From a virus, in the IMG/VR virus record IMGVR_UViG_3300034198_020347, positions 1-36,249 of that record: a stretch of 36,249 bases of DNA. One strand, 5' to 3'. The translations under genes and the position numbers were made by a program. A model generated the notes under the pieces. That model made no database searches. It had not been told where the DNA came from and worked only from the letters and a program-made list of their open reading frames with translations. This document shows positions 1 to 36,249 of the stretch, in pieces (within the stretch, counting starts at the first letter, position 1; the number at the start of each line of letters is the position of its first letter).

Positions 1-1
1 C

Positions 2-655
2 GGTTGGTTAATCGATAACTGTTTGACCACAAAGAATCAACAATGTCCAGTATGTGAACACAACTCTACATTATGGAATTCTGGCATCGAAGCCAACAAA
101 GATGTTGTTCGTAAGCAAAAGCGTAAGTTAAATTACATTGCAAACGTCTACATCGTATCCGACCCAAAACATCCAGAAAACGAAGGACAGATTAAACTGT
201 TCAAATTTGGTAAAAAGATTTTTGATAAGATTTCTGAAGCAATGAATCCACAGTTTGAAGATGAACAAGCAGTTAACCCATTCGATTTATGGAAGGGTGC
301 TAACTTTAAGTTGAAGATTCGTAAGGTAGAAGGTTATCAGAACTATGACAAGTCTGAATTCGATTCACCATCCGCTTTGTTAAGTGATGATGATGAGCTG
401 GAAAAGATTTGGAAGAATGAGTTTTCTCTACAAGAATTGATTTCCGATAAAGAGTTCAAATCTTATGATGTTTTGAAACAACGCCTTGACAAGGTACTCG
501 GTTTGAATGGTGAAGCACCAAAAACAACCGTAGAACAAGTTAAAGCAAAGACCTTTGATGCACCTAAAGCAAAGGCAGAAGATTCACCTTTTAAAGATGA
601 TACATCTGATGAAGATGATTTGAGTTATTTTGCCAAGTTGGCAGATGAAGATTAA
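2..655 (+). CDS. gp32: Single-stranded DNA-binding protein gp32, 5'-truncated by the window edge
   Basis: T4 gp32-type helix-destabilising protein, which coats ssDNA during replication, recombination and repair. The frame is open from base 2, so the N-terminal part (roughly 80-90 residues compared with T4's 301) lies outside the window. The in-frame TTG at 23 is not a real start: the family zinc-binding cysteines straddle it (a Cys codon at 20-22, then Cys-Pro-Val-Cys a few codons on, matching the T4 C-x9-C-x2-C spacing closely). Core motifs shared with T4 include PENEG, the FGKKI(F/W)DKI segment, WxGANFxLK and the following NYDxSxF. The C-terminus is very acidic (DDTSDEDDLSYF), like the T4 tail that recruits partner replication proteins. 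An intrinsic terminator follows the stop codon. Convergent with the leftward tail operon. Family assignment is secure. Confidence 0.95.
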   Translation, partial: GWLIDNCLTTKNQQCPVCEHNSTLWNSGIEANKDVVRKQKRKLNYIANVYIVSDPKHPENEGQIKLFKFGKKIFDKISEAMNPQFEDEQAVNPFDLWKGANFKLKIRKVEGYQNYDKSEFDSPSALLSDDDELEKIWKNEFSLQELISDKEFKSYDVLKQRLDKVLGLNGEAPKTTVEQVKAKTFDAPKAKAEDSPFKDDTSDEDDLSYFAKLADED

Positions 656-676
656 ACCTTAACCCCTTGGTTTAGA

Positions 677-698
677 CCCCGCTACGGCGGGGTTTTTT
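677..698 (+). terminator. Rho-independent terminator of gp32
   Basis: Perfect 6-bp GC stem CCCCGC (677-682) / GCGGGG (687-692) closing a TACG tetraloop of the stable UNCG class, followed at once by six T (693-698). It lies 21 bases after the gp32 stop. The T-run touches the stop codon of the convergent 544-aa gene. On the minus strand no T-run follows the stem, so it should act mainly rightward. Confidence 0.93.
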
Positions 699-699
699 A

Positions 700-2334
700 T
701 TATACAAATGAAGCGACTCTAATCGTTGGAGTTACATAGCTATCATCATTATTTCTAACTAAGATGGAATCAACATACTGAGTGTCACCACCGGTTGATA
801 CACTACTTGTAGTGTTCACTTGAATATTATTTCCGCCGTTGGATGAACTTGATTGTGGTACAGGTTCTTCTACTTTAGGAATAGGTTTAGGTTCTGGTGG
901 TAACATTGGAGGTGCCTGCTGCACCTCAACAGAAGGTTTTGATTCTTCAGATTTAGTTTTATTAATTTGATTATTATATGTTTGTACTAATTTATCCCAT
1001 TGTTGTTGACCTGAAGATACTATAGGTTCAAGTAATCTTTCTGCTTCTACTCTGGCCTTTTCTAAAATTTTTGGTGCCATTTCTTCTGTTGAGTTAATAA
1101 CACTATCTTTTGTTTTTGTTATTAATCCTGATGATGCTATATCGGTCCAACTTGCTTTTTGACCATCTTTTTCATAAATTGGAGATCCATCTTCTTTGTC
1201 TCTTTTTCCTGTATCTTTCCATCCTAAAAATTCCATAGCAGGCGTTAGTATTTTTTTATAATTTTCTTCTCTGGCTTCTTGCCTTTTTTTCTTCAATACT
1301 TCTACTCTCTCTAAGTTTTCAGGAAGAACATAATCTGTTCCCGGTTCTGGTTGTTCTAAACGAGATATCTCATCACTAAGTAATTCTGATTCTTCTCCAT
1401 ATTTAAAATCTCGATATTCTCTTTGTGCACTACCTGCTTCAGCAGCTAAAACACCAACACCAAATAATTTTGCAACTAATCCTGGCCACCCCTTAATTGC
1501 TGCTGCTAATCCTAAACTGTTGACTGCACCAGAAAAAGCAGAGATTGCTTTAACTAGTGCAACACCAATCATTTTATTTAAAGATTTAAATATACCACCG
1601 ATAGCGGTGCCAATAAAAGAACCCACTATAGCACTAACAATTGACACAACTACTCCAGATATTTTTCCCATAATACCCATAACGATAGAGCCTAAAGAAT
1701 TTACAATTGACCACAAACCACTTAAAACAGGACCTAAAGATTTTTTTATGCCATCGATTAATTTATCAATAAAAGATTTAGATTCATCTTCACCATCTTT
1801 TTTTTCTTCCGGAGGTTTTTTACCTGTAAGTGTTGCAATTAATTTTTTGTGCCTGCGTTCATCTTCTTCTAATTGTTCTTTTCTAAAAGAAACTTCCAAT
1901 TCATAATTTGTTTTTTGTTTTTCATATGTCTTGCGCATAAAGATATACATTTTACCAAGAATATTTGCAACAGAATCACCAACTCTTAAATTAGTAATAG
2001 AACCAGAGCCAATCGTAGTAAATTCTGGATCTTTTTTATCTTTACGTTTCTTTTTGCCATAACCACCAAAATATTTGATAGTATCTTCACTTCTACCAAA
2101 AGTACGACCCAATGCAGTTGTTGTTATTTTACCAAAAGTACCTTGGCCAGCCATTGCACTAATCCAACGGAGTGGATCCATTTTTTCTTTCATGCCTACT
2201 GCTCTTGCTTTAAATTTTTCCGAAATGGCCCCACCAATGGACGAACCAAGGCCTTGACCTTCTTCAAATTTCTTTTCGGCTATTAGTGATAATAGTCCTT
2301 TTTTTCGTATTTTGGCGGCTTTACTATATTCCAT
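700..2334 (-). CDS. Tape-measure-like / hub-associated structural protein, 544 aa
   Basis: Not recognised as a named T4 family. The N-terminus is basic. Residues ~102-172 carry a motif block shared with the next upstream gene (616-aa protein): D-P-x-x-T-T-I-x-S-G, L-R-x-G-D-S, L-G-K-M-x-x-F-M, then a charged helix with R-K-x-Q-L and ending L-T-x-K-K. Residues ~202-300 are strongly hydrophobic and Gly/Ala/Ile-rich (GIMGKISGVVVSIVSAIVG is typical), suggesting membrane-interacting helices. The C-terminal third is charged, then Pro-rich (PPMLPPEPKPIPK), then Ser/Asn-rich, ending with an R-N-N-D-D motif echoed by the N-N-D-D near the 616-aa C-terminus. It starts 6 bases after the 616-aa stop, with only a weak AAGATA ribosome site, and is the last gene of the leftward operon. 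By position and hydrophobicity it may be a tail tape-measure (gp29-like) or DNA-ejection protein. That role is inference. Confidence 0.6.
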   Translation of the reverse strand: MEYSKAAKIRKKGLLSLIAEKKFEEGQGLGSSIGGAISEKFKARAVGMKEKMDPLRWISAMAGQGTFGKITTTALGRTFGRSEDTIKYFGGYGKKKRKDKKDPEFTTIGSGSITNLRVGDSVANILGKMYIFMRKTYEKQKTNYELEVSFRKEQLEEDERRHKKLIATLTGKKPPEEKKDGEDESKSFIDKLIDGIKKSLGPVLSGLWSIVNSLGSIVMGIMGKISGVVVSIVSAIVGSFIGTAIGGIFKSLNKMIGVALVKAISAFSGAVNSLGLAAAIKGWPGLVAKLFGVGVLAAEAGSAQREYRDFKYGEESELLSDEISRLEQPEPGTDYVLPENLERVEVLKKKRQEAREENYKKILTPAMEFLGWKDTGKRDKEDGSPIYEKDGQKASWTDIASSGLITKTKDSVINSTEEMAPKILEKARVEAERLLEPIVSSGQQQWDKLVQTYNNQINKTKSEESKPSVEVQQAPPMLPPEPKPIPKVEEPVPQSSSSNGGNNIQVNTTSSVSTGGDTQYVDSILVRNNDDSYVTPTIRVASFV

Positions 2335-2340
2335 TTTATC

Positions 2341-4191
2341 TTATTGTGTTGAGTTGAATTGTTTTTTAACTACTGGAGACGTATCATCGTTGTTTGCTGA
2401 TGTTAATTGAACTGTTGTACCTCTATTAAGAATCGTTGTACTATTGGTACTTATAAGATTTGTACCAGATTGCATATTAGCAAACTTTTTGGCTAACGAC
2501 ATTTCTTGAAAAAGTTTATCGGTTGAAGTCATTTTGTACCCCATTGGTTCCAATTCAGCTTTTTTAATATTATTTGTTTGTGCAAATGTACTAGGATCAA
2601 CTTTTTTATTATCTTTCAATACTTCATAGTGTAAATGTGGGCCAGTTGAACGGCCTGTTGAGCCTATTTCTCCAAGTTTTTGTCCTTTTTCTACATTATC
2701 GCCAATTTTTATTGAGGACTTTGAGAGGTGAGCATATCGGGTTTTATAACCTTCTCCGTGATCCACTTCAACAAAATTTCCATATCCTCCAGCTTCGTAT
2801 GACACATTCGATATTGTACCCGATGCTGTTGCTAAAACAGGATCACCTAATTTGCCTTTAAAATCAACTCCACCATGCATGTGACTTCCACGATTTTCAC
2901 CAAATTTACCAGTCATTTCACTCGGGGATTTTAATCTTTCTAACGCTTTATCAATATTTGACTGTGATTGCATATTTGCTTTATTGCCTGCTACACCCAC
3001 ATAATAAGATTCACCAGCTTTAATATCTCTTGCTTCATATCCTTTACCTGCTGGTCTATGAACGTCTGTTGCAACAGGTATGGAAGCATATTCTTTTGCC
3101 AAATTATTTTGAAATTCTTCTTTCGACATTTTACCCGATTGATATTCTTCAAGTCCTCTATTTTTTAAAGTTCTTGTAAATAATTGCTCCTGTACTTCAG
3201 GTGTGAATTTGGTTTCTCCGGTTAAACCTTCTTGTTTCGACACGCCTTTTAACGTATCTTGTAAAAATTGATATTTACCAACAGCAGTAGAAGGATATTG
3301 ACCACTCTTTTTCATTTCATCTTGTAACTTTGAAATTTCATCCAATGTCATTTCAGTAAGTGGTTTTTCTGGTGTGATTCCTTTGCCTGATGTTGCTGTT
3401 ACTAATTTATTATAATCTCCACCGGATTCCAATTTACCAATGATATTACCTAGCTCAGAAACATCACCAGTTCCCATGTCAAATTTCATGAAATCTGGTA
3501 ACATAGATTTCCAATCCACATTTGCTAAAGCTTTTTCAGCAACAGCAAATAGGCCTAATCCAAGTAAACCAACGCCAGCATATTTTCCTATGCCAGATTT
3601 TTTAACTTTACGACCTAGTTTTTTAATGCCTGATACTTTTTTGCTTGTTAAGGCTTCTATCGTTTCATCTAAGAAATTGTCTTTTTGTTTATCTAACTGT
3701 TTTCTATATTTTTTATCTGCTTTAACTTTCTTTTTCTCAAAGTCATATTGTTCATTCATAAAATTGAACATTTTACCTAAAACATCCGATTCAGAATCAC
3801 CACTTCTTAATATACGAGAAGGTCCAGAATTAATTGTGGTTCTTTTTGGATCTTTTTTTCTTACAGGTTCTTTCTTTTCTTCAGATTTTGCAGATGTATC
3901 TGTTTGTTCTGCTTCTTGTGGTTGTTGTGCTTGTTTACGAGCTGGATTTGATTTGAATGCCGATGGTGTAACAGCAGACATGATTGGATTGTCCATCATA
4001 TCTTCAACACCTTTGGATTTTAATAAGTCTTGTGAACGCTTACGCATTGCATCAATGAAATCTTGGCTTAACGGTTCAACCGATTCACCATTTGGATCGA
4101 TTGTATAATCTACATTTTCTACCAGCGGTTTTTGTTTATCAATACCGTGAAGATGATTGATTATCTTTGAGATGTTTTGTGCTGTGGTCAT
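2341..4191 (-). CDS. Tail lysin / tape-measure-like protein with lysozyme-like and M23 peptidase domains, 616 aa
   Basis: Modular virion protein. Residues ~114-184 hold the motif block shared with the 544-aa protein. Residues ~204-222 form a hydrophobic segment (YAGVGLLGLGLFAVAEKAL). Residues ~242-376 resemble phage lysozyme/transglycosylases of the lambda R type: catalytic-looking E255 in KLESGGDY, and STAVGKYQFLQDT resembling the lambda R GAGRYQLL motif. Residues ~427-536 are a complete M23 (LytM) endopeptidase: H439-x3-D443 (HGGVD), H488, and H519-x-H521 (HLHYE), all zinc ligands or catalytic residues present. It probably cuts both glycan strands and peptide cross-links locally during infection. 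The ATG directly abuts the TAG of the gp51-like frame (TAG|ATG) with no Shine-Dalgarno, suggesting coupled translation. Tape measures often carry such domains and follow the frameshifted chaperone gene, so it may be the tape measure itself. That point is inference. Confidence 0.85.
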   Translation of the reverse strand: MTTAQNISKIINHLHGIDKQKPLVENVDYTIDPNGESVEPLSQDFIDAMRKRSQDLLKSKGVEDMMDNPIMSAVTPSAFKSNPARKQAQQPQEAEQTDTSAKSEEKKEPVRKKDPKRTTINSGPSRILRSGDSESDVLGKMFNFMNEQYDFEKKKVKADKKYRKQLDKQKDNFLDETIEALTSKKVSGIKKLGRKVKKSGIGKYAGVGLLGLGLFAVAEKALANVDWKSMLPDFMKFDMGTGDVSELGNIIGKLESGGDYNKLVTATSGKGITPEKPLTEMTLDEISKLQDEMKKSGQYPSTAVGKYQFLQDTLKGVSKQEGLTGETKFTPEVQEQLFTRTLKNRGLEEYQSGKMSKEEFQNNLAKEYASIPVATDVHRPAGKGYEARDIKAGESYYVGVAGNKANMQSQSNIDKALERLKSPSEMTGKFGENRGSHMHGGVDFKGKLGDPVLATASGTISNVSYEAGGYGNFVEVDHGEGYKTRYAHLSKSSIKIGDNVEKGQKLGEIGSTGRSTGPHLHYEVLKDNKKVDPSTFAQTNNIKKAELEPMGYKMTSTDKLFQEMSLAKKFANMQSGTNLISTNSTTILNRGTTVQLTSANNDDTSPVVKKQFNSTQ

Positions 4192-4389
4192 CTATCGTTT
4201 CATTGAAACTTGTTGTTGTTTAATTCTTTCGTTTTCTTCTTCAATATACTGAATCAACATGGTAACGTAAATATCCCGCTCCCACGGTAACATATTTTCA
4301 AGTTCCGTGAGAGAATACTTATGGTGTTGCATCAAAGAGAAATTAGTTTTATAGTAATTTCTTAAATTGTCATGACAAAATATTACTCG
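4192..4389 (-). CDS. gp51: gp51-like tail assembly chaperone extension, made by -1 frameshift from the gp26-like gene
   Basis: The frame runs 65 codons from the slippery site to TAG at 4194-4192. Its sequence is protein-like throughout: DNLRNYYKTNFSLMQ, then HKYSLTELENMLPWERDIYV and a charged helix ending in QQQ. This resembles the gp51-type/hub-assembly tail in T4-like phages. The only internal ATG (4332-4330) would give 46 aa but has no Shine-Dalgarno, and the 19 codons before it also look coding (NLRNYY, TNFSL), so entry by frameshift fits better than separate initiation. The full fusion would be 305 aa: 240 residues of the gp26-like protein plus 65. The stop abuts the ATG of the 616-aa gene. 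The coding reading is strong; the frameshift is inferred from sequence alone. Confidence 0.8.
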   Translation of the reverse strand, partial: RVIFCHDNLRNYYKTNFSLMQHHKYSLTELENMLPWERDIYVTMLIQYIEEENERIKQQQVSMKR

Positions 4390-5108
4390 AAAAAACTTTC
4401 GAGACCTTCCATACTGAACGTATGGTCAAAACCGCATTTAGAACACTTCATATCTACCTTCTTATTCATCTTAGGTAGATGGTTAAAGAAATCTTCTAAC
4501 TTGCCAAATTGTTCTTGGTTTAATGATTCGATAAACTCAAACAATTCACTGCGGGGTGTTTCATCTGCACGATAGTATTGTTCACCATCAAAAATATATT
4601 CAATTGAATCAACTACAACTTCAAAGGCAATATCAACGGCAGATTGTTTTTTAGCCAACTTTTCAACCAGTGAAAACGCTGGATATTTCATTTTAATGCT
4701 AATGATGTCAGTAATTTGAATAACATCTTTGTTGTTTGGATCAATATCAACACCAACATCCAACAAATTAAAAGATGCGGCCATTTTATTATCACATGGT
4801 TGACCGTCCACTTCATTGGTGCAAACATATTTGTTTTCTACAACCTCACCAACGGAACGAGCACGAAGATTGATAAAATAATATTCAACATCAATCACAG
4901 GTAAACTGTCAATATCAATACCTTCAGTTAAGGTACAGTTATTGAGAACCTGTTTAATATTTCTTTCGATGGTTTCTTTATCATCTGCTTCCATCGCCAT
5001 CATTAAATTCTTTTGTTCTTTAACTAAGAAAGGTCTGAAACGAATGTGTTTCTTAGAAAGCGGTAAATCCAGTTCATAGACTGGTGTATCAATTTTTGGC
5101 AAAGCCAT
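4383..5108 (-). CDS. gp26: gp26-like baseplate hub / tail assembly chaperone (T4_baseplate family), 241 aa
   Basis: Matches the T4-like gp26 family (the family I know as Pfam T4 base plate protein). It begins MALPKIDTPVYELDLP, followed by RFRPFLVKEQKNLM. Two cysteine pairs, C96/C105 and C222-x2-C225, could form a split zinc ribbon. A strong ribosome site, AAGGAGATATAAA, precedes the ATG. The last sense codons, AGT TTT TTC GAG, contain the heptamer T TTT TTC in the correct frame for -1 slippage into the downstream gp51-like frame. The neighbours (gp19-family tube protein upstream, lysin/tape-measure-like protein downstream) fit the G/GT-type chaperone position of long-tailed phages. T4 places its 26 and 51 genes side by side as hub assembly factors. 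Family assignment is good; the chaperone mechanism is inferred. Confidence 0.88.
   Translation of the reverse strand: MALPKIDTPVYELDLPLSKKHIRFRPFLVKEQKNLMMAMEADDKETIERNIKQVLNNCTLTEGIDIDSLPVIDVEYYFINLRARSVGEVVENKYVCTNEVDGQPCDNKMAASFNLLDVGVDIDPNNKDVIQITDIISIKMKYPAFSLVEKLAKKQSAVDIAFEVVVDSIEYIFDGEQYYRADETPRSELFEFIESLNQEQFGKLEDFFNHLPKMNKKVDMKCSKCGFDHTFSMEGLESFFE
4389..4395 (-). promoter_or_regulatory. Programmed -1 ribosomal frameshift site (U UUU UUC)
   Basis: Read on the minus strand, the zero-frame codons are GAA AGT TTT TTC GAG TAA; T TTT TTC is a classic X XXY YYZ heptamer. A GGAAGG sequence (4410-4405) lies 9 bases upstream, where an internal Shine-Dalgarno stimulates dnaX-type shifts. A 7-bp hairpin, CTCGAAA/TTTCGAG with loop GTTT (4403-4386), overlaps the site, and a palindrome, TTGTCATGACAA (4378-4367), lies downstream. 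The shift leads directly into the open gp51-like frame. Confidence 0.8.
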
Positions 5109-5128
5109 TTTATATCTCCTTTATCAAA

Positions 5129-5722
5129 TCACGCTGCTGTAATATCATTTACCAAACCGGTAATAAGTCCTTGTTTAATATTATTTCTAAGTGAAGAAAC
5201 AGTATTATTGTACCAACTGTTGTAAGCAAATACAACAGCCAATTTATGATAACCTTCTGTTGTCCAATCCATATCCAATTGATTGATTGACAACGGATAG
5301 GCTTCTTTCAACACAGCAGCATACGTCAATTCATTTGACACATCGTATTGGTTGATAGAAACATCAACTGCATAGTTTGCTTTATATTGAAAGTTAAAAT
5401 CTGTTGTGGGGTTAATTAATTCTTGCCATGCATCAAAGAAAATCTTTTCATTCATATCGTCAGAAACAATAAAAGTTAAAGTTGTTTCGTTGTAAGAGGT
5501 ATGATATGGAAACTTTTCTATTGGTGCGGAACCCATTTTCTTTTCGGTAGTTTGAAATGCTCTACCTGGTAATTCTGCTGCTTCGCATCGATAAGTTAAA
5601 TTTCTCGCATTGGTAATATAGGTTGCTAAGGCCAAAGGAATAGGAATAGTTACATCAAACCTTGATGGTCTAGCAACATCTACCTTGAAACTGGATTTAA
5701 AATCGTTTATACTGCCTGCCAT
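5129..5722 (-). CDS. gp19: gp19-family tail tube protein or tube initiator, 197 aa
   Basis: Belongs to the T4 gp19 tail-tube family: RPSRFDVTIPIP, then the conserved LTYRCEAAELPGRAFQTTEK core, FPYHTSYNETTLTF, FFDAWQELI near the middle, and a C-terminal FAYNSWY. At 197 aa it is longer than T4 gp19 (163). The start is set at 5722-5720, not the upstream in-frame ATG at 5758, because AAGGAA sits 6-7 bases before it and because its ATG overlaps the stop of the preceding gene (TAATG), the usual junction in this genome. It lies far from any sheath gene and next to the gp26-like chaperone gene. It may therefore be the main tube subunit, or a paralogue that starts the tube, as gp54 does in T4. The family is secure, the exact role is not. 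Confidence 0.82.
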   Translation of the reverse strand: MAGSINDFKSSFKVDVARPSRFDVTIPIPLALATYITNARNLTYRCEAAELPGRAFQTTEKKMGSAPIEKFPYHTSYNETTLTFIVSDDMNEKIFFDAWQELINPTTDFNFQYKANYAVDVSINQYDVSNELTYAAVLKEAYPLSINQLDMDWTTEGYHKLAVVFAYNSWYNNTVSSLRNNIKQGLITGLVNDITAA

Positions 5723-6321
5723 TATGATTTCCTTATTTCTTGAATCGATTCTGCCCAAATTCTACCTGGTTTTTCACCTTTAAATTGGTGAACTGGTAAA
5801 AATGAAGCTATTTCCCATTCATTTGGCTGAATGGTAAGCATCTTTGACCTAATCTGACTATACAAATACTTCTTAATACATGGCCTAAACTCTTTAAAAC
5901 GTCTGGAGGACTGCAAAATGTCGTAGGTGATGCGTAACTTCACGACATTATCATCATTGTCAAAGGACGCATAATCCACCAGTTTTCTCAGGAATGCCAG
6001 TCGATAACGATATGGCAAGTAATGTAAGTTTAAACCTAAAAATCCATCCTCATATTTCTCCAACAGAATTACCATTGGGAAGATGTCATAATATGGTAAG
6101 TCTTTTTTGCCAATCGGATTGTAATAATAACAATACATTCTACCTTTTAATAGGCGGAACGTTTGCCGTGACCTCTCACGACTGATATCTTTAGCAACCT
6201 GTGTTGGTCGTCTAATTTCTTTAATTTTTTCTTCAAGCCACTTTATAGAATCCCTAGATAATAAAGGAAGTTCTAATTCAGACCGTTCGGTGGCTAATGT
6301 TGTGAGTTTAGATTGAATCAT
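5722..6321 (-). CDS. gp2-like protein (possible DNA end protector), 199 aa
   Basis: Basic protein with a conserved-looking centre: GRMYCYYYNP, DLPYYDIFPMVILLEKYEDG, then FLGLNLHYLPYRYR. I recognise this as a family found beside gp4 in T4-like phages, where it is sometimes annotated as gp2 (the protein that guards packaged DNA ends from host exonuclease and joins the head-tail connector). T4 also has genes 2 and 4 adjacent. The match to T4 gp2 itself cannot be shown from memory, so the role is tentative. Nine bases separate it from gp4 upstream, there is no clear Shine-Dalgarno, and its stop overlaps the next start as TAATG. It lies in the leftward operon between head-completion and tail-tube genes. 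Confidence 0.5.
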   Translation of the reverse strand: MIQSKLTTLATERSELELPLLSRDSIKWLEEKIKEIRRPTQVAKDISRERSRQTFRLLKGRMYCYYYNPIGKKDLPYYDIFPMVILLEKYEDGFLGLNLHYLPYRYRLAFLRKLVDYASFDNDDNVVKLRITYDILQSSRRFKEFRPCIKKYLYSQIRSKMLTIQPNEWEIASFLPVHQFKGEKPGRIWAESIQEIRKS

Positions 6322-6329
6322 TTGATTAT

Positions 6330-6767
6330 TTAGTTGATACCTAGGTGTTCTTCTGTAATGACTTTAAATTCCCAACCACGATCCAAACAATATTCTTCTG
6401 CGGCATGCCATTTAGCTTGATTTACACCCCATGTAGTTACTTCATTGATATACTGTTTGGTAATACGTTTTTTTTGTTCTGGTGGTTTGGTCTGTTTTTT
6501 GGGTTTTACTTCAATTAACATTGTTTTCATTTTACCTTCTTTGGTTCTAAGTTTGACCAAAAAGTCTGGAAAGTATCTGTGGAAGCGATTATCTACAGGA
6601 GACTTGTAAGGAACTATCAATTCTTCTGAAGCCCATGATAATATGTCCGGATTTAAGTCGAGCCACGTCATTACCTTACATTCCCAAGACGAGCGATAAA
6701 CAATATTAGTGTGGTCACCAATATATTTTTGTGGGTTACGGGGTTTAAATAGACCAGAATATGCCAT
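6330..6767 (-). CDS. gp4: Head completion protein gp4 (nuclease-fold)
   Basis: Close match along its length to T4 gp4 (150 aa), which acts late in head maturation before tail joining: MAYSGLFKPRNPQKYIGD, YRSSWE, WLDxNP, WASEE, then RYFPDF and LIEVKPKKQTKPP. The E-VKPKK and D-F residues fit the PD-(D/E)xK-like nuclease fold proposed for this family; E in SSWE, D in FPDF and E/K in IEVKPK are the likely active site. The start is fixed by the family N-terminus. No Shine-Dalgarno precedes the ATG. It heads the leftward operon, divergent from gp48, with only 33 bases between the two start codons. Confidence 0.93.
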   Translation of the reverse strand: MAYSGLFKPRNPQKYIGDHTNIVYRSSWECKVMTWLDLNPDILSWASEELIVPYKSPVDNRFHRYFPDFLVKLRTKEGKMKTMLIEVKPKKQTKPPEQKKRITKQYINEVTTWGVNQAKWHAAEEYCLDRGWEFKVITEEHLGIN

Positions 6768-6772
6768 AAATA
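6765..6772 (+). promoter_or_regulatory. Candidate late promoter for the rightward baseplate operon (CATAAATA)
   Basis: CATAAATA differs from the T4 late -10 box TATAAATA only at the first base, and fits the NATAAATA form reported for marine T4-like phages. Its first three bases are the complement of the gp4 start codon. A start about 6 bases downstream of the box (near 6778) would leave a ~22-base leader with the AAGAGAAC ribosome site of gp48. Confidence 0.6.
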
Positions 6773-6773
6773 G

Positions 6774-6781
6774 TATGTATA
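6774..6781 (-). promoter_or_regulatory. Weak candidate late promoter for the leftward operon (TATACATA)
   Basis: Read leftward, TATACATA has one mismatch to TATAAATA. It is the only such box in the 33-base divergent gap. With T4 spacing the transcript would begin at about 6768, one base before the gp4 ATG, giving an almost leaderless mRNA. That agrees with the missing Shine-Dalgarno, but the box is a partial match. Confidence 0.3.
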
Positions 6782-6800
6782 ATCATTTTAAGAGAACAAC

Positions 6801-8126
6801 ATGCCATTAACAGTTATTCCAACAAATATTGGCGGTACCAGTATTAATAGTCTTGCCGGTCCTTTGGCCGCTTTGTTTAATCCTAGTACACCAGCAACTT
6901 TAGTATACCCAGCAGATTTAGCATCCAATCCTGCCATGAATCATGCTATTCAATTTGAGATTTATGATTACCACACTACCTTTGGTGATATAGCAAAAAA
7001 AGCATTAGTAGCTGCAGGTGATGCTTTAGAAAGTCCAAAGCAATCAATAGCCACTGCGCAAAATTTTGCTAGTAATTTAACGGGTGAGGCAAAAGCTGCT
7101 TACGACACCGCAAAAGCCGCAGCACAAGCAGGTAAAATAACTCCCGAATCTGTACAGGCGGCCGCTTTAGGTGCTGCTGGTCAAACAGTTGGTGCAGTAA
7201 AAGCAATTTCTCAAGTATTTCAAGCACCAACATATAAACCACAAACTAAAAGTAAGCCATTAGCAACAATTTCTCTGTTTATGCCAGAGACTTTAGCGGC
7301 AACTTATGATTCAAATTATTCTCAAATTAGCATGACCGAACAAATGGGATTAAAAGGATTAATTGCTAATGGAATTTCAGATACTCTTAATAAAAATCCA
7401 AATTTAGCCAAAGGTATGGTTAATGGAGTAGCTGCTTCTGTATTACAAAGTGAAGCAGCAAAAAATATATTAGCGTTTGGTGCGGGCACAGCGTTAGGTA
7501 CAGGAACGCAGCTTTTGCAACAAGCACAAAATCAATTTACTAATCCACAATTACAACTATTGTATAATGGTATTGAATTGAGAACTTTTACTTTGGAATT
7601 TATTTTTACTCCAAAATCTTCACAAGAAGCAGAATCAGTAAATAACATCATTGACTCATTCACTTTCTATTCTGTACCTGGTATTGTGGGTGCAGGAGGA
7701 AATGTTGGCCAATATTTAACTCCCCCACAATTATTTAAAATTAGGTTGGCATTTTTGGGTAAAAATGGCATTGGCGGTCAGTTGTCAAATATTTTTAGTT
7801 CCGCTTTAAATAATATTGGATTAGGGTTTTTAAATAATAATAATCCAACAAGTACAATTACATCAGCACCTAACGCAAAAATTATGACAATTAATGAATG
7901 TGTGTTAGACAATGTTAATGTGGATTATGCACCAAACGGTTGGGCAGCATATAACGATGGTTATCCAATTCAAACAAGATTGACATTAACATTTAGAGAA
8001 ACCAATATTATTACAAAAGATTCTATTAAAAATAGAAAAATTCAAGATAATTATGAAAGGTCGCAATTTCTTAATCGAGCTGACGAAAATGGACTTAGTG
8101 GACTCGTAAACGGATGGGATCGATAA
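6801..8126 (+). CDS. gp48: Baseplate tail-tube cap protein gp48
   Basis: T4 gp48 family; the protein caps the baseplate hub and begins tail tube polymerisation. Key stretch near residues 250-295: NPQLQLLYNGIELRTFTLEF, F-I-F-T-P, then FTFYSVPG, with a conserved C-terminal region around NVDYAPNGWAAYNDGYP and LTLTFRETN. At 441 aa it is longer than T4 gp48 (364). The extra length is mainly Ala-rich helical sequence at residues ~70-140 and ~185-245 (AKAAYDTAKAAAQAG, GAGTALGTGTQLLQQA). The ribosome site AAGAGAAC is shared with the gene at 12150. First gene of the rightward operon; gp53 follows after 3 bases. Confidence 0.87.
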   Translation: MPLTVIPTNIGGTSINSLAGPLAALFNPSTPATLVYPADLASNPAMNHAIQFEIYDYHTTFGDIAKKALVAAGDALESPKQSIATAQNFASNLTGEAKAAYDTAKAAAQAGKITPESVQAAALGAAGQTVGAVKAISQVFQAPTYKPQTKSKPLATISLFMPETLAATYDSNYSQISMTEQMGLKGLIANGISDTLNKNPNLAKGMVNGVAASVLQSEAAKNILAFGAGTALGTGTQLLQQAQNQFTNPQLQLLYNGIELRTFTLEFIFTPKSSQEAESVNNIIDSFTFYSVPGIVGAGGNVGQYLTPPQLFKIRLAFLGKNGIGGQLSNIFSSALNNIGLGFLNNNNPTSTITSAPNAKIMTINECVLDNVNVDYAPNGWAAYNDGYPIQTRLTLTFRETNIITKDSIKNRKIQDNYERSQFLNRADENGLSGLVNGWDR

Positions 8127-8129
8127 TAA

Positions 8130-8762
8130 ATGAAATATTTTAACGAACTACCTTTTTTAACCAATACTGATAGTGGTGGTAACACTTATATTTTAAAAAA
8201 TATATTAATCAGAACAAAGTTAATAACTCAACTTTCTAAAAATCCATTATTGTATTACAAATATGATGTTCAAGAGGGTGATACCCCAGAATTAATTGCT
8301 CACAAATATTATGGTGACCAATATCGTTATTGGATGTTGTTTATGGCCAATGAAATCATGGATCCCCAGGCAGAATGGCCATTAACATCAAAACAATTTG
8401 AGTTATTTCTTAATGATAAGTATGGTGTGGTGGCTGAAGAAACAAATCAAACACCATTAAGTTACACCACATCCACAATTCATCATTACGAAAAAACAAT
8501 TACAACTTTAGATTCTATTTCTAGAACAACAGCCATTAAAACTGTTGAAATCGATTTGGACACATATAACTCAATTATGGCCAAAACAACAACTTCCACA
8601 TTTAATGATGGAACTTCTGTAACTTTAACAGTAGATAAAAAAGCAGTTTCAATTTATGATTATGAAAATCAATTAAATGAATCAAAAAGACACATTAACA
8701 TTATTAAATCCAATTATGCTACGGCTATGGAGACACAGTACCAAAAATTAGTAGGATCATAA
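8130..8762 (+). CDS. gp53: Baseplate wedge protein gp53
   Basis: gp53 family (T4 196 aa, here 210). gp53 binds gp25/gp6/gp7 and ties wedges to the hub. It begins MKYFNELPFLT. The LysM-like stretch seen in T4 gp53 is clear at residues ~43-85: YDVQEGDTPELIAHKYYGD, then QYRYWMLFMANEIMDP and the WPLTSKQF segment. The C-terminal half is helical (YDYENQLNESKRHINIIKSN), as in T4. Sits 3 bases after gp48 and 1 base before gp27. Confidence 0.9.
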   Translation: MKYFNELPFLTNTDSGGNTYILKNILIRTKLITQLSKNPLLYYKYDVQEGDTPELIAHKYYGDQYRYWMLFMANEIMDPQAEWPLTSKQFELFLNDKYGVVAEETNQTPLSYTTSTIHHYEKTITTLDSISRTTAIKTVEIDLDTYNSIMAKTTTSTFNDGTSVTLTVDKKAVSIYDYENQLNESKRHINIIKSNYATAMETQYQKLVGS

Positions 8763-8763
8763 T

Positions 8764-10182
8764 ATGGCCAATTTGGGTTTAATGGATATTCGGTATCCAA
8801 CCGACTATCAACTATCAGATATCAATTTAATTTCACCAATGCAAGGCGGCAAAATACCGCTGATGGGTCTTTTGGTCGAATTAAATTTATTTGAAGATAT
8901 CTATAGTAGTTCAATTACAGGACAAATTGTTTTATCTGATGCTTTAGGTATTGTTTCAAATTTTCTTATGAATGGTTCAGAATTTGTTGAATTAACATTA
9001 AGAAAATTTAATGATGATGAATTGCCCATTAAAAGAAACTTTAGAGTATATAAAATTGCTGACCGTGTGATGGGAGATAGTACCAATTATGAAATTTATA
9101 CACTTAATATTTGTTCGGAAGAATTTTTAATATCTGAACAATATCGTATTTCCAAATCATTTAAAGGCCAAAAAATTTCTGATATTGTTACCAGCATTAT
9201 GGTAGACTATTTAAAGGTGGGTCTCAAAAATACAAAACAAATTTATATTGAGCCGACAACAGGACTTTATGATTTTATTTTACCTAATAAGAAGATATTT
9301 GAGACTGTCAATTGGTTGGCCACCTATGCACAACCAGATTCTAAGAACCCCGGTGCTGATTTTGTATTCTATGAAAATAGTTTAGGTTATTTTTTTAATT
9401 CATTACAGACATTATATAAACAGGATCCATGGCAAACATTTAAATATGATCCAAAAAATATTAGTACAAAAGGTATATCAAACGATTTACAAGAACAAAT
9501 AACTAATGTAATGAGTTTTGAAGTTTTAAATTTCTTTGATGTGCTTGGTGGTATTACTGACGGAACATTTAACAATCGAGTGATTAGTATTGATCCTGTT
9601 ACCAGAAAGAAAACGGTCACAGATTTTAATTACAATGATTTCTTTGCACGTTCAGAATCATTAAACAAAGCCGCTTTGATTAATAATTATAAAGATAGAG
9701 TTGGTAAAAAAATGTATGAAGCACCTCCTAAAGATTTACAGGCAGGTACACTCAGATTGGTAACAAGCAACTCTCAACAAAAGAAAAATGCTTGGGTATC
9801 ACAAAAACCGGATGCGGTTGCTAACGACATCTTTATTGAAAAATATATGCCTAATCGTGTATCACAGTTGGGGCAAATTAACTATACTCGATTAAAGATT
9901 ACGGTACCTGGTAGTCCACAGTTGATGGTGGGTAAAACAATTAACTTTATGACCTTTGGTATAAGTCCAGATTCTTTCTCTAGACCAGACGAAAGCACAG
10001 AAAGAAAACCTGACCCACTTTATTCAGGTAAATATTTAATTACCGCTGTGCGTCATGTTGTTAAAAAGGACAACACATATATAACGGTTATGGAAATATG
10101 CAGTGATAGTGGAAGTGTTGCTTATCCCACTTTTGATGGTTCAAATGCAGAATTACAAAATTATGTTAAAGGTGTACAATAA
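8764..10182 (+). CDS. gp27: Baseplate central hub protein gp27
   Basis: gp27-like hub protein (T4 391 aa, here 472), which trimerises to form the channel on which the gp5 spike sits. Recognisable features: an N-terminal beta domain (GKIPLMGLLVELNLFEDIYS, SSITGQIVLSDA), a gpD/VgrG-like YEIYTLNICSEEFLISEQ region, the domain with FDFILPN-like YDFILPNKKIFETVNWLAT, and a C-terminal domain ending GKYLITAVRHVVKKDNTYIT. It is followed by the OB-fold gene in a TAATG overlap, matching the functional pairing of gp27 and gp5. Identity rests on pattern and neighbourhood. Confidence 0.85.
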   Translation: MANLGLMDIRYPTDYQLSDINLISPMQGGKIPLMGLLVELNLFEDIYSSSITGQIVLSDALGIVSNFLMNGSEFVELTLRKFNDDELPIKRNFRVYKIADRVMGDSTNYEIYTLNICSEEFLISEQYRISKSFKGQKISDIVTSIMVDYLKVGLKNTKQIYIEPTTGLYDFILPNKKIFETVNWLATYAQPDSKNPGADFVFYENSLGYFFNSLQTLYKQDPWQTFKYDPKNISTKGISNDLQEQITNVMSFEVLNFFDVLGGITDGTFNNRVISIDPVTRKKTVTDFNYNDFFARSESLNKAALINNYKDRVGKKMYEAPPKDLQAGTLRLVTSNSQQKKNAWVSQKPDAVANDIFIEKYMPNRVSQLGQINYTRLKITVPGSPQLMVGKTINFMTFGISPDSFSRPDESTERKPDPLYSGKYLITAVRHVVKKDNTYITVMEICSDSGSVAYPTFDGSNAELQNYVKGVQ

Positions 10183-10490
10183 TGTCTCATAGTAATAACT
10201 TTCTTGGTACTAAATTTATCTGGTGGACAGGTGAAGTTGAATCAAGAGTTGATCCTTTGACACTTGGTAGATGCCAAGTGAGAATCTTTGGTTGGCACAC
10301 AGATAATAAAAGTCAATTACCTACAAAAGATTTACCTTGGGCTCATCCCATGTTACCAATTAATAATTCACAAACATTTAGTGTTCCACAAGTGGGCGAT
10401 TGGGTGGTAGGTTTTTTTATGGACGGCGAAAGTGCACAGTTTCCAATAATGATGGGTGTTTTGCCTGGTATCACACCAGCAAAAGGATAA
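10182..10490 (+). CDS. gp5: gp5 N-terminal OB-fold domain as a separate gene, 102 aa
   Basis: Corresponds to the N-terminal OB-fold of T4 gp5 (about the first 130 of 575 residues), which links the gp27 hub to the spike: FIWWTGEVESRVDPLTLGRC, QVRIFGWHT, LPWAHPMLP, then VGDWVVGFFMDG and FPIMMGVLPG. The reading frame ends after this fold. Neither a lysozyme nor a beta-helix follows in the same polypeptide. It overlaps gp27 (TAATG) and is followed after 3 bases by a helical protein and then by the spike gene, so the T4 gp5 functions appear split across genes. Confidence 0.9.
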   Translation: MSHSNNFLGTKFIWWTGEVESRVDPLTLGRCQVRIFGWHTDNKSQLPTKDLPWAHPMLPINNSQTFSVPQVGDWVVGFFMDGESAQFPIMMGVLPGITPAKG

Positions 10491-10493
10491 AAT

Positions 10494-11297
10494 ATGGCAA
10501 ATACAGTAATACAATTAACAAATGTAGAAGTTGATAATTATGGAAATGTCATAGAAACTGATATTCCTAATCCTTTATATTTTAATGATAAACTATTTGT
10601 TATCGACCAGCCAACTAGTGTGGCGCCTCAGACCAGAGGTGATATCGAAAATACAGGTATTCAAACCGCCAACAAAAATAAAAGCCATGTTTGTGATACA
10701 ACAATTTATGTTGATAGAGCCGTTGCTTTTGCCAAAGCTACAGGCGGACAATTAGTCCTCGCTATTAGAAATGCTATCAAAGCTATTATGAAAGCTTTAG
10801 GTATTAATCCTGGTTCAAATGGTTTAATTGAATTTCTTAAAAAAGTAAAAGACTATGCCGATGAATTTACACAATGGATGAATGAAATTCAAAATGATAT
10901 TAATGCATTTTTGACTAGTGTTCAAAAAATTCAAGCACTAATTGCTTATATTTTAAGTTTACCTGGTGAATTGATTAAATACTTTTTAGGTTGTATTAAA
11001 GAAGCGTATGCTGAGTTATCTGCTGGATTTTTACAAGTAATTGGTGAACTTGGAAATGTGGGTACAGATGAAAGTAAAGCTTTATCCGATTCTCTTAAAG
11101 CCGCATATGGTTCAGTTAAAACAAGTGTAGCAACTGCAATCAAAACAGCAACTACTGTAACCGCTTTACCAGTAACAACAGTTGGAACATTGTTGAGTCC
11201 AGGAAATTCCACAGTAGCTCAACAACAAGCGGCTGCTAAATCCGCTGGAATACTTTTTAATCCATACAATACAGAACAAACATTTAATAAACCATAA
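10494..11297 (+). CDS. Unrecognised hub-associated protein between OB-fold and spike genes, 267 aa
   Basis: No family recognised. Residues ~1-75 look like beta structure (TVIQLTNVEVDNYGN). Residues ~75-175 are predicted helical with moderately hydrophobic stretches (QLVLAIRNAIKAIMKALGI, KIQALIAYILSLPGELIKYF). The C-terminal ~90 residues are Ala/Thr/Ser-rich, with a short Asn/Pro-rich end (LFNPYNTEQTFNKP). The ribosome site AAAGGATAAA precedes the ATG. The stop overlaps the spike start (TAATG), so the two are probably made in step. It stands where T4 gp5 has its lysozyme domain, but I see no lysozyme-like motif. It may be a hub linker or internal plug; this is speculation. Confidence 0.7.
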   Translation: MANTVIQLTNVEVDNYGNVIETDIPNPLYFNDKLFVIDQPTSVAPQTRGDIENTGIQTANKNKSHVCDTTIYVDRAVAFAKATGGQLVLAIRNAIKAIMKALGINPGSNGLIEFLKKVKDYADEFTQWMNEIQNDINAFLTSVQKIQALIAYILSLPGELIKYFLGCIKEAYAELSAGFLQVIGELGNVGTDESKALSDSLKAAYGSVKTSVATAIKTATTVTALPVTTVGTLLSPGNSTVAQQQAAAKSAGILFNPYNTEQTFNKP

Positions 11298-12136
11298 TGG
11301 CTGACGATCCTTCACAATACGCATGGACACAACCGGTTGATGACACTCCAACCACCAAGTATCCTTATAACAATGTAACACGAACTGCTTCTGGTCACAT
11401 CATGGAATTTGATGATACGCCAGAGGGTGAAAGAATTCGTTTACAACACAGAACCACAACCTATACTGAAATGCGAGCAAACGGCGACCAAGTGGTCAGT
11501 ATTGTAGGTGATGGTTATGAAATTATTGTGGGTAATAAAAATGTTTTAGTAAAAGGACATTGTTCGATTACTATTGAAGGTGATTCTGTTTTAGAAGTAA
11601 AAGGTGATTGTACTCAAAGAATTAAAGGAAATTTCAAACAATTAATTGAAGGTAATTACGAACAAGTAGTAAAAGGTACTTCATCCATCTCATCCGGTGG
11701 AAATATGAGTTTTGGTGTGTTGAATGGTGCCACAGGTAAACTCAGAGTTATGGCTGGAGACCAAATGGTCATCAATAGTGATTTAACTGTTAATGGTGGT
11801 GTTCGTGCAGATTCAATTACATCAGAAGGTGCTATTGCTGCCGGTACAGGTATCACCGCAGGTATTCCTGGTTCGGCCAATCCAATTGCTGGCATAACTA
11901 CATTGGGTGGTATCAGAGCGGGATTCCCTCCAGCACCAACAACACCGGGAGTAATTGAAGCCACACAATTGGTAACCGCACCTGCTGTTATTGGTAGTGT
12001 TATCACTTATGGTGGAGTTTTAATGGATCCTGTGGGAGGTGCTCCGTTTATGAGATTGATTTATGATACCCATTCACACATTGGTAATCAAGGTCGACCA
12101 ACATCTGCACCACTACAACAAATGCCTTTACCTTAA
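11297..12136 (+). CDS. gp5: Baseplate spike: gp5 C-terminal beta-helix as a separate gene, 279 aa
   Basis: Cell-puncturing needle. Residues ~69-132 are eight uninterrupted octapeptides of the T4 gp5 C-domain type (V-x-G-x5), e.g. VKGHCSIT, IEGDSVLE, VKGDCTQR, IKGNFKQL, which build a trimeric beta-helix. The preceding SGHIMEFDDTPEGERIRLQH is the common VgrG/gp5 entry motif. The C-terminal end has IYDTHSHIGNQGRP, with H259-x-H261 matching the HxH iron-binding apex of P2 gpV-type spikes, so the tip may be metal-stabilised without a separate PAAR cap (gp5.4 in T4). No OB-fold or lysozyme is present. It overlaps the 267-aa gene upstream. Confidence 0.88.
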   Translation: MADDPSQYAWTQPVDDTPTTKYPYNNVTRTASGHIMEFDDTPEGERIRLQHRTTTYTEMRANGDQVVSIVGDGYEIIVGNKNVLVKGHCSITIEGDSVLEVKGDCTQRIKGNFKQLIEGNYEQVVKGTSSISSGGNMSFGVLNGATGKLRVMAGDQMVINSDLTVNGGVRADSITSEGAIAAGTGITAGIPGSANPIAGITTLGGIRAGFPPAPTTPGVIEATQLVTAPAVIGSVITYGGVLMDPVGGAPFMRLIYDTHSHIGNQGRPTSAPLQQMPLP

Positions 12137-12149
12137 TTAAGAGAACATT

Positions 12150-12968
12150 ATGGGAAATATATACAATCGTTTAGGATATAATTTTGATACTGCCAGATTT
12201 GGTGGAGCCACAACTATGGTTAATGGTTCCGCAAATACATTAAATTTAATTGCTAATAGTACACCAAAATTAAACACATGGCAAAAACAAGATTTGGGTG
12301 CCGGAGCAATTTCTCGCACAACATATTTTAAAAATCCTGTGGCACCTATTGTAAATAGTATGATTTCTGCAGTTAATACCTTAAAAACAGATTCGACAAA
12401 TACCGGTGATGGTGGACTATCTGGAGCAGCATCTTCTTGTTTAATTGAGTTAAATGCTTTTAAATCACACACCGATAATATTTCTGGAGTAACTCTTGTT
12501 ACTGCCGGAGATGTTCCCTCATACGATTCGGCATCTTCTGTGGGCCAAATGAATATGCAAACTTTGACTGGTACAGAAGGTGTGCCAGCCAATACTATAC
12601 CTATTCTTGGTTCCTTTACAAGTTTGTTTATCACAGATATTTTAACAGGTCACAATACCACCATAGTACCACTTTCATCAGATTATAATGGCAGTATCAC
12701 AGCAAACACTCAAGCTGACCCTCCCACCTATACCAGTAATTATGGAGATACTTCTGGTATTGTTACAGACCTAGGATCATTACAAAATATATTATACACC
12801 AGTCGAATGAGGGATTGGAATTTTTATAGAAATTCTGTACAATTAGCCAAAGACCAGGCATTCCTACAACAGTTTAATAGTATGGGTGGCACAAATAGTT
12901 ACCTAATTAAGAATGTTATTGGCACTCCTAGTCTAATTGCTAAACTTAACAGCCAAAATCAGCAATAA
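12150..12968 (+). CDS. Unrecognised probable structural protein, 272 aa
   Basis: No family assigned. The protein is Ser/Thr/Asn-rich and low in charge, like its structural neighbours. It begins MGNIYNRLGYNFDTARFGG, has a possible beta-rich centre (LTGTEGVPANTIPILGSFTS) and a helical C-terminus (LQNILYTSRMRDWNFYRNSV, then KDQAFLQQF). No signal peptide or membrane segment. The ribosome site TTAAGAGAACATT is nearly identical to that of gp48, the first gene of the operon. It lies between the spike and gp25, in the baseplate block, so a baseplate or hub role is likely by context only. Confidence 0.7.
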   Translation: MGNIYNRLGYNFDTARFGGATTMVNGSANTLNLIANSTPKLNTWQKQDLGAGAISRTTYFKNPVAPIVNSMISAVNTLKTDSTNTGDGGLSGAASSCLIELNAFKSHTDNISGVTLVTAGDVPSYDSASSVGQMNMQTLTGTEGVPANTIPILGSFTSLFITDILTGHNTTIVPLSSDYNGSITANTQADPPTYTSNYGDTSGIVTDLGSLQNILYTSRMRDWNFYRNSVQLAKDQAFLQQFNSMGGTNSYLIKNVIGTPSLIAKLNSQNQQ

Positions 12969-12975
12969 ATAAAGA

Positions 12976-13368
12976 ATGGCAATCAATACACACATATATT
13001 CCGACTTAGATTTGATGTTCCTTTCACAACCTGTGAATGGTGACGTTGCTATGAAATATGACGAACAAGCGGTAATTCGTTCAATCCGCAATCTTTTGTC
13101 TACAAATCTAAATGAAAGATTGTTTCAACCTAACCTTGGTAGTACTTTGGCGCAACTATTGTTTGAACCCGTATCGGTTTTAACTGCCAACGCCATTGAA
13201 GATGAAATTAAAAGAGTGTTAAGTAACTACGAACCAAGAGCTACTATTGCTCAGGTTATTGTAAGTGCGGCACCAGACAGTAATCAGTTTAGTGTTTCCT
13301 TATATGTTTATATTGGAAACCAGACATCACCAACAGCAATTAATCTAATATTAAAGAGAGCTAGATAA
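12976..13368 (+). CDS. gp25: Baseplate wedge protein gp25
   Basis: gp25 family (T4 132 aa, here 130), related to GpW/TssE sheath initiators of contractile systems. gp25 starts sheath assembly on the baseplate. Diagnostic features: DLDLMF near the start, then DEQAVIRSIRNLLSTNLNER, F-Q-P-N-L-G-S, and the N-Y-E-P-R motif (EPR, conserved to type VI secretion TssE). TAATG overlap with gp6. Confidence 0.95.
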   Translation: MAINTHIYSDLDLMFLSQPVNGDVAMKYDEQAVIRSIRNLLSTNLNERLFQPNLGSTLAQLLFEPVSVLTANAIEDEIKRVLSNYEPRATIAQVIVSAAPDSNQFSVSLYVYIGNQTSPTAINLILKRAR

Positions 13369-15446
13369 TGGCCGGAGCAAATTCCAATATTCAATTAACA
13401 AGTTTGGACTTTAGTACACTAAAAAGTGACTTTACAACATTCTTACAGAGCCAAGATACTTTTAAAGACTACAATTTTCAAGGCTCTGGTATGTCCGTTC
13501 TTTTGGACGTTTTGGCATACAACACTCAATATAATGCATATTATCTTAATATGGTTGCCAATGAAATGTTTTTGGACTCAGCCGTACAAAGAAGTTCCGT
13601 TGTTTCTCAAGCTAAAACACTAAACTACACACCAAAATCAGCAATAGCTCCAACCGCAGAAGTTACTGTTGTGGTTAATAATGTGGCGGATAATTCATTG
13701 ACATTACCTGCATACTCTAGTTTTCTTTCCTCAGCAATTAATGGTGTTAACTATAATTTTGTTAATACAGATTCATATACTATTAATACAGTCAATAACA
13801 CAGCAACATTCACCAATGTAAAAATTAAACAAGGTGTTCAAGCACAATATACATTTACAGTAGATTCAGTAACAAATCCATCATATACATTTGAAATTCC
13901 TGATACTAATATTGATACAACAACGTTGCAAGTTTTGGTTCAACAATCTGCTGGTAATGGTGCCTATGAAATCTACAATACAACCTCTGATGTGTTAGCT
14001 TTGGATTCATCTTCAAAGGTATACTTTTTACAAGAAGCTTTGACCGGTAATTATGAAATTTATTTTGGTGATGGAATTATAGGTAAAAAATTAAGTGATG
14101 GTAATGTCGTAAGAGTAACTTATCTTTCTACTGAAGGCAGTTCAGGTGCAGGCGCTAACAGTTTCACTATGATGGATTCTGTTGGAGGTTATCCTGTTTC
14201 TTCAGTATTATCTTATCTACCGGCTTCACAAGGTGGTGATAAAGAAACCATTGATTCTATTAAATTTCAAGCACCAAAAACATATTCGGCTCAAGGTCGT
14301 GCGGTTTCTAAAGAAGATTACATCACAGCAATTCAACAAAATACTTTGGGTATTTCATTTGATGCAGTTAATGTTTGGGGCGGTGAAGAAAATGATCCTC
14401 CGGTCTATGGACAAGTATTTGTTAGTTTAAAACCAGCGGGCGCATATAACCTGACTACAACACAAAAACAAACAATTATTGACGAAGTTATTAGACCAAT
14501 TTCAGTATTAACAGTTACACCAACTATCGTTGATACCGATTATACTTACATTAAATTGGCGGTAAATGTTGTTTATGATCCTAAAAGAACAACACAAACT
14601 TCATCACAAATTGAAACTGGCGTTAAAAATGCTATTGCTGCATTTGCTCAAAACAGTTTGAACACATTTAATTCAACTTTCAATTCATATGATTTGTTAA
14701 CCACAATCCAAAGTTATAATAATTCAATTACCAATAGTGAATTTAAATTACAACTACAGAAAAAATTCTATCCAAATTTAACAACACCAACAACATATAA
14801 CTTCTATTACAACACGCCATTACAAGCTAATCGCTATACTAGCGGCACAAATAGTTCACCTGCTGTTCAATTTGCAGATCCAACCAATTTGGCCACAATA
14901 ATTGATGGAATTTATATTGAGGAAGTTCCTAGTTCAACCAATTCGGTTGAAACAATATCAATTATTAATCCTGGTTTTGGTTATACTGCTACACCTAAGG
15001 TGGTAATTTATGGTGATGGCACAGGTGCTACCGCACACGCAGTGTTATCGGGCTCAGGTTCAATTGCTAAAATTGTGGTTGATAATGGCGGTAATGGTTA
15101 CACTAGTGCAGCAGTAACAATTACTCCGGCTGAAGGTGATTCTACTGGTCAATTGAGTTCTGCTGTAGTTAATCTTTCCGGTCGTTATGGAACATTAAGA
15201 AGTTATTATAATAATACCACTCAAGTTAAAACAATATTTAAATCAAATATTGGAACCATTGATTATACTGCTGGCGTTGTAACACTTAATTCATTTAATC
15301 CAATTAATGTTGATAACGACTTAGGACAACTTACTATTTCCGTAACTCCAACCACATCTATTATTTCTTCAACTTATAATAGAATCATTACAATAGACCC
15401 ATTTGATCCAAATGCAATTACTGTTAATGTAACCGCCAAGTCATAA
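13368..15446 (+). CDS. gp6: Baseplate wedge protein gp6, with inserted Gly-rich beta module
   Basis: gp6/baseplate J family (T4 660 aa, here 692). Two gp6 with gp7 form each wedge core and the inner iris. The N-terminus is typical: LDFSTLKSDFTTFLQSQ, then GMSVLLDVLAYNTQYNAYYL, N-E-M-F-L-D-S-A. Further on come YEIYFGDGIIGKKLSDGNVV and the baseplate-J-like AVSKEDYITAIQQN. Residues ~531-589 hold a Gly-rich repeat module (GFGYTATPKVVIYGDGTGAT, IAKIVVDNGGNGYTSAAVTI) that also occurs in gp7, gp8 and the 2097-aa protein. Overlaps both neighbours as TAATG. Confidence 0.95.
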   Translation: MAGANSNIQLTSLDFSTLKSDFTTFLQSQDTFKDYNFQGSGMSVLLDVLAYNTQYNAYYLNMVANEMFLDSAVQRSSVVSQAKTLNYTPKSAIAPTAEVTVVVNNVADNSLTLPAYSSFLSSAINGVNYNFVNTDSYTINTVNNTATFTNVKIKQGVQAQYTFTVDSVTNPSYTFEIPDTNIDTTTLQVLVQQSAGNGAYEIYNTTSDVLALDSSSKVYFLQEALTGNYEIYFGDGIIGKKLSDGNVVRVTYLSTEGSSGAGANSFTMMDSVGGYPVSSVLSYLPASQGGDKETIDSIKFQAPKTYSAQGRAVSKEDYITAIQQNTLGISFDAVNVWGGEENDPPVYGQVFVSLKPAGAYNLTTTQKQTIIDEVIRPISVLTVTPTIVDTDYTYIKLAVNVVYDPKRTTQTSSQIETGVKNAIAAFAQNSLNTFNSTFNSYDLLTTIQSYNNSITNSEFKLQLQKKFYPNLTTPTTYNFYYNTPLQANRYTSGTNSSPAVQFADPTNLATIIDGIYIEEVPSSTNSVETISIINPGFGYTATPKVVIYGDGTGATAHAVLSGSGSIAKIVVDNGGNGYTSAAVTITPAEGDSTGQLSSAVVNLSGRYGTLRSYYNNTTQVKTIFKSNIGTIDYTAGVVTLNSFNPINVDNDLGQLTISVTPTTSIISSTYNRIITIDPFDPNAITVNVTAKS

Positions 15447-18190
15447 TGTTGAAAAATAGTCAAAAAACATCGTTACGCATTCCATCGCAACTTCCTGAGT
15501 TTCTGCGGGACGATCCAACATATCAAAATTTTATTTTATTCTTGGAAGCTTATTATGAATGGATGGAACAAAATCAAGGAATTTTAGACCGATCAAAAAA
15601 TTTATTAAATTATAAAGATATTGATAAAACGTCTAATGAATTTTTGGATTATTTTTACAACGACTTTTTATCTTATTTTCCAAAAGAAATTTTAGCTGAT
15701 AAAGTAAAAGTTACCAAAATTGCAAAAGAGTTATATAAATCAAAAGGCACTCCCGCTTCTTATAAATTTCTTTTTAAAATTTTATATAATTCTGACGTAG
15801 ATTTTTTCTATACAAAAGACGCTGTATTGAGAGCTTCTTCTGGTAAATGGTATGTTGCTAAAAGTTTAAAAATTGCACAAATTGATGATAATTATGAATT
15901 GTTCAAGCAATTTTTAAACACTAAAAGTCTTAGGGTATTTGGTGAAACAACAAAATCCATTGCAGTAATTGAAAATGTTATACAGGCTGCCACTAAAATG
16001 GAAGTTTTTGTTTCAAATGTTGAACGTTTATTTCAATCTGGTGAAATTGTTCGTATTGTTGATACTAACAACCAAGATATTCTTTATGAGAGTTTACCAA
16101 TTAAAGGTAAAGTTGTTGGTCAAATTAGTCAAATTAAAATTGATCCAAACAATAGAGGACTATTATATCAGCCAGGAGATCCTGTTGTAGTACATGATGG
16201 ACTTTTATCAAATACTGCACATGGTGCGGTTGCAACAGTCGGTACTACAACTAAAGGTTCCATTCAAAGAATTTCTGTATTAAATGGCGGTTATGGTTAT
16301 CGCACCTATCCAAATACAACAATTAATATTACTAATTCCTTAGGTGCTGTTGCTGTTGTTGGAAGTTTAAATCCTGCAGCAAACGGCGTAGCAAACGTTA
16401 GTTTTGTGCCAACAGATTATATTGGTAAAAAAGCAGCAACTACTATTGGTGCACTTAATTATAACTTTTCAAATATTATAACATCAAATGCTAATACCAC
16501 ATTGGCTAATTCATTTACATTTACAAATTTTCAAACTTATCCAATATCTTCAGTTATTGTTCAAAACGGAGGTGCTGGTATCTCACAAATACCTCAAGTC
16601 TCCGCTCTATCATCGTATTATTCAGAAGATGACCAATATCGTGTCGATTTAAGAACTTTAGGTATATTGTCACCAATTCAAATTATTAATGGTGGTGATG
16701 GCTATGGTATTAATGATACAATTACATTGTCTGGTGGATCCGGATACGGTGCTTATGCAAATGTAACTGCTGTTGATGCTAATGGATCCATATTAGCCAT
16801 TTCATATGTTTATCCACCGAATGATACACCTCATCATTATCCATTAGGTGGAATGGGTTATAAAAATAATCAATTACCTAATTTAACAATCAATCCATCA
16901 AATATCTCAGCGGCAAATGCTTCGTTATATGTTCCTGGAATTTTGGGTGATGGTGCTACTTTTGCTGTGTCGGTTGACCGTGTTGGCGCAGTTACTTCAA
17001 TTAACATTACTGATGCGGGTGAAGATTATATTGCAACGCCAAACGTTTCTTTATTGGTACAAGATATTGTTGTAACAAATTTATCTTTGACAAATTTACC
17101 ACTTAAAGGTGATGCCGTTTATCAAGGCACAGACTTTATTAATTCAACATACCAAGGTTATGTAGACTCAATTAATCTTTTAACTCTTTTTGCTGATCCT
17201 GCCGACTCTCTTTGGACTTTAAGGGTTTACAATTATAGTTCTACACCAGACAATCAATTGGTTTTAAAAATTAACAACAAAGACCTTGAAATGACAATTT
17301 CACCGGATTACGACATTGTTAATTATGGTGACGGTACAGCCAGAGCAATTGCTTTATTCTTAAATGGTTTGGTTGTTAGCCAAGGTGAATATTTGGATAC
17401 AACGGGACAACCAAGTTCATATGATGTACTACAAAGCAACATTTATAATAATTACACATATGAAATTACTTTGGAAAAAGAGATTGCCAAGTATAGAGAT
17501 ACGCTATTAAATTTACTGCATCCAACAGGTACAAATGTTGTTGGTCGCTATGCATTGAAATCTAATGCTAATTTTAAATTTAGTAACACAAATCAAATGG
17601 AAAAAGGTTATCCGTTAAGTCATTATACTGATGGTATTGGAACCTATGTCACAATGACTTCCGATTGGTCAAATTATAGTAATAATATCGTAACTTTTGA
17701 AAATTTAAATGGCGTAAATTTAGATGATATAATTTCACCAAATGATTCAATAACAATAGTAACGTCAAATGGTTTCATCATACACTCACAAATAACAGAA
17801 GTTAATGCTGGAATGACTGGACAATCAAATACAGCAATATTAAAAAATAATACCTGGTTAACTTTTTCAAATGTATCTTATATCAGCGCTAACTCTGGAG
17901 AGGACGTCATAAATATAACATCATTGACCGACTCTTATAATATTATTAATAATGGAACATACAGTAATACATCTTATCCTTTAATGGACATCATTTATGC
18001 TGGAGATAAGATTTTAGTAGCAAATAATACCGAAAGAGTTGTCACCAATATTAATTATGAAAATGGAATTATAACCGTTGATTCTCCTCTAACAAGCAAT
18101 TCTAATTCATTGATGTCGGTAATAAGAACAATTCAAACTACCGATGTAAGGATTGATAAAATTATTAGTTCCGATTATTCGGAGTTTTAA
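15446..18190 (+). CDS. gp7: Baseplate wedge protein gp7
   Basis: gp7 family (T4 1032 aa, here 914), the clamp that joins two gp6 copies and carries gp8 and gp10. N-terminal hallmark: LRIPSQLPEFLRDDPTYQNF, ILFLEAYYEWMEQ, later DFLSYFPKEIL and SKGTPASYKFLFKILYNSDV, common to gp7 of aquatic T4-like phages. Residues ~279-540 contain several copies of the Gly-rich beta module (NGGYGYRTYPNTTINI, NGGDGYGINDTITLSGGSGY, INITDAGEDYIATPNVSLLV). The C-terminal region (EIAKYRDTLLNLLHPTGTNV, VGRYAL) is conserved in the family. The TAATG overlap with gp6 implies coupled synthesis. Confidence 0.92.
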   Translation: MLKNSQKTSLRIPSQLPEFLRDDPTYQNFILFLEAYYEWMEQNQGILDRSKNLLNYKDIDKTSNEFLDYFYNDFLSYFPKEILADKVKVTKIAKELYKSKGTPASYKFLFKILYNSDVDFFYTKDAVLRASSGKWYVAKSLKIAQIDDNYELFKQFLNTKSLRVFGETTKSIAVIENVIQAATKMEVFVSNVERLFQSGEIVRIVDTNNQDILYESLPIKGKVVGQISQIKIDPNNRGLLYQPGDPVVVHDGLLSNTAHGAVATVGTTTKGSIQRISVLNGGYGYRTYPNTTINITNSLGAVAVVGSLNPAANGVANVSFVPTDYIGKKAATTIGALNYNFSNIITSNANTTLANSFTFTNFQTYPISSVIVQNGGAGISQIPQVSALSSYYSEDDQYRVDLRTLGILSPIQIINGGDGYGINDTITLSGGSGYGAYANVTAVDANGSILAISYVYPPNDTPHHYPLGGMGYKNNQLPNLTINPSNISAANASLYVPGILGDGATFAVSVDRVGAVTSINITDAGEDYIATPNVSLLVQDIVVTNLSLTNLPLKGDAVYQGTDFINSTYQGYVDSINLLTLFADPADSLWTLRVYNYSSTPDNQLVLKINNKDLEMTISPDYDIVNYGDGTARAIALFLNGLVVSQGEYLDTTGQPSSYDVLQSNIYNNYTYEITLEKEIAKYRDTLLNLLHPTGTNVVGRYALKSNANFKFSNTNQMEKGYPLSHYTDGIGTYVTMTSDWSNYSNNIVTFENLNGVNLDDIISPNDSITIVTSNGFIIHSQITEVNAGMTGQSNTAILKNNTWLTFSNVSYISANSGEDVINITSLTDSYNIINNGTYSNTSYPLMDIIYAGDKILVANNTERVVTNINYENGIITVDSPLTSNSNSLMSVIRTIQTTDVRIDKIISSDYSEF

Positions 18191-18203
18191 ATAAATAAAA
18201 ATT

Positions 18204-19571
18204 ATGAACAATAAAAACTTATTAACATACAACGCTAAAGTAAATTCTGTTGGCCAGGTTTATTATTCTCCTGTGGCTGTACTACCTCCACCACTCTCAA
18301 CAGTAATTGGCACCACATATTGCTTTTTGGCACATATTGATCCTTGGGAAGATGATAATGATCCTCCACAACCACAACAGGATCAATCTTATTTAAAGAG
18401 TGTATTCAAAAGCATTTTTGTTGCTAAAAAAGTAACAATTAATGATTTAAGTCCTGTAATTGAAAGAATAAATTGGGAATCAGGAATAACTTACGATTAT
18501 TACCAAGATTCTGTTGATATGTTTGCTGTAGATTTAGAAGGAAAATTAGTTAAAAGGTTTTATGTAAAAAATAAATTTGACCAAGTATTTAAATGCTTGT
18601 GGAATAATAATGGTTCTCCTTCAACTTTTGAACCTTTCTTTCAGCCTGGAAATTATGGAACAAACAACATTTATACTGGTGTTGATGGGTATAAGTGGAA
18701 ATACATGTATACTATTGACATTGGACTTAAACAAAAGTTTATGGATATGAAGTGGATTCCTATACCTGAGGGTGCAAGCATTCCCAATACTCTCTCAACA
18801 ACTGCAGGTAGTGGTGACATTGAAGTTATTAACGTTACGGATAGTGGATCAGGATATGATCCAGCAAATTCATTAATTACTATTTCTATTACAGGTGACG
18901 GAACCGGCGCTGCGGCCGTTGCTGAAGTAATTGACGGTTCAATTGCTGAAATAGTTGTAACTAATGCAGGATCAAACTATACATTTGCAAACGTGTCAAT
19001 CATTTCTTCTGTTGGAACAGGAGCAATTGCAACCGCTCCAATATCACCCATTGGCGGCCATGCGTTTGATCCTATCTCGGAATTAGGATGTAGTCATATT
19101 ATGTTTACTTCTGAATTTAATGGTTCGGAAGGTGGTCTCATACCAGTTGATATAGATTATCGTCAAGTTGGACTGTTAATTAATCCTATTGCATTAAGTA
19201 CTGCTCCAAAACCAGCAGATGCACCAATATATAAAACAACTACTGATTTTATTGTTGCTCCTGGATTTGGTCAATATGTGGTAGATGATACAATATACCA
19301 AGGAACAAGTTTAGCCGAAGCTACTTTTTCAGCACGGATTTTAAGTTTTGATGTAGAAACCAATGTAATTCGCTTAATAAATACTGTAGGTACTCCAGTA
19401 TACAATGCTCCTGTCTTTTCGACCCTCACAGGAACAGTAAGAACTTTATTAAGTGTCAGCTTGCCTGATTTGCAACCGTTTTCCGGATATATGATTTATA
19501 TTGAAAACAGAACTGGTATTCAAAGAAGTTCCGATGGAATAGAACAATTTAGATTTGTATTAGGATATTAA
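18204..19571 (+). CDS. gp8: Baseplate wedge protein gp8, with inserted Gly-rich beta module
   Basis: gp8 family (T4 334 aa, here 455). gp8 dimers attach to gp7 at the wedge periphery. Typical motifs: YCFLAHIDPWEDDNDPPQPQ, then FVAKKVTINDLSPVIERINW, FYVKNKFDQVFKCLWNN, GYKWKYMYTID and KFMDMKWIPIP. The extra length is explained largely by residues ~210-280, a copy of the Gly-rich module (TDSGSGYDPANSLITISITG, DGTGAAAVAEV, NAGSNYTFANVSI). The Shine-Dalgarno is poor; the nearest GGAG is 19 bases before the ATG, inside the end of gp7. It is followed by the 2097-aa gene after 9 bases. Confidence 0.92.
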   Translation: MNNKNLLTYNAKVNSVGQVYYSPVAVLPPPLSTVIGTTYCFLAHIDPWEDDNDPPQPQQDQSYLKSVFKSIFVAKKVTINDLSPVIERINWESGITYDYYQDSVDMFAVDLEGKLVKRFYVKNKFDQVFKCLWNNNGSPSTFEPFFQPGNYGTNNIYTGVDGYKWKYMYTIDIGLKQKFMDMKWIPIPEGASIPNTLSTTAGSGDIEVINVTDSGSGYDPANSLITISITGDGTGAAAVAEVIDGSIAEIVVTNAGSNYTFANVSIISSVGTGAIATAPISPIGGHAFDPISELGCSHIMFTSEFNGSEGGLIPVDIDYRQVGLLINPIALSTAPKPADAPIYKTTTDFIVAPGFGQYVVDDTIYQGTSLAEATFSARILSFDVETNVIRLINTVGTPVYNAPVFSTLTGTVRTLLSVSLPDLQPFSGYMIYIENRTGIQRSSDGIEQFRFVLGY

Positions 19572-19580
19572 AGGAATAAA

Positions 19581-22500
19581 ATGTCTCTGAATTTTAACGT
19601 TGAACCATATTACGATGATTTTGACCCCACTAAAAATTATCATCGTATTCTTTTTAAACCCGGTTATGCGGTCCAAGCTAGAGAGTTAACTCAATCTCAA
19701 ACTATTCTTCAAGACCAAGTTACAAAATTTGCTGATAATATCTTCAAACAAAATTCACCTGTAACTGGTGGCCAGGTTACTACAAATTTTAATTGTTATT
19801 ATATTAAACTTAATGCAACATATAATGGTAGTACTATTGATGTTAATCAATGGAAAAATAAAATTATTCAAAATGCAGACGATACAATTTCTGCACAAGT
19901 TATTGCTGTTGCAGCTGCCACGGGCGGAGATCCTAATACTCTAATTATTTCTTATAAATCAGGTGAAAAATTTGGTGATAATGAAACTATTTACGACAGG
20001 TTTTCAAATTTAAGAGCTCAATCAATTGCAGATAATTCAACCGGTTTAAGTTCTGTTGCTTCTATTGCACAAGGTGTTTTTTACGTTTCTGGTAACTATA
20101 CTAGAGATGATGGTATAGTTATTTCCAATGGAATTTTTGTTCAAGTTAATCCGCAAACTATTCCTTTAGACAAGTATAGCAACACACCATCCAAACGTAT
20201 TGGTTTGAATATTACAGAAACTATCCAAGATTATGTTGGTGATACTTCATTATTGGATCCGGCAATTGGCGCTTCAAACTATCAAGCTCCAGGCGCAGAT
20301 CGTTATTTAATTACTTTAGAATTACAAACTCGTTCTTTTGATTTGGGTGATGATGAAGGATTTGTACAATTGGTTCGTGTTGAAAATGGAAATATTCAAA
20401 AATTAGTAGACGGTTCTGTTTATAATGTAATTGATGATTATTTTGCTAAACGTGATTATGAAACTAACGGCGATTATGTTGTTAATGACTTTAAATTAAC
20501 TCCAAAAACAAATGAAGATTCTGAATTATACACACTAAGTGTTGGTAAAGGTCTTGCTTATGTCCGTGGTTATCGTGTTGATTCTCAGGCACCGGTTGAT
20601 TTAGTTTCTAGTCGTGCAAGAACAACCGAAACAATTACCAATAATCCTGTTTCATTAAATTATGGTAGTTATTTTTATGTCGATAATGTCAATGGCGCTA
20701 ACACATATTTCTTTGATACAACTTCTTATGGACCAGTTGATTTTCATTGTGCTGCAGTAAATAAAGTTATTGTTGAAAATTTAAATTCTTATAATTCAAG
20801 TTTAGTTGCAACCGGATTCATTCGAGCATTAATATATGACCAGGATGATGGCACAGGTTTAGCAAACAATATTGTATATAAAGCTTATGTTTGTGATTTA
20901 CAGAACAATGTGGTAACAGCAAATGCTTTTTTTGCAACAACAAATACAATTACATTCCCAAGTTATTATCCTGATGACGATAATGCTTACGTTGGTGTCA
21001 ATATTTCAATTATTGATGGTACGGATGAGGGAGATTCTAGGGTAATTACAGCTTATAACGGCGCCACTAAAGTTGCAACAGTTAATCAAAATTGGACCGT
21101 AGTGCCGGACACCACATCCGTATTTTCTTTAAATTTTGATATTAAAGATATTGAAACAATTCTCTCTGTTAATAAAGTAAGTTATCCTGCTACAATTAAA
21201 GCAAAAGCTTCCATCTCAAATGAAAGTAAGCGTGGTGGCGTTTTTACTGGTGATACCATTTTGGAAAACCCATTAGTATCAGAATTGTTATTTACCATTG
21301 GTAGTCCTTATGTTTCAACTCTTACGAATACCGCATTTACAACACAACAAGAGTGGCGAAATGTGGCATTTACTTCCACGGGTGGAGGTGTGTCAGCCAC
21401 GCTGGCATATACTGGCGATTATAGTGGAGTAGTCCGTCATTTTGGAACGCCAGGATCAACTCTTTCCGCAAGTCTGGTTGAACAGAATTATACAATCGTT
21501 GTAACTAACCCTGGCGCTTCAACCTTTAATGTGGGTGATGTTGTTCCTTGGACAACTGCTGGTAGAACGGTATCTTTAGATGGTTCGGCTGCAACGGCAA
21601 CACTTAGCGCTACTGACGCTGGTGGTACATTTACTGCTGACATATTGGCCAAAGTCTTTGTTGTGGATGGAGACAACACCAGTCACATTTTAAAACTTAA
21701 ACATTTAATTACTGCGAACACATCTGTTGTTGCTTCTACTGGAACAACAGTAAATACTCATACCACGGTTGACGATACCACACTCACATCTACTGGCCAA
21801 ATTTATATTAATAATGCAGGATTGGTTACGCCGGGAACACCACAAAGTTTGTATCTTTCTGATGTTAAAAGAATTGTTAAAATTTTGGACACAGGATATG
21901 ACTATGTTGTTCCTACTACCAATACTTTAGGTAATTTCAAAAATATTACAAACAATTATATTTTTGATAATGGCCAAAGGGATAATTTTTATGACCATGC
22001 AAGTATCACATTAAAACCTGGCGCACCCCAGCCTAATGGAAATATTCTGGTGTTTGTTGACTACTATCAACATTCTGGTGGTGATGGATTCTTTAGTATT
22101 GCATCTTACGGAAATGAAGAATATCAAAGAATTCCACAATATATTAGTAAACACGGAATAACTTATTCATTAAGAGATTGTTTAGATTTTAGACCATCGA
22201 GAAAAAATGCTCAAGCAAGTTTTATTTTCCGTTATGCAAATTCAGCATCTAATTATGGAATTTTCTTGCCTGTCGATTTAACAAACTTTGATGGTAATTA
22301 CACATATTATTTGGGAAGAAAAGACAAATTAGTTTTAACAAAAGATAAGAGTTTTCAAATTGTTGAAGGAACACCTTCTGTTAATCCAATTTTCCCAGCA
22401 GAGCCTGATGGTGCTTTAGTGATTGCACAACTTGTTCACACACCATATACAGGATATATTCCAACTGAAGCACCTAACGGATATGTTCCAGATTTATCGA

Positions 22501-25500
22501 TACAAAAAGTCAAACATAAACGTTACACAATGCAAGATATTTCAAAACTTGAAGATAGAATCAATCAGGTCGCATACTACACCTCACTAAGTTTATTGGA
22601 ACAAAAAGCAAGTACATTGCAAATTCAAGATGCTTATGGTTTAAATCGTTTCAAAAATGGTATTATGGTGGATGACTTTTCTAGTTATTCTACTGCTGAT
22701 ACTGTAAGTAATGATTATAATGCTACAATTAATCGTAGAACTAAGCAAATGACCGCAACACAGGATGTTAAAAATTTCCCATTAAAAGCTTTGACATTAG
22801 CATACAATATGGGACTACCATCTGCGGCCACTTCAGCTGCATTGCAATATGCTGTTAATAAAGATGGATTTATAAATTATTTTAGTTTACCAATCAGTTC
22901 AACTTCCAATGTAGCAGTTCAAAAATTTGCTTCAAGAACAGTTAATGTTAACCCATTCTCATTTTCAACTCAAGAAGGTGTATTATCATTGTCTCCAAAC
23001 ATGGACAATTGGGTAGATACAAATTATTCACCGGCTTTGTTGATTACTGATCCAGATTTACAAGTATTTCGTGCCAATTCACAAGCAATTAATGTGATGA
23101 CTGCTGGCGACTGGCAAACCATTTCAGGTACCTCAATAACAACAACAACTGGTCCTGTTGAAGGCCACGGCGTTAATTGGTCTCCATTTGGTTTTGTTGG
23201 ATATGTTGCAACAAATACTTATTCATCAACAACCCAAAAACAAACAAATTATTTGGGAGCGTATGACAAGATTGGTAACACTTATTCTATTAATAATGGA
23301 TATATTACTGATATATCTGTGTTGCCATATATTCGACCACAACAAATAGTTGTTAGAGCGGAAAATCTATTATTTAATTCCACATTGGTGAGTTATTTTG
23401 ATAATATTAACGTGGACAAATATATCAGAAAAACTAATATTATTGAATTAACAGGTGTTACTGGTACGTTTAAAGAAAATGATGTAATTGGTTATTATTC
23501 TGGTGGATTATTTACTGGCACCGCACGTATCGTTGGAACATACATTTATCCAGACACAACTAAAGTAAGATTATATGTTGCTGCTGACCAATCCACAACA
23601 TCATATACAATTAACGGTACAATTCAAAATGCTTATTTTGATTCCAATGGTGTATATCAAACATCTGATGCTCAAGGTGCGCTAGATTCTTCTACACACT
23701 ATGGTGGAAGACTTGGCAATGCAATTACCACGACACAATTGCAATTATCATCAATGGCTTCAAATGTTGATGATTTTTACACAGGTAGCACAATTTATAT
23801 TTGTTCTGGTGCCGGCGCTGGCCAAGCTGCACAAATCACATATTATAGTGGCGTAGCTAAAGTGGCCGTCATAAACACAGCAATAACAGTATCTCCTGAT
23901 GACATCTATTCCATTGGCAGTTTCCGTTCAAATGAAGCTGGTTCATTCTTTGGTGTATTTAATTTACCTGAAAATACTTTTCATACGGGACAAAGAGTAT
24001 TGCGTATTGATAATAGCACCGGCGGAAATCAAGCTTCGGCTACAACGTATGCACAAGGTACTTACTATGCTGAAGGTTTACAAACGACATCACAAAGTTT
24101 GAACTTTGGTTCTTCTCCTGCTGGTGCTGCTGGTGTTTTTACACAAACAAACAGTAAAACAACGACAACAAGTGTAACAACATATTCTCCATGGGATCCC
24201 GTTGCGCAAACTTTTATCATTGATGGTTCAAATTATCCTAATGGTATTTTCTTAAATGACATTAAATTATTCTTTAGAACTAAAGCGCAAGATAACTCTC
24301 CTGTTACAATGTCGATTGTTGGTACATTAAATGGATATCCAAATGGACAAATATTGGATCATTCTATTGTTACTGTAACGCCAGACCAAATTAAGATATC
24401 TGAAAATCCACAATACTTAGATCCAAATGCAGCAACAACATTTAAGTTTAATGCTCCAGTTTATATTCAACCAAATGTATTGTATGCTATTATTGTTAAA
24501 TCAAATAGTAGCGGATATTTTTTGTGGACAGCATCAAATGGTGATACGGCAATTTCTTCTTCTGTTAAGAATTTACCAAATGATCCAACGCCAGCAACAA
24601 TTACTAAGATTGCTTCTTCTCCATATGTTGGGGGATTGTTTATTTCTCAAAATGCGCAAACATGGACAGCAGACCAAAATCAAAGTTTAATGTTTGTTGC
24701 AAATCGTGCGGTGTTTAATACATCATTATCACCAACTATTCAGTTTGTTGTACCTAAAAAATTACCACAAAGAACTTTAATTAACCAATCAGTTGATTAT
24801 TATCTAAATGCAAACTCAATATCAACCACAGCAGATGCCGTTTCAAATAATAGTATTTTAGTTGATGCATTTAATATTACAACAACCGATTTTACTCCGT
24901 CAACAACAAATATTCGTTATAATTATGGAGCTACTTTGGTTGGAGGGTCATCAGCTGGTCAAGCAACAGTTACACCAGGTAAATATGGTACATCAGCAAT
25001 CGATAACATTTATTTAAATGATGGTTTGGGTGAACGTGTTCTTGATGCCAATTCGATGACTTCATTCGTTTTGTATACCACATTGAGTTCAAATGATAAT
25101 TCAGTAAGTCCTATCATTTCTGATGCAGGTTTAACAACATACGCCATCACTTGGAATGTTAATAATTGCGAATTATCAAATAGTTTAATCACTCTGACAA
25201 ATGCTGGTGCTGGATATAATGTTAATACAACAAGTGTTATTATTTCTTCGCCAACGGGTCCAAGTGGATCACAAGCATATGCTGCAGCAAACGTTTCACA
25301 AAATGGTGTAATTACTTCTGTTTATATTACTTCACCCGGTTCTGGTTACATTGAAACTCCAACAGTTGAAATTGTTGATGCAAATTCTGCACCAGGAACA
25401 GGAGCAACAGCAATAATTACTGGTGAAACTTCTGCCGGTTCTGGTCCGGCGCTTGCTAAATATGTCACTAAGAAAGTTGTATTGGATAGTGGATTTGATT

Positions 25501-25874
25501 CTGGTGATTTAAATGTTTATTTGACTGCTTATCGTCCTGTAAATACCGATATTCAAGTATATTATAAGATTTTGAACAGATCGGATACTGATACTTTTGA
25601 AAGTAAACCTTGGAAATTAATGACTAAGATAAACAGTTCAGGATCATCTTTCTCTGAAACTCGAAATGATAATTATGAATATGTGTTTGCTCCCGGAACG
25701 GCAGGATTTGCTGATGGATATGTAACTTATACTGGTTCAAATGGACAAACATATACTACATTCAGTCAATTTGCTGTTAAGGTTATTTTAACAACAACAG
25801 ATAAAACTGCTGTGCCTTATGTTACCGACTTACGGGCCATAGCACTTCCCTCCAACGTAAACACAACGGTGTAA
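19581..25874 (+). CDS. Giant baseplate/fibre-attachment protein, DUF4815-like, 2097 aa
   Basis: Largest gene in the window. The N-terminus (MSLNFNVEPYYDDFDPTKNY, HRILFKPGYAVQARELTQSQ, TILQDQVTKFADNIFKQ) matches the DUF4815-type proteins of marine T4-like phages, found directly after gp8 where T4 has gp9/gp10. It probably serves in the baseplate periphery and fibre attachment. The middle is long beta-rich sequence with many Thr/Ser/Asn. A KRYTMQDISKLEDRINQVAY helix near residue 980 is typical of the family. Residues ~1873-1950 carry the Gly-rich module (TNAGAGYNVNTTSVIISSPT, SPGSGYIETPTVEIVD). The strong ribosome site AAAGGAATAAA precedes the ATG. Family placement is from memory of N-terminal motifs; the precise role is inferred. 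Confidence 0.85.
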   Translation: MSLNFNVEPYYDDFDPTKNYHRILFKPGYAVQARELTQSQTILQDQVTKFADNIFKQNSPVTGGQVTTNFNCYYIKLNATYNGSTIDVNQWKNKIIQNADDTISAQVIAVAAATGGDPNTLIISYKSGEKFGDNETIYDRFSNLRAQSIADNSTGLSSVASIAQGVFYVSGNYTRDDGIVISNGIFVQVNPQTIPLDKYSNTPSKRIGLNITETIQDYVGDTSLLDPAIGASNYQAPGADRYLITLELQTRSFDLGDDEGFVQLVRVENGNIQKLVDGSVYNVIDDYFAKRDYETNGDYVVNDFKLTPKTNEDSELYTLSVGKGLAYVRGYRVDSQAPVDLVSSRARTTETITNNPVSLNYGSYFYVDNVNGANTYFFDTTSYGPVDFHCAAVNKVIVENLNSYNSSLVATGFIRALIYDQDDGTGLANNIVYKAYVCDLQNNVVTANAFFATTNTITFPSYYPDDDNAYVGVNISIIDGTDEGDSRVITAYNGATKVATVNQNWTVVPDTTSVFSLNFDIKDIETILSVNKVSYPATIKAKASISNESKRGGVFTGDTILENPLVSELLFTIGSPYVSTLTNTAFTTQQEWRNVAFTSTGGGVSATLAYTGDYSGVVRHFGTPGSTLSASLVEQNYTIVVTNPGASTFNVGDVVPWTTAGRTVSLDGSAATATLSATDAGGTFTADILAKVFVVDGDNTSHILKLKHLITANTSVVASTGTTVNTHTTVDDTTLTSTGQIYINNAGLVTPGTPQSLYLSDVKRIVKILDTGYDYVVPTTNTLGNFKNITNNYIFDNGQRDNFYDHASITLKPGAPQPNGNILVFVDYYQHSGGDGFFSIASYGNEEYQRIPQYISKHGITYSLRDCLDFRPSRKNAQASFIFRYANSASNYGIFLPVDLTNFDGNYTYYLGRKDKLVLTKDKSFQIVEGTPSVNPIFPAEPDGALVIAQLVHTPYTGYIPTEAPNGYVPDLSIQKVKHKRYTMQDISKLEDRINQVAYYTSLSLLEQKASTLQIQDAYGLNRFKNGIMVDDFSSYSTADTVSNDYNATINRRTKQMTATQDVKNFPLKALTLAYNMGLPSAATSAALQYAVNKDGFINYFSLPISSTSNVAVQKFASRTVNVNPFSFSTQEGVLSLSPNMDNWVDTNYSPALLITDPDLQVFRANSQAINVMTAGDWQTISGTSITTTTGPVEGHGVNWSPFGFVGYVATNTYSSTTQKQTNYLGAYDKIGNTYSINNGYITDISVLPYIRPQQIVVRAENLLFNSTLVSYFDNINVDKYIRKTNIIELTGVTGTFKENDVIGYYSGGLFTGTARIVGTYIYPDTTKVRLYVAADQSTTSYTINGTIQNAYFDSNGVYQTSDAQGALDSSTHYGGRLGNAITTTQLQLSSMASNVDDFYTGSTIYICSGAGAGQAAQITYYSGVAKVAVINTAITVSPDDIYSIGSFRSNEAGSFFGVFNLPENTFHTGQRVLRIDNSTGGNQASATTYAQGTYYAEGLQTTSQSLNFGSSPAGAAGVFTQTNSKTTTTSVTTYSPWDPVAQTFIIDGSNYPNGIFLNDIKLFFRTKAQDNSPVTMSIVGTLNGYPNGQILDHSIVTVTPDQIKISENPQYLDPNAATTFKFNAPVYIQPNVLYAIIVKSNSSGYFLWTASNGDTAISSSVKNLPNDPTPATITKIASSPYVGGLFISQNAQTWTADQNQSLMFVANRAVFNTSLSPTIQFVVPKKLPQRTLINQSVDYYLNANSISTTADAVSNNSILVDAFNITTTDFTPSTTNIRYNYGATLVGGSSAGQATVTPGKYGTSAIDNIYLNDGLGERVLDANSMTSFVLYTTLSSNDNSVSPIISDAGLTTYAITWNVNNCELSNSLITLTNAGAGYNVNTTSVIISSPTGPSGSQAYAAANVSQNGVITSVYITSPGSGYIETPTVEIVDANSAPGTGATAIITGETSAGSGPALAKYVTKKVVLDSGFDSGDLNVYLTAYRPVNTDIQVYYKILNRSDTDTFESKPWKLMTKINSSGSSFSETRNDNYEYVFAPGTAGFADGYVTYTGSNGQTYTTFSQFAVKVILTTTDKTAVPYVTDLRAIALPSNVNTTV

Positions 25875-25875
25875 T

Positions 25876-26106
25876 ATGAGTTTAATTCCTGTAATTGATA
25901 CCACATATGTTAGAGATACTAACTCCAGAGCTCTTATTAATCAAGATAAATCTGGTCTTGAACGATATTTGGCCAAACGTAATCGATTGGCTGCTCAAAA
26001 AGAAGAAATAAATACAATCAAGTCGGATATAACAGATATCAAAGGTGATATCACAGAAATTAAACAACTGATGATGACATTAATAAAAAAAGGTTCAAAT
26101 GGCTAA
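25876..26106 (+). CDS. Small coiled-coil protein, 76 aa
   Basis: Short protein with an N-terminal extended part (SLIPVIDTTYVRDTNSRALI) and a C-terminal coiled coil with regular I/L spacing: INTIKSDITDIKGDITEIKQ, then LMMTLIKK. I know similar small proteins at this position in aquatic T4-like phages but no function. The stop overlaps the start of the fibre gene by 8 bases, so translation is coupled. It may be an oligomerising connector between the large baseplate protein and the fibre; that is inference. Confidence 0.75.
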   Translation: MSLIPVIDTTYVRDTNSRALINQDKSGLERYLAKRNRLAAQKEEINTIKSDITDIKGDITEIKQLMMTLIKKGSNG

Positions 26107-29100
26107 TACAGTTTCCCTCCTTAGTTACGCAAACACCTTTGGTGATTGGGTAGTCACAACCAATGCACTAACAAAAGAAAATAATGATTTTGCGGCTAAT
26201 AATTATGTTAAGCCAACAGGAACATTATTTTTGAATTCGTCAACTTTGGGTTTACAAGTTGCTAATTCTGCAATTATTGCTGGTCAATTTCAAGTTCAAG
26301 GTATTGGTTCTTCTGCTTATATCCAAAACAATCTTCGTGTTGATACTCAAGTTTATTTTACAAATACCTCTTTAGGTTTAACCAATTCTGGTCAAGCCAA
26401 TATTGGCGGTCCGTTATTGGCATTAGGTACAGGTACCGGACTTGCAGTTTCAAATAATGCCACTATTGGTGGTTACTTAACTGTTGCCAACACATTATCT
26501 GTTACTGGAGCAACATCATTAGGTAGTACATTAACCATTACGGGTGCCGCAACCGTTGGTAATACATTGGCTGTGGGAGGTACAACTACTGTTACGGGTG
26601 ACGTAAGTGCTACAGGTTCAGGTACATTTGGTAATAATGTAACGGCCGTTAATTCTGTAAAAGCCTACAACTTTGAAGCTGCTAATAATACAACTACAAC
26701 ATATTTGAATGTTCTTACAAATGCTTATGTAAATGGTAGCATGAGTATTGTTGGAACTGCTTATATGAATTCTTTACAATCCAATACAGCAATTGCAGGT
26801 AGTCGTTTAATTGTTGCTAATAATTCATATTTAAATATTGTTCAAGCTAATACTGTTGTTAATACTGCCACATTAAGTGTTGCTGGCGGAACATTTACAA
26901 ATGCTTTACAAGCAAATAGTTCAATTATTACACCAACAATAAATGTTACTGGAACAACTCTTACCAATGCATTAAATTCAAACACTTCAATTAATGCTGT
27001 TACTGTAAATGCTTCTGGTACAACTTATAGTAGTAATATTCAAGCAAACAATTCAGTAAGCGCAGCAAACCTAACTGCTTCTAGTGGTATATTTGGTAAT
27101 AATATTCAAGCAAACACCGGTCTAAGTTCATCAACATTAAGTGTTTCCGGTCCTGCCTATGCTAATACTGTTACAGCAAATACAACAATAACAACACCAA
27201 AAATTACAGTAAATACTTTATTAGATGCCAATAGTGCTTCAGGATTCTTTAATACATTACAAACTACGGGGCAACTAAGTGTTGGTGGCAACTTTGTTAT
27301 TAATGGCGCAACAATTTATAATTCTAACACGTTTACTTTGAATGCTGGTTCTTCTACTGGCCAAATCAGTTATTATACCGTTAATAGAGGTTCCTCTGGT
27401 GCCAATTCAGCAATTCGTTGGAATGAACCACAAAAATATTGGGATATTTTGGATGTAGATAATTCAAATATTTCAACACAATATTCACAAATTTTAACTG
27501 CTAATTTAATTAGCGATTCAATTACTTCAACAAGTTCATCTACGTTGGCATCTTCTAAAGCTGCCAATACATTAAGTAATAATATTGCAACCGCCAATAC
27601 TTCTTTGAAGTCATATGTAGATAACACAATTTCTACAGCAAACACATCATTAAAGTCTTACACGGATAATACTGTTAATACTGCCAACACTTCCATGAAG
27701 TCTTATGTGGATACTGCTAACACTTCCATGAAGTCATATGTAGATAATAATGTTAGCAATCTACAAACACAAATCAGTTCTAATGTTACATCATTACAAT
27801 CACAAATTAGTTCTAATGTAGCTTACATTTCTGGTGTTGATTCTACACAAAATACAAACATTACTGCTGTTAATACGTTTGCTCAGTCTGCTTATAATAA
27901 AGCTAATACGGGATCGGGCACATTCAATGGTACAACCGGTCAAGCTGTTGCCAACAATGGTGTATTTACTTTTTCAAGTAATAATGGTGTAGTTATTTCT
28001 GGCACAGCAAATACTGTTTATGTCAATACATCACAAGACCTAAGAAGCAGTGCGAGTCCAACGTTTGCAGCATTGACATTAACGGCTGCATTGCCAATAT
28101 CACAAGGCGGTACTGGTGCAACATCAGCTGGTTCAGCATTGACTACTTTGCTACCAACGGGAACAACTTCTGGTTATGTGTTGACAACTGGCGGACCAGG
28201 AAATTTCTATTGGGCAGCTGGTGGTAGTGGTGGTAGCGGTGCCACTCCAGGAACAACAATCAATTCAACACAGCTGACCTACACAGGTAATGGATCGGGG
28301 TATTCTTATACAACACCGATATATGTTCCGGGTTCAAACCAATTAAAAGTTTATATTAACGGTGTTCGTCAATTTGCTTCAGAATATACTGAATCAAGTA
28401 ATACCATAGTTACTTTTGCAACACAACCTAAATCTGGTGATGCAATTCTAGTTGAAGTTGATGGTTACACTAGCAATCCTTATTATGCAAATAATATTGC
28501 TTATTCTGTAAATAACTTAATTAGCCCAACTGCAAACACAATACAATTGGCAATTGATGGTTTAGCAGGTAATGTGGCATTTAAAGCAAGTCCATCATTT
28601 ACGGGAATTGCTACTTCTGTAACTCCTTCTACTGAAACAAGTAACACGCAAATTGCAACAACTGCATTTGTTAAAAATGCTTTAAATTCTGGCAATACAT
28701 TTACACATAGTATCACAGGAAGTGCCGGTAGCGTTTCTGCTCTATCATTAACAGGATCAACATTAGCTGCTTCTGTAACAGGATCAAGTTTAACTTCTGT
28801 TGGAACGATTGCTACTGGTACATGGCAAGGTACAACAATTTCTCCAACATATGGTGGAACAGGAGTTAATAATGGTTCAAATACATTAACAATCTCTGGA
28901 AGTTATACATTAAATCAAAACGTAGCTACAGGCGCAAGTCCATCTTTTGTTGGAACAAACTTTACCGGTACTGCTTCAGGATTGAGTATTGGTGGAAATG
29001 CTGCAACATCAAATTCTGCCGTAACTTCTACAACAGCAACAACCGCAAATGCTCTAAACACTTCAAATAACTACCAAGTGGCTTCATTGGGTGTTGGTAC

Positions 29101-29455
29101 TGCTGCATCAGGAACTTCAGGTGAAATTCGTGCTACAAATAATATTACCGCTTACTATTCTGATGACAGACTTAAAACTCGTTTGGGTAATATTGAAAAT
29201 GCATTAGAAAAAGTATTATCACTAAATGGATTCCAATATGAAGCAAATGAAACGGCTCAAGCATTAGGTTATAAAGTTAAACCGGAAGTTGGTCTTTCCG
29301 CACAAGAAGTTCAAAAAGTATTACCTGAAGTTGTTGTGCCTGCACCAATAGATGAAAAATATTTGACTATTCACTATGAAAGAGTTATTCCATTGTTGGT
29401 GGAAGCAATTAAAGAACTTAAAGCAGAAATCGATACACTAAAAGGAAGTAAATAA
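26099..29455 (+). CDS. Long tail fibre with C-terminal S74 autoproteolytic chaperone, 1118 aa
   Basis: Trimeric fibre. The N-terminus (LLSYANTFGDWVVTTNALTK) resembles fibre attachment domains in marine T4-like phages. The shaft has three repeat classes: short VTGxxxxG beta repeats (~120-200), seven 22-residue repeats (214-367), and a coiled-coil-like stretch of four ANTSxKSYxDN units (~499-550). Then comes the fibre motif ISQGGTGATSAGSALTTLLP. The last ~100 residues are a Peptidase S74 intramolecular chaperone: YYSDDRLK with the Ser1021/Lys1026 dyad, GLSAQEVQKVLPEVV, and a final amphipathic helix. Self-cleavage at Tyr1020-Ser1021 would release a 98-aa piece after trimer folding. Followed by a fibre-tip-like gene in a TAATG overlap. 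Confidence 0.92.
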   Translation: MANTVSLLSYANTFGDWVVTTNALTKENNDFAANNYVKPTGTLFLNSSTLGLQVANSAIIAGQFQVQGIGSSAYIQNNLRVDTQVYFTNTSLGLTNSGQANIGGPLLALGTGTGLAVSNNATIGGYLTVANTLSVTGATSLGSTLTITGAATVGNTLAVGGTTTVTGDVSATGSGTFGNNVTAVNSVKAYNFEAANNTTTTYLNVLTNAYVNGSMSIVGTAYMNSLQSNTAIAGSRLIVANNSYLNIVQANTVVNTATLSVAGGTFTNALQANSSIITPTINVTGTTLTNALNSNTSINAVTVNASGTTYSSNIQANNSVSAANLTASSGIFGNNIQANTGLSSSTLSVSGPAYANTVTANTTITTPKITVNTLLDANSASGFFNTLQTTGQLSVGGNFVINGATIYNSNTFTLNAGSSTGQISYYTVNRGSSGANSAIRWNEPQKYWDILDVDNSNISTQYSQILTANLISDSITSTSSSTLASSKAANTLSNNIATANTSLKSYVDNTISTANTSLKSYTDNTVNTANTSMKSYVDTANTSMKSYVDNNVSNLQTQISSNVTSLQSQISSNVAYISGVDSTQNTNITAVNTFAQSAYNKANTGSGTFNGTTGQAVANNGVFTFSSNNGVVISGTANTVYVNTSQDLRSSASPTFAALTLTAALPISQGGTGATSAGSALTTLLPTGTTSGYVLTTGGPGNFYWAAGGSGGSGATPGTTINSTQLTYTGNGSGYSYTTPIYVPGSNQLKVYINGVRQFASEYTESSNTIVTFATQPKSGDAILVEVDGYTSNPYYANNIAYSVNNLISPTANTIQLAIDGLAGNVAFKASPSFTGIATSVTPSTETSNTQIATTAFVKNALNSGNTFTHSITGSAGSVSALSLTGSTLAASVTGSSLTSVGTIATGTWQGTTISPTYGGTGVNNGSNTLTISGSYTLNQNVATGASPSFVGTNFTGTASGLSIGGNAATSNSAVTSTTATTANALNTSNNYQVASLGVGTAASGTSGEIRATNNITAYYSDDRLKTRLGNIENALEKVLSLNGFQYEANETAQALGYKVKPEVGLSAQEVQKVLPEVVVPAPIDEKYLTIHYERVIPLLVEAIKELKAEIDTLKGSK
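26738..27199 (+). repeat. Seven tandem 66-bp (22-residue) fibre-shaft repeats
   Basis: In-frame repeats in the fibre gene, residues 214-367, with consensus x-L-x-V-x-G-x3-x-N-x-L-Q-A-N-x-x-I-x3. Examples: TLSVAGGTFTNALQANSSII and TLSVSGPAYANTVTANTTIT. The period is exactly 22 across all seven units, but DNA identity is moderate, so the duplication is old. Confidence 0.85.
27593..27748 (+). repeat. Four ANTSxKSYxD repeats in the fibre gene
   Basis: Irregularly spaced repeats in the coiled-coil-like part of the shaft: ANTSLKSYVDN, ANTSLKSYTDN, ANTSMKSYVDT, ANTSMKSYVDN. The last two share the DNA word AACACTTCCATGAAGTC, so this duplication is more recent than the 66-bp repeats and is a likely recombination point. 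Confidence 0.8.
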
Positions 29456-30150
29456 TGGTTACAAAAGTCACTCCATCAGTATTAGCGGATACCGCTGTTA
29501 CGGCCGGCACATACGGTGGCGCTACTTCTGCGGCCGTTGTTACGATTGATGCTCAAGGCCGTATTACTTACGCAGCTAATGCTACTCCAAGCTATTCAGC
29601 AAATCAACTTACTGGTTTTATTACTTCGAGTCAAATTACCAATGTTGCAAATACACAAGTTACTGGTTTAATTAACTCAGGACAATTAGCCAACACAGCC
29701 GTTACTGCTGGAACATATGGTGGTAGTTCAGCCATTCCTGTTATTATTATTAATCCACAAGGACAAGTAACATCAGCAGCAAATGCTTCAATTTCTATTC
29801 CAAGTCCAATTTTAGATAATTTGGCAACCTCATATGCAAATACAAGCACAACTGCCATTAATTTAAGTTCTGGTGGTAATGCTTCTGTTTATAAATTGTT
29901 TATTAATAGTTCTACTACACTAACATTTCAAAATTCGCCAGCTACTGCCAATACTGTTTATAGTTTTACTTTGATTACCACAAATATTACTGCAGGAGCG
30001 GCTTTATCATTTGGTAATACAATTAAGTGGGCTGGTGGTAGCACTCCACCAAGAACAACGGCTTTAAATGGAACTGATATTTGGACGTTCTTTATTGACG
30101 GAAGTACAGGAACTTATTACGGATCACTCTCTATTCTCAATGCAAGTTAA
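29455..30150 (+). CDS. Fibre-tip-like structural protein, 231 aa
   Basis: Two copies of a fibre repeat, DTAVTAGTYGGATSAAVVTI and NTAVTAGTYGGSSAIPVIII, each followed by a QGxxTxAAN motif, then a globular C-terminal domain of the phage fibre-head kind (SSTTLTFQNSPATANTVYSF, NTIKWAGGSTPPRTTALNGT, DIWTFFIDGSTGTYYGSL). No chaperone domain is seen. The start overlaps the S74 fibre stop (TAATG). Probably a distal fibre segment or short fibre. Which receptor it binds cannot be told. Confidence 0.8.
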   Translation: MVTKVTPSVLADTAVTAGTYGGATSAAVVTIDAQGRITYAANATPSYSANQLTGFITSSQITNVANTQVTGLINSGQLANTAVTAGTYGGSSAIPVIIINPQGQVTSAANASISIPSPILDNLATSYANTSTTAINLSSGGNASVYKLFINSSTTLTFQNSPATANTVYSFTLITTNITAGAALSFGNTIKWAGGSTPPRTTALNGTDIWTFFIDGSTGTYYGSLSILNAS

Positions 30151-30160
30151 GGATTGAATT

Positions 30161-30802
30161 ATGCCTTTACGTAAAATATTGTTGAGAGAAAAAACAAACG
30201 TAACAACGACCGGTTCAACAACTTTCAATGCTCCCGGCACATATGTACCACCGTACGGAAAAACTGTGGTTAAAATTGGTGGACGTGGTGCTAGTGGAAA
30301 TCCTACAACTGGCGGAAATTATTCTTCAGGTGGTAACGCATATTATAATCCTTATTCTCCCGGATATGATGTTTATGGACCTACTGGCGTTTGGCAAGGA
30401 CAATTTATTGAATTTTATACTTGGGGTGGTGACTACGGATATTCTTATAATGAAGGATTTGGATATAGCCCAACCCCACCATATAGTTATTATGGAAATG
30501 CAATTGGTGGATGTAGTAATGTAAATTATAATTATATTTACACAACATATGGTTATTTGTATTCCAATTCACCATCCGGTGGAAATTATGCAGGAACAAA
30601 TCCAACAAATTACAATCCTACAGTTCCAGGAAACATAGGATCACCATCAAATATTGGCGGTGTTAATTTTCCTGGCGGCGCTATTGGTAGTTTGGCTCCA
30701 ACAGTTGCTGCAACATCAACTGTTGTTAGTTATGAGTCATATCCTACAGGCCTAAGTATTACTGTACCTACGGGAGGTTATGTAACCGTACAGAACATAT
30801 AA
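30161..30802 (+). CDS. Gly/Tyr/Asn-rich putative adhesin, 213 aa
   Basis: Short N-terminal beta segment (TTFNAPGTYVPPYGKTVVKI) and a GGRGASGNP turn as in phage Gly-rich tip proteins. About 130 residues are extremely rich in Gly, Tyr, Asn, Ser and Pro (NYNYIYTTYGYLYSNSPSGG, NPYSPGYDVYGPTG), and the end is a beta segment, LSITVPTGGYVTVQNI. No recognised enzyme motif. Gly-rich motifs alternating with variable aromatic-rich stretches are characteristic of gp38-type adhesins of T-even phages, which bind the receptor at the long-fibre tip. Its position directly after two fibre genes fits, but the sequence itself is not a clear gp38. The ribosome site AAGGA precedes the ATG. Confidence 0.7.
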   Translation: MPLRKILLREKTNVTTTGSTTFNAPGTYVPPYGKTVVKIGGRGASGNPTTGGNYSSGGNAYYNPYSPGYDVYGPTGVWQGQFIEFYTWGGDYGYSYNEGFGYSPTPPYSYYGNAIGGCSNVNYNYIYTTYGYLYSNSPSGGNYAGTNPTNYNPTVPGNIGSPSNIGGVNFPGGAIGSLAPTVAATSTVVSYESYPTGLSITVPTGGYVTVQNI

Positions 30803-30823
30803 TTTATAAAAAGGTGAAAAATT

Positions 30824-31417
30824 ATGAGTAGAAAAATTGATAAACATGTTACTCCCATGTATCCATGGCAAGTTTGGGGTGGAGGATTTACAGAAGAAGA
30901 ATGTGATTTAATTATTCAAGCAGGAGAGCTTTCAGAATTTGAAAAAGCTTCAATTGGTTTAAAAGCTACCAATGAAGTCAATATGTTGGTAAGAAATACC
31001 GATATCGTTTGGATACAACCAAGTGATGATACGAAGTGGATTTTTGAAAGAATGAATGAAATCATTTCAAAAATTAATTTTGATAAGTTTCAAATGGATT
31101 TGGATCGTTTTGATGGATTTCAATATTCAAAATATGGAGTTGATTGTCATTATGACTGGCATACGGACGTAATTGAAAACGGACAAAATGGATTATTCAG
31201 AAAATTATCAATATCATTGATGCTTTCTGATCCAAAAGATTTTAAAGGTGGTAATTTTTTAATAACTGCTAGCAACGAAAGTGGTGCACACAAATTAAAA
31301 TTAAAAAAAGGTGATATTGTAGTATTTTATTCACACTTACACCATAAAGTTTCAAAAGTTACAGAAGGTGAAAGATCCACTCTAGTAACTTGGGCTTTAG
31401 GCGAGAAGATAAAATGA
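30824..31417 (+). CDS. 2-oxoglutarate/Fe(II)-dependent dioxygenase, prolyl-hydroxylase-like, 197 aa
   Basis: PKHD/P4H-type double-stranded beta-helix oxygenase. Iron ligands H113-x-D115 lie in HYDWHTD, the distal ligand is H174 in HLHHKVSKV, and the 2-oxoglutarate-binding R184 lies in EGERSTLVTW, so the active site is complete. The start MSRKIDKHVTPMYPWQVWGG is typical of the family in aquatic phages. It would hydroxylate a protein or small molecule using O2 and 2-oxoglutarate; the substrate is unknown. It stands inside the fibre cluster, right after the Gly/Tyr-rich adhesin, and overlaps the next gene by ATGA. A ribosome site AAAGGTG precedes it. Confidence 0.93.
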   Translation: MSRKIDKHVTPMYPWQVWGGGFTEEECDLIIQAGELSEFEKASIGLKATNEVNMLVRNTDIVWIQPSDDTKWIFERMNEIISKINFDKFQMDLDRFDGFQYSKYGVDCHYDWHTDVIENGQNGLFRKLSISLMLSDPKDFKGGNFLITASNESGAHKLKLKKGDIVVFYSHLHHKVSKVTEGERSTLVTWALGEKIK

Positions 31418-32145
31418 AATTAATACCTTTTTTTAAATCCGAATTAATTGAGTTTTATTGTTTAGAACAATATTATGACGTAATAGAAAAACCAGTACCA
31501 GCATATAAAATGATGCCAGATTGGTTTAAAAGAATGTCTCCAACGGTAGATGACAAATCTAAAAGAGATAGTTTTGGTTCTGAAATATTTACGGCAAAAA
31601 AATGTATGCCTTTATTGGATGCAATGTCGGCCGGATTTATTATTCCTTTAGGTGGTGACGTTAATGTTAGAGTTAATGATAAAGGTTCATTGATTGAAGC
31701 AACATCTGGACCTTTTGCAAAATTTGCTGAGTTTCATGATAAGGAACAGTTAGGTGGAAAAATGTCTCCAACTTATCCTGGACCAGCAGTTAAATTTATT
31801 AATTATTGGGTAGTTAAAACTGCTCCTGGTTATTCGGCGTTGTTTATACCACCAATTAATCATATTGAACCTAGATTTACTTGTTTAGGCGGATTAGTTG
31901 ATACTGATCGGTACAGCAAAGAGGTTAATTTTCCTGCCATTTGGCATATGAAAAATTTTGACGGTGTATTAAAAGCAGGAACACCTTTAGTAACTTGTAT
32001 ACCAGTTAAAAGAGCAGATTTGCCAAGACAAGCTCCTGTAAGAGTTATGTCTGAAAAAGAACGTAAATATATTGATTTATTGCGAAGAAAACAAGATACA
32101 AAACGTAGTGTTTATACTGATGATTTGAGAGAACCTAGAAAATGA
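31414..32145 (+). CDS. Paralogous protein A of unknown function next to the oxygenase, 243 aa
   Basis: Start taken at 31414 (MKLIPFFKSELIEFYCLEQY) because its ATG overlaps the oxygenase stop (ATGA); the earlier in-frame ATG at 31390 would only add 8 residues lying inside the oxygenase. Beta-rich, without signal peptide or membrane segment. Residue pattern shared with the next gene: a P-x-W-(F/T)-K element, a KKCMPLLDAMSAGFIIPL-type stretch, GYSALFIPP, and a C-terminal KAGTPLVTCIPVKR. I have seen such proteins beside 2OG oxygenases in marine T4-like phages, but know no function. Confidence 0.8.
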   Translation: MKLIPFFKSELIEFYCLEQYYDVIEKPVPAYKMMPDWFKRMSPTVDDKSKRDSFGSEIFTAKKCMPLLDAMSAGFIIPLGGDVNVRVNDKGSLIEATSGPFAKFAEFHDKEQLGGKMSPTYPGPAVKFINYWVVKTAPGYSALFIPPINHIEPRFTCLGGLVDTDRYSKEVNFPAIWHMKNFDGVLKAGTPLVTCIPVKRADLPRQAPVRVMSEKERKYIDLLRRKQDTKRSVYTDDLREPRK

Positions 32146-32906
32146 AAATATGTACGTGGTTAAAAAATGTATTTGAAGAAAAACCTACTATTAAATTTAA
32201 ATCGTTTGTTGGAAATAGTGCAGTTAGTAATCCGGTATTACCGGCAAATAAAATAAGACCAGAATGGACAAAAAATCAAGAACCTGAATATAAATTTCAG
32301 AGATGTCCTGGTATGTTAGATTTCTCACATGCGGGTTATATTATTACAGCACATTCTGATATACACATTAAAGCCAACAAGTCTGGCGTAGTGTTTAATG
32401 TAGACTTACAAGGACCTTATTCGGAACAAGATAGAAAATTATTACAAGCAAAACCTTTTGATTATAGAATGGTTGCAGGTATGGCACCTATTGCTGATGG
32501 CGTTAAAAAAGTTGCTTATAAAATACCTTTGCCTTGGTCTGTATATACAAAAAAAGGTTATTCGGCTTATGTTTTGCCGGTGTTAAATAATTCAGATTAT
32601 TTGGATAAATTATTTGTCTATCCAGGAATAGTAGATTATGAAGATTATCACACAATTAATTTTGTAATTTCTCCATTAAAAGAGTGTGAGTTTGTTATAC
32701 CGGCAGGAACACCGTTATTACAAGTAATACCATTTAAAAGAGAAAAAATTACTGCTGAGTGTGGTAAAGCAACACAAGATGAATATGATGAACACGCCTT
32801 TAGTATGCCAACAAGAGCAATAAAAGGTTATTATAGAAGATTTTTAAGTAAAAGAAAAATATATACTATGGAGTGTCCTTATGAACACCCACAATATAAA
32901 AAGTAA
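32142..32906 (+). CDS. Paralogous protein B of unknown function, 254 aa
   Basis: Diverged copy of the preceding protein with the same order of elements: RPEWTKNQ, then FQRCPGMLDFSHAGYIITAH, KKGYSAYVLPVLN, and PAGTPLLQVIPFKREK (compare KAGTPLVTCIPVKR in the first copy). The last ~45 residues are basic (TRAIKGYYRRFLSKRKIYTM). The start overlaps the previous stop as ATGA, so the oxygenase and the pair form one translational unit. No catalytic motif recognised. Could be a cofactor- or substrate-presenting partner of the oxygenase, or a fibre-processing factor; both are guesses. Confidence 0.8.
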   Translation: MKICTWLKNVFEEKPTIKFKSFVGNSAVSNPVLPANKIRPEWTKNQEPEYKFQRCPGMLDFSHAGYIITAHSDIHIKANKSGVVFNVDLQGPYSEQDRKLLQAKPFDYRMVAGMAPIADGVKKVAYKIPLPWSVYTKKGYSAYVLPVLNNSDYLDKLFVYPGIVDYEDYHTINFVISPLKECEFVIPAGTPLLQVIPFKREKITAECGKATQDEYDEHAFSMPTRAIKGYYRRFLSKRKIYTMECPYEHPQYKK

Positions 32907-32917
32907 AAGGTTAGAAA

Positions 32918-33373
32918 ATGTCAAATAAAAAATGGTACTATCTAGTTAACTATAAAGATAAAGTTGCTATTGAATACACACAAATTCCAGCAGTTTGGGG
33001 AAATATTAGTGGTATGTCAGATTTGAGTGATAGTATGTTAAGATTATTAGATTGGGCTAAACATTCAGACGTTGGCTTTATACCAGAAGATGTTGCAAAA
33101 CAACAAAATATATCTCAATCCAGTATGGATAGAGTTAAAGCAATAGGAAGAGAAGTTGCTTTGGTACAATTAAGAACCAAAAGAGATTTATTGTTAAAAG
33201 AATCTGATGCCGCTGTAGTTATTGACCGTTGGAACACTTATAATGATTCTAAGAAAACGACCATTTCAAATTATAGACAGGCATTAAGAGATTTGACAAA
33301 TACAACTGATCCTTTTAATCCTACATTTCCTGTAATTCCTACTGAATTGGCCTATTTAAACGCTTTTGTCTAA
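32918..33373 (+). CDS. Tail-fibre assembly chaperone-like protein, 151 aa
   Basis: The centre and C-terminus match the phage tail (fibre) assembly chaperone type: LRTKRDLLLKESDAAVVIDR, then NTYNDSKKTTISNYRQALRD and LTNTTDPFNPTFPVIP. The RxKRDxLLxxSD and YRQALRDL elements are the family hallmarks. Such proteins help fibre trimers fold but are usually absent from the virion. Ribosome site AAAAGG. Last gene of the 26.5-kb rightward operon; a stem-loop follows the stop. Confidence 0.82.
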   Translation: MSNKKWYYLVNYKDKVAIEYTQIPAVWGNISGMSDLSDSMLRLLDWAKHSDVGFIPEDVAKQQNISQSSMDRVKAIGREVALVQLRTKRDLLLKESDAAVVIDRWNTYNDSKKTTISNYRQALRDLTNTTDPFNPTFPVIPTELAYLNAFV

Positions 33374-33385
33374 AATTTCGAATTT

Positions 33386-33417
33386 TTGCGTTCCGGCCTA
33401 GAATTTCCGGAGCGCAA
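33386..33417 (+). terminator. Stem-loop, probable terminator of the long rightward operon
   Basis: TTGCGTTCCGG (33386-33396) pairs with CCGGAGCGCAA (33407-33417), an 11-bp stem with a single T-G wobble and a 10-base loop. It lies 13 bases after the chaperone stop. The 3' flank (TTTCAAG) is a weak T-run, so termination may be partial, or the hairpin may protect the mRNA end. Its place just before a new late promoter supports an operon border. Confidence 0.6.
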
Positions 33418-33467
33418 TTTCAAGAACCAAAAAAGCGAATTTACTTTTGAGCTCAGTTTAATAGAGT

Positions 33468-33475
33468 TATAAATA
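33468..33475 (+). promoter_or_regulatory. T4-type late promoter (TATAAATA)
   Basis: Exact match to the T4 late promoter box, recognised by the gp55/gp33/gp45 system in T4. It is 27 bases before the ATG at 33503, in the only sizeable intergenic region (33374-33502). With T4 spacing, transcription starts near 33481, leaving a short leader with TAAGGAT and CGAGG as possible ribosome sites. Confidence 0.85.
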
Positions 33476-33502
33476 ATCCATAAGGATTTTAACGAGGCCA
33501 CA

Positions 33503-33841
33503 ATGCCAGCTGCATATAGTAACCTGTACCTTGAACAAGGAACAACATTTACCGCAACAATCGTAATTGATGACGTGTATAACGACATCTATGATTTAAC
33601 CGGTTATATTGTTTCCAGCCAAATCCGTAAATCTTATTATTCAGCCAATGCTACCGCTACATTTTCTACAAATATTAACACTGGCCAAGGAAGTATCACA
33701 TTAGATTTAACTGCAGACGAAACAGCAAATGTAAAACCTGGCAGATATGTGTATGATACAGTCATAATCGAACCTTCAACAAATACCAAAACAAGAGTTT
33801 TAGAGGGTGTTGTTGATGTATCTCCGGGAGTTACAAGGTAA
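33503..33841 (+). CDS. Small beta-sandwich structural protein, 112 aa
   Basis: Recognisable from many aquatic T4-like phages, where it precedes fibre genes: YSNLYLEQGTTFTATIVIDD, then YDLTGYIVSSQIRKSYYSAN, GQGSITLDLTADETANVKPG, and RYVYDTVIIEPSTN with a final TRVLEGVVDVSPGVTR. Regular alternation of beta strands suggests one immunoglobulin-like domain, possibly similar to the N-terminal domain of baseplate upper proteins that hold fibres. No enzyme motif. The first gene after the perfect late promoter; overlaps the next as TAATG. Confidence 0.8.
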   Translation: MPAAYSNLYLEQGTTFTATIVIDDVYNDIYDLTGYIVSSQIRKSYYSANATATFSTNINTGQGSITLDLTADETANVKPGRYVYDTVIIEPSTNTKTRVLEGVVDVSPGVTR

Positions 33842-34065
33842 TGCCAGGTCAAATTATAGGTACAGTTAATGTTCAGGTAGGGCAATCACCTAACCAGAGA
33901 GTTAATTCCATTCAATACGGTAGTAGAACACTTAAAAGTGCTACCGATTTGGAATTAGCTGGAGCTCAAAATGGTGATGTTATTGTTTACCAAGCTAATA
34001 CCAACACATTTATTGTAGAACCAGCCTCAGCGGTTTTACCAGGTTTAGATGCAGGAGAATTTTAA
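33841..34065 (+). CDS. Small fibre-associated protein, 74 aa
   Basis: Not recognised as a named family. Sequence reads MPGQIIGTVNVQVGQSPNQR, a beta stretch, then a DLELAGAQNGDVIVYQANTN element typical of phage fibre connector domains (x-G-D-V-L-V-Y), ending LPGLDAGEF. The last residues resemble the end of the following 66-aa protein (INLIDGGNF). Overlaps both neighbours by TAATG, so it is translated in a coupled series of three. Perhaps a separate attachment or collar domain for the fibre. Confidence 0.7.
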   Translation: MPGQIIGTVNVQVGQSPNQRVNSIQYGSRTLKSATDLELAGAQNGDVIVYQANTNTFIVEPASAVLPGLDAGEF

Positions 34066-34265
34066 TGTCGTCAAATACAGTTATACAGATACTCCGTTCG
34101 TATGCCAATACGACACCGCAGGTACTTTCTGATGGTGAATTGGCATATTCTTTCGCTTCCAATACACTTTTTATTGGTGATAAGGACGGAGATATCATAG
34201 AAATAGGTGGTCCAAATTATATTGCTAATGCACATATTAATTTAATTGATGGCGGCAATTTTTAA
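34065..34265 (+). CDS. Stand-alone fibre N-terminal domain, 66 aa
   Basis: Closely parallels the first ~50 residues of the long fibre that begins at 34399: VIQILRSYANTTPQVLSDGE against ILIKRSLANTTPNALNQGE, and LAYSFASNTLFIGDKDG against LAYSYASNTLFIGTPG, both followed by EIG. This is the Mtd_N-like attachment domain at the start of many phage fibres. Here the chain ends soon after it (HINLIDGGNF), without a shaft. It may compete with, or cap, fibre attachment sites, or be the remnant of a second fibre; I cannot decide. Confidence 0.75.
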   Translation: MSSNTVIQILRSYANTTPQVLSDGELAYSFASNTLFIGDKDGDIIEIGGPNYIANAHINLIDGGNF

Positions 34266-34271
34266 TAAATA
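34264..34271 (+). promoter_or_regulatory. Candidate late promoter (AATAAATA) before the last fibre gene
   Basis: One mismatch at the first base from TATAAATA, allowed by the NATAAATA pattern of marine T4-like phages. It overlaps the stop of the 66-aa gene. A start near 34277 gives a leader containing AAAGGA before the 26-codon frame at 34297 and ahead of the fibre at 34399. Confidence 0.45.
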
Positions 34272-34296
34272 GATAATAACATTTTAAAGGATAGAA

Positions 34297-34377
34297 ATGA
34301 CTTACTCACAAAATCCAAATAATCCAATGGTTATTTTGGCTAATACAGCAAATATAATCACATTTTCAATAGAATAA
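34297..34377 (+). CDS. Possible 26-aa peptide before the last fibre gene
   Basis: Short frame MTYSQNPNNPMVILANTANI followed by TFSIE and TAA. It has one of the best ribosome sites of the region (AAAGGATAGAAATG) and lies between the candidate late promoter at 34264 and the fibre at 34399, 21 bases before the latter. It could be a leader peptide or a small virion piece, or the remains of a degraded fibre start. No homologue recognised. Confidence 0.45.
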   Translation: MTYSQNPNNPMVILANTANIITFSIE

Positions 34378-34398
34378 TTATAATAACAGGGACAAAAA

Positions 34399-36249
34399 AT
34401 GGCCGCAAATACAGAAATTTTAATTAAACGCTCGCTAGCGAATACAACTCCTAATGCGCTTAATCAAGGTGAGTTGGCATACTCATACGCATCCAATACT
34501 TTATTCATTGGTACTCCTGGTTCAGATGGTTACTTGGAAATTGGTGCTTGGTCCGATTTAACAGGTTTATCCGCAGGATCTTACGGTAATACTACTACGA
34601 TTCCATCGATTACTGTTGATTCTCATGGCAAAATTACCTCAATATCGAACAATACAATCTCAACAACATTAAGCATTGGTGCTGATACGGGTGGTCCAGG
34701 TTCGGTTGATTTACTTACAGGCACATTAACTGTTAATGGTGGTGAAGGAATCGATTCATCTGTTTCCGGAGACACAATTACTCTTGATGTGGACGATACT
34801 GTTGTTCGTTCAAATACAGCAATTGCTTATCAGTTAATTGATGGCAACTTAAGCATTTCTGGTAACTTAAATGTTCTCGGTACACAAACAATTACCAATA
34901 CAGAAACATTTAATGTTATTGACCCATTAATCTATTTGGCAGCAAATAATTATACTGATGACATCGTAGATATCGGTTTTGTTGGTAATTATTACGATGC
35001 TGATACAGATACACAACGCCATGCAGGTGTGATGCGCCATGCTGGTGACAAAGATTTCTATATTTTCTACAACTACGATAAAGAACCTACATCAAATGTT
35101 ATCGACATTGGTGATGCAAGTTTCTTAGTTGGCAATACACATACGAATGTTATCGGTAATTTAACTGGTAATGTTGATGCAAGTTTGGTACAGAGTGGTG
35201 GTTTCTTGGCCGCTGAAGGCACATCATTTAACGGTGCAGACGGTTATTCATTCAAAGGTGACGGCGGATTCGATACTGGTATGTTCAGTCCGGTAGATGG
35301 CGAATTGCAATTTTATTCCAATGCTGAGCAGATTTTCACAGCAAATACAACTGTTGTTTTCTTTGAAAAAGATTTAAAATTACAAAATTTTGCTACAATC
35401 AACAATCCTAATGGTTTATTAGAATTAAATCCTGATGAAACTAATGAAGATGACCGTTATATTGTAATTGATCCAACTGCTCCAAATCACATTCACTTGA
35501 GAGCTGGCGGCACAATTGATGATTCTACAGCAGACTTGTTCCTTGGTGGTGAAAATAACTATGTTCGTGTCTCCGATGCAACTGCTAATGTTGAAATTAA
35601 AACAAATGGTGCAAACAATTGGACATTTACCAATGATGGTAAATTACAATTACCTAACGGCACAACAATTTCTGATGCCGATGCAGGATTCTATGTTGAT
35701 TCACTAGCAAGCGATGCTACTCCAGCAAACGTTGTATTCTATAACACAACGACCAAAGAGTTAACATACGGTTCTTTAGATGACTTGAATCCTGATAGTA
35801 TTAACTCTGGAGTTTATTCTTGGACAGTAGATAATATAACAGGCGCTTTATATTCTGATGCTGGTACTTACATTGGTGATAGTGCCAATAGTGTTGTCAT
35901 TGGCCAAAACGTAGATGTAACAAATGCAAACGCAGGACGTGTTGCAATTGGCGATTATGCTGGTAGTATAGTTCAAGAAGGTTTTGCAGTCGCAATTGGT
36001 GCTAACGCTGGTCAAACAGGTCAACAATGGGGTGCTACAGCAATTGGTACAAATGCTGGTACTTCTAATCAAGGAACGGTTGCTACAGCAATAGGTTCAA
36101 ATTCTGGTCGTTATACTCAAGGTCAAAATGCAGTTGCCATTGGTCGTAGAGCTGGTGAAACAACTCAAGGTCAATACGCAGTTGCATTAGGTAATAGAGC
36201 TGGTAAATTTGAACAAGGTCAATATTCTATCGCAATTGGTTCCCTTGCC
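34399..36249 (+). CDS. Long tail fibre with YadA-like head repeats, 3'-truncated by the window edge
   Basis: Frame open for 617 codons to the last base. The N-terminal ~50 residues are the Mtd_N-like attachment domain (NQGELAYSYASNTLFIG) also found alone in the 66-aa gene. Next come beta repeats and a domain common in aquatic T4-like fibres (DPLIYLAANNYTDDIVDIGF, VGNYYDADTDTQRHAGVMRH, DFYIFYNYDKEPTSNVIDIG). A further beta domain follows (GDGGFDTGMFSPVDGELQFY). From residue 515 there are six full 16-residue repeats of the YadA head type, and a seventh starts at the edge. Ribosome site CAGGGAC. Likely a trimeric host-recognition fibre; the C-terminus is not visible. Confidence 0.88.
   Translation, partial: MAANTEILIKRSLANTTPNALNQGELAYSYASNTLFIGTPGSDGYLEIGAWSDLTGLSAGSYGNTTTIPSITVDSHGKITSISNNTISTTLSIGADTGGPGSVDLLTGTLTVNGGEGIDSSVSGDTITLDVDDTVVRSNTAIAYQLIDGNLSISGNLNVLGTQTITNTETFNVIDPLIYLAANNYTDDIVDIGFVGNYYDADTDTQRHAGVMRHAGDKDFYIFYNYDKEPTSNVIDIGDASFLVGNTHTNVIGNLTGNVDASLVQSGGFLAAEGTSFNGADGYSFKGDGGFDTGMFSPVDGELQFYSNAEQIFTANTTVVFFEKDLKLQNFATINNPNGLLELNPDETNEDDRYIVIDPTAPNHIHLRAGGTIDDSTADLFLGGENNYVRVSDATANVEIKTNGANNWTFTNDGKLQLPNGTTISDADAGFYVDSLASDATPANVVFYNTTTKELTYGSLDDLNPDSINSGVYSWTVDNITGALYSDAGTYIGDSANSVVIGQNVDVTNANAGRVAIGDYAGSIVQEGFAVAIGANAGQTGQQWGATAIGTNAGTSNQGTVATAIGSNSGRYTQGQNAVAIGRRAGETTQGQYAVALGNRAGKFEQGQYSIAIGSLA
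35941..36249 (+). repeat. 48-bp repeats encoding YadA-head-like 16-residue units
   Basis: Residues 515-617 of the fibre: VAIGDYAGSIVQEGFA, VAIGANAGQTGQQWGA, TAIGTNAGTSNQGTVA, TAIGSNSGRYTQGQNA and so on, period exactly 16. The (V/T)AIGxxAG core is that of trimeric autotransporter adhesin heads, which form a left-handed parallel beta-roll. The array continues beyond the window. Confidence 0.88.

Follow-up and report, generated by a model that had tools for sequence, protein, structure and literature searches.

The origin of a gp51-like domain in the −1 frame

How is a gp51-like protein domain expressed when it lies behind a gp26-like gene, in the −1 frame, and the early start codons available to it look unfit for initiation? 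The question arises from the window, by which we mean the whole of the 36,249-base virus record that was analysed. The record comes from a T4-like phage and is probably a genome fragment; its closest relatives are IMG/VR contigs which, going by their accession numbers, we take to be of freshwater origin. The order of genes on the minus strand is head closure gp4, DNA end protector, a tail-tube-like gene, the gp26-like gene, the −1 frame, an M23 peptidase gene and a gene for a 544-aa protein (Table 1). The tail-tube-like neighbour on the upstream side is clear, the tape measure on the downstream side is identified weakly, and the ATG of the M23 gene abuts the TAG of the −1 frame. It is very likely, in our judgement, that the locus encodes a T4-like tail assembly chaperone (TAC) pair, the long form of which would be produced by a −1 slip on the heptamer T TTT TTC.

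Table 1. Features of the gp26/gp51-like locus and of its neighbours in the window.
Feature	Position	Strand	Remarks
gp26-like gene, putative TAC-N, 241 aa, stop TAA 4383-4385	4383-5108	−	PF12322 T4_baseplate E 5e-58; phrog_150 E 2e-62
Slippery heptamer T TTT TTC	4395-4389	−	0 frame AGT TTT TTC; post-shift TTT TTT CGA
SD-like GGAAGG, probable stimulator	4410-4405	−	9 nt before heptamer; among strongest anti-SD matches in gene
−1 frame, gp51-like C-terminal domain of putative TAC-NC, 65 aa, stop TAG 4194-4192	4192-4389	−	phrog_634 E 4e-30
Internal ATG of −1 frame, judged non-start	4330-4332	−	No SD; missing in 18/130 representatives
Tail-tube-like gene, upstream, same direction	5129-5722	−	phrog_45 E 3e-33
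Next downstream gene, 616 aa, peptidase M23 domain	2341-4191	−	PF01551 E 4e-33
544-aa protein, tentative tape measure	700-2334	−	phrog_305 tape measure E 1e-4, weak match

Several other features of the record deserve mention in their own right. Two ORFs, 10182-10490 (+) and 11297-12136 (+), match the gp5-type hub/tail lysozyme family (phrog_430); the ORF between them (10494-11297) has no match, and gp5 is apparently split across genes. The ORF at 34399-36249 (+, 617 aa) runs off the end of the record and carries repeated AIGxxAG-type motifs, which are characteristic of the stalks of trimeric fibres or adhesins. The tRNA-Trp that ARAGORN places at 28807-28896 (+) lies within the tail fibre ORF 26099-29455 and is probably a false positive. 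The gp4-like head closure protein (6330-6767, −) also matches a TnsA-like endonuclease domain.

The junction in this phage

The gp26-like gene ends in GAA GGT CTC GAA AGT TTT TTC GAG TAA, which, as a first-pass annotation made from the sequence had proposed, contains T TTT TTC in the phase of −1 slippage and, 9 bases ahead of it, GGAAGG. A slip at this site would lead, again as proposed, past the stop codon and into an open frame of 65 residues, the junction reading FF followed by RVIFCHDNLRNYYKTNFSLMQHHKYSLTELENMLPWERDIYV... This frame matches the gp51 family (phrog_634, baseplate hub assembly catalyst) and, less strongly, the distal end of the gp26 family phrog_150. Its only early start codons in the window are a TTG (4335) and the ATG at 4332, both without an SD (duplex energy +1.6 compared to −8.7 kcal/mol at the gp26 start); the ATG had been described as lacking a ribosome site.

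Conservation of the heptamer among relatives

Alignment of gp26-like gene ends from relatives bore out the expectation that the heptamer and the −1 overlap would be conserved. The in-phase T TTT TTC recurs in every close IMG/VR relative whose junction could be read (79 of 79, 68-83% identity), and the base at which the gp51-like domain starts in the −1 frame is identical in each of them. Overall, T TTT TTN is found in phase at 252 of the 253 loci that have a gp51-like domain in the −1 frame, a set that was reached after two additional scans and for which the presence of this C-terminal (C) domain in the −1 frame served as the criterion. Were the frame break confined to one record, it might be put down to a sequencing error, or to a decayed gene, with one true gene artificially split; its recurrence at the identical base across hundreds of loci, as well as in reference phage genomes, however, refutes this explanation, which we regard as practically impossible.

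Among representatives that share less than 50% identity, TTTTTT is kept in 66 of 67, with C (26), T (32), A (7) or G (1) as the last base of the heptamer. The codon preceding the Phe of the heptamer in these 66 is AGT, AAT, TCT, GAT, CGT, GGT or GCT, and thus always ends in T, compared to a T-ending share of 0.52 for comparable codons elsewhere; likewise, the first Phe codon of the heptamer is always TTT, as against 0.69 elsewhere. The Phe/Leu codon and the preceding residue vary at the slip site, whereas the six Ts are fixed. As judged from these alignments, the heptamer is conserved at the nucleotide level beyond amino-acid needs, and the nominal probabilities of this base conservation (2e-19 and 2e-11), which ignore shared ancestry, are meaningful as orders of magnitude only.

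The heptamer is spread over the Kyanoviridae, part of the Straboviridae, the Pootjesviridae and Emdodecavirus. The junction is also present in Prochlorococcus P-SSM2, S-PM2, S-SKS1, syn9 and S-TIM4, as well as in Vibrio VH7D and D480, Aeromonas phiAS5, VmeM-32, Agrobacterium Atu_ph04 and Sinorhizobium phiM7. Pelagibacter HTVC008M and Methylophilales Melnitz have a T TTT TTT version, Rhizobium P10VF has T TTT TTG and Pseudoalteromonas XG4 has T TTT TTA.

Some relatives have runs of seven to eight Ts, which would be compatible with slippage of the RNA polymerase, rather than the ribosome, on the T run, the fusion then being translated from altered transcripts. However, the commonest form of the heptamer is exactly six Ts followed by a C (178 of 252 loci), and a run of six Ts is short for bacterial transcriptional slippage. 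Furthermore, the phase never departs from X XXY YYZ, and the SD-like bias described below indicates the ribosome. We consider transcriptional slippage highly improbable and retain a −1 slip of the ribosome as the preferred reading. Among the points against this reading, which also include the weak identification of the tape measure and the non-significant fold link to a solved TAC, are the Ackermannviridae (Menlow, Se_EM1, PH4), in which a C-like −1 frame is kept without a canonical heptamer.

At the Ackermannviridae loci L102, L264 and L265, the gp26 homologue ends in GAR ATT TTC ATT TAA and the C-like domain lies in the −1 frame; this frame has no clear signal or start and is often unannotated. 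In Vibrio K469 and D531 (L095, L096), the gp26 homologue has no T6 heptamer, and the start of the C-like −1 frame overlaps or adjoins the stop (TAATG). A switch from frameshifting to reinitiation is possible in these two phages.

Translation of the second frame

In the stretch from the slip site to the internal Met, the −1 frame has a pN/pS of 0.11; the values for the two remaining frames, which contain stops in every distinct close-clade sequence, are 1.06 and 0.69. The second frame is therefore protein-like ahead of the internal Met, in line with the earlier description of it as such from its first codons. The +1 frame was considered as well and rejected: the C domain was never found there, and stops occur in all close loci tested.

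It is conceivable that the gp51-like frame constitutes an independent small gene, started internally, at ATG 4332 or TTG 4335, or by termination-reinitiation. Many cyanophage records do annotate a gp51 with an ATG of its own, and an ATG is present at codon 20/21 in 112 of 130 representatives. This ATG, however, lacks an SD: the mean SD energy at it is −0.25 compared to −5.4 kcal/mol at the gp26 starts, a value that, together with the incomplete conservation of the codon, led us to reject it as a start. The codons ahead of it are under protein-level selection, and the window's −1 frame has no ATG, GTG or TTG ahead of codon 20, a situation shared by 44 of the 130 representatives and seen in 43 of 80 close loci, the window included. 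Moreover, a separate gene would leave the synonymous conservation of the heptamer unexplained, and it is at odds with the in-frame fusion of the C domain to the gp26-like (N) part in T4-type, Campylobacter and Vibrio relatives. We regard a separate gene as very improbable and conclude, from these patterns of codon use and selection, that the −1 frame is very probably translated as protein from upstream, without a start of its own.

The suggestion that simple gene callers would miss the second frame holds for some records, which omit it, but not for the many cyanophage records with a separately annotated gp51. At L083, L092, L101 and similar loci, the C domain frame is unannotated in public records or has been given inconsistent starts.

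Elements that may stimulate the slip

The sequence at −14 to −10 ahead of the heptamer is GARGG-like in most loci. Although this pattern stems largely from a conserved charged residue and a Gly, codon choice exceeds what these residues impose: the conserved Glu of the SD-like element is encoded by GAG in 52 of 82 cases (63%), compared to 727 of 3,051 (24%) at other positions of these genes (odds ratio 5.5, p 8e-14). On average, the anti-SD energy at the site falls in the top 6% by strength when ranked against same-phase windows of the gene, as calculated with the common bacterial 16S tail, which may differ from that of the host. The SD-like GGAAGG would probably stimulate the slip. A conserved 3′ stem-loop was not found in a search for pseudoknot-free structures (consensus energy −0.9 kcal/mol; z −1.07 for the single sequence), which counts against a frameshift, although a 3′ RNA structure is not obligatory. 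Our search of the literature, in which Vladimirov et al. 2022 is known to us through citing papers, found no description of an SD-type codon bias before the heptamer.

Relatives with in-frame N+C genes

In the T4-type phages slur02, RB49 and phiAS4, gp51 is a full-length gene that adjoins and diverges from gp26. The first 200 residues of T4-type gp51 are homologous to gp26 (98.7%, E 1.6e-16 in a profile comparison), and its last 50 residues (203-252) correspond to the −1 domain (95.8%, E 7e-9, hhalign); the N part of the pair, in turn, matches T4-type gp26 at 99.6% (hhalign). T4-type gp51 is thus a gp26 homologue with a C domain, and the T4 lineage would make the long form from a gene of its own. 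In-frame N+C genes are also found in Campylobacter CPt10 and Vibrio phiKT1024, and such naturally fused genes speak for N+C as the functional product. The idea that a frameshift joins gp26 and gp51 is supported for this phage and its relatives, but T4 and its close kin, with their full-length gp51, need no shift.

The spread of the heptamer suggests that frameshifting is the ancestral state. More specifically, an SD-stimulated U UUU UUN frameshift may have been ancestral for the long chaperone of T4-like phages, lost by duplication and fusion in the T4 lineage (gp26 and gp51) and kept in some lineages, such as the Ackermannviridae, with a non-canonical or replaced signal, a tentative scenario to which we would give slightly less than an even chance.

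A putative tail assembly chaperone and a model of its expression

T4 gp26 and gp51 have been listed as hub assembly chaperones, with gp51 described as ‘of unknown function’ (PMC3004832). An AlphaFold2 model of the N protein (pLDDT 91) matches gp26-type models from many phages; its match among solved structures to the HK97 TAC (2ob9) is weak and non-significant (prob 0.30, E 2.9). The model of the C domain is all helical (pLDDT 81) and has no significant fold match, and a sequence search of solved structures returned no significant match for N or C. As the HK97 TAC match is not significant, the chaperone role rests on gp26/gp51 homology, on the tail-tube-like neighbour and on the analogy to lambda, whose gpG and gpGT bind the tape measure, with T bringing in the tube protein (PMC5009743). 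Judged by its homology and its place in the genome, the pair would be a TAC-N/TAC-NC of the lambda G/GT type.

Combining these findings, we infer that the shift takes place with an efficiency at which the majority of ribosomes would halt at TAA, yielding the 241-aa gp26-like TAC-N. The SD-like GGAAGG would pair with 16S rRNA and pause some ribosomes 9 nt ahead of the heptamer, and the paused fraction would slip by −1 on T TTT TTC and read beyond the TAA, extending the chain by 65 gp51-like residues to a 305-aa TAC-NC. If lambda gpG/gpGT is taken as the model, the tape measure protein may be coated by the N part and tail tube subunits recruited by the C part, with both chaperone forms departing before the tail is completed.

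Relation to known systems

In E. coli dnaX, a −1 frameshift occurs on an X XXY YYZ heptamer that follows an SD-like element at a distance of about 10 nt, a spacing that resembles the one found here. However, dnaX combines A AAA AAG with a 3′ stem-loop and its shift results in the short product, whereas in this phage the heptamer is T TTT TTC, no conserved stem-loop was found and the shift would lead to the long product.

The TAC genes of T4-like phages were reportedly identified by Vladimirov, Gautam and Davidson in 2022 (Virology 566:9-15). PMC12846349 credits that work with polyT −1 signals in T4-like TAC-N genes, and PMC10885494, citing the same work, states that some T4-like phages have a short and a fused gene instead of frameshifting. 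The gp26/gp51 TACs of T4-like phages have the same two protein parts as the pair described here; the difference is that gp51 is a separate full-length gene in the T4-type phages and a −1 frame in this phage. With lambda gpG/gpGT (Xu, Hendrix and Duda 2004; PMC5009743), the locus would share a −1 slip near the end of the chaperone gene, proximity to the tail tube gene, and a short and a long form. It differs from lambda in the heptamer, in the contractile tail and in the upstream SD-like signal, and no sequence similarity between the two was detected. Phage Adele, of another family, the Vandenendeviridae, likewise has a −1 TAC shift, with a conserved GTTTTT motif, and its second frame is annotated as a separate hypothetical gene (PMC12846349).

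Since both the T4-like TAC genes and their polyT signals are credited to the 2022 work, the finding is not categorically new; what the present analysis adds is the breadth of heptamer conservation and the SD-type codon bias. It also corrects an annotation error that is systematic: gp51 in these phages would be the end of a fusion protein and not a separate small protein.

Follow-up and report, generated by a model that had tools for sequence, protein, structure and literature searches.

Why would a phage encode a 2OG-Fe(II) oxygenase and a pair of related proteins in the middle of its tail fibre genes, and on which protein would such an enzyme act? The locus that raises this question lies in a virus record of 36 kb (36,249 nucleotides), the whole of which is termed the window in the following. 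T4-like tail and baseplate genes surround the locus, and the source is a T4-like aquatic phage. Five consecutive genes on the + strand at positions 30161–33373 encode a fibre protein, the oxygenase (OX), the related proteins A and B, and a tail-assembly chaperone, which are listed here together with two upstream genes that give the context:

26099–29455, + strand: long tail-fibre-like protein with a C-terminal Peptidase_S74 chaperone (PF13884, E 2e-11; phrog_5668/1699 tail fibre), context
29455–30150, + strand: small tail-fibre-like protein (phrog_36881, E 3e-11; phrog_9017 tail fibre, E 5e-6), context
30161–30802, + strand: repeat-rich fibre/adhesin-like protein, the presumed substrate (open reading frame, homologues alignable at their ends, composition)
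30824–31417, + strand: 2OG-Fe(II) oxygenase OX with a predicted prolyl-hydroxylase fold (PF13640; H113, D115, H174, R184; structure model)
31414–32145, + strand: protein A, phrog_7084/DUF6065-like, with a predicted dUTPase (beta-clip) fold (profile match, structure model; ATGA overlap with OX)
32142–32906, + strand: protein B, paralogue of A (BLASTP to A, phrog_7084; ATGA overlap with A)
32918–33373, + strand: tail fibre assembly chaperone (PF16778, E 1e-8, 35.3 bits at a cut-off of 26.6; phrog_8716)

Gene order and its conservation

The reading frames of all genes of the locus are open, at the positions that had been assigned to them in a preliminary description of this DNA. That description had recognised a complete 2OG-Fe(II) oxygenase behind a Gly/Tyr/Pro/Asn-rich protein, and this was borne out, as OX matches PF13640 with 61 bits (curated cut-off 27) and has intact site residues. 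It had also described two related proteins as translationally coupled by ATGA overlaps, and both overlaps, at the OX/A and the A/B junctions, can indeed be read directly in the sequence. A and B are true paralogues with 27% identity (BLASTP, E 3e-17), and both match phrog_7084 (A with E 9e-57, B with E 1e-31), a family without known function. For protein A, a listed TTG start at 31390 represents an alternative start upstream of 31414. The order of fibre, OX, A, B, and chaperone, from which a maturation unit had been postulated, stands as well, with all genes in place and the chaperone identified by PF16778, and this order recurs far beyond chance.

A viral collection was scanned with A, B, the fibre N-terminus, and the chaperone as queries; a 13-sequence A/B alignment was too divergent for the collection scan, and narrower alignments were used. 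Clustering of A at 90% identity defined 50 genotypes in all, 33 of them with B. All B-carrying genotypes possess A (33/33), and OX lies immediately upstream of A in 32 of these 33; the remaining one is L068, in which the contig ends at A and which has a fibre–OX pair at the opposite contig end (L093). Wherever the contig reaches far enough, the gene before OX encodes a low-complexity fibre-like protein, except in L019/L020, in which a Sulfotransfer_2 protein is encoded between the fibre and OX. The loci belong to phages of widely differing size, with several contigs of 160–270 kb. Scans with the fibre N-terminus and the chaperone, which are queries independent of OX, A, and B, returned the same fibre–OX–A–B order, apart from one locus without the operon (L088, see below) and five arrays with two fibres, where the operon lies behind the second fibre or the locus ends before. 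The order is therefore not an artefact of the search route. Two further chaperone hits, L190 and L191, are distant matches from unrelated fibre loci. In some phages, a second fibre is accompanied by a second OX and a gene of the glycosyltransferase family PF11397. At close identity, the fibre–OX–A–B set was not found in isolated phages, where the best match of A has about 37% identity and comes from haloviruses.

As the gene set is kept together in more than 30 uncultured phages, it is probably a kit that modifies the phage's own fibre, and we consider it rather probable that OX–A–B is an operon dedicated to maturing the fibre protein encoded just upstream. Co-localisation alone is no proof that the neighbouring fibre is the substrate. 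The postulated link of the oxygenase to fibre genes holds for the operon OX, which wherever the contig reaches far enough, and apart from L019/L020, directly follows the repeat-rich fibre, but it does not extend to more distant oxygenases of the OX family, such as those of Melnitz and CRP-810, which are located away from fibre genes.

Fibre repeats and a related locus without the operon

The fibre protein of the window comprises 213 residues with 17% Gly, 9% Asn, 9% Pro, 13% Tyr, and 12% Thr, and Pfam and PHROG searches gave no match. The placement of its gene after the distal fibre gene and before the chaperone fits a tail-fibre adhesin, and we regard the protein as a putative adhesin. Its homologues can be aligned at the N-terminus and at the C-terminus; both ends are conserved (EKTN..TTFNAPG..PYGKTVV..GGRGASGN at the N-terminus), and the G/N/P/Y/T/S middle is variable. 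In OX-adjacent fibres, these conserved ends are found together with repeats that are rich in [Y/F]-N, Y-N-P, and P-G-N. The repeat types can be described as [Y/F]-N-x-P and P-G-N, with Asn above the background of the phage itself. YNP was observed 336 times in 26 fibre proteins (24 expected), and PGN 264 times in the same set (31 expected). Asn makes up 9–20% of 28 module-linked fibres versus 3.8–7.4% of the other proteins of the same phages, and this excess holds in all 28 linked fibres, even at a GC content of 0.55. The window's own fibre is short and contains only 2 YNP and 4 PG.

The sole fibre found without OX–A–B is that of L088, where the locus is flanked on either side by genes matching the neighbours in L179/L182. 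Neither phrog_61, the family matched by OX (E 2.5e-33), nor phrog_7084 gave a match anywhere in the 79 kb of L088. Its fibre contains 4.6% Asn, in comparison to 7.2% in its other proteins and to 12% in the fibres of the two nearest relatives (p 0.0004, with repeat residues that are not independent of each other). At aligned fibre positions, L088 has Y-T-P or Y-S-P instead of the Y-N-P of its relatives, G-G-E instead of G-G-N, and P-G-V instead of P-G-N, and the YNP count is 0/8 in the L088 fibre and 12/17 in the two nearest relatives. The Pro content is unchanged. GC content was rejected as a cause of the Asn loss, since L088 has a GC content of 0.40 and the mentioned Asn background of 7.2%. 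A tblastn search with the L088 fibre in 50,697 phage records gave no match. The L088 fibre, which is the fibre of a single phage, suggests that Asn may be the modified residue or part of a recognised motif, and the claim that Pro is the only target was dropped because of the unchanged Pro content.

The oxygenase, proteins A and B, and an accessory glycosyltransferase

The Fe(II)/2OG site of OX is complete, with H113, D115, and H174 as the HxD...H iron ligands and R184 for 2OG binding, and these residues are invariant in 23 homologues. The best PDB match of the OX structure model (pLDDT 93) is the P4H from P. putida (Z 22.1, rmsd 2.8 over 180 residues), and prolyl hydroxylases, which the model matches best (Z 17–22), constitute nearly all of the top 50. 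Other matches of the model were HIF prolyl hydroxylases, a collagen prolyl hydroxylase of a Chlorella virus (Z 20.3), an algal P4H (Z 20.1), and Skp1 PhyA (Z 18.1). Judged by its model, OX has a prolyl-hydroxylase-type fold and may hydroxylate peptidyl proline, and we would like to emphasize that a shared fold by itself does not fix whether Pro or another residue is hydroxylated. There is also a weak match to PF09859 (Oxygenase-NA), which with 22.8 bits is below the cut-off. A strictly single origin of the operon OX was not supported, with 3 label changes versus 18.8 in shuffles, and no single clean clade was seen.

The model of protein A, calculated with 61 sequences (pLDDT 95), shows a dUTPase-type fold, and the PDB matches listed for it are dUTPases throughout, with Z about 10 (VIA, Z 10.4; Foldseek E 1.7e-4), relative to which A has large insertions. 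In a comparison of the sequence profile of A with solved PDB structures, no dUTPase was matched, and the Pfam dUTPase profile reached 13.8 bits with B, below the cut-off of 22. The dUTPase catalytic motifs 1, 3, 4, and 5 occur in 0/61 sequences and the motif 2 pattern in 2/61, and A and B were rejected as working dUTPases because these motifs are absent. With DUF6065 (PF19541, cut-off 26.6 bits), A scored 24.7 bits, just as well below the cut-off, and B was unmatched. Based on the modelled fold, A and B may be scaffold or binding proteins. Known dUTPases are homotrimers and tail fibres are usually trimers as well, and a fibre-binding role of A and B is therefore plausible.

Whether A and B always co-occur with the oxygenase had been posed as a question in the preliminary description, and the answer is positive for operon-type A/B, which are always found with OX. 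More distant A-like proteins of haloviruses and bacteria occur without an oxygenase. In haloviruses, these relatives are single and encoded beside tail genes, and halovirus relatives as well as that of S-RIM4 are close to ribonucleotide reductase. Some of the cyanophage phrog_7084 relatives lie within fibre-side halogenase/2OG oxygenase clusters, others elsewhere. Relatives of A are also present in alphaproteobacteria, the closest ones beside TPR proteins and transporter-type genes; no oxygenase or halogenase was found near bacterial relatives at the loci read, and a PF19541 search of the two bacterial genomes with the closest A homologues gave no match. As such distant relatives occur outside the operon, in haloviruses, cyanophages, and alphaproteobacteria, the family must have existed before the operon.

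In 10 of the 33 genotypes, B is directly followed by a gene for a PF11397 (GlcNAc) glycosyltransferase. PF11397 scores in the searches made were 61–115 bits (cut-off 21), with 83.9–115.4 bits for the genes after B in L019, L024, L026, and L050. No such gene follows B in the window, and L012, a close relative of the window, encodes a PF11397 protein elsewhere in its genome. In six other module-bearing records, of which four are related and jumbo-size (226–272 kb) and two have 93–184 kb, PF11397 was not found, and the putative glycosylation is therefore accessory and outside the core of the module. A tblastn search with the PF11397 protein in 50,697 phage records gave no match. The PF11397 family includes the enzymes that add GlcNAc to the hydroxyproline of Skp1, and by this analogy a PF11397 neighbour would fit a hydroxylated substrate.

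Proposed fibre modification, alternatives, and known systems

In the mechanism that we propose, OX would use O2 and 2-oxoglutarate to hydroxylate, post-translationally, residues of the repeats that lie in the fibre's low-complexity central part. With respect to the target residue, the OX fold favours Pro, whereas L088 as the sole natural control favours Asn. A and B, perhaps as trimers or heterotrimers in the manner of dUTPases, may keep the trimeric fibre in position, present it, or bind its repeat once this is modified. In relatives with PF11397 directly after B, and also in L012, a sugar would cap the new hydroxyl, much as protists do with Skp1 in the PhyA/Gnt1 pathway. Hydroxylation or glycosylation would yield a hydrophilic fibre whose stability or receptor binding is altered, and possibly the changed fibre tip chemistry that had been suggested at the outset. 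The postulated maturation unit is supported in part, by the linkage, by PF11397 in 10/33 genotypes, and by the changed repeats in L088; more distant oxygenases do occur without fibre genes. A complete O2-dependent pathway, in which OX hydroxylates fibre Asn/Pro, the non-catalytic A and B clamp the substrate, and an enzyme of the GlcNAc-transferase family caps the product in many phages, is a more tentative proposal that we regard as possible rather than probable.

Other explanations have to be weighed against fibre modification, and each of them accounts for the fixed gene order less well. OX could hydroxylate a host protein such as EF-Tu, its adjacency to the fibre resulting only from late-region hot spots for extra genes. 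The closest structural match, the P. putida P4H (Z 22.1), was crystallised with EF-Tu and hydroxylates it (PMC7864055), and more distant phage oxygenases are located away from fibres. However, the phages that share the fixed fibre–OX–A–B order differ widely in size and kind, the fibre composition is altered in the module-free L088, and where some phages have a second fibre, another OX and a PF11397 gene come with it, and we thus consider a host target quite unlikely. It is also unlikely, albeit conceivable, that A and B are the operon's point, as virion or fibre-tip proteins on a trimeric dUTPase scaffold that would themselves be the substrate or partner of OX: they form a paralogous pair that is always made with OX, their predicted fold is trimeric in known dUTPases, and relatives are found in cyanophage tail-fibre or oxygenase/halogenase clusters and near halovirus tail genes, but neither A nor B shows repeats or another sign of dense modification, and the bacterial relatives occur without tails or oxygenase.

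A role in nucleotide metabolism or DNA modification, with A and B as dUTPase-like enzymes and OX acting on DNA without any link to the fibre, would agree with the dUTPase fold of A, the sub-threshold match of OX to PF09859 (22.8 bits), and the halovirus and S-RIM4 relatives near ribonucleotide reductase, but appears very unlikely. The dUTPase motifs 1, 3, 4, and 5 are missing in 61/61 sequences and motif 2 in 59/61, no profile match to any solved dUTPase exists, the OX model is closest to protein hydroxylases, and the operon is always at the fibre locus. Finally, the cluster might encode enzymes that deplete or sense 2-oxoglutarate or oxygen and thereby act on host metabolism. This proposal, which has been made for the 2OG oxygenases of cyanophages as a whole (PMC3037559), would leave the fibre–OX–A–B order and the PF11397 gene unexplained, and is highly improbable here.

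Among the enzymes of marine phages that still lack an explanation, 2OG-Fe(II) oxygenases belong to the most widespread. The fibre link makes the question of their function experimentally tractable, as the OX subgroup has a fixed genomic partner as candidate substrate and two further partners whose fold is predicted, a second enzymatic step may follow, and one phage occurs naturally without the module and has a changed fibre. If OX modifies the fibre, phage fibres would represent a new class of hydroxylated and possibly glycosylated protein, their chemistry would be oxygen-dependent, and the fibre repeats would evolve together with the modifying enzymes. Phage-encoded modification of virion proteins is of a kind already known, and the operon would be a new form of the same. 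To our knowledge, no hydroxylated fibre of a bacterial virus has been described before, and this would be the first.

Phages commonly encode 2OG oxygenases, whose role is unexplained (PMC3037559, PMC12774648); for those of marine phages, published suggestions are the control of 2OG or nitrogen, the repair of DNA, the decoration of capsules, and secondary metabolism (PMC3037559, PMC7824862). Our search, which covered part of the literature, found no description of the fibre–OX–A–B operon, no mention of DUF6065, and no paper that combined bacteriophage, prolyl hydroxylase, virion, and oxoglutarate. Clusters of the cyanophages Syn9, P-TIM40, S-CREM1, and S-RIM44 resemble the operon in that enzymes modifying amino acids are encoded behind tail-fibre and fibre-assembly genes, together with a phrog_7084 protein and several 2OG oxygenases, and the tryptophan halogenase in such fibre-side clusters was confirmed as Trp_halogenase. 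They differ by having a single phrog_7084 protein, halogenases, and no repeat fibre directly before OX. The halogenase/oxygenase cluster of jumbo cyanophages has been interpreted as serving capsule decoration or secondary metabolism (PMC7824862). With the dUTPase family, A shares the predicted fold (Z about 10), but lacks the catalytic motifs and a sequence-profile match, and has large insertions.

Closer parallels are found among prolyl hydroxylases. The fold of OX resembles that of vCPH from the Chlorella virus PBCV-1 (Z 20.3) and of the algal P4H (Z 20.1), and vCPH likewise is a P4H encoded by a virus, with candidate substrates rich in Pro/Gly. Its virus is eukaryotic, however, and the phage fibre is no collagen of the Gly-X-Y type. 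In a study on phage-borne collagen, collagen prolyl hydroxylases were said to be absent from bacteria and viruses (PMC3368898). In the Skp1 pathway, a PHD-type 2OG oxygenase forms hydroxyproline, on which a GlcNAc transferase builds (PMC11570480, PMC7864055). The PhyA/Gnt1 system of Dictyostelium and Toxoplasma is similar in that the OX model resembles PhyA (Z 18.1) and a PF11397 gene is next in 10 related operons, in which the hydroxylase and the PF11397 enzyme may act as a pair on one shared substrate. Its target is a subunit of a ubiquitin ligase, whereas the module described here is phage-encoded and adjoins a virion fibre as its candidate substrate, and it adds two proteins of predicted dUTPase fold and, in the window, has no PF11397 gene after B.

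Genes ahead of the fibre–oxygenase operon

Ahead of the operon, in which a repeat-rich fibre gene is followed by the 2OG-Fe(II) oxygenase gene and those of the paralogous proteins A and B, the window holds a gp5-type baseplate hub/lysozyme in pieces (10182-12136), its N-terminal and later parts being separate genes, and the 267-aa open reading frame between them was without match. A 2097-aa protein immediately precedes the fibre genes, and the tRNA-Trp called within the long tail-fibre gene is probably a false positive.

10182-10490, gp5-type baseplate hub/lysozyme, N-terminal part
11297-12136, gp5-type baseplate hub/lysozyme, later part
19581-25874, 2097-aa protein, phrog_358 match (E 0), family of unknown function
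28807-28896, tRNA-Trp call (ARAGORN), same strand as the enclosing tail-fibre gene

Related operons and bacterial relatives of protein A

In the related loci L019/L020, a Sulfotransfer_2 protein, perhaps providing a further decoration step, is encoded between fibre and oxygenase, and a PF11397 (glycosyltransferase family) protein follows B. A second, distinct 2OG oxygenase (2OG-FeII_Oxy_5) lies immediately 3' of B in L055 (8753-9418). Loci L070-L076 and L127-L132 are two-fibre arrays, in which one fibre is accompanied by a second oxygenase and a PF11397 protein, and the other by oxygenase, A and B. A TPR-repeat protein and transporter-type genes repeatedly adjoin the alphaproteobacterial relatives of A (L078/L079, L135-L143), and a separate function of this family in bacteria is possible.

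Cyanophage halogenase clusters

In the cyanophages Syn9 (L002), P-TIM40 (L004), S-CREM1 (L005) and S-RIM44 (L007), a phrog_7084 protein, the family of A and B, several 2OG oxygenases and one or two tryptophan halogenases are encoded after tail-fibre/assembly genes. Given this neighbourhood of their genes, the cyanophage halogenases may have fibre proteins among their natural substrates.
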